From: a virus
Virus record (IMG/VR): IMGVR_UViG_3300017751_000130
Span: 1-30,302 of that record
DNA: 30,302 bases
Strand: one strand, 5' to 3'
Position 1 is the first letter of the stretch. Every line of letters starts with the position of its first letter. Under the pieces are notes generated by a model. That model did no database searches, was not told the origin of the DNA, and worked only from the letters and a program-made list of their open reading frames with translations. Shown piece by piece: positions 1 through 30,302 of the stretch. Position numbers and translations under genes: made by a program.

Positions 1-45
1 CCAGTTGAGTCGGTTGGCTTCTTTACGTACAAATGGACTGCACAT
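1..45 (-). CDS. start of an unidentified gene, truncated by the window edge
   Basis: The reverse strand has a strong ribosome binding site (AAGGAGGT) a few bases before an ATG at 45, followed by 15 open codons that run off the left edge and read MCSPFVRKEANRLNW. A late-promoter-like box lies upstream at 69-76. The gene is on the same strand as the gp13-like gene and begins 67 bases after its stop. The fragment is too short to assign a family. The call rests only on the ribosome binding site, the promoter-like box and the open frame. Confidence 0.6.
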   Translation of the reverse strand, partial: MCSPFVRKEANRLNW

Positions 46-68
46 GATGGGACCTCCTTGTTATATTG

Positions 69-76
69 TATTTACA
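69..76 (-). promoter_or_regulatory. late-promoter-like box for the left-edge gene
   Basis: The reverse strand reads TGTAAATA, one of the variants of the T4 late -10 box TATAAATA. If it occupies -13 to -6, transcription would start near 63, giving an 18-base leader that carries the AAGGAGGT ribosome binding site. The second base departs from consensus and the predicted first base is T, so this is weaker than the other late boxes here. Confidence 0.45.
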
Positions 77-112
77 AGGAACTAAAATCGTTAGCGTTAA
101 CTTGGGGGGATT

Positions 113-877
113 TTAACCTATTAGGAAACTGTAGCCAACACCGCCTGCTACTTGTAATGATAAGTCTTGTTCTAACTTATCCATTTCTTGCTGTGCTTCA
201 GCTTTTAGTGCATCACCGTTTAAAGATGTGCCGCCTTGTGGTCCTGCTACTGTAGCAAATTTACTACGTGCTTCGCCTAGCATATATTTACATGCAGCTA
301 GTGTATAATCTTTGATCCATTGTTTTGCAAGATAATCGTCAAGTAATTGATCATCAGGTCTGTAGTTATATGCATAAATTAATACTTCTTCATCTGCACG
401 TGGACGTTGTAAGATTGTAAGTTTCTTAGTTGGAGAGTTCCATTTGAATTCAATAAAGCTACCAAACATTCTACCTACTAGTTCTTGATATCCAGCAAAC
501 ATGTCATATGTAGCAAGTCCGCCCATTTGAGTTGACCCACTTAATAGATACGTATTTGTAAATGCTAAGTTAAACGGCTCAAACATAGATCCGCCGCCAC
601 CATTGCCGCTACGTGAACCAATTGAACGTCTAAATAATTTACGTACTTCAATAACTTCGTTTGGTAGTACATATTCGTTTTGATCTTCTATTAATGTCAA
701 AAACAAATATGACTCTTCTACAGCATGATCTGTACGCTGTCTATACTTTGTTAAAGATTTTGTTAGTGCAGATTCGTAATGTATTGGATCAAGTTCAACA
801 TCTACCATGCCTCCGCCCAAAAATGCGTTAACATAGTCGAATATTTCTTGTTTTTTTGTACTATTAGCTGTTGTCAT
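113..877 (-). CDS. 13: gp13-like neck (head completion) protein
   Basis: The 254-residue protein resembles T4 gp13, which with gp14 closes the filled head and forms the neck that receives the tail. Seen: an N-terminal segment with the pattern LGGGMVDVELDP, a central segment GLATYDMFAGYQELVGRMFG, a QWIKDYTLAACKYMLGEARS helix, and a C-terminus ending GYSFLIG, comparable with the T4 C-terminal pattern (WVKDYATALAKELNGQ... and a final GILVG). It is shorter than T4 gp13 (about 309 residues). The start at 877 has GGAGA 9 bases upstream and a late promoter at 897-904. It is oriented opposite to the gp14-type gene next to it, whereas T4 has genes 13, 14 and 15 in one direction. Family assignment is from recalled sequence similarity, not a search. 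Confidence 0.82.
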   Translation of the reverse strand: MTTANSTKKQEIFDYVNAFLGGGMVDVELDPIHYESALTKSLTKYRQRTDHAVEESYLFLTLIEDQNEYVLPNEVIEVRKLFRRSIGSRSGNGGGGSMFEPFNLAFTNTYLLSGSTQMGGLATYDMFAGYQELVGRMFGSFIEFKWNSPTKKLTILQRPRADEEVLIYAYNYRPDDQLLDDYLAKQWIKDYTLAACKYMLGEARSKFATVAGPQGGTSLNGDALKAEAQQEMDKLEQDLSLQVAGGVGYSFLIG

Positions 878-896
878 ATATCTTGTTCTCCAATAG

Positions 897-904
897 TATT
901 TATC
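897..904 (-). promoter_or_regulatory. late promoter for the gp13-like gene
   Basis: The reverse strand reads GATAAATA, one base from the T4 late consensus TATAAATA. With the box at -13 to -6 the first transcribed base is the G at 891, which is the first base of the GGAGA ribosome binding site 14 bases before the ATG. It is the mirror image of the box at 910-917. Confidence 0.72.
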
Positions 905-909
905 GTATC

Positions 910-917
910 GATAAATA
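910..917 (+). promoter_or_regulatory. late promoter for the plus-strand neck/tail run
   Basis: The box reads GATAAATA on the plus strand. By T4 geometry transcription would begin at 923, which is the A of the preferred ATG, so the message is predicted to be leaderless. No other promoter-like element is seen for the plus-strand genes. Confidence 0.65.
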
Positions 918-922
918 TGTAT

Positions 923-2146
923 ATGCCAAGACTATCATTATATAAACCAGAAAGAGGCAACGATTACAAATTTATGGATCAAAGGATCTATGAAATGTTT
1001 ACTATCGGCGGTACTGATGTGAATATTCACAAATATGTAGGCACTGACGATGGTGACGTTGTTAAAGATAACACTCAGATTCAAGATATTCTGTTTTTAG
1101 AAAATAGAGACAGAAAATACGATTCAGACATCTATACAATTAGAGGCATATACAATGTACAAGACATTGATTTTGATTTAAGTCAATTTGGACTGTTCTT
1201 AACTAATGATACATTGTTTATGACTATACATATTACATCCAGTGTTAAGTCACTTGGTAGAAAGATAATGAGTGGTGATGTAATTGAACTTCCCCATTTA
1301 AAAGACGAGTATGCTGAGAACGACTTTGCTACTAGTTTAAAAAGATATTATGTTGTAGAAGATGTAAACAGAGCTGCTGAAGGATTTAGTCCAACGTGGT
1401 ATCCGCACTTATACAGAATTAAATTAAAACAAATTGTTGATAGTCAAGAATTTGCAGACATATTAGAAACACCAGAAGATGAAGATATCTTTATGGGAGA
1501 TTATGTTATATCAAATACATACGAAATTGGCCAAGTAGTAAAGTACAAAGGCAAGTTGTATCAAGCCACAGCACAGACGCAAGGAAACACACCTACAGAC
1601 GTTTTTAATTGGTCTGAGTATACTGAGAATACCTTAAGAGATTTACTAAGCACATACGAAGCAGAGATGAATATTAATAATGCCGTGCTTGCAGAAGCTG
1701 AAGCAGATGCACCTAAGTCAGGGTATGATACTGGTCATTACTATACACTTGATACTGATGATACAGGAAAGTCTATTGTAAACACTGTGGCAGATCCAAA
1801 TGCTAGTGCGCCAGAAAGAACAGGCTATGCCGGATACTTAGTTGAAGACGGTCAACCACCTAATGGAGCAGCATTTGGTAGTGGCACAAGTTTCCCTGCT
1901 ATTAATTCAGCAAATGATTATTTTTTACGTACAGACTTTTTGCCAAATAGATTATTTAGGTATGACGGCGAAAGATGGGTCAAAATGCAAGATAATGTTA
2001 GAATGACAATGACTAATACTAACGATAGACTTACACAACTTGGTACATTTGTTAATAACACAACTACTAATGAAATTGGTGGTGAAGAAGTTACTGAAAG
2101 ACAAGCTCTTAGTAAAGCACTTAGACCTAAAGCGGATGATGTATAA
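923..2146 (+). CDS. gp14-type neck protein of marine T4-like phages
   Basis: A 407-residue protein starting MPRLSLYKPERGNDYKF. It matches a conserved virion protein of marine T4-like phages found beside gp15; hallmarks are the early GGTDVNIHKYVG segment, LFLENRDRKYD, QFGLFLTNDTLFM, IMSGDVIELPHLKDEYA, FSPTWYPHLYRIK, and near the end FLPNRLFRYDGERWVKM and QALSKALRPKAD. A short segment around residues 195-235 (YEIGQVVKYKGKLYQA, then a Trp) resembles the carbohydrate-binding-like repeats of the giant protein at the right end. It is probably the gp14 equivalent, but it differs enough from T4 gp14 that another neck role is possible. The start is chosen at 923 rather than 917, because 917 lies inside the late promoter box; upstream in-frame codons overlap gp13. 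The gene shares one base with gp15 (TAATG). Confidence 0.68.
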   Translation: MPRLSLYKPERGNDYKFMDQRIYEMFTIGGTDVNIHKYVGTDDGDVVKDNTQIQDILFLENRDRKYDSDIYTIRGIYNVQDIDFDLSQFGLFLTNDTLFMTIHITSSVKSLGRKIMSGDVIELPHLKDEYAENDFATSLKRYYVVEDVNRAAEGFSPTWYPHLYRIKLKQIVDSQEFADILETPEDEDIFMGDYVISNTYEIGQVVKYKGKLYQATAQTQGNTPTDVFNWSEYTENTLRDLLSTYEAEMNINNAVLAEAEADAPKSGYDTGHYYTLDTDDTGKSIVNTVADPNASAPERTGYAGYLVEDGQPPNGAAFGSGTSFPAINSANDYFLRTDFLPNRLFRYDGERWVKMQDNVRMTMTNTNDRLTQLGTFVNNTTTNEIGGEEVTERQALSKALRPKADDV

Positions 2147-3681
2147 TGCAATTTTTTTATGATGCACAAATTAGAAGATATATTACACAACTTATAAGAA
2201 TGTTGAGTAATTTTAATGTGCAAGATGCACACGGAAATGATAAACAAGTACCTGTTATGTATGGTGATTTAACTCGTCAAGTTGCTAATATACTAAGAGA
2301 TAATTCTGAAAATAAAATACCAACAGCGCCGCGAATGGCTGTATATGTAACTGGCTTAGAAATGGACAGAGATAGAACAGCTGATTCTAGTTTAATAAGC
2401 AAAAGACATGTACGTGAACGCACATACGATAGTGCTACGGGCGAGTATCTTAATACACAAGGTAAAAACTACACTGTTGAAAGACATATGCCTGCGCCAT
2501 ATACATTAAAAGTAACCGCAGATATTTGGGCATCAAATACAGAACAAAAACTACAAATATTAGAACAAATATTAGTATTGTTTAATCCAAGTTTTGAAAT
2601 ACAAACTACTGATAACTATCTAGACTGGACAAGTTTAACTGTTGTTAATATGGAAGGTATTAATTTTAGTTCTAGATCAATTCCAGTTGGTGTAGATAGC
2701 GAAATTGATGTTGCTAGTTTACAATTTAGCACACCTATATACTTAACACCTCCTGCTAAAGTAAAACGCTTAGGTGTTACAACAAGTATTATATCTAATA
2801 TATTTAATGAAACAACCGGCGATATTAATTTAGGTGCTACAATAGCAGGTCAAATTGACGGCACAGAACCTACATTTGTAACTAGAGTTAATCAAGGACT
2901 AATGCCAAGCGGCGGTGGCCAAGATGACGGAAGTTCAATGACTGTAGATGACGGTGTATTTCCAAATCAAGGTACAGGTCAGATGGACTTTAGTACTAAA
3001 AGATTATTTGATAAAGGAAGTATTAGTAGCACGTATCAAAACTATGGGCTTAGTGTACAGGACGATGTAGCACAATTAATATATCGTAATAAAGTTGGCG
3101 AAGTAAGTTGGAATGAACTTGTTGAAGCATATCCAGGCACATATGTACCTGATGTTAGTAAAATATTATTAAAATCAAACGAAAGTGACAATTATATTGC
3201 TGGTACATTTACTATTAATCCATTAGATGATACTAAAATAGTTATTAACTTTGATAGTGATACATTACCAGACGATACTATTATTGCAGGCCCTGCAAGA
3301 AGCTCAAATAGTCTTACTACAATAGATTATATTATTGACCCGTTAAGATTTAATCCTAATGAAGTAAAACAAGCGGGACTACGTTTATTAATATTATCAG
3401 ATATTGGTGACGAAAGTAATGTTGACGGACCTGATGCTTGGAAAAATACAAACGGAACAGACTTTATTGCAGGCGAAAGTGATATTGTTGAATGGGACGG
3501 ATCATCTTGGCACATTGTATTTGATGCCAGCGGTGCTGATGACGGAAGCACAGGATCACCAGCTACATATACTAGTAACTTAAATACCGGTATCCAATAT
3601 AAATGGAATGGCGAATATTGGATTAAAAGTTACGAAGGAGAATACTCAGGAGCGACCTGGACCATACTACTTAGTGCATAA
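2146..3681 (+). CDS. 15: gp15-like proximal tail sheath stabiliser
   Basis: A 511-residue homologue of gp15, which caps the top of the tail tube and sheath and joins the tail to the neck. The N-terminal half (residues 1-220) carries the family pattern seen in marine T4-like phages: FFYDAQIRRYITQLIRM, VPVMYGDLTRQ, ERHMPAPYTLKV, IWASNTEQKLQILEQIL, LFNPSFEIQTTDNYLDWTSL and PIYLTPPAKVKRLGV. T4 gp15 is only about 272 residues; the extra C-terminal half has acidic, Asn/Asp-rich sequence and two WDGSSW/WNGEYW type motifs, and an extension of this kind is also recalled in other marine members. The start overlaps the previous stop by one base and no ribosome binding site is visible, so translation is probably coupled. 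Confidence 0.82.
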   Translation: MQFFYDAQIRRYITQLIRMLSNFNVQDAHGNDKQVPVMYGDLTRQVANILRDNSENKIPTAPRMAVYVTGLEMDRDRTADSSLISKRHVRERTYDSATGEYLNTQGKNYTVERHMPAPYTLKVTADIWASNTEQKLQILEQILVLFNPSFEIQTTDNYLDWTSLTVVNMEGINFSSRSIPVGVDSEIDVASLQFSTPIYLTPPAKVKRLGVTTSIISNIFNETTGDINLGATIAGQIDGTEPTFVTRVNQGLMPSGGGQDDGSSMTVDDGVFPNQGTGQMDFSTKRLFDKGSISSTYQNYGLSVQDDVAQLIYRNKVGEVSWNELVEAYPGTYVPDVSKILLKSNESDNYIAGTFTINPLDDTKIVINFDSDTLPDDTIIAGPARSSNSLTTIDYIIDPLRFNPNEVKQAGLRLLILSDIGDESNVDGPDAWKNTNGTDFIAGESDIVEWDGSSWHIVFDASGADDGSTGSPATYTSNLNTGIQYKWNGEYWIKSYEGEYSGATWTILLSA

Positions 3682-3689
3682 TTATTAGT

Positions 3690-4130
3690 ATGAAAGAGAT
3701 TGTTTGTAGTGGAGCATTATTCTACTCCTTAAATACAGAAAGATTTTTATTTTTACACAGAACAGGAAACAAGTCTAATGTTTCTTGGGGCCTTGTTGGT
3801 GGAAAAAATGAAAGTGCCGAAACTCCTTGGGAAGGACTTAAACGCGAAGTTCAAGAAGAAATAGGTAATGTAGATTATACTAAAATACTTCCTCTAGAAA
3901 GTTTTGTTAGCAATGACAATTACTTTTCCTTTCATACATATCTAATTGTAGTCGAAAATGAATTTATACCGCAACTTAATAATGAACATGATGGCTATGC
4001 ATGGGTTACTACAGGACAATGGCCAAAGCCATTACATCACGGTTTAAGAAATACACTACAAAATAAAACAATACAAAATAAGTTAAAAACAATAATTGAA
4101 GTACTAAAGGTAATAGACGAAAATGAGTGA
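3690..4130 (+). CDS. Nudix hydrolase
   Basis: A 146-residue Nudix protein. The Nudix box G-x5-E-x7-REU-x-EE-x-G is intact at residues 38-59 (GGKNESAE, then seven residues, then REVQEEIG); its three acidic positions normally bind the divalent metal for hydrolysis of a nucleoside diphosphate linked to another group. The residue after the final Gly is Asn, where most family members have a hydrophobic one. The substrate cannot be read from sequence. It could clear oxidised or damaged nucleotides, or act on a nucleotide sugar or capped RNA. It lies 8 bases after gp15 in the late plus-strand run, and no clear ribosome binding site precedes the ATG, so dependence on read-through from gp15 is likely. 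Confidence 0.85.
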   Translation: MKEIVCSGALFYSLNTERFLFLHRTGNKSNVSWGLVGGKNESAETPWEGLKREVQEEIGNVDYTKILPLESFVSNDNYFSFHTYLIVVENEFIPQLNNEHDGYAWVTTGQWPKPLHHGLRNTLQNKTIQNKLKTIIEVLKVIDENE

Positions 4131-4479
4131 CGTACAGAAACAAGATTGGGGACACGAATTAACAATTGCTAGAACCAATGATTATTGCACAAAAATATTA
4201 GCATTTACTGGTGCTGGTAGTAGAACAAATTTCTTCTTTAATGTTAAAAAAGAAAAAACTTGGTTTGTAAATACAGGCAATTTTAAGTTAAGATGGATAG
4301 ATACAGACACAGGAAAACTATTTGAAACTGTGTTAGGTGAAGGTCAAACACATCATGTAATGCCGTTAATGCCGTGTTGTTTAGAAGCAGTAGTAGCTGA
4401 TAGTTCTATAACAGAATCCAGTAATGGTGATTTTGAAAAAGATACTTTTATAGTATTACCTTCAAATAACATAGGATAG
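4123..4479 (+). CDS. small cupin-fold protein lacking the usual metal-binding histidines
   Basis: A 118-residue single-domain protein with a cupin-like layout: WGHELTIARTNDYCTKIL at the N-terminus, KKEKTWFVNTGNFKLRW as the first conserved motif (residues 42-58), LGEGQTHHVMPLMPCCLEAV as the second (71-90), then an ITES segment near 96-99. The pattern resembles mannose-6-phosphate isomerase type cupins, whose first motif has H-x-H before K-x-E. Here those positions look like Asn (NFFFN, residues 36-40), and the second-motif His before LEA looks like Cys. The protein is therefore probably not a classic metal isomerase and may be a sugar-binding or structural relative. It overlaps the Nudix gene by 8 bases (ATGAGTGA). 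Confidence 0.65.
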   Translation: MSDVQKQDWGHELTIARTNDYCTKILAFTGAGSRTNFFFNVKKEKTWFVNTGNFKLRWIDTDTGKLFETVLGEGQTHHVMPLMPCCLEAVVADSSITESSNGDFEKDTFIVLPSNNIG

Positions 4480-4482
4480 AAA

Positions 4483-4746
4483 ATGTTTCCACAATTAACA
4501 AAGTCTAAAAAATGGATTAAAGATATCACTAGGTATAATACAGCTTGTGATAGTTTAGACGAAGGCAAACTAAAAAACAAATTAACGGGATATATTAATA
4601 CATTTAAATCACTTAGTGAAGAAATTGATGTAGGTCATCAAAGTGGAAGTGGGGGTTATATCAAACCAAGACAGTTAATTGATATTAAACATAATCTACT
4701 TACTACTAAAGATAAGATTGAAGCAATTTTAAAACAATTACAGTAG
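4483..4746 (+). CDS. 87-residue protein of unknown function
   Basis: I do not recognise this protein. It is basic at the N-terminus (LTKSKKWIKDITRY), mostly helical in appearance, with a heptad-like stretch in the second half (LIDIKHNLLTTKDKIEAIL) that could form a short coiled coil or helical hairpin. The start at 4483 has AGGA about 7 bases upstream and lies 3 bases after the cupin stop, so it is the last gene of the plus-strand run. Its 3' end overlaps the 3' end of the convergent fibre gene by 9 bases. No transmembrane segment or signal peptide is seen. Confidence 0.7.
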   Translation: MFPQLTKSKKWIKDITRYNTACDSLDEGKLKNKLTGYINTFKSLSEEIDVGHQSGSGGYIKPRQLIDIKHNLLTTKDKIEAILKQLQ

Positions 4747-6318
4747 TGATATACGTTTAATAGTTATAGCACCTACCATTGCAGGATGCAATGTACACTG
4801 ATATCTGTAACCACCTGAGATAGTCTCTGGCACTTCCCAATACAATGTTCCGCCATCTTTACCCTGTGCGTTTGTACCAGTTGAAACATTACCAATAATA
4901 TCTACATGTATTAGGCCAGTATTATATGCTGTGCCTGTACCGTCTTGTATTTCAAATGGATGGCCGCCTATTTGATCTAAATCAAATGCAATAGTCATTC
5001 CGCCAATTGCATACAACGTAGGATTATTTCCACTATATCCGTGACTATCAACAGTATAAGCAGAGTTACCTGCATTATTCATTCTAATCATTGCAAAAGC
5101 TGATGTATAACTTTTGTCAATTGTTCTACCAGTACGTACAACTTCTTCTAAATCGTCATACTTGTCAACACCTAATGCTCCTGAAAAATCAACACGTACA
5201 TTATTACCTGCTACTGTAGTATTAATATTTGTACCACCTTGTACTGTAAAAGTTGATGTTGTAGTGGCCGCTGTTAATGATCCAGCATCACCAAATATTG
5301 TTGTAAACACATTCTGATCTGGATCGCCGCCTCCACCACTTACTGTGTCTGGTCCCCACGAGTCACCGTCCCATACAAGTGCTTGACCTGTAGCTGGTGC
5401 TGTAGTATCTACGTCTGCTAATGCTGATAAATTAGAACTTGTACTAAGTGCATCTGTTATTCCGTATCCTGATATAGTAGTTGGAGTTGTGCCTAAGTCT
5501 GCAAAGTCCACAACAGCATCAGTAATGCCGTAACCTGATATTGTAGTAGGTACATTTGATAAGTTTAAAAATGATCCGTCAAATGCGTCAGTAATACCGT
5601 AACCTGCTATAGTAGTTGGTTTAGTAGTTAAGTCTGCAAATACTCCGCTGAATAATAAAGATGTAGTGTCAGTTAAGTCGCTTACATCTGCTGGTATAGT
5701 TGGTGTATTTTGTAAGTTATTATAATTTAAAAAATATGTACTATCTTGACCGTCTAATGTGTCAGCATCAGTGCCGCCGCCACCTGTTGTTGCATCAAGT
5801 CCTGGTGACCATTTTGCACCATCCCATTTTAACACATTACCTGCAACAGGTGTTGTATTTGTAGTATCTACGTCTGTTAAATCGGTTATGCTTAGTGTAG
5901 GCGTTGAACCATTAATTGTAAGTGTGTTACCTACTATGTTTGTTGTTACGTCAGTACCGCCTGCAATAGTTATTGTACTAGTCGGTGCAGAGGCCGATAA
6001 TGATCCTGCATCTGCATCAATTTGAGAAAAGATATTTTGATCAGGATCACCAACAGAGCCGTTAAAGTCTATTGTTACTTCATCGCCACTTATTGTTGTT
6101 TCGATATTGGTGCCGCCACTAATAGCAAATGAGTCATTTTCGTCGTCTGCTGTAGTAGTACCCGAGTCTGCTGTAAATGTTTTAAATGCATCTGGTTGTT
6201 CTGCAGAAATACCACCACCTGAAACTACGTTCCAAGAAGTGCCGTCCCAAACCCACGTAGTTGTGCCGTCAGTAAATGTTTCGTCTACATTTGGTGTTGC
6301 TGGAAAATTTAATGCCAT
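4738..6318 (-). CDS. tail-fibre-like protein with C-terminal cupredoxin-like domain
   Basis: A 526-residue, Thr/Gly/Asp-rich fibre-type protein. The N-terminus (MALNFPATPNVDETFTDG, then TWVWDGTSW) is a common start module of marine phage fibres. Residues 92-136 and 333-380 are two copies of one module (DPDQN-x-F, DAGSL, TST-x-T, GGT, GN). Three copies of PTTI(S/A)GYGITDA sit at 234-290, a repeat typical of phage tail fibres. The last 140 residues differ: they contain GGHPFEIQ (H453) and YQCTLHPAMVG (C508, H511, M514), the ligand set C-x2-H-x2-M of a type 1 copper (cupredoxin) site. No signal peptide. It overlaps the protease gene by one base (TAATG) and has its own late promoter at 6335-6342. 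The virion role is inferred from repeats and context. Confidence 0.78.
   Translation of the reverse strand: MALNFPATPNVDETFTDGTTTWVWDGTSWNVVSGGGISAEQPDAFKTFTADSGTTTADDENDSFAISGGTNIETTISGDEVTIDFNGSVGDPDQNIFSQIDADAGSLSASAPTSTITIAGGTDVTTNIVGNTLTINGSTPTLSITDLTDVDTTNTTPVAGNVLKWDGAKWSPGLDATTGGGGTDADTLDGQDSTYFLNYNNLQNTPTIPADVSDLTDTTSLLFSGVFADLTTKPTTIAGYGITDAFDGSFLNLSNVPTTISGYGITDAVVDFADLGTTPTTISGYGITDALSTSSNLSALADVDTTAPATGQALVWDGDSWGPDTVSGGGGDPDQNVFTTIFGDAGSLTAATTTSTFTVQGGTNINTTVAGNNVRVDFSGALGVDKYDDLEEVVRTGRTIDKSYTSAFAMIRMNNAGNSAYTVDSHGYSGNNPTLYAIGGMTIAFDLDQIGGHPFEIQDGTGTAYNTGLIHVDIIGNVSTGTNAQGKDGGTLYWEVPETISGGYRYQCTLHPAMVGAITIKRISLL
5449..5619 (-). repeat. three in-frame repeats encoding PTTI(S/A)GYGITDA
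   Basis: Three copies of a roughly 13-residue unit ending in GYGITDA occur at residues 234-245, 257-268 and 279-290 of the fibre protein. At the DNA level the copies differ mostly at third codon positions, so the repeat is maintained at protein level and is not a recent duplication. Such units occur in the shafts of trimeric phage fibres. Confidence 0.8.
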
Positions 6319-7886
6319 TAAGAGCCTCCACTAATATTTATCGTTCCTGTAATAGCCCATGTGTTTAATGATCCATGTCTACTGTATAACATTCTGTTTG
6401 GTCCACCTAATAAACTATTAATGTAATCATCATAATCAGTATCAGAACCTGTAGTACTTATTACATTTTTAGTGTCACTAAAAACTTTGTCCTGTAACTG
6501 TCCTGGTGTTAAGTCAGGCTGTACTTGTAAATGTAAAGCACATACTCCTGCTACTTGTGGCGATGCCATTGATGTGCCGCCAATACTCATAATTTTATAT
6601 GTACTGTTACCAGGATAGTCTAGCAACGAATACACAGCGTCTGCAAGTACACTAGACGTACTCATTATATTATCACCTGGTGCATATATGTTTATTCCAG
6701 GACCTCTTGTAGAACTTCCTGCTATTCTATCAACACCTGAATTTACTTCAGCGTCTATATTACCTACCATAAATGCTTCATTACTAAATGGAGAACTACC
6801 TCGATGATATTGGTATGTTCCACCACTAAACACTACTTCATTATCAAAGTCAAGGCCTGTTGGTAAGTCTGCTTTATATCTATTATTTCCTGCGGCAATG
6901 CATACATGTATACCAGCGTCAATCATATCTTCTATTTCTGCATCTACTGACGGTACTCTTACTGGTACTCTATTATTACCAAAAAACAATCTACTAACTC
7001 CAGTTGCGGCCCATAGTCCGCCTCTATCAGTGTAGTCAACTCCGTATGTCCATGCTGTACCTCTATAAGTACCACTTATTGGATCACTAGTTTGGTTTGA
7101 TCCGTAGCCCCAACTCATGTTAACTACTGTAGGACGGCTATTAGTCTTAGCATTGTGCCATAATCGTATAGCATCAAACGCATCACTAATTGAAGTACCA
7201 GTACCGTCACTTCCTGACAATGTTTCTAGGCCTCCTAACTTTTGAGAATAAATGTGTGCGCCCTTTGCCCAACCGTATGTTTTGCCTGCAGCTATACCTG
7301 CGCAATGTGTTCCGTGACCATCAGCATCTCTATAATAGTTTGTGCTTTGTGTTCCAGGAAGACCACTTTCTGTATACCAGTCAATTTGTTGTAATCTACT
7401 GACACCATCTTTATCTTCCCACTCAGGATGATTAGGATCAATGCCGCTGTCTTGTATTACTACGTCTACACCTGTTCCGTCTAACGCATAGTTGTAGTCG
7501 CCTGCAACAGTATTATTACTACCATATACATTAGTTGTTTCTATACAGCGTCTTAGCCCCCAATTCACATAACTTGGTGTTGTTAGTGCAGCTCCTGAAA
7601 TTGTTCTATAAAATACGCCAGTTTGTGATGCATTTTTTATTAGTTCAATATCGTCTCGTTGTTCTGGTGGTATTTCTACTGATAATACTCTTTCGTCATT
7701 TTGTAATGTTGACGCTTCTTCGTCAGTAAGCATCCAATGTGTCATACGCTTTGAACCAGCTCTTGGATTTGCTATATCTACACTTCTATTTGGTATTGGG
7801 CCTGCACCAGAACTTGCAGCTAATTCTGCATCAAATGCTTCTATATCAATTCCTCTATGTACTACTACAATGTATTCTTTTTCCAT
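6318..7886 (-). CDS. subtilisin-like serine protease (peptidase S8)
   Basis: A 522-residue subtilase with every key motif present: catalytic Asp in VVIQDSGID (D146), catalytic His in DGHGTHCAGIAAG (H191), oxyanion-hole Asn in AAGNN (N334) and catalytic Ser in GGTSMASPQVAG (S439). Residues 1-75 (YIVVVHRG..., ERVLSVEIPP) look like an I9-type propeptide or inhibitor domain, so self-processing is possible. There is no signal peptide. It lies between a fibre-like gene and a propeller gene, 3 bases after the latter, so a virion-borne protease acting in structural maturation or on host surface protein is plausible. AAGGCG precedes the ATG as a weak ribosome binding site. It is unlike the T4 prohead protease gp21 and should not be taken for it. 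Confidence 0.9.
   Translation of the reverse strand: MEKEYIVVVHRGIDIEAFDAELAASSGAGPIPNRSVDIANPRAGSKRMTHWMLTDEEASTLQNDERVLSVEIPPEQRDDIELIKNASQTGVFYRTISGAALTTPSYVNWGLRRCIETTNVYGSNNTVAGDYNYALDGTGVDVVIQDSGIDPNHPEWEDKDGVSRLQQIDWYTESGLPGTQSTNYYRDADGHGTHCAGIAAGKTYGWAKGAHIYSQKLGGLETLSGSDGTGTSISDAFDAIRLWHNAKTNSRPTVVNMSWGYGSNQTSDPISGTYRGTAWTYGVDYTDRGGLWAATGVSRLFFGNNRVPVRVPSVDAEIEDMIDAGIHVCIAAGNNRYKADLPTGLDFDNEVVFSGGTYQYHRGSSPFSNEAFMVGNIDAEVNSGVDRIAGSSTRGPGINIYAPGDNIMSTSSVLADAVYSLLDYPGNSTYKIMSIGGTSMASPQVAGVCALHLQVQPDLTPGQLQDKVFSDTKNVISTTGSDTDYDDYINSLLGGPNRMLYSRHGSLNTWAITGTINISGGS
6335..6342 (-). promoter_or_regulatory. late promoter inside the 3' end of the protease gene
   Basis: The reverse strand reads GATAAATA, then five bases, then GGAGG. 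By T4 geometry transcription starts at the G at 6329, the first base of the ribosome binding site of the downstream fibre gene, which begins at 6318. The fibre gene can thus be made without the protease. Confidence 0.72.
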
Positions 7887-7889
7887 GTA

Positions 7890-9167
7890 TTACGCCTTAA
7901 AAATATAAACAGCACCACTACCTTGATTTTCAGCAGGAACACCTGTTACTAGATAATCATTAGTTGCTCTTATAGTATAGCCAAATCTATCACTAGTGCT
8001 AGTAGTATATTTATTTGGATTAGTTATAGTATTTTGGTAACTCCAGTCCGTTGTACTAAAAATATGTATAACGCCACTTGCTGTACCATTATCGTCATCT
8101 TCTTCCAACGCTCCTACAGCAAGATAATTATCTGTTAGTGCAATAGATTCACCAAATCTATCATTATTTGCGGTACCGTATGTATTAGGATTTTGTATTG
8201 TAGATACTAAACTTCCGTTTGTTGGATTATATACATATACTCTACCACTGTTTGTAGCTTCACTGTCCTCACCGGGACAACCTACTACAGCATAATTTTC
8301 ATTTAAGTCTACAGCATAAGCAAATCTATCATCTCCGTCAAGTGCATCATCTTTTGGATTATAAATTGATTGATCAGCAGCACCTGTAGAGTTATTAAAT
8401 AGGAAGAATGCACCACTATCGCCTTGTCCTAATGCACCTGGTTCATTTTCTCTCCAGTTGCCTATCATTGTCCATGTATCAGTAATAGCAAGTGTATTAA
8501 TCCTTTCACCAATTTGGTCACCTGGATATTCATCTTCACCATCTAAGTTTGGATTTTCAATAGAGTGATCTAAGTTTCCGTTTGATAAATCAAAGATGTA
8601 TGTCCAACCTGTATCGTCGCCTAGCCCTACAGCGTTTTCTCTATATGCACAAACACTTGCATAGTCTTCAGTAAGTGCAACAGTACTACCAAATGCATCT
8701 CCATTTGCATTAATTTCTGTTGTATTAGGATTTGGATCATTAAACGTATATACTAAACTTCCGTCAGTTATATCAAATACGTATGCTTTACCGTTATTAT
8801 CAGTAGCATCATTTTCGCCCGGTGCTCCTACAATAACGTATCCTGTATTAACAGCAACACTTGTGCCAAACAAATCTCCGTCACCTGCATTTATAGGTGC
8901 TACTGGATTTGGATTTACTATTGTTCTTAGATATGTACCTGTAGAAGTGTAAATGTAAACAATACCTTGTGATGGTACTCCTAATGTGCCTTGTTCACCA
9001 GGTGCTCCTACAGCAATATGATTAGGTCCTATTGCAACAGTAGTGCCAAATGCATCTGATTGTGCAATGCCTTCTTCATTTGGATTTTCTAAATATTTTA
9101 ATAATTTAAAAGGTTTAAGTATAGGCTGAAAATATTGTAGGGAACTTGCTGAACTATATCTTGGCAT
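7890..9167 (-). CDS. seven-bladed FG-GAP beta-propeller protein
   Basis: A 425-residue protein built almost entirely of seven repeats of about 58 residues. Each has an FG-type start (for example DAFGTTVA, DLFGTSVA, DRFGESIA), a second element VGAPGE or a variant, a strand such as GIVYIY, and a closing NPN. FG positions are near residues 40, 100, 159, 219, 281, 338 and 395. The last blade lacks its closing strand, and the N-terminus has a matching spare strand (LLKYLENPN, residues 22-30), the usual ring closure of a seven-bladed propeller. Such propellers bind ligands or partner proteins, often with Ca2+ in Asp-rich loops. In this context it is probably a virion adhesin component. The start at 9167 has no strong ribosome binding site, and the gene lies 5 bases after the preceding one. 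Confidence 0.82.
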   Translation of the reverse strand: MPRYSSASSLQYFQPILKPFKLLKYLENPNEEGIAQSDAFGTTVAIGPNHIAVGAPGEQGTLGVPSQGIVYIYTSTGTYLRTIVNPNPVAPINAGDGDLFGTSVAVNTGYVIVGAPGENDATDNNGKAYVFDITDGSLVYTFNDPNPNTTEINANGDAFGSTVALTEDYASVCAYRENAVGLGDDTGWTYIFDLSNGNLDHSIENPNLDGEDEYPGDQIGERINTLAITDTWTMIGNWRENEPGALGQGDSGAFFLFNNSTGAADQSIYNPKDDALDGDDRFAYAVDLNENYAVVGCPGEDSEATNSGRVYVYNPTNGSLVSTIQNPNTYGTANNDRFGESIALTDNYLAVGALEEDDDNGTASGVIHIFSTTDWSYQNTITNPNKYTTSTSDRFGYTIRATNDYLVTGVPAENQGSGAVYIFKA

Positions 9168-9172
9168 AACTA

Positions 9173-10660
9173 TTATCCATAATTTACGTAACTACCTAAA
9201 ACGTTCCAAGAACCTCCTACACGTAGCATGGATAAAGTTATTACATCAGTCTTGTTTGCATTACCGGATGGTGCAACGTTATCTATCCATTTTATAGTTT
9301 GCGTTACTCCTGCTATTTGTATTACATTAGGTACATATGGTGTTGTTCCTTGTGTAATAATAATTGCTGTGTTTGTTGCTCTGTTGTCTGTGGTTGGAAC
9401 ATTTGTTATATCTGCTGTCCAGTTTGCTGCTGGTGTTGTAACATTAAATATAGGCCCAGCACTATAATTAAATGTAACTGTTCCTGTTGCTCCTGCTATA
9501 TTAGTTAAAACTTCGTTAGTTTTTAATACATTTTCTAATCGTATACCATCTGGTGCAATAAAGTCAATAGTACTTGCACTTGTAAAAGTAGGATTACCTA
9601 TCCCTGTATTTTGTATTGCTGCTGCATTTACACTAGACGCTGTTAATATTCCTGTTGCTGTAATATCATCAAACGTAACATCATTTGTAGTATTTAAGTT
9701 TTGGTCATATGATGATCCGCCGCCACCTGAACTGTTTATTGTAATTGTATTTGTTGCGCCGTCAACATCTAATGTTACATTTGCGCCTGGTGCAAAATTT
9801 ACTGTATCTGCGTTACCACTTGCTACTAATGTTGATCCACCGGTAACACTAATATTTTTAAATGTATTAACTGACGGTAGTGGCACTGTAGGTTGTATCC
9901 ATTGACTACTATCTTCATCTGTTACATATACAAATATTTTACCATTAGTGCTATCAAACCAAATAGTACCCTGTGTTGGTTCTGTCGGTGCTGTATCTGA
10001 TACTTCTACATTTGCGCCGCCTGCTGTTGCTGTGCCTGTACCTGGATCAGAAACATTAATTTGATTACCTTGATTAGTATGGAAGTGGCACCAATAATAC
10101 AATGTATCTGGTGCGCTACTTTGAACAGTAAATAAAACTTTTTTTGTTGTTGCACGTTGGAAATTATCTGTATAGTATCTCATTGATACAGGATCGTCGT
10201 CCAGTAAATAAACTATACCTGGATTGTAGTGTGCGCCGCCTTCTATTAAATCACCATTAGGAGTAGTTGCAAACATTAACGGATGCCATAGTCCGGCATA
10301 CGAATTGTTTGTTTCTCCGGATTGATCAAATAGATATGTATAACCTCGAACTAGATCTAACTGTGGTTTTTCAACACCGTCTATGTAAAAAACACCAGTT
10401 GCTTGTCCTGTATCTGTATCAACACCTACTGTAACCGTTCTTTCTAATAATGCAACGCCTACTTGAGCTAGTTGTTGAGATAAGTTGCCTGCTGTAAGAA
10501 GTGTAGTACCGCCAGCTTGTTTACCACTGTATACTCTTAAGGTATTTGCTTGCTTATCAAAGAAGACTTCACCACTTGACCCTACATTACGATCTAAGAA
10601 ATCGTCAGGTCTTGGTATGATTCGTATTCTATCTACTACTGGTGATGTATTTGATGCCAT
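9173..10660 (-). CDS. fibre-like virion protein with internal cupredoxin-like domain
   Basis: A 495-residue protein. The N-terminus has a marine phage fibre pattern (RIRIIPRPDDFLDRNVGSSG, then EVFFDKQANTLRVYSG). Residues about 90-205 form a cupredoxin-like segment: LVRGYTYLFDQSG, then WHPLMFATTPNG (H126), then YYWCHFHTNQGNQINV (C191, H194, Q197). The spacing C-x2-H-x2-Q matches C-x2-H-x2-M in the fibre encoded at 4738-6318, with Gln in the axial position. The rest is Thr/Ser/Asn-rich beta-type fibre sequence, including an EPTQGTIWFDSTNGKIFVYV module and a GGGGSS linker. A late promoter lies at 10683-10690 and AGGAA precedes the start. Copper binding is an inference; such folds in virion proteins may be purely structural. 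Confidence 0.78.
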   Translation of the reverse strand: MASNTSPVVDRIRIIPRPDDFLDRNVGSSGEVFFDKQANTLRVYSGKQAGGTTLLTAGNLSQQLAQVGVALLERTVTVGVDTDTGQATGVFYIDGVEKPQLDLVRGYTYLFDQSGETNNSYAGLWHPLMFATTPNGDLIEGGAHYNPGIVYLLDDDPVSMRYYTDNFQRATTKKVLFTVQSSAPDTLYYWCHFHTNQGNQINVSDPGTGTATAGGANVEVSDTAPTEPTQGTIWFDSTNGKIFVYVTDEDSSQWIQPTVPLPSVNTFKNISVTGGSTLVASGNADTVNFAPGANVTLDVDGATNTITINSSGGGGSSYDQNLNTTNDVTFDDITATGILTASSVNAAAIQNTGIGNPTFTSASTIDFIAPDGIRLENVLKTNEVLTNIAGATGTVTFNYSAGPIFNVTTPAANWTADITNVPTTDNRATNTAIIITQGTTPYVPNVIQIAGVTQTIKWIDNVAPSGNANKTDVITLSMLRVGGSWNVLGSYVNYG

Positions 10661-10682
10661 ATTAAGTTCCTATCTACAGTAG

Positions 10683-10690
10683 TATTTATC
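10683..10690 (-). promoter_or_regulatory. late promoter for the 9173-10660 fibre gene
   Basis: The reverse strand reads GATAAATA in the 36-base gap after the 74-residue gene. Predicted transcription start is the G at 10677, giving a 17-base leader with AGGAA before the ATG at 10660. It probably restarts late transcription downstream of the seven-gene cassette. Confidence 0.72.
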
Positions 10691-10696
10691 TGTATG

Positions 10697-10921
10697 TTAA
10701 TATAAGATTCGGTTGTAATATGTCCAATGTCTTTTGAAATAGTTAAAAGCTTCGCCGTCACTCATAGTTACATATGTCTTACAGTGACTAAGTTGTATTC
10801 TAAAATTTGCCATACGTCTGTGTTGTACTGACCAGCGCAGCCAATTAGCGTGTGCATCATTTCCTATCTTGTTGTCTCGATCCATCATAGTACAAATTTC
10901 AACTTTATGAAAACTACTCAT
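10697..10921 (-). CDS. 74-residue protein, last gene of the modification-like cassette
   Basis: Not recognised. The protein is rich in His, Trp, Tyr and Arg (HANWLRWSVQHRRMANFR, then KRHWTYYNRILY at the end), with no membrane segment or signal peptide. The start at 10921 overlaps the preceding gene by 8 bases, which fits translational coupling. It is the last open frame before the late promoter at 10683-10690. No terminator hairpin is visible after it. Its position makes it a possible small partner of the cassette enzymes, but nothing in the sequence shows this. Confidence 0.65.
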   Translation of the reverse strand: MSSFHKVEICTMMDRDNKIGNDAHANWLRWSVQHRRMANFRIQLSHCKTYVTMSDGEAFNYFKRHWTYYNRILY

Positions 10922-11678
10922 GCCACTTTACTTCCTTTAACGGTTTATAATCTACAATAAAACGATTATCTAATATAGTTGATCGTAAACGTAGATTTTT
11001 TATATCTTTGTCAGTTACGCTTCTTACATCGCCTTTAATACTATCTTTTTTAACAAGCATATATTGTGCTAGAGGAGTACCTGCAGGAATTTTTGTTATA
11101 CCATCTAATTCATGCCAGTATAACTGTACATTTAAAAAATTTGGTCCTTCGTCGCCATCTATAAATCCAGTTGCTGCTGTAAAGCTATGATTGTCTGGGT
11201 AAGGACAAGGCATGCATAATAAGTAATATCCTTTTGGAACATATACAATCCAAGGTGTTTGCACTTTAAGAACAGTATCTAGTGTATTTCTTTTATCTGT
11301 TTGACCAAATATAGATTCTGCATGATGCGACAAATAGTCCCATTTCCAAATATGATCTGCATCCATATTTTTTTGAGAAACCGGAGACCCCCATTGAAAT
11401 GTCTTTCCGTCACCGTCAGTTTTAACTGTAAAGTCACACCAGCTACGTAATATCCAACCTTCACGCATAATTTTGTGCATGCCAGGACATCTAGCAAAAT
11501 GTGTTAACTTAACAGGAGTGTCTTTCATTTCTTCTTGTGTTTTCTTCCAGTCGTCTATTGCTGTCTTTACCCATTTAAACTTTATTTTACTTGCTGGAAC
11601 AACAGGCATTACTTCTTTTATTTCTGGAAATAAACAGACAAATTCTACTTTAGGTTTTTTCTTAAACCAACTAAACAT
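10914..11678 (-). CDS. conserved protein of unknown function, paralogue of 12087-12824
   Basis: A 254-residue soluble protein without recognised catalytic motifs. It is clearly related to the product of 12087-12824: both begin with a short basic stretch, then PxxPA(S/N)K near residues 25-32, a CPG motif followed by a GWIL/GFIL segment and a Trp, then TPW-x-V-x-x-PK, (C/A)YPD, a GF(I/V)D-type segment and AGTP-(L/I)-A near the C-terminus. I associate this pattern loosely with phage proteins listed as DUF6065, but that name is a recollection, not a result. Its late GTPLAQ segment suggests a small beta-barrel that binds a ligand. ATG at 11678 has AGGT upstream and overlaps the previous gene by 8 bases. 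Confidence 0.72.
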   Translation of the reverse strand: MFSWFKKKPKVEFVCLFPEIKEVMPVVPASKIKFKWVKTAIDDWKKTQEEMKDTPVKLTHFARCPGMHKIMREGWILRSWCDFTVKTDGDGKTFQWGSPVSQKNMDADHIWKWDYLSHHAESIFGQTDKRNTLDTVLKVQTPWIVYVPKGYYLLCMPCPYPDNHSFTAATGFIDGDEGPNFLNVQLYWHELDGITKIPAGTPLAQYMLVKKDSIKGDVRSVTDKDIKNLRLRSTILDNRFIVDYKPLKEVKWHE

Positions 11679-12084
11679 TTATTGACCTTTTATAAATTTT
11701 GTCTATTTGATTCATCATTGTGTTAGTGACTACCCAACATTCAACATCGTCTATATGTACAACTTTAGTATCTCCTTGCGGTGATGTATAAAACACAATA
11801 TGATGTACTTCTTCTCGATCTTCGCCTAATACATTTTCTATTGTAATAGGTGGCTGAGGTAACGGGCTAACACCATTGCCATTCTTTGATGCAATAACTT
11901 GTATAGACTCGCCATCTTCTTTATATGTTAGCACTATATCTTTTTGTGATAATACAGCATTAAACCAACCTACATGTTTTATTCTATCTTTTTGTACTTT
12001 ACGTTCTGTATATTGGTCTTTAGCTTCTCTTAGTTTTTGAGTGTAAGTTACAAATTCATTTGTATTAGTTTCTGTTAACGGCAT
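11671..12084 (-). CDS. 137-residue protein of unknown function between two paralogues
   Basis: Not recognised. The first 35 residues are helical and charged (NEFVTYTQKLREAKDQYTE); the rest looks like a small beta-rich fold (DIVLTYKEDGESIQVIA, HHIVFYTSPQG, VECWVV), with a Pro-rich loop PLPQPPITIENVLGEDREE. The ATG at 12084 has a strong GGAG 9 bases upstream and starts 2 bases after the preceding stop. Its stop overlaps the next gene by 8 bases. Sandwiched between two paralogous genes, it may form a complex with one or both products, which is inference from position only. Confidence 0.7.
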   Translation of the reverse strand: MPLTETNTNEFVTYTQKLREAKDQYTERKVQKDRIKHVGWFNAVLSQKDIVLTYKEDGESIQVIASKNGNGVSPLPQPPITIENVLGEDREEVHHIVFYTSPQGDTKVVHIDDVECWVVTNTMMNQIDKIYKRSINV

Positions 12085-12086
12085 TA

Positions 12087-12824
12087 TTATCTCCTAAAAT
12101 GCTTTTTATACATGTCTTTCATTAAAGACTTTTTATGTTTAAAAGAATGTGTTCCCCAGAACAAACGTTTTTTAAAAAACTTCCAATCTTCTTGAGTCAT
12201 TTCTCTTATTACATGATCATACTTTTGCTCTGTCAACGGTATAATATGTGCTATTGGAGTTCCTGCCGATAACTTCCGTTCACCATTTGGAACATTCCAA
12301 AATCCTTGTATATTTAATTCTGTATTAATTGCAGGATCAAGTACGCCTATAGAAGATTCGAATTCAAAAGTATCCGGATATGCAATTGGTGTAATTAACA
12401 ATTTAACATTCTTAGGAGTAACTACATGCCACGGAGTATTAAATTTTACTATAGCTTCGATGCTATGAGGTCTTTTTGGTAACCATCTAGATATATCCGG
12501 TGGTTGACTAGTAACAGGATCACCTTCAAGTAATTTAGATAATGTTTCACTTGGATTAACATATTGAAATCCTGGCTGTCCGCCTTGTGTCTTAATTATT
12601 ACATCGTGCCATAAAGGTAATATAAATCCATAATTGTATAGATCAAATATGCCCGGGCATTGATATAAATGACTTGGCAAGTTTCTATCTTTATTATCAA
12701 TGTAATTTTGTTTACAACGAGACATCCATTTTGGCCTAAATTTATTAGCAGGAATAATAGGGTAAGCGTCTGCTACCCCGTCAATCTTACTAAAAAATTC
12801 TATTTTTTCTTGCTTTTTAAACAT
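12087..12824 (-). CDS. conserved protein of unknown function, paralogue of 10914-11678
   Basis: A 245-residue relative of the 10914-11678 product. Shared landmarks are YPIIPANKFRPKW near residue 21, CPGIFDLYNYGFILPLWHDV, FNTPWHVVTPKNVKLLITPI, AYPD, IGVLDPAINTELNIQGFW and LSAGTPIAHIIPL. The C-terminus is strongly basic (GTHSFKHKKSLMKDMYKKHF), which the paralogue lacks. The start is set at the ATG at 12824 and not at the TTG one codon upstream: the ATG shares one base with the oxygenase stop (TGATG) and has AGGT 8 bases before it. Function is unknown. Two divergent copies in one operon suggest a heteromeric pair or two substrates. Confidence 0.72.
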   Translation of the reverse strand: MFKKQEKIEFFSKIDGVADAYPIIPANKFRPKWMSRCKQNYIDNKDRNLPSHLYQCPGIFDLYNYGFILPLWHDVIIKTQGGQPGFQYVNPSETLSKLLEGDPVTSQPPDISRWLPKRPHSIEAIVKFNTPWHVVTPKNVKLLITPIAYPDTFEFESSIGVLDPAINTELNIQGFWNVPNGERKLSAGTPIAHIIPLTEQKYDHVIREMTQEDWKFFKKRLFWGTHSFKHKKSLMKDMYKKHFRR

Positions 12825-13399
12825 CAAGATACCTGTATTGTAAATGCTATATTCATTCTATCTCTGTTTGATTTATTTACTTCGACTTCATGAGGAACCC
12901 ATGCAGGCCATAATATTAATTCTCCATCATGTGGATGGACTAATACTTCACGTACAAACGGACTTACTGAATTGCAATCATTTAGTACATTTGCAGGATT
13001 TATAAATTTTAAAGGACCTGTCTTAGAACCTTGTACATAATAAACAGCTGCAAAAGTATCTGCTACATGACTATGCAACACGTTTCTACTTGCAGGTTTA
13101 TTAATGTTTGACCAGTAGTCAATACTAATATGATTCTTAGTTATATGGTTCTTAAACGTTGAATCTAAAGATGAATAGTAGTCTATTGCATTCTCTGTTA
13201 ATACCTTAACTCCATCTAAAAGCCAATCTATGTTGTCATACTTAACTGTACTTCGCCAACATCCGTCGTTGCTATTAGCAATTGCACCAGCATTAGACTC
13301 TTGTGATACTAACATTTGTTTGCTAAGATCAGCTATTTGATTTTCATTGCCTACTCTGCCTACAAAGAAGTCAGAGCGAAAAAGGTTTACTCTTTCCAT
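12824..13399 (-). CDS. putative 2-oxoglutarate/Fe(II)-dependent oxygenase
   Basis: A 191-residue protein with the layout of the small phage-type 2OG-Fe(II) oxygenases (PF13759/TIGR02466-like). Residues 105-122 have RNVLHSHVADTFAAVYYV, with H109, H111 and D114 as candidate iron ligands. Residues 157-172 read HDGELILWPAWVPHEV, where H170 would be the distal His, and R179 or R181 in NRDRMNIAFT would bind 2-oxoglutarate. Members hydroxylate proteins or small molecules; the substrate here is unknown. It overlaps the halogenase gene by 13 bases and shares one base with the next gene, so the three are probably made in fixed proportion. The exact ligand assignment needs a structure model, because the family usually has H-x-H-x-N in the first motif. 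Confidence 0.75.
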   Translation of the reverse strand: MERVNLFRSDFFVGRVGNENQIADLSKQMLVSQESNAGAIANSNDGCWRSTVKYDNIDWLLDGVKVLTENAIDYYSSLDSTFKNHITKNHISIDYWSNINKPASRNVLHSHVADTFAAVYYVQGSKTGPLKFINPANVLNDCNSVSPFVREVLVHPHDGELILWPAWVPHEVEVNKSNRDRMNIAFTIQVS

Positions 13400-14895
13400 T
13401 CACTGTACCATTTATCTAAAAATTTATAATGATTGCCAAATAATTCTTTTGAACTTTCAACACGTAGATCTTGTACTTTCATAAAGTGTTCTACATATTG
13501 TTTTTGCTTATCAGTAAGAGTAGATTTTGCATCTGGATATGCTCCGCCAGCATGCAACATTGACCACCATTGTATACTACTAAACATACTACCAGGACTA
13601 AAAAATACAAAGTCTGGTATGTTAGGATAATATTGGCTCATCATCATTTGTGCATCATCAGGTAAGTCATTTAAACTTTGTGATCTTATCTCTTGCCAAT
13701 ACGGAGTATCATTTCTATTACTAAAGTAATAATGTGCAAATATAAATGTTAAGATTTCTATATTCATTTCATAGAAGCCTCGATTAAGCATTGATTGTGG
13801 TTGCTCAGTCCATTCATTACGTGTGCGATTCATTAAGTCTGCAAAAGATGTAACTAATGCTGTAGTAAATGTGATGCCTGTTGCTTCTAACGGTTCAACA
13901 AACCCGGCACTTAGTCCAACAGCAATAACATTTTTTACAGAAATATTTTGATGTGATCCTATACGCATTTTTAAATGATTAGCAGGAGCATCATATTCTC
14001 CAATAGCTTCACGCAATTCTGCTTCTGCTTGCTCTGGAGTTATATGTTTACTACTATATACATATCCATTGCCAACACGATGGTATGTAGGAATAGTCCA
14101 GCGCCACCCTGCTTTCATTGTAGTTGCTTTTGTATACGGAAAACATTCTTCTTCAGGATTAGTATATTGTGTTGGCATTGCAACAGCACTATCATTTATT
14201 AACCATTTGTCATAACTTATAAAAGGCTCTTTTAATGTTTTTCCTAATAGCAAGGATTGAAATCCACTACAATCAATATACAAATCACCAGTGTACTCGT
14301 TATTGTTTTCGTCAATTAGTTTTGTAATACCATTTACATCACTACCTATCTGTGTAATTTTAGTATTAACATAATTAATTTTATGTAGTATTAAGTCTTT
14401 AACAGTAGCAATAATATCATAAGCACTAAAATGTACAGCACCATAACTATCAAGACCTACGTTAAAATTAATATCAGTTGCATCGTCAATTTTAGTTGCT
14501 GTATTGTTTTTTGCTAGTCTATATGCTGGATGCCATTTTGCGAATTCGCTGTAAGGCTTGTCTACAAAGTATTTGCTTACTGGTAAATGCGGTGCAGGTA
14601 AAACATTATCAACAACATCATTATCTACAAAATACGGCTCATCGTTCCAGCCTGTTAATTCTACTCCATACTTAAATGAAGCATTACTAGGTTTCATCCA
14701 GTCTTTTGCTTCTATTCCACATTTATATAAAAAAGAGGCTGTAAGAGGCTGTGTTCCTTCTCCAACTCCAATTGGTCCTTTTGATGCATCTTCAATTAGT
14801 TGTATTTCAACAGGATCAATTAAGTTATTAGTTAGGTATGCTGCTGTTAGCCAGCCACTAGTTCCACCGCCAAATATTACTATCTTTTTTACCAT
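13387..14895 (-). CDS. flavin-dependent tryptophan-halogenase-type enzyme
   Basis: A 502-residue protein of the PrnA/RebH family, which uses FADH2, O2 and halide to make hypohalous acid and halogenate indole-type substrates. Seen: the FAD-binding GGGTSG at residues 9-14, IGVGEGTQP (42-50), the family Lys in NASFKYGVELTGW (K75, in the position of PrnA K79), the halogenase signature WRWTIP at 264-269, and GFVEPLEATGI (331-341), where E337 fits the catalytic Glu. The next residue is Ala, whereas PrnA has Ser (EPLEST). Length is near the family norm (about 530). A partner flavin reductase is not in the window. Halogenases of this type are known in some marine T4-like phages, without known substrate. 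It overlaps the upstream gene by 7 bases; GAGGAA precedes the ATG. Confidence 0.9.
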   Translation of the reverse strand: MVKKIVIFGGGTSGWLTAAYLTNNLIDPVEIQLIEDASKGPIGVGEGTQPLTASFLYKCGIEAKDWMKPSNASFKYGVELTGWNDEPYFVDNDVVDNVLPAPHLPVSKYFVDKPYSEFAKWHPAYRLAKNNTATKIDDATDINFNVGLDSYGAVHFSAYDIIATVKDLILHKINYVNTKITQIGSDVNGITKLIDENNNEYTGDLYIDCSGFQSLLLGKTLKEPFISYDKWLINDSAVAMPTQYTNPEEECFPYTKATTMKAGWRWTIPTYHRVGNGYVYSSKHITPEQAEAELREAIGEYDAPANHLKMRIGSHQNISVKNVIAVGLSAGFVEPLEATGITFTTALVTSFADLMNRTRNEWTEQPQSMLNRGFYEMNIEILTFIFAHYYFSNRNDTPYWQEIRSQSLNDLPDDAQMMMSQYYPNIPDFVFFSPGSMFSSIQWWSMLHAGGAYPDAKSTLTDKQKQYVEHFMKVQDLRVESSKELFGNHYKFLDKWYSEWKE

Positions 14896-16604
14896 TCTGT
14901 TATTTCCTCAATTGATATTAATTCTTCTTTAGGTTTAGAAAGTACAACTATGTACAATCCATTCCACCAACTTTCTAAATCTTCTACATCACATAACAAC
15001 ATTTTTTCATATGCAACTTCAAATCCTGCTTTGTTTATTCCGTTACGTGCGCCTTCGACAACTCCTTGCCAATTTGCATCATCAAATATTAATACAGCTT
15101 CTTGTGCAAATACATCTTTATAATGTAGTACAGCTTGTTCTGTACTTGTTGCATCATGAGGCCCGTCATAAAAGAACATGTCTATTTTACGGTTGTACTG
15201 TGATACATCAGCTTCAAATAAATCATTATCAATTACATCAACAGTATTATCCTGCTTATAAGATTCTAAATTATTTAAAAAGTTTTGTTTTTCATTATGC
15301 GGTAACTTAGGTGCATTTGGATCAGCAGGTTGTATGTTTTCCTGCCAGTTGTCAATTGCTACAGCATTTAAATTGTTGTCTTTAATTGCACCACAGAACG
15401 TTGCTCCTTGTGCTACGCCTACTTCCATGTAATGTGTAGAACCACTTGCAATATGATTTAATACTGTTTGAACTCGCGGACTTGTAAGCCCAGGTATACG
15501 AGTGTTTACTGTTGGTACGCCACTTATTAGTATGCTCTCTGCTACATGTTTAACTTTATCAGTATGTTCAATTTTAGATTTAATCTTGTAAATATCATCA
15601 CAAAAATGACATTCCCAACAATCAAACTTACAGTTTTTAATTTTTTTACGCCATGCATCAATAGGCTTATCTTTTAAGTTTGTGCTTTCTAAATATTGTT
15701 CAAAGTTATCATACAGTAACGCTTCGCCATTTGCCCAGCGTTTTACAATATCCATAGTTTCGTATAGTCTACTAACCGCTTCGCGACCGTGCATTTTAAA
15801 TACATCAATACCTAATTCATTAAGGTATTCTTCCCAATCTTCTCTCCACGGAGTTATATTAGCTGTCTTTAAATGTATACTAGGATCGTCAACGTCCCAT
15901 TTAGGACAACTTACTCTACTAATAGGATTATTAAAATATTGTGCTTCTTGTCCTGCTCTAGTATTATTGTATTCAAAATGTTCGACCATCATTGGACAAC
16001 TACCTTTACAACCTTCATTTGCTAAAAGACTGTAGTGTATGTCCTTGCCGTAGTTTTCTTTAATCCACACCTTTGCTTCTTTAAGACGTAATAGCGTATC
16101 TCTATCACGCATAAGATCTCTATCAAGGTTTATATAATCAAACCCATACTTTGCTAAACTTACAATTTCTGATGCTATTCTTACGTCTCGTAGTATAGTA
16201 TTTTTTATATATAATTCCGGAAATGCTTTTTGTATTTGTCCTGTAGCCATCCAATGTGTATGCGGTATAGTAGCAACACGTACTCCTGCATCATATACAG
16301 GTTTAAAGTTTTTTATAAAAATATCTAGATTTTTTTGACTAGGCGGAACCTGAATATTATTAAATGTAGCACTTACTGGAACACCTGTTTGTTTTTGTAC
16401 AAACAGTGCTTGTTCTATAGCAAGTTGATAATCATCATCTTGTACAAAAATATCGCCCATAGCATCTTGTGCAAATGGAGCAATCCTGCATGTAAAATAC
16501 ACATCTTTAATGTGATCTTTGTATTCTCCAATAAAATTAACAAACTCAACATACTGTTCATTTGATAACTTAGGATTTAGAGGTATACTAAAAATTTTTC
16601 TCAT
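14889..16604 (-). CDS. fusion of U32-peptidase-like Fe-S domain and class I methyltransferase
   Basis: A 571-residue two-domain protein. Residues 1-300 resemble the U32/UbiU-type TIM barrel: FNNIQVPPSQ (81-90), a barrel segment DAGVRVATIPHTHWM, KYGFDYINLDRDL and NEGCKGSCPMMVEH (C199, C203), then SCPKW (C233). A Cys cluster CKFDCWECHFC follows at 325-335 (C325, C329, C332, C335), so an iron-sulphur cluster is likely. Residues 355-560 are a SAM-dependent methyltransferase: YMEVGVAQG (393-400) as motif I, D418 at the end of strand 2, FFYDGPHDA (477-485) and VLIFDDANW, resembling the Methyltransf_24 group. U32-like clustered proteins hydroxylate or modify RNA and quinones without O2, and are not necessarily proteases. 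It is the first gene of the cassette, behind a sigma-70 promoter; GGAAAG lies 10 bases before the ATG. Confidence 0.78.
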   Translation of the reverse strand: MRKIFSIPLNPKLSNEQYVEFVNFIGEYKDHIKDVYFTCRIAPFAQDAMGDIFVQDDDYQLAIEQALFVQKQTGVPVSATFNNIQVPPSQKNLDIFIKNFKPVYDAGVRVATIPHTHWMATGQIQKAFPELYIKNTILRDVRIASEIVSLAKYGFDYINLDRDLMRDRDTLLRLKEAKVWIKENYGKDIHYSLLANEGCKGSCPMMVEHFEYNNTRAGQEAQYFNNPISRVSCPKWDVDDPSIHLKTANITPWREDWEEYLNELGIDVFKMHGREAVSRLYETMDIVKRWANGEALLYDNFEQYLESTNLKDKPIDAWRKKIKNCKFDCWECHFCDDIYKIKSKIEHTDKVKHVAESILISGVPTVNTRIPGLTSPRVQTVLNHIASGSTHYMEVGVAQGATFCGAIKDNNLNAVAIDNWQENIQPADPNAPKLPHNEKQNFLNNLESYKQDNTVDVIDNDLFEADVSQYNRKIDMFFYDGPHDATSTEQAVLHYKDVFAQEAVLIFDDANWQGVVEGARNGINKAGFEVAYEKMLLCDVEDLESWWNGLYIVVLSKPKEELISIEEITEW

Positions 16605-16618
16605 CTATTTCTTTCCGT

Positions 16619-16659
16619 AAAAAAAGGCACTATACTTTATACTTATTATAGCACCTTTT
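16619..16659 (-). terminator. rho-independent terminator after the 16678-17211 gene
   Basis: On the reverse strand, arms of 13 bases (16647-16659 and 16622-16634) can pair across a 12-base loop, with two G-U pairs in the middle, and the descending arm runs into seven T (16619-16625). On the plus strand the same two positions would be C-A mismatches, so the signal is directional: it ends minus-strand transcription arriving from the late genes upstream. Confidence 0.75.
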
Positions 16660-16673
16660 AATTAAAAAGTAAA
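16645..16673 (-). promoter_or_regulatory. sigma-70-type promoter with extended -10 for the seven-gene cassette
   Basis: On the reverse strand TTTACT (16668-16673) and TATAAT (16645-16650) are separated by exactly 17 bases, and TGC immediately precedes TATAAT, forming an extended -10. TATAAT is the full consensus and the -35 matches at four of six positions. Predicted start is near 16638, inside the loop of the overlapping terminator. This is the only strong host-type promoter I see in the window. Confidence 0.75.
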
Positions 16674-16677
16674 GTGA

Positions 16678-17211
16678 TTAATCGTATAATGTTTGAGAAA
16701 ACTTCTTAGTTTCAAACTGAGGTTCTTTATCTAGTTGATGTGTGTACGCACACTCCCATTCAAAGTACGTAGCCATATACATTTGTGTTTCTTTTAATGT
16801 TCTTAGCCCTGGAACTTGCGCTCTAATTTGAATACGACCCGATTCATCATCAAAGTTATTTTCTGCCCAATTTAACATTTGAGCTTTTAACAATGCTACA
16901 GTGTTTGATTCATCAATTGAATTAAGTCTGTATGCAACTTTTTCATAATCGTTATCACCAAAACTTGTTGGCTGTATAATGTCTGCAGGGTCAGTTACTG
17001 ATCTCATAATACCAACTTCACCATCAAGTGAGTTAGTAAAGTTTCTTGCATCAAACATTTCCTTTGTAATTGTTGTAGGGTTTAACCAATCAATTTGAGG
17101 AGTGCCTGTAACTTTAGCAAAAGTAAAATGCCAGTCATTGCCTATCATTTCTATTTCTGGTACAAGTCTAGGATCATTGCCTGCTACTGTTTCAAACATT
17201 ATATATGTCAT
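16678..17211 (-). CDS. 177-residue conserved-looking protein of unknown function
   Basis: Not recognised. It is acidic and soluble, with an N-terminal half containing DWHFTFAKVTGTPQIDWLNP and a C-terminal half that is helical (TVALLKAQMLNWAENNF, QMYMATYFEWECAYTHQL). There is no membrane segment. The ATG at 17211 has GAGGAG about 10 bases upstream; a second Met at residue 5 is less likely. It overlaps the coiled-coil gene by 20 bases and has a late promoter at 17265-17272 within that gene. Late expression next to fibre genes suggests a virion or assembly role, perhaps as a fibre assembly or attachment factor. Confidence 0.7.
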   Translation of the reverse strand: MTYIMFETVAGNDPRLVPEIEMIGNDWHFTFAKVTGTPQIDWLNPTTITKEMFDARNFTNSLDGEVGIMRSVTDPADIIQPTSFGDNDYEKVAYRLNSIDESNTVALLKAQMLNWAENNFDDESGRIQIRAQVPGLRTLKETQMYMATYFEWECAYTHQLDKEPQFETKKFSQTLYD

Positions 17212-18058
17212 TTATTGTCTCCTCAGAGCCTCCGGTTGTTGATGTTGGATTTTCTATCTTACTGTATTTATCAGTAGGTGCTAAAAGATCTTTATTATCT
17301 ACGCCACCGTGTAGCTTTAAATTTTCTTCGGCTGCTGATTGTAACTGTAAATTATAGCTCTGTAATTGTGTACTATAATTCATTGTTAATGCCAGTATTT
17401 CAGCCTGCTGTTCTGAACCAACACTTAAAATAGCATCCATATTACCTGTACCAATGCGACCATAAAAGATCATATCAGTTGCAGCTTGTTTTGCAAGTCT
17501 GTTGGTCCAATATTGTGCTTCATAAATATCTTCTTCGTCTGTATTTAGAATGTCCATATATGTGCGGCCGCTACCATCTGGTAATTGTGCTTCATCGCTT
17601 TCAATAAACTCTTGCAATAGATCAAGCAAGTGTTGTCTTTCTAAATACCAATCTTGTAGTCTACGTTTACTCATAATGTGATTACGTTCAGCATTCCATG
17701 ATTCTACTGACGCTAGTTCCCTGTCTAATTCGTCGTGTGCTTCTTCTGCCATGCGTTTAAAACGTCTAACTTCTACGTCATATTTTGCAATTTCATATTC
17801 AATATTTTCAATTGATTCTTCTTTAGATTTGATTTCAAGCAAATACTGTCTTAATTTACTATAAGGTGTAATTTGAGCTTGACCTACAAACCATCTCAAC
17901 TTGAACTTTGGATTAGTCCATTCCTTATTGATTGCGTAGCTGATTGCGTCTTTTTCAACATCTCCTAACATAGATACATCAGTATTAATTTTACTATGAT
18001 ATCTGTGGTCAGACATATATTGTTTTCTACGGTCAATATTTTGCACGTCTGTTGTCAT
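17192..18058 (-). CDS. 288-residue coiled-coil protein of unknown function
   Basis: Not assigned to a known family. Residues about 70-145 are a long charged heptad-like stretch (EIKSKEESIENIEYEIAKYD, then RRFKRMAEEAHDELDRELAS) that should form a coiled coil. Residues 1-65 include a conserved-looking RWFVGQAQITPYSKLRQYLL. A second helical part runs QYWTNRLAKQAATDMIFYGRIG, followed by a low-complexity Gln-rich stretch and a Ser/Thr-rich tail. The features fit a structural connector or assembly chaperone. A late-promoter variant lies at 18089-18096, and AAGGAG precedes the ATG by about 8 bases. It is separated from the upstream fibre gene by 41 bases. Confidence 0.72.
   Translation of the reverse strand: MTTDVQNIDRRKQYMSDHRYHSKINTDVSMLGDVEKDAISYAINKEWTNPKFKLRWFVGQAQITPYSKLRQYLLEIKSKEESIENIEYEIAKYDVEVRRFKRMAEEAHDELDRELASVESWNAERNHIMSKRRLQDWYLERQHLLDLLQEFIESDEAQLPDGSGRTYMDILNTDEEDIYEAQYWTNRLAKQAATDMIFYGRIGTGNMDAILSVGSEQQAEILALTMNYSTQLQSYNLQLQSAAEENLKLHGGVDNKDLLAPTDKYSKIENPTSTTGGSEETINDIYNV
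17265..17272 (-). promoter_or_regulatory. late promoter inside the coiled-coil gene
   Basis: The reverse strand reads GATAAATA 54 bases before the start of the 177-residue gene. The predicted first base is A at 17259. It would give that gene its own late transcript ending at the terminator at 16619-16659. Confidence 0.6.
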
Positions 18059-18067
18059 ATTAAACTC

Positions 18068-18099
18068 CTTGGTTGTTATATACGTATATATTTACCAAG
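18068..18099 (-). promoter_or_regulatory. hairpin overlapping the ribosome binding site of the coiled-coil gene
   Basis: On the reverse strand CTTGGT (18094-18099) can pair with ACCAAG (18068-18073), enclosing the perfect palindrome TATATACGTATATA. The 3' arm overlaps the start of the AAGGAG ribosome binding site. The late box at 18089-18096 lies within the 5' half, so messages started there would lack the 5' arm. Confidence 0.45.
18089..18096 (-). promoter_or_regulatory. late-promoter variant for the coiled-coil gene
   Basis: The reverse strand reads GGTAAATA, two bases from TATAAATA. The predicted first base is G at 18083, leaving a 24-base leader with AAGGAG. It is one of the weaker boxes. 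Confidence 0.5.
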
Positions 18100-19131
18100 T
18101 TAATCTCTCCAGCTCATCGTTGCTGAACTTTGACCATTAACTCCTTTAGCATTAAGACTTGCGCCGCCAGTGGCACTTGATCTTGTTGCATATACAAACT
18201 TTGCACTACTTACAACGTGTGACCCTTGATACCAACCTACAGCATAGCCCCAATCCTGACCTGCGAGCATATTTTCTTCGCCGCCATAGTAACCTTTTGA
18301 ACCAATAACGTCTTGCGTTGTATCACTATAAAAGTTTGTTTCTCTCCAGTTTGAACTTGGGTTGCCTTCACGTCCGCCTACCATGTTAGCATGCTTAAAC
18401 ATCATACAGTGTTGGTGTTTGTCGCCTTGTGGTGATGTCGCTGAACGTGTATAAGGTTGTTCAGATGCCCATTTAAAGCCTTGGTTATTAGTACACCAAA
18501 TACCGTAATTTTCGTGTTGTATGCCCCATATACCGCCTGATGTGCTTGAATTACCTTGTTGTGCGCCAAGTGTTTGCGTAATCATATTAAAACGTCTAAT
18601 TTGACTACTACCGCCACCTGTTATCCATGCTGTTTCTAATCCTTGCTGGATAATACCAATGTTGTTGGTGCTCCAAGTGTGTGTTCTAGTATATCCACTT
18701 GTTAAATTATTCTCTGTTCTGTGATTGTAGCATGTAATACCATTTGAGCTTGCACAGTGAGCGTTAGCCGCACCGCCTACAGTCCAACACAAATCTCTGT
18801 TGTGCATACTGTCTTTGTAGTTGTGGCCTTTTTCTTGTTTGCCTGGTAAGTCAAGTGTAGTATCTGTAGCAAACATTGACTTGTTTGTTTCGTCCCAAAC
18901 AACACTAGCTGCATATCCACCGTGTATATAACCTACTGTTAAAATTTGCCTAGTAAGGAAAGGTATAGCCATGTTGGTCCATTGCGCACCGTCTTTGTCA
19001 TGATATACTTCTACTCTGCCAAAGTTACCATTGTAACGTATATCTCCGCTTTGAGGAGCATCGCCGTCACCACTTCCTGGTAGTGTTAAATGTCCAGTAT
19101 CGTTAATATTTGTATTTTTAAATGTAGCCAT
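18100..19131 (-). CDS. tail fibre/adhesin protein, paralogue of the next gene upstream
   Basis: A 343-residue protein starting with the module MATFKNTNINDTGHLTLPGSG, followed by GDIRYNGNFGRVEVYHD, a short fibre start shared with its two upstream neighbours. From residue about 55 it matches the C-terminal part of the 19131-21089 product throughout: AIPFLTRQILTVGYIHGGY, a Cys/His-rich centre, GGEENMLAGQDWGYAVGWYQG and a final SATMSWRD, against AIPFKERTHITTNYMLGGY, GGEENFTMGQDHAYQLGCF and GLGAWRDN. The globular part is rich in Trp, Gly, Asn and Ser and probably folds as a receptor-binding or capping domain. Its start shares one base with the upstream stop (TAATG), and GGAGAG precedes that start. 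Confidence 0.75.
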   Translation of the reverse strand: MATFKNTNINDTGHLTLPGSGDGDAPQSGDIRYNGNFGRVEVYHDKDGAQWTNMAIPFLTRQILTVGYIHGGYAASVVWDETNKSMFATDTTLDLPGKQEKGHNYKDSMHNRDLCWTVGGAANAHCASSNGITCYNHRTENNLTSGYTRTHTWSTNNIGIIQQGLETAWITGGGSSQIRRFNMITQTLGAQQGNSSTSGGIWGIQHENYGIWCTNNQGFKWASEQPYTRSATSPQGDKHQHCMMFKHANMVGGREGNPSSNWRETNFYSDTTQDVIGSKGYYGGEENMLAGQDWGYAVGWYQGSHVVSSAKFVYATRSSATGGASLNAKGVNGQSSATMSWRD

Positions 19132-21089
19132 TAGTTATCTCTCCATGCTCCTAATCCTGAACTTGATCCTGCTTTTCCTTTTGGCTCCATAGATGTTCCG
19201 CCTTGGAAGCCTGACTCTGTGTAATAGTTCCAACGGAAACTTAAATTATTTTGAGCACCATTAAAACAGCCTAGCTGATAAGCATGGTCTTGACCCATTG
19301 TAAAGTTTTCTTCACCACCGTTTACTGGTTTAGCGTAAGTGTTTGCTGTTGACCTAGTAGTCCAGTTAGTTCTACGGAAGTTTGCTCCACTTGCATACCC
19401 ACCTTCGTTACCTGCCCAGCAATAGTTAAGTTTACTATTCATTGATTTTTGTTGGTGATGATTACTTGGATAAGTTCCACTCCATGTACCATATGTTTCA
19501 GTAGTAAAATCAAACAATGTACCATCGTTATTTCTAGTAAACATTCCTTCATTTTCCCAACTCATACCCCATGCTTGCGAAGTAGATCCGCCAGGAGCAC
19601 CAATACCTACAGTTGATTGTGTTTCAGTAAGCATGTTATATCTATCAAGTTCTGAACTTCCAGACGTCCATGCCATATAATGTTCTTTCCACACAGTACC
19701 GTCTTGCAATTTGCCACCGCTTAGGTTTCTATCAAATGTACCAGTGTACTGTTGATCAGTACGCATGTTAAATCCTATAACATAATTTGATGTTACAGCG
19801 TGTCCGTTACCTGCACCAAATACCCATGCTACGTTTTTACTACATGCACCTGACTGATAGTTAAATGAACGTTCTAATGAATTATCGCCTAAATTAACTG
19901 TTGTGTCTGTTGATATAGCACATCTATTAACATTGTTCCATGCACTTGAACTTTTATATCCACCTAACATATAATTAGTTGTAATATGTGTTCTTTCTTT
20001 AAATGGTATTGCTAAACTTTGCCATGTAGCATCAGAACTGTAAAATTCAGGTTCGCCAGTGCTACTGTTTATTCTTAATGCACCTTGTGCTGTTTCTTCT
20101 GTTGGGTTAGTTGTATTGTATTTTAAAATAACAATACCTGATCCGCCGTTACCACCGTAGTTGTTGGAGTTATAGTGAGCTCCGCCACCACCTCCGCCAC
20201 CACTGTTTGCGCCAGCATTGCCGCCTGGTACGTTAGCCCAAGTACTTGTGCCGCCGCCCGGTCCATTAGCGCCGTTGTTATATCCTACGCCGCCAAAAGT
20301 AGTTCCAACGGCTCCGCCACCGCCTCCACCTAGGCCGCCATCGCCACCGATGTTTGAGTAGCCTGAGCCACCTCCGCCTCCACCAAAGAAAATAGTTTCT
20401 CCAGTGATTTTAATTTCTGCACCTTTACCGCCATGTGGTCTTGGATATGAAAATCCTGGTTCGCCGGCTCCACCGCCTCCGCCTGGATACCAATAACCTG
20501 AGCCCCATGAACCATCATGTCCTTCGTCTGGATATATTGATCTACCTCTTGCGCCGCCACCGTAGCCACCGTTACCAATAAGTCCGTTATCGTTAATAGT
20601 ACCGTTTGCACCACCACTTGGGGGAACAGCACCACCTGCAGCTCCGCCACCTGATGCTCCATCACCTGCTGGTGAAGTTGATCTATCGTGAGCACTTGCA
20701 CCACCACCGCCACCATGTGCTGTGATAGTTCCAAATGTAGTGTCGCCGCCGTTACTACCTCTTGCTTGTCCTACACCTGCTGATGCGCCTACACCACCAC
20801 CGCCAATTGAAAGTGAAATACTTTGTCCTGGTACTGTTGGATAATTGCCGTCATATATAACGCCGCCAGCTCCGCCGCCGCCGCCCATGTCAGAGCCGCC
20901 GCCTCCGCCGCCCCCAACTACTAATATTTCAATACTGTCAACACCACTTGGCACTGTCCATGATGTTCCGCCTAAACTAGTAAAATAAACTAGTGTACCT
21001 GCAGCTGTAGAAAGCCTTTGTGATTCTGTGCCCACAGGTAACGATAGGTACCCTATATCGTCTATTATTGTGCTTTTAAGTATTGCCAT
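19131..21089 (-). CDS. tail fibre/adhesin with large glycine-rich domain
   Basis: A 652-residue protein in three parts. Residues 1-25 are the fibre start module (AILKSTIIDDIGYLSLPVGT). Residues about 30-325 form a glycine-rich domain with runs of five to seven Gly alternating with Ala, Ser and Asn, opening with WTVPSGVDSIEILVVGGGG and closing with SGIVILKYN, the layout of glycine-rich domains in many marine phage fibres. Such runs can pack as polyglycine II helices, as in the T4-like phage S16 adhesin; that comparison is an inference. Residues about 330-652 are paralogous to the 18100-19131 product, with the shared GGEEN and WRDN landmarks. AGGAAAA lies about 10 bases before the ATG. It is 11 bases downstream of the LamG-type gene. 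Confidence 0.78.
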   Translation of the reverse strand: MAILKSTIIDDIGYLSLPVGTESQRLSTAAGTLVYFTSLGGTSWTVPSGVDSIEILVVGGGGGGGSDMGGGGGAGGVIYDGNYPTVPGQSISLSIGGGGVGASAGVGQARGSNGGDTTFGTITAHGGGGGASAHDRSTSPAGDGASGGGAAGGAVPPSGGANGTINDNGLIGNGGYGGGARGRSIYPDEGHDGSWGSGYWYPGGGGGAGEPGFSYPRPHGGKGAEIKITGETIFFGGGGGGSGYSNIGGDGGLGGGGGGAVGTTFGGVGYNNGANGPGGGTSTWANVPGGNAGANSGGGGGGGAHYNSNNYGGNGGSGIVILKYNTTNPTEETAQGALRINSSTGEPEFYSSDATWQSLAIPFKERTHITTNYMLGGYKSSSAWNNVNRCAISTDTTVNLGDNSLERSFNYQSGACSKNVAWVFGAGNGHAVTSNYVIGFNMRTDQQYTGTFDRNLSGGKLQDGTVWKEHYMAWTSGSSELDRYNMLTETQSTVGIGAPGGSTSQAWGMSWENEGMFTRNNDGTLFDFTTETYGTWSGTYPSNHHQQKSMNSKLNYCWAGNEGGYASGANFRRTNWTTRSTANTYAKPVNGGEENFTMGQDHAYQLGCFNGAQNNLSFRWNYYTESGFQGGTSMEPKGKAGSSSGLGAWRDN

Positions 21090-21100
21090 TTATTCTTTTC

Positions 21101-21964
21101 CTAATTATACGGGTTGTATGGAAGTTCAAATCTTTCAGCGCATGCTTGGTAATTATGAAGGACTTCCATATCATCTAACGGTCTATCATACACAGCAAAG
21201 TATGCAACATCATGACTTCCTAGTGAAGTAGCTGTTGTTCTTGGATTACTTCTGCCATTTAGTTTTGGGTAGTTGCTAGGCTGATTCTGCAATGTACCGT
21301 TATTATAATTGTTATCTGTTTGACGCAATCTGCCATTAACATATGCTCTTACTCTATTGCCATCATACGTTACTACACTATGATAAAAATCACTTGTGTT
21401 GATGCCGCCGGTGCTTGACCAATACCAACTTCTGTCTGTTGTTTGCCATGCCCATTGAAAATCATTACCACTTGTTTGTACTTCCCAGCAACTTTCTTTA
21501 TTATAAAGAATGTTACCACTGTTAGTATATCTTCTAAATACAACTTCTACACTATTGTAGTCTAGATCGTTACAAGTATTTTCGCATGATGCATGATCTG
21601 ACGTATCAAATCTCCAATAACTTTTAAGTCCGTCACTAGTATATGTAGGTGATCCAAAAAAATCAAAGTGTCTACCTGTATAGCGATTTTCAGCTAAACT
21701 AAGCCATCTTGCTGATGTAGTGCCATTTGTACTAGCAGCTAAACTAGCATCTAATAGTATAACATGATCTTCACTTCCTTTTGGTAACCCTCTACCAGTA
21801 GCTATATCAAACCAAAATCCTTGATAATAGCATTCAGTATATCCCAAATCTGTATTATATCTTAAGGATCCTTCTGGAGGAGTCGTTGGACGTTGACCTG
21901 TTGTACCTTTAGGCAATGTTATTGCACCAACATCGTTTATGACTGTATTTTTAAGAATCGCCAT
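21101..21964 (-). CDS. fibre protein with LamG/concanavalin-like domain
   Basis: A 287-residue protein. Residues 1-50 carry the shared fibre start (AILKNTVINDVGAITLPKGT, then GSLRYNTDLGYTECYYQGFW). Residues about 65-275 fit a LamG/concanavalin A-like jelly roll: SYWRFDTSDHASC, SVEVVFRRY, WYWSSTG, YHSVVTYDGNRVRAYVNGRL and VAYFAVYDRPLDDMEVLHNY, the typical end of LamG_3-type domains. Such domains bind glycans, so this is a candidate receptor-binding fibre. Four Cys (residues about 125-160 and one near the C-terminus) could be incidental. AGGAT precedes the ATG; the gap from the S74 gene is 3 bases. Confidence 0.8.
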   Translation of the reverse strand: MAILKNTVINDVGAITLPKGTTGQRPTTPPEGSLRYNTDLGYTECYYQGFWFDIATGRGLPKGSEDHVILLDASLAASTNGTTSARWLSLAENRYTGRHFDFFGSPTYTSDGLKSYWRFDTSDHASCENTCNDLDYNSVEVVFRRYTNSGNILYNKESCWEVQTSGNDFQWAWQTTDRSWYWSSTGGINTSDFYHSVVTYDGNRVRAYVNGRLRQTDNNYNNGTLQNQPSNYPKLNGRSNPRTTATSLGSHDVAYFAVYDRPLDDMEVLHNYQACAERFELPYNPYN

Positions 21965-21967
21965 ATT

Positions 21968-22906
21968 TTATCCTAATTTCTGTTTTACTGTATCAATATC
22001 TTCTTTTAATGATTTAATTGCTTCAATTAAGTATGCACCAATCTTAGTGTAATACACACTTTCAGAATTATCTGTAACTAACTCTGGAATAACTTTCTTA
22101 ACATCTTCTGCAATTAAACCTGGTTCACTTGTACTTGAACCATCTTTTCTATCATATATAACGCCTGCTAGTTGTACAATTTTTTCTAGTGCGTTTTCAA
22201 TTGGTTGTACATTTTCTTTAAGAGCAATACTTGATGTCTCTGTTATTGACTGTGCTGTAAACGAACCGCCACAATATAATGCTCCGCCAATACCTACACC
22301 ACCTGCTACTCTAAATGCACCAGTTGTTGTACTTGAGCTTGCTGTTGTTTCAGGTACATATACTTGACCTTTTGTTCCTGCACTTGTACTATACAATACT
22401 AAACTGTTACCGTTACCTTCACCACCTGATACTGTACTTACAAATAAATTACCTGTACTAGGTTGATAAGCAAGTTTAGTATCACTAACATTTGCTCCAG
22501 TAATAGTACCACTGTTACTTGTTGAAAACAGCAAGTAGTTATTATTATTTGCTGTACTAACATCATTTGTTACAGTAATACCTGGTGTTGACCAACTTAA
22601 TGCGCCTGAGCCATTCGATGTTAACACTTGGTTACTACTACCATAACTATTTGGTAAAGTAAGTGTTAAGTCGCTTGTTACTGTTGCTGGACTTTTTAAT
22701 GCTATCCAATGACTATTGTCATCATCTCCAAGTTTTAGTGTTGATCCTGAATTGACCTGTATATGGCCATTTACTTTTGTTTCGCCTGCGCCATTAGGAT
22801 CTAGTATCAAATCGGCGTCAGGGTCCAAAGTTGTTACAGTGTTGTCAAGTATTAGTGATTTACCTAATACTGGATCGCCTGCTGTTCCTATTCCTATTTT
22901 ACGCAT
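21968..22906 (-). CDS. tail fibre with C-terminal S74 self-cleaving chaperone
   Basis: A 312-residue fibre. The N-terminal half has a marine fibre pattern (ADLILDPNGAGETKVNGHI, LTLTLPNSYGSSNQVLTSNG). AFRVAGGVGIGGALYCGG at about 197-214 is a common segment before S74 domains. Residues 224-312 are an intramolecular chaperone: SSIALKENVQPI, ending the cleavage site and lysine of the Ser-Lys pair (S225 and K230, five apart as in the usual S-D-x-x-L-K), then YDRKDG, EPGLIAEDVKKVIPELV and a C-terminal coiled coil LIEAIKSLKEDIDTVKQKL. The chaperone trimerises the fibre and is then cut off. The usual Asp after the Ser is Ser here. AAGGAAG lies about 10 bases before the ATG. Confidence 0.88.
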   Translation of the reverse strand: MRKIGIGTAGDPVLGKSLILDNTVTTLDPDADLILDPNGAGETKVNGHIQVNSGSTLKLGDDDNSHWIALKSPATVTSDLTLTLPNSYGSSNQVLTSNGSGALSWSTPGITVTNDVSTANNNNYLLFSTSNSGTITGANVSDTKLAYQPSTGNLFVSTVSGGEGNGNSLVLYSTSAGTKGQVYVPETTASSSTTTGAFRVAGGVGIGGALYCGGSFTAQSITETSSIALKENVQPIENALEKIVQLAGVIYDRKDGSSTSEPGLIAEDVKKVIPELVTDNSESVYYTKIGAYLIEAIKSLKEDIDTVKQKLG

Positions 22907-22918
22907 ATTATATCTTCC

Positions 22919-23239
22919 TTATACTGTTGATGTTTCTAAACCGTAAACTACAGCTGAAACACTTAAACTGTTTGCATATACAACTAGTTTTTTGCCTGCA
23001 TCCAACACAAGTCCCGATCTTTCTAGTGTACCATTACCTACTAATTCGGTATCGTACTCTATCCATTCGCCACCTGTTGGTGTATCAGCACTTGCCAACG
23101 CTACTCTGATTGTTCTATTACCTGCATCTCTGTTACACATGCTTAAAGTAACGACAGCAAAGTTATCTGCGGGGACTTCGTATACTGTTGTATTTGTTGC
23201 GGCTGATAAGTCAGCTGCTCCTAATCTTCCGTTTGCCAT
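22919..23239 (-). CDS. small conserved virion protein
   Basis: A 106-residue protein starting MANGRLGAADLSAATNTTVY, with VPADNFAVVTLSMCNRDAGN, IRVALASADTP, WIEYDTELVGNGTLERSGLVL and LVVYANSLSVSAVVYG. This compact beta-sandwich pattern recurs in structural proteins of marine T4-like phages near the fibre genes; its exact position in the virion is not known to me. GGAGAA lies about 10 bases before the ATG, 15 bases after the giant gene. A late box at 23326-23333 inside the giant gene would allow production in excess of the giant protein. Confidence 0.78.
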   Translation of the reverse strand: MANGRLGAADLSAATNTTVYEVPADNFAVVTLSMCNRDAGNRTIRVALASADTPTGGEWIEYDTELVGNGTLERSGLVLDAGKKLVVYANSLSVSAVVYGLETSTV

Positions 23240-23254
23240 TTTAATTTTTCTCCA

Positions 23255-26200
23255 TTATCTTAAAAAGTACTGATACGCTAAAGGATATCCTGTAACTGGT
23301 CCAGTAAAGTTCATATTTGCTGTAATATTTATCAACTCTCCACTTGCCGTTGTAATTATGTTTGAACTAATAAAAATGTCACCAGCTGTAACACTATTCA
23401 CGTTCAACGCGGCACCACCGCCACCAATTTGTGCCTCAATGTACGCTTTAATCGCACGTTGGGTTGGCACTACTGTATCGCTGTTGGCTGTAAAGAATGG
23501 GTCAGTACTAAACTCACTTACACTTGCTGAGTTACCACCTAGTGTAACTTCACCTAATGTAAGTTCCTGTAGACCTGCAATGTTAAATGCTTCTGCATTC
23601 AAGTTTGCAACACCAGTTGCCTGTTCAATTTGGAACAAGTCACCAACTCTAAAGTTACCATCTTGGTCAGTTGATGTAAAGAACACTCGTCCTCCGTTAA
23701 CATCAAGTGTTTCTTTAGTTTGGTCTGGAGTTTCTAATGGTAGTCCAGGGTAGTTAGTAGTTACAAATCCACCTGTACCAATGTCTAGGAAGTCATGTCC
23801 TGTTAAACGTACTTGCGAGTATCTAATTCTTGATATTACGCCGTCGCCGTCTGTAGGAGCATCTCCTATTGTCATGCTTGGACTAATTTGTAAGAACGCT
23901 GTATGTGATCCTGGGTTTGTACCAAGGAAACTAACAACAGTAACTAACTTAAAGAACTGTCCAGGTAAACTAGCAAACGTAATGTTTGAACCAGCTACTG
24001 GTCTTTCTGTTAATCTTCTTACAGCAACAAAGTTACCATTTTGTAAGAAGTCTGCATTACCATTTGATGTTTGGCCGTCAACTTCCATACTTGCTGCACT
24101 AAATCCTGTTCCTCTATTTGCAAAACTAGGATTGCCTAATGCGCCATTGCCTAATCTATTTTGGAACACAACATCATCAATGTTGTTTGGATCGCCAATT
24201 GTAATTGTTGGAGGAGTTGCGCCGTATCCGCTTCCTGCTTCTGCAAGTTTAACTTCAAATATCTTTTCACTTGCAACGTTTACTCTACCACGTGCTCTAG
24301 CACCAATTTTGCTTACAGCAACTTGTGTTGTTGTACCATCTGCTATTGTACAGAACAATGGTTCTCTATCTGGATTACCAAACGCTGCTAACTTGTAGCC
24401 ACTTACGTTTGCCGTAACAGTTAAGTTACTCCATACTAGACCGTATTCACTATAGCATATGCTATTAGTATCTGCACTTGTTACTACAAACATACCTTGT
24501 CCGTATGCAATATCTGTTGGAAGAGCTGCACTTTCAGTACCAATTGTAGTTGCTGTCCAGTTAATACCGTCTAAACTATAAGCCGCGTTAACACTATTAT
24601 TTGCTATTGCAATAAATCTACCATTGCCCCAAACAACTTTGTTCCAATTTAAACTTGCTGGCAATGTAGTTGCTGTCCAAGCAATACCGTCTGCACTGTA
24701 AGCTGCTTGATTAGATCCTGTACGTACAGCAACAAATAGTCCCATACCGTTAGTAATACTAGTAAATCCTGTGTTAGGTAAAGCAGAACTTGTTATTGTC
24801 CAACTTGATCCAGCATTATCTGAATAAGCAATGTCTGTATCGTTTTGTCCAATTACAACAAATCTGTTTGTACCTGCACCTAAGTATCCGTATTGTACAT
24901 CAACACCAGTTGAAGTGTCTAACCCTCCTGGTAAAGCTGATGTACTAAATGTTGCTAAGTCTTCACTTAGCACCGCTGTACTTGATCCTGTTGCTACAGC
25001 AACAAATGCACTTGATTTATATAATGAACTTCCGTCATCTAATAGTCCTGATGAAAATCTATCACTCTGTTGTGGTAGTGTTGCATTAGACCATGTTGAT
25101 GAATCATAACTTAAAGCTGCTGATGTATCATCGCTTAATGCTACATAAGCACCCTTACGACCAATACCTGTAAAGTCAAAATCAATAACATTACCAGTTA
25201 CTCCTATTGAAGTAAGTGTAATTACTAGATCGTTAGCAGGACTTACTCCGCCTAACGATGTACCTGCTATAGTAATAGTTTCTAATCTTACATAGTCAGC
25301 ACCTGCACTATTAAGTGCTACATAGTACTTAGATCCAACTCTATCAACATTAAATGTAGCGTTTGAACCTGCACCTGTATATGTAGTAGCTGCTTGGTTG
25401 TTAACTTGTTGTGATGTTTCAAAGAATCCAAAGTCTTCATAAACGTTTGATCCTATTGAAGCATCTGTTGTAGTTTTTGTTGGTGCGCTAAATGATACAG
25501 CTGGCTCAATTTCATAAGTTGACGAAGCGTTTGGTGTAACAAGTGTTGTGCCTGGAACAAAATGGTCCCAACCTGCTGTACCGTCTGATTCTTTAATAAC
25601 TGTTGCTACTTTTGTACCTGCATCATATGTATTAATTAAAGCATATAATCCTGCGCCTGCGCCGCCAACAACAAGTACTTTCATACCTGGATATGAAGTG
25701 TTTAAGTTGCCGTCTGTTGCTGAAAGTGTAATACTTGTTGCGTTACCGTCCTGTGCTGTATTACCAGCTGTTAAGTAACCAGTACCACCTGCATCGCCGT
25801 CTACAGCATCATCAATAACACGAGCTTGTATTAGTGCTTCGTCTCTAAATTCATCACCAATTACTTCTTCGCCTGTACCTGGGCCAAACACATTAAAGTT
25901 AACATCTGTATAATCGTTACCAGTATGTGTAAATTCTGCTGTGAGTATTTTATCTTGGTCAGTAATAGCTGAAACAATTGTTGCGTTGTATTGTGTTTTG
26001 TTATCAACAATACCACTTGTTGGTGTTTCATCTGGATCAACGCCTTCTGCTACTGAACCAAAGTCACCATATGAGTTGTTACCGTTTGTTGCACGTACAC
26101 GCCCACCTGTTTCTGCTAGGTAGCCTATGTGTGCGTAATATGTAAACACTGATACAAGTTCTGCTCTACCGTTGTTAAGAATGTGTGCGCCAATACCGTT

Positions 26201-29200
26201 ACTAATAACTTGTGTAAAGTCATTACTAACAATTGAATCGTTGCCGCCATTATGTAGGTTACCATCAATACGTTGACCAGTTGCACCGTTACCAAATGTT
26301 GTACAGTTCTGTACATATGGCGAACGTGCCGTAATCCAAACTCTAGTATCTTCTGGGCCCCAACCTGGATCTAGTGATGCATAAGCACCAGCTGTCATTC
26401 TACTTGTACCTGCAGTTGTTTCTGCAGTCATGTCACCGTTTAGGCCTTCCATTGTTTGTAATCTTAAACCTGTACCGTTACGTAAGTAGTAGAAGTCTTC
26501 TTCTTGTGATCCTATTACAGCATTTACATAATATCTAGAAGCATATCTAGTTTTATATGTTGCTGGAATAGTTAAATTAATACCACCTGTATATGTTCTT
26601 CTATAGTTTGGAGCAAATTTTAGATCCCATTGCATAGCATCTATAATTGATTTAATATCTCTTTCACAAAGTGCTACATTGTATTCATAATCTTTCTCAA
26701 CACTCATTGCACCTGTGTCATCAGTTACAACAATTTCTGTTCCACCAATAGTTGCACTAATGGTAAATGTTGTTGAGTTCAATATGTTTTTAACATAGTA
26801 AGTAGTATCTAAAGCTAGTCCGCCAACTTCAGTGCCAACACCAGTAAATTTAATTGGTCTATTTTGTCTCAACCAACCTGTAGTTGTAATTGTTAATGCA
26901 CCACTTGATGCTGTTGTTGCTGTAACTGTGTCTGCATAATAATCATTTACATATGCAACAGCTTCTTTTGCTATAAACTCTTTGTTAAGTTCTAGTTGTT
27001 GTATACCTGCATACACATCTTGTTGGTCAGTAGCACGGTTAGTACCTTCGTTACTTCCACCTAATATTATATCATTAGTTGTAACAAACGTATTGTTAAT
27101 CTGTGCTAAACTTATTGCTTCTGAAACTTCAGCTCTTGCCGCGTTTCTTGCAAACTCATAACTTCCTAGTGTAGCATCTTTCTGTACGCCTGTTACTTTA
27201 GCACTTGGCTTTCTTAAGTAACTTATTGCCGCTACTGTTGATGCAAATGTTGTTCCTAAACACCAATCGTATCTTGCTGCATCTAATAGGTATCCAACAT
27301 CTCTTTCACACTTTGCACTATCGTAAGTTAAGTTTGGAAAGTTTGCTGTGATCCAGTTTGTTGTAGCTGTTTTAACTGTTGATGCTGCTGATCCTAATAG
27401 TGAATGGTCAGTTTGTAGTCCTGCCGCTGCACCAGTAATACTTGGATAAACAATTGTTTCACTTCCAGTACCGTTATCAACAATATTAATAAAGTCGTCT
27501 AATAATCCGCCAATTGTAGTTGCACTTGCCGCATCTCCTGCTGTACCGGGTGTCTGTGAAATTGCAGACTGTGTACCTGGAGTAACTGTAATGTTTCTAC
27601 CTATAGTTTGCATAATACCTTTTAGGTATCCGTAAGCTGCTAGTGTTGCTGCTTTCTGTGCCGCTGGTAAGTTTGGACTTGCACCAACATGATATGCTTC
27701 ACCAGCATTAACTGTTTGCCAGTTACCACCGTATGTCAAATCATATGCTACCGCATCAACTAGATATCCAACATCTTTCTTACATGCTGTTTTACTATAT
27801 TTTAAATCTGGATAGTTTTCTGTAATGTATCCAACAAGTTCTGCTCTTAAAAAATCTCTATTAGCAATTAACAAGTTTCTTGCATAACCTTCATTTGGAT
27901 CAGTCATTTCGTCTGCTAATGTAAATGTAGCAATAGCTTCTTCTTTTCTACCTAACGCCCAATCTGTTCTACGTCTATATAGTCTTGCTAACTGTTCAAC
28001 AGCTGATCTTACATAACCAGTTTCGTTGTTTGTTAACGGATACAATGCACTTTGTGATTGTGCATTTCCTGTTGTTGCTGTTACTGAAACACCTTCAACA
28101 ATATCACCAATGATTGCTTCTACTCTTTCAATTGCTGTATTACTATACAAGTAATCTTCAGCTGTTGTAAGTGTTGAATTATTTGATTTTCTTGGTTGTA
28201 CTTGTGTTGCACGAAGTTCGTCGCCTATAATACAACATTCTGCTGGAACAATAATTGGAAGCACTTCGTAATACTTTCCTGTTGAAACTTTAATTAATGT
28301 GTTTCTAATTAGTCTAGTTGGAATGTCTGTAGCAACACCTGCTGTAATAGCGTCTGTAATAATCTTTGTAAGACCAGTTATTTCAGTATATACACTTTCT
28401 ACTGTTAAGTTTGCATCAAAGTATTGTGCAACAACCGCTGTTGAATTATCACCATTGTTAACTTGATAATTTACAGCCGGTGCTGTCTGTGCAAGTACCG
28501 CTTGTATAACTGTTAAACCGTAATTTATAGTTGCTACTGTTTGAGCTTTTTGTGTTAAGTACGGAGATCCTAATGTTTCATTTACATAAGATAATGCTGC
28601 TTCTCTTGATTTAACATTTCCGCCTTGAGTAATATCATTTATTAATGCATCAATAATATATCCCATATCTCTTTCACACTTTGCACTATCATAGTCAAAG
28701 CCTGTAGTAAATGGTGTTATATTACCTGTAATTTGTGCATCTGTCCATTCAACCATTTCACGTTGTATGAAATATCTATTAAGTTCTAAAATAGATTTAG
28801 CATTAGGATTTTTTGCACCTGCGGCAACTTGTTCTGCTGCATACCTAATTGTTTTCCAAGGCTTATCAAGTGAACGTCCGTTAGTAGGACTAGGTACATC
28901 AGCACCGTGTGTTGCAACATAATAAATGTCATCTGCTACACCTGAGTATGCCCATTCTGGAGTGTTGTTTGAACTTACTTGTAAAAATTGTCCTTCAGCG
29001 CCTACTGGTAATCTAGCTGGACCGTTACCTGCATAGTATACTAGGTCGCCTTTTGTAGTTAATACACTTGCTTCATTACCAATAGCAATTACTTGCCAGT
29101 AAGTACCTGTTACGTCTAAGTCTGGACGTGAATTTTGATTACCGCCACCGCCTGCGCCGACTTGAACAGTCGAAAAGTCATCGCCTTCTGAGAAGTGACC

Positions 29201-30274
29201 TAATACACAAACATATGAGTTATCACCATAACGTGCAACGTCACCTTGTAAGTATTCTACATCATCTACCCATGCACCTCTCCAACGTAAACCAGTGTTT
29301 AGTCGTTGCCAGTATGTTGTGTTTGTTGGTGTTTGGTCTTGATGATCTGCTATACACAAATAAGTGTAGCCACCGTATCTAACAACTTCGCCTACTTTAT
29401 AATCTTGTAGTGTACTGTCATCTTGCCAGTCACCTAGGAATCTTAATCCCTGTGAAAATAATTGCCAGTCTGTTGTTTCAACTACTGGATTCTTTTCTGC
29501 ATGATTTGTTAAAGCAATATATTGGTTACCACCGTAACGTACAATATCACCCTTTTGATAATTTCTTAATGCTTCCCAATCTGCTTCAAACTGGAAGCCT
29601 CTTACAAATTGTTCCCAATTTGCGTTGTTTGTACTAAACAATGTTGCCGCTGTATGTTCTGCTGTACAAATCCAAAGAGCCGCACCGTATTGTGCTACAT
29701 CATTTACTTTATATCTTGTACCAGCTGACCATGAGCTTTTGTATTCGATGCCAGCATTAAAGACATCCCAATTAGCTTGATCAATTTCTAACCCGTCGGC
29801 TAGTGTTGCAGCAGATGTATGATATGTGTTACAAACATAACTTTGACCGCCATACTTTACTAAGTCATTAATAAGATACTTTGTATCTACAGTCCAGTCG
29901 CCTTTCCAATCAAGACCTTCTGCGTATACTTCCCAATTTGAAATATCAGCTTCTAAGCCAGCTGCTACTGTTGCTTGTGATGTATGTACTACTGAACAAA
30001 TGTATAGTCTAGCACCGTATTGAACTATGTCACCGTATACGTATCCTGTACTTATTGTCCAGCTACCTTTCCACGTTTGACCGTCACTCACTAAGTTCCA
30101 CTTAGGTGGTACTATTTCAAAGTCTGTAAAGAATTCAGAAGCACTTGTATGACCAATCACACAAATATATACTTTGCCCCCGAACCTTACAACATCGTCT
30201 TTATAATATGTGTTGGCAGAAGTCCATGCGTCTTTCCACACAAACCTAATTCTACCTAGTTTAAATTCTGCCAT
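23255..30274 (-). CDS. giant 2339-residue tail/baseplate fibre protein
   Basis: The largest gene here. Residues 12-370 hold seven repeats of the form W-x5-Y-x3-D-x-V-x-YGG-x-x-Y-x-C-x3-H, like type 3 chitin-binding modules (CBM5/12). Residues 448-475 (YYVATHGADVPSPTNGRSLD, KPWKTIRYAAEQ) begin a right-handed beta-helix type region. Four copies of C-x-(R/K)-D-x-x-x-(L/I)-(V/I/L)-DA occur near 533, 831, 989 and 1203. Residues 1250-1410 look like a beta helix (NCTTFGNGATGQRIDGNLHN). Residues 1705-1960 hold six Asp-box-like blades (for example AYSDNAGSSWT, AYSADGIAWT). The C-terminus has VPTQRAIKAYIEAQIGGGG. TATAAATA lies directly upstream and CGGAGC precedes the ATG. It resembles giant tail-tip proteins of cyanophages; the function is inferred as host-surface binding. 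Confidence 0.8.
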   Translation of the reverse strand: MAEFKLGRIRFVWKDAWTSANTYYKDDVVRFGGKVYICVIGHTSASEFFTDFEIVPPKWNLVSDGQTWKGSWTISTGYVYGDIVQYGARLYICSVVHTSQATVAAGLEADISNWEVYAEGLDWKGDWTVDTKYLINDLVKYGGQSYVCNTYHTSAATLADGLEIDQANWDVFNAGIEYKSSWSAGTRYKVNDVAQYGAALWICTAEHTAATLFSTNNANWEQFVRGFQFEADWEALRNYQKGDIVRYGGNQYIALTNHAEKNPVVETTDWQLFSQGLRFLGDWQDDSTLQDYKVGEVVRYGGYTYLCIADHQDQTPTNTTYWQRLNTGLRWRGAWVDDVEYLQGDVARYGDNSYVCVLGHFSEGDDFSTVQVGAGGGGNQNSRPDLDVTGTYWQVIAIGNEASVLTTKGDLVYYAGNGPARLPVGAEGQFLQVSSNNTPEWAYSGVADDIYYVATHGADVPSPTNGRSLDKPWKTIRYAAEQVAAGAKNPNAKSILELNRYFIQREMVEWTDAQITGNITPFTTGFDYDSAKCERDMGYIIDALINDITQGGNVKSREAALSYVNETLGSPYLTQKAQTVATINYGLTVIQAVLAQTAPAVNYQVNNGDNSTAVVAQYFDANLTVESVYTEITGLTKIITDAITAGVATDIPTRLIRNTLIKVSTGKYYEVLPIIVPAECCIIGDELRATQVQPRKSNNSTLTTAEDYLYSNTAIERVEAIIGDIVEGVSVTATTGNAQSQSALYPLTNNETGYVRSAVEQLARLYRRRTDWALGRKEEAIATFTLADEMTDPNEGYARNLLIANRDFLRAELVGYITENYPDLKYSKTACKKDVGYLVDAVAYDLTYGGNWQTVNAGEAYHVGASPNLPAAQKAATLAAYGYLKGIMQTIGRNITVTPGTQSAISQTPGTAGDAASATTIGGLLDDFINIVDNGTGSETIVYPSITGAAAGLQTDHSLLGSAASTVKTATTNWITANFPNLTYDSAKCERDVGYLLDAARYDWCLGTTFASTVAAISYLRKPSAKVTGVQKDATLGSYEFARNAARAEVSEAISLAQINNTFVTTNDIILGGSNEGTNRATDQQDVYAGIQQLELNKEFIAKEAVAYVNDYYADTVTATTASSGALTITTTGWLRQNRPIKFTGVGTEVGGLALDTTYYVKNILNSTTFTISATIGGTEIVVTDDTGAMSVEKDYEYNVALCERDIKSIIDAMQWDLKFAPNYRRTYTGGINLTIPATYKTRYASRYYVNAVIGSQEEDFYYLRNGTGLRLQTMEGLNGDMTAETTAGTSRMTAGAYASLDPGWGPEDTRVWITARSPYVQNCTTFGNGATGQRIDGNLHNGGNDSIVSNDFTQVISNGIGAHILNNGRAELVSVFTYYAHIGYLAETGGRVRATNGNNSYGDFGSVAEGVDPDETPTSGIVDNKTQYNATIVSAITDQDKILTAEFTHTGNDYTDVNFNVFGPGTGEEVIGDEFRDEALIQARVIDDAVDGDAGGTGYLTAGNTAQDGNATSITLSATDGNLNTSYPGMKVLVVGGAGAGLYALINTYDAGTKVATVIKESDGTAGWDHFVPGTTLVTPNASSTYEIEPAVSFSAPTKTTTDASIGSNVYEDFGFFETSQQVNNQAATTYTGAGSNATFNVDRVGSKYYVALNSAGADYVRLETITIAGTSLGGVSPANDLVITLTSIGVTGNVIDFDFTGIGRKGAYVALSDDTSAALSYDSSTWSNATLPQQSDRFSSGLLDDGSSLYKSSAFVAVATGSSTAVLSEDLATFSTSALPGGLDTSTGVDVQYGYLGAGTNRFVVIGQNDTDIAYSDNAGSSWTITSSALPNTGFTSITNGMGLFVAVRTGSNQAAYSADGIAWTATTLPASLNWNKVVWGNGRFIAIANNSVNAAYSLDGINWTATTIGTESAALPTDIAYGQGMFVVTSADTNSICYSEYGLVWSNLTVTANVSGYKLAAFGNPDREPLFCTIADGTTTQVAVSKIGARARGRVNVASEKIFEVKLAEAGSGYGATPPTITIGDPNNIDDVVFQNRLGNGALGNPSFANRGTGFSAASMEVDGQTSNGNADFLQNGNFVAVRRLTERPVAGSNITFASLPGQFFKLVTVVSFLGTNPGSHTAFLQISPSMTIGDAPTDGDGVISRIRYSQVRLTGHDFLDIGTGGFVTTNYPGLPLETPDQTKETLDVNGGRVFFTSTDQDGNFRVGDLFQIEQATGVANLNAEAFNIAGLQELTLGEVTLGGNSASVSEFSTDPFFTANSDTVVPTQRAIKAYIEAQIGGGGAALNVNSVTAGDIFISSNIITTASGELINITANMNFTGPVTGYPLAYQYFLR
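23326..23333 (-). promoter_or_regulatory. late promoter inside the 3' end of the giant gene
   Basis: The reverse strand reads GATAAATA about 90 bases before the small virion gene at 23239. The predicted first base is G at 23320, which gives an 81-base leader. It could uncouple the small virion protein and downstream fibres from the 7-kb gene. Confidence 0.6.
24395..25162 (-). repeat. six Asp-box-like propeller repeats in the giant protein
   Basis: Residues 1705-1960 contain six units of about 40 residues, each with a (L/Y)S-x-D-x-x-x-(W/F)-(S/T) turn preceded by a strand and followed by a (F/R)-(V/I)-(A/V) strand. The turns lie at LSYDSSTWS, LSEDLATFS, YSDNAGSSWT, YSADGIAWT, YSLDGINWT and YSEYGLVWS. 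This is the pattern of sialidase-like (BNR) six-bladed propellers. No sialidase arginine triad or RIP motif was noticed, so binding rather than catalysis is more likely. Confidence 0.68.
29165..30241 (-). repeat. seven carbohydrate-binding-like repeats at the N-terminus of the giant protein
   Basis: Seven units of about 50 residues begin near residues 13, 68, 123, 178, 229, 278 and 331. Each has an aromatic start (WKGSW, WKGDW and similar), GDIVQYG-type core, Y-x-C and a His, then a W-x-x-(F/Y/L) end. Repeat 5 has Ala in place of the Cys. The repeats are diverged at the DNA level, so the expansion is old. Confidence 0.8.
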
Positions 30275-30294
30275 TTTGTAATGCTCCGTTATTG

Positions 30295-30302
30295 TATTTA
30301 TA
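30295..30302 (-). promoter_or_regulatory. late promoter for the giant gene
   Basis: The reverse strand reads TATAAATA, the exact T4 late consensus, ending at the right window edge. The predicted first base is A at 30289, and CGGAGC follows within the 15-base leader before the ATG at 30274. Confidence 0.78.

Follow-up and report, generated by a model that had tools for sequence, protein, structure and literature searches.

A predicted halogenase, oxygenase and phrog_7084 module that appears to be inherited with phage tail-fibre genes

VirX1 (PDB 6qgm), a halogenase of solved structure that we take to originate from cyanophage Syn10, corresponds to gp42 of cyanophage Syn9 over its full length, the first residue alone differing. 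In both phages, tail-fibre-region genes are followed by two halogenase genes, a gene of family phrog_7084 (D7084), a small gene and further genes. In Syn9 these further genes include 2OG oxygenases, and Syn10 has this arrangement too, most of its genes there being annotated as hypothetical. No expression study of Syn9 was found among the matches listed.

For the halogenases of marine phages, the accessible parts of two papers report no native substrate and offer antibiotic protection as a guess (PMC2984593, PMC9964418). Clusters of 2OG-Fe(II) oxygenase genes are found in cyanomyoviruses such as S-CREM1, and S-SCSM1 carries 24 such genes (PMC9964418, PMC9602691). The available sections explain these clusters by roles in nitrogen or host metabolism and contain no mention of a phrog_7084 link or a promoter (PMC9964418, PMC9602691, PMC3037559). 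According to the accessible portion of a study of B. subtilis, the U32 proteins TrhP1/TrhP2 and the COMT-like TrmR are encoded in one operon and act sequentially to yield mo5U34 in tRNA (PMC6599085). Among the literature matches listed for halogenases, DUF6065 or both combined in phages, no description of the module reported here was found.

The locus lies in a stretch of 30,302 nucleotides from IMG/VR virus record IMGVR_UViG_3300017751_000130 (the window). An earlier reading made from the letters alone (the sequence-only reading) had described seven tightly joined minus-strand genes, and a check of the open reading frames bore out their number, order and junctions: read in the direction of transcription, the first three gene pairs overlap by 7, 13 and 1 bases, the next pair is separated by 2 bases and the last two overlap by 8 bases each (Table 1; D7084 copy 1 is taken to start at the ATG just past the TTG of the ORF list). 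Of the proposed enzyme types, the methyltransferase, the halogenase and the oxygenase were likewise recovered with Pfam (Methyltransf_24 at the C-terminus of U32MT, 2.2e-11; Trp_halogenase, 1.4e-90; 2OG-FeII_Oxy_5, 2.8e-14). Tail-fibre-type genes lie on both flanks of the set. In relatives, whose ORFs were called with a simple script, the seven families keep this order in further IMG/VR contigs, among them the groups of L053 (which includes contigs nearly identical to the window), L056, L058 and L064, and the arrangement is therefore not due to chance. An anti-phage defence system was considered and rejected, as 0/7 window proteins matched PADLOC models at E 0.01.

Table 1. Features of the module and its upstream context (window positions)
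Feature	Position	Strand	Length	Assignment
U32MT	14889..16604	-	571 aa	U32-like N-terminal domain + COMT/TrmR-type O-methyltransferase, predicted (phrog_1458)
HAL	13387..14895	-	502 aa	predicted tryptophan-halogenase-family flavin-dependent halogenase (phrog_2928)
OXY	12824..13399	-	191 aa	2OG-FeII_Oxy_5/TIGR02466-like oxygenase (phrog_81)
D7084 copy 1	12087..12824	-	245 aa	phrog_7084, related to DUF6065; dUTPase fold taken from the homologous copy 2
S137	11671..12084	-	137 aa	uncharacterised
D7084 copy 2	10914..11678	-	254 aa	phrog_7084; dUTPase-fold model built on this copy
S74	10697..10921	-	74 aa	small conserved subclade protein
g288	17192..18058	-		phrog_1409; tail-fibre block gene, usual upstream neighbour of U32MT (context)
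g177	16678..17211	-		gene separating g288 from U32MT in many HAL+ relatives (gene maps; context)
Promoter/hairpin	16622..16673	-		sigma70-type promoter nested in hairpin, preceding U32MT

The window shares the tail-fibre region, HAL and phrog_7084 with the VirX1 locus of Syn9/Syn10. It differs in its order, U32MT-HAL-OXY-D7084, whereas the Syn9 stretch lacks U32MT, and in its small genes, which show no similarity to those of the VirX1 locus (the 73-residue gp44 of Syn9, in the analogous place, resembles neither S74 nor S137). The oxygenase cluster of S-CREM1 lies beside tail-fibre-region genes, HAL and phrog_7084, as in the window, and its oxygenase families are the same in the accessible descriptions (PMC9964418, PMC9602691). 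VirX1 and its distant relative in the window are thus placed in a common module with D7084, an oxygenase and the tail-fibre block.

HAL matches VirX1 at 2.4e-60 and is ~30% identical to the Syn9/Syn10 halogenases. GxGxxG, Lys75, Glu334 and Glu337 are present in 32/32 HAL members, window included, the roles of the three residues presumably being those known from PrnA. WxWxIP is exact in 17/32 aligned relatives and reads WRWTIP at 264 in the window. By its motifs and Pfam profile HAL fits a flavin-dependent tryptophan-type halogenase, for which halogenating activity is predicted. OXY scores 53.7 bits against 2OG-FeII_Oxy_5 (cut-off 27), and 49.5 against TIGR02466, under the cut-off of 62.5. His109, His111, His170 and Arg181 are invariant in its 47 closest sequences, window included, which read His109-x-His111...His170 without Asp or Glu at the HxD/E place. 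Scans with HAL, D7084 or S137 as single proteins find close relatives only.

A sigma70-type promoter, TTTACT-17 (ending TGC)-TATAAT, precedes U32MT (10/12 with TG in a sigma70 scan). The surrounding hairpin has a 13-bp stem (16659-16647 pairing 16634-16622) followed by a T-run. Its fold z in the window is -2.85, and z <= -2.85 was obtained for 7/9 folded upstream stretches, L066 and L079 excepted; in 12 sequences, chosen because they carry the element, 6/13 pairs are changed on both sides. A shared promoter, on which the sequence-only reading had staked part of its case, was found in a large share of relatives: a score of at least 10.5 ahead of U32MT was reached in 23/50 HAL+ vs 1/31 HAL- loci, the remaining 27 of the 50 HAL+ loci being without a promoter at this cut-off. 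Upstream of other genes, scores of at least 11 were seen at 0/50 for HAL, 1/44 for D7084, 1/44 for g288 and 0/31 for g652. Exact copies of the core TATA[ATC]TAAGTA number 17 across 1.4 Mb of loci, and 13 of these stand directly upstream of U32MT; within the window alone near-matches to the core are no more frequent than by chance. Sigma70 promoters in general are not enriched in the region (37 vs 36.8 in shuffles), and only the conserved site ahead of U32MT was used as evidence. The T4-type late promoter TATAAATA was rejected as a candidate, with 1 site in the window, at its end, vs 5.85 expected.

The tail-fibre gene g288 lies at most three genes upstream of U32MT in 69/81 loci (5/86 U32MT clusters with fewer than five downstream genes were left out). 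Among g652, g288, U32MT, HAL, D7084 and S137, pairwise correlations of the distance matrices are 0.70-0.88, compared with 0.25-0.68 for their correlations with nudix, g511 and g455, which suggests that the tail-fibre genes, U32MT, HAL and phrog_7084 are largely co-inherited. The module stands beside tail-fibre genes in the window, Syn9/Syn10, S-CREM1, P-TIM40 and S-RIM44, and these cultured phages, which carry the core, make direct tests possible. The version in the window would thus travel with the tail-fibre block, often behind its own promoter. The fibre gene g312 (19 loci, few pairs) correlates with nudix (0.73) and g511 (0.75) as well as with the unit. Co-inheritance can arise from physical linkage alone.

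We tentatively favour the view that the locus is an oxidative tailoring module with a transcript of its own, inherited with the tail-fibre genes of marine T4-like phages, whose target may be tied to host recognition and would most likely be a tail-fibre protein. This view is preferred to a small-molecule product, to an assortment of unrelated genes, and to tailoring of uridine/RNA or of the receptor. Against this view, a sigma70-type promoter and a hairpin that guards against read-through are less to be expected if the target is a late virion protein.

Somewhat doubtful, in our estimation, is a small-molecule pathway, in which a halogenated and hydroxylated metabolite or signal would be made during infection, with antibiotic protection or an effect on host metabolism as its purpose. 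All 30 HAL relatives of solved structure among the matches listed are by name tryptophan-type halogenases, LooH or VirX1, and the sigma70-type promoter of the module also agrees with such a pathway. So does a DUF401 permease gene at most 6.5 kb downstream of U32MT, present in 12/14 loci with OXY and D7084 but no HAL and in 9/43 with all three, and protection from antibiotics is the guess already in print (PMC2984593, PMC9964418, in their accessible parts). However, this pathway gives no reason for co-inheritance with tail fibres, it leaves the placement beside them in the window and in the cultured phages named above unexplained, and the searches made recognised no biosynthetic core enzyme in the window.

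Whether the genes belong together at all was judged from 58 non-redundant U32MT-anchored viral loci (no exact 200-mer in common, in a hashed sample), drawn from the best 80 of 285 matches; it is the one set whose loci were not selected for HAL, OXY or D7084. HAL, OXY and phrog_7084 are all present in 40 loci, all missing in 15 and present in part in 3. OXY is at most three genes from D7084 in 71/74 loci and from HAL in 79/88, as counted with an oxygenase profile widened over three rounds that may take in non-members. Linkage to D7084 changes 16 times on the 99-row HAL tree: HAL, OXY and phrog_7084 make a recurrent unit across several halogenase lineages. The U32MT tree shows just 3 changes in HAL, and one clade has it in each of its 46 rows; the co-occurrence tables, which mostly reflect this clade, are therefore not independent events, and their Fisher p-values were not used as evidence. 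The 3 independent HAL-differing pairs on that tree (D7084 shifting with HAL in a mean of 0.9 of them and against it in 1.2) are too few changes to decide and lean slightly the wrong way.

In the rival view of an assortment, which we regard as unlikely, insertions would gather at a hot spot, the tail-fibre/neck junction, and each gene would bring its own benefit as cargo without sharing a substrate with the others. It would agree with the varied membership (U32MT alone, U32MT-OXY-D7084 with HAL missing from 14 of 57 such loci, second HALs, extra OXYs, DUF401), with the 3 HAL changes on the U32MT tree, and with halogenases that occur without D7084 in other phages, e.g. HTVC008M, S-B64, S-PM2 and Syn1. 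The recurrence of linkage between HAL and D7084 along the HAL tree argues against it, as do the proximity of OXY to D7084, which extends to 2/14 bacterial loci, and the overlapping genes behind one promoter. The sequence-only reading had taken all seven genes as a single pathway: the conserved order, the promoter and the HAL-OXY-phrog_7084 core sustain this in part, but one pathway of all seven genes is not supported, as U32MT is separable, HAL, OXY and phrog_7084 being missing in 15/58 loci. Genes scattered singly, with neither order nor promoter in common, are not what was found for the core, since its order is conserved, a large share of relatives have the promoter and the core recurs in several halogenase lineages.

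U32MT belongs with the tail-fibre genes and is often present without other module members. It was found in 123 phage records and the halogenase in 80; among the matches listed (60 of each) none is in common. The structure model (pLDDT 87.5) aligns over residues 1-280 with the U32 protein 5d88 (Z 16.0, 228/247 residues, rmsd 3.3; VIA-align), this one entry carrying the fold assignment within a match list that covers little of this part of the model, and Foldseek ranked TIM-barrel pyruvate kinases above the U32 protein. The remainder aligns with O-methyltransferases up to Z 17.4, and with TrmR 5zw3 at Z 15.8 (VIA-align). Asp480, Asp508 and Asp509, each in 38/39 members, correspond in our reading to the metal ligands of COMT/TrmR. 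The models thus point to a U32-like domain joined to a COMT/TrmR-type methyltransferase, the U32/O-methyltransferase pair in a single chain. The earlier label 'U32-like' has support from the fold, but not from Pfam, where U32 gave no match among the 25/27 families listed for 39 members. U32 oxidases (TrhP, RlhA, UbiU/V) carry the cluster motif CX6CX15CX3C, according to the accessible part of one source (PMC11574389). It is found in 0/39 members, which instead have CX3CX2CX2C (39/39) and seven invariant Cys, and U32MT is likened to these oxidases only in how it may work. Compared with TrhP1/TrhP2 and TrmR of B. subtilis, the same two folds, encoded there by separate genes, are fused in U32MT, whose genomic home is the tail-fibre block.

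The two D7084 copies, which had been called paralogues of unknown function, are indeed both phrog_7084 (copy 1, 1.1e-38; copy 2, 1.7e-45; 26% identical to one another), and the family, uncharacterised in phages and bacteria, now gains a predicted fold. All 50 VIA-align matches listed for the copy 2 model (pLDDT 91) are dUTPases (best Z 11.0, 131 residues, rmsd 3.6); by Foldseek alone the best match is dCTP deaminase (E 3.3e-4). The dUTPase targets have roughly 115-190 residues, compared with 254 in copy 2. A search with patterns that we take to represent dUTPase motif II (PRSS type) and C-terminal motif V detected each in 0/49 members; D7084 was therefore not filed as a dUTPase, and a dUTPase proper was rejected. 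At the motif III position, in alignments with weak E-values (0.067 to 2.4), Asp is present in 46/49 and Asp-x-x-Tyr-Arg-Gly in 0/49. DUF6065 was matched by 2/49 members (best 5.8e-6). Two copies occur in 11/60 loci. In the 2/14 bacterial phrog_7084 loci mentioned above OXY adjoins D7084 or is one gene off; among the genes drawn at the other 12, none is labelled HAL or OXY, and a Pfam search of eight neighbours from six of these loci gave no halogenase or oxygenase theme.

As unlikely as the assortment is a tailoring of uridine or RNA, in which U32MT would make a methoxy-pyrimidine, D7084 would recognise uracil, and OXY and HAL would act on the same base. The U32-like and TrmR-type domains in a single chain, the mo5U34 made in tRNA by the separate-gene version (PMC6599085, accessible portion), the dUTPase fold with its motif III Asp and the separate promoter are consistent with it. 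The missing U32 oxidase Cys motif, the lack of motifs II, V and Asp-x-x-Tyr-Arg-Gly in D7084, and the location with tail fibres are not. Nor do we know of any RNA halogenation by the flavin halogenase family.

For the favoured module with a host-recognition target, we propose the following course of events. The promoter in the hairpin would start a U32MT-HAL-OXY-D7084-S137-D7084-S74 transcript, while the hairpin and T-run may stop read-through RNA from the tail-fibre genes, or the ribosome site may be covered. U32MT, by analogy with TrhP plus TrmR of the single B. subtilis operon, may hydroxylate an aromatic or pyrimidine-like ring, which its second domain would O-methylate. In flavin halogenases FADH2, O2 and halide yield hypohalous acid, with which HAL would halogenate an electron-rich ring; OXY, judging from its family, would hydroxylate a nearby carbon. 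Because its pairing with OXY is near-constant, D7084 may be a non-hydrolytic dUTPase-fold protein that holds and presents the substrate to OXY and HAL. The target would have a part in host recognition, a tail-fibre polypeptide being the likeliest candidate. The strongest form of this proposal is rather unlikely: the phage would halogenate and hydroxylate the very proteins with which it recognises its host, a dUTPase-fold carrier would present the tail-fibre residue to an oxygenase and a halogenase, and the chemistry would be inherited with the fibre. If true, the adhesin would bear chlorinated or brominated side chains. We know of no flavin halogenase that acts on a folded virion protein.

Least probable is tailoring of the receptor, by which early-made enzymes would alter the surface molecule bound by the linked tail fibre and exclude later phages: co-inheritance with tail fibres and a promoter apart from theirs would suit it, but family searches recognised no export or glycan enzyme in the unit, and flavin halogenases, to our knowledge, work inside cells.

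For the two small proteins, searches of Pfam, PHROGs, NCBIfam and PADLOC gave nothing meaningful, and each of the two had zero matches in 50,697 phage records. Among U32MT loci S137 is seen only with HAL (29/50 HAL+ vs 0/31 HAL-), and S74 lies at most eight genes from U32MT in 9/11 loci with two D7084 copies vs 0/49 with one. S74 had been named as a candidate core peptide; its alignment (n=9) is conserved over the full length, with no variable core, and a GG/GA cleavage site is present in 0/9 members, which makes a leader/core precursor unlikely. A RiPP precursor role for this protein, confined to a subclade, was rejected.

Comparison of HAL+ and HAL- loci gave no convincing substrate footprint in the tail proteins g288 and g652. 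In g652 the Trp content hardly differs (2.40 vs 2.37), and g288 has two HAL+-specific columns, one probably resulting from the overlap with g177. The g288 proteins of HAL+ loci contain 1.59% Trp vs 1.06% in HAL- loci, and for Tyr the values are 4.1 vs 3.7.

The 30.3-kb virus record belongs to a T4-like phage, and an ORF check on the window returned the seven minus-strand ORFs of the sequence-only reading with the same lengths and junctions. One flank of the set consists of tail-fibre genes, encoding fibres of up to 2339 residues. On the other, genes of tail-fibre type are followed by neck/sheath genes, most of them on the opposite strand. Positions of individual features, in the window and in related viral loci (L-numbers), are collected in the table.

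Features of the window and of related loci (window positions unless a locus is named)
Feature	Position	Details
Cysteine-dioxygenase-like gene; NUDIX gene	4123-4479; 3690-4130	plus strand, beside neck genes; pair (3690-4479) found again in gene maps of relatives
Subtilisin-family protease; adjoining FG-GAP repeat protein	6318-7886; 7890-9167	among tail genes; Peptidase_S8, 1.3e-32
OXY (2OG oxygenase)	12824-13399	minus strand
Local G+C peak	20001-21000	0.51 against 0.32-0.41 in other 1-kb steps; inside 652-residue protein with glycine-rich domain
2339-residue tail-fibre protein	23255-30274	seven matched CBM_5_12 carbohydrate-binding stretches
phrog_7084 member, Halorubrum tailed phage 7	L007:5893-6783	beside thymidylate synthase, near DNA polymerase B
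Small J-domain gene	L067:8868-9137	DnaJ, 4.6e-10; immediately before gene of 74-residue protein; ORFs of 84-93 residues at this position in relatives
DUF401-type permease gene	L098:15378-16415	also in relatives; downstream of D7084; Pfam 3.5e-6
Dps-like protein	L098:16476-16922	near module; by eye
Possible TonB-dependent receptor	L099:9342-11099	near module; Plug E 0.044, below cut-off

The 502-residue protein (HAL) had been read as a halogenase, and this holds: it is flavin-dependent, every catalytic position tested is present, and VirX1 is among its relatives of solved structure (2.4e-60). The 191-residue OXY likewise belongs, as proposed, to an oxygenase family (2OG-FeII_Oxy_5). This family has an invariant His-x-His...His and Arg set, the His-x-His standing where His-x-Asp/Glu is usual in 2OG oxygenases. 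The proposed fusion of a U32-like protein and a methyltransferase (U32MT, 571 residues) was borne out for its second part, as model residues ~360 to 557 match catechol-type O-methyltransferases, including TrmR (Z 15.8). Pfam shows no U32 match in this protein. The U32 reading of residues 1-280 comes from the model only, through the single entry 5d88 (Z 16.0), which Foldseek alone ranks fifth, with TIM-barrel pyruvate kinases first.

Both paralogues of the set are members of phrog_7084 (D7084). The 50 relatives listed for the D7084 model (pLDDT 91) are dUTPases, the best with Z 11.0 over 131 residues in VIA-align. In Foldseek alone the E-values were no lower than 3e-4, so the fold assignment leans on the uniformity of this list and on the scores of VIA-align. 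Sequence gives an independent hint: the stretches GilD and GtPlaq align weakly (E 0.067 and up) to dUTPase motifs III and IV. Motifs II and V were matched by pattern in 0 of 49 members, so judging from sequence D7084 is unlikely to hydrolyse dUTP. DUF6065 is matched by two of the 49. D7084 also occurs in eight records of Halorubrum viruses; the member in Halorubrum tailed phage 7 is found without the HAL, OXY and U32MT enzymes and possibly has a nucleotide-related role.

Gene maps were drawn for 287 viral loci (156 non-redundant). Within eight genes downstream of U32MT, in 58 loci picked without regard to the other three genes, HAL, OXY and D7084 were all present in 40, partly in 3 and absent in 15. 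The idea of one seven-gene pathway is thus supported in part, for a recurrent HAL-OXY-D7084 core, but not for U32MT, which lacks all three partners in those 15 loci. With all anchors, 81 loci had U32MT with five or more genes downstream of it: 43 carried all three, 15 none, 14 OXY and D7084 without HAL, 5 HAL and OXY, 2 D7084 alone, 1 HAL alone and 1 HAL and D7084. Around D7084 (74 loci, up to three genes away), OXY was found in 71 and HAL in 53; the 88 HAL loci included 79 with OXY, 51 with U32MT, 50 with D7084 and 4 with none of these. Among the loci with OXY and D7084 but no HAL, 12 of 14 have a DUF401 gene no more than 6.5 kb downstream of U32MT, compared with 9 of 43 that carry all three and 1 of 15 that carry none; this permease may hint that the module also has a small-molecule aspect.

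The U32MT tree (81 rows) shows just three changes in HAL presence, and one clade has HAL in every one of its 46 rows; pairs tests decide nothing. Co-occurrence on this tree is therefore largely a single acquisition preserved through long divergence. The tree of HAL itself (99 rows) has 16 switches in D7084 linkage, which occurs in the window's clade, the VirX1 clade and other lineages, among them L040/L042 and L204. VirX1 is, except for its first residue, gp42 of phage Syn9, where phrog_7084 comes directly after its gene, 2OG oxygenases come next and tail-fibre genes lie upstream. Syn10 has the same layout and S-CREM1, P-TIM40 and S-RIM44 have similar loci. The halogenases of HTVC008M, S-B64, S-PM2 and Syn1 lack D7084 and are sited elsewhere. 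Of 14 bacterial loci, 2 have OXY close to D7084: one gene separates them in an Azospirillum MAG, and OXY directly follows D7084 in a Dehalococcoidia MAG. No HAL or OXY label appears among the genes drawn for the other 12.

U32MT is primarily a gene of the tail-fibre block. Another gene of that block, g288, lies within three genes upstream of it in 69 of 81 loci; in GenBank, 123 phage records contain U32MT and 120 contain g288. The two adjoin in P-HM2 and S-RIM2 and are ~6 kb apart in S-RIM14. The 60 records listed of 80 with halogenase and the 60 listed of 123 with U32MT do not overlap.

Pairwise protein distances were compared in up to 46 U32MT loci with HAL (HAL+; 19 to 46 per gene). Those of g652 (tail-fibre block), g288, U32MT, HAL, D7084 and S137 (the 137-residue protein) correlate with each other at 0.70-0.88, but at 0.25-0.68 with nudix, g511 and g455, which lie on the neck side at a distance of a few kilobases. 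The unit's correlation with OXY is weaker (0.43-0.67), perhaps owing to mixed paralogues. The fibre gene g312 (19 loci) counts against the contrast, since it correlates no less with nudix (0.73) and g511 (0.75) than with the unit (0.67-0.78). On the whole, the module is inherited along with the tail-fibre block, and physical linkage accounts for part of this.

U32MT is preceded by a promoter-like site, TTTACT-17-TATAAT with a TG in front of the second box, that ends 40 bases ahead of the gene; distant relatives have near-perfect versions at the corresponding position. A score of at least 11 was reached upstream of U32MT by 12 of 50 HAL+ versus 2 of 31 HAL-less loci, and upstream of HAL by 0/50, D7084 by 1/44, g288 by 1/44 and g652 by 0/31. 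With corrected start codons and a threshold of 10.5, the counts were 23/50 and 1/31; in the other 27 HAL+ loci transcription must come about in another way. Among the 23, fold z was -2 or lower in 14, and 19 had six or more pairs across the -10 box. In 12 sequences picked for having the element, a 13-pair stem has 95.5% of cells paired and two-sided changes in 6 pairs. Its covariation score was reached by 0 of 500 shuffles, a score that related sequences can also give without structure. In the window and its close relatives a T-run lies at the end of the stem; in L066 and L070 the stem instead covers the likely ribosome site. A transcript begun in the loop would lack the 5' arm and so escape the hairpin; read-through RNA would not. 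The same logic applies in T4, for instance to genes e and soc. In promoter-bearing phages the module is thus likely to have a schedule apart from the tail-fibre genes, and the promoter type suggests early timing.

Published accounts of B. subtilis describe hydroxylation by U32 proteins and O-methylation by TrmR (PMC6599085; PMC11574389), and by analogy U32MT might hydroxylate a ring and then O-methylate it. A pattern check found the U32 oxidase cysteine motif absent from the U32MT family, so this is a works-like claim. D7084 may present the substrate, and the target is perhaps tied to host recognition. Because U32MT is usually partnered by a gene of the tail-fibre block, with which the whole unit is inherited, our best single guess for the target is a tail-fibre protein; the module's own promoter and the lack of a convincing substrate footprint in the tail proteins compared speak against it and make it a tentative one. 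Virion proteome summaries for S-SCSM1 (45 proteins) and S-CREM1 (14), in which naming is incomplete, list no such enzyme among the detected proteins named, and the S-SCSM1 text does not mention a halogenase. This would be expected of enzymes more than of virion components.

Halogenases and 2OG clusters of phages have already been reported (PMC3037559, PMC10452541, PMC9964418, PMC2984593, PMC9602691), and our searches of the open literature listed no paper joining them with phrog_7084/DUF6065. The new element is their tie to phrog_7084 in a well-defined core open to testing. What is shown here of the module is its gene content and linkage, the predicted folds and catalytic residues of its proteins, its co-inheritance and the anatomy of its promoter; its target is putative.

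The whole window has a single copy of the T4 late-promoter core TATAAATA, versus 5.85 expected from shuffles; this phage group may use a different late motif.
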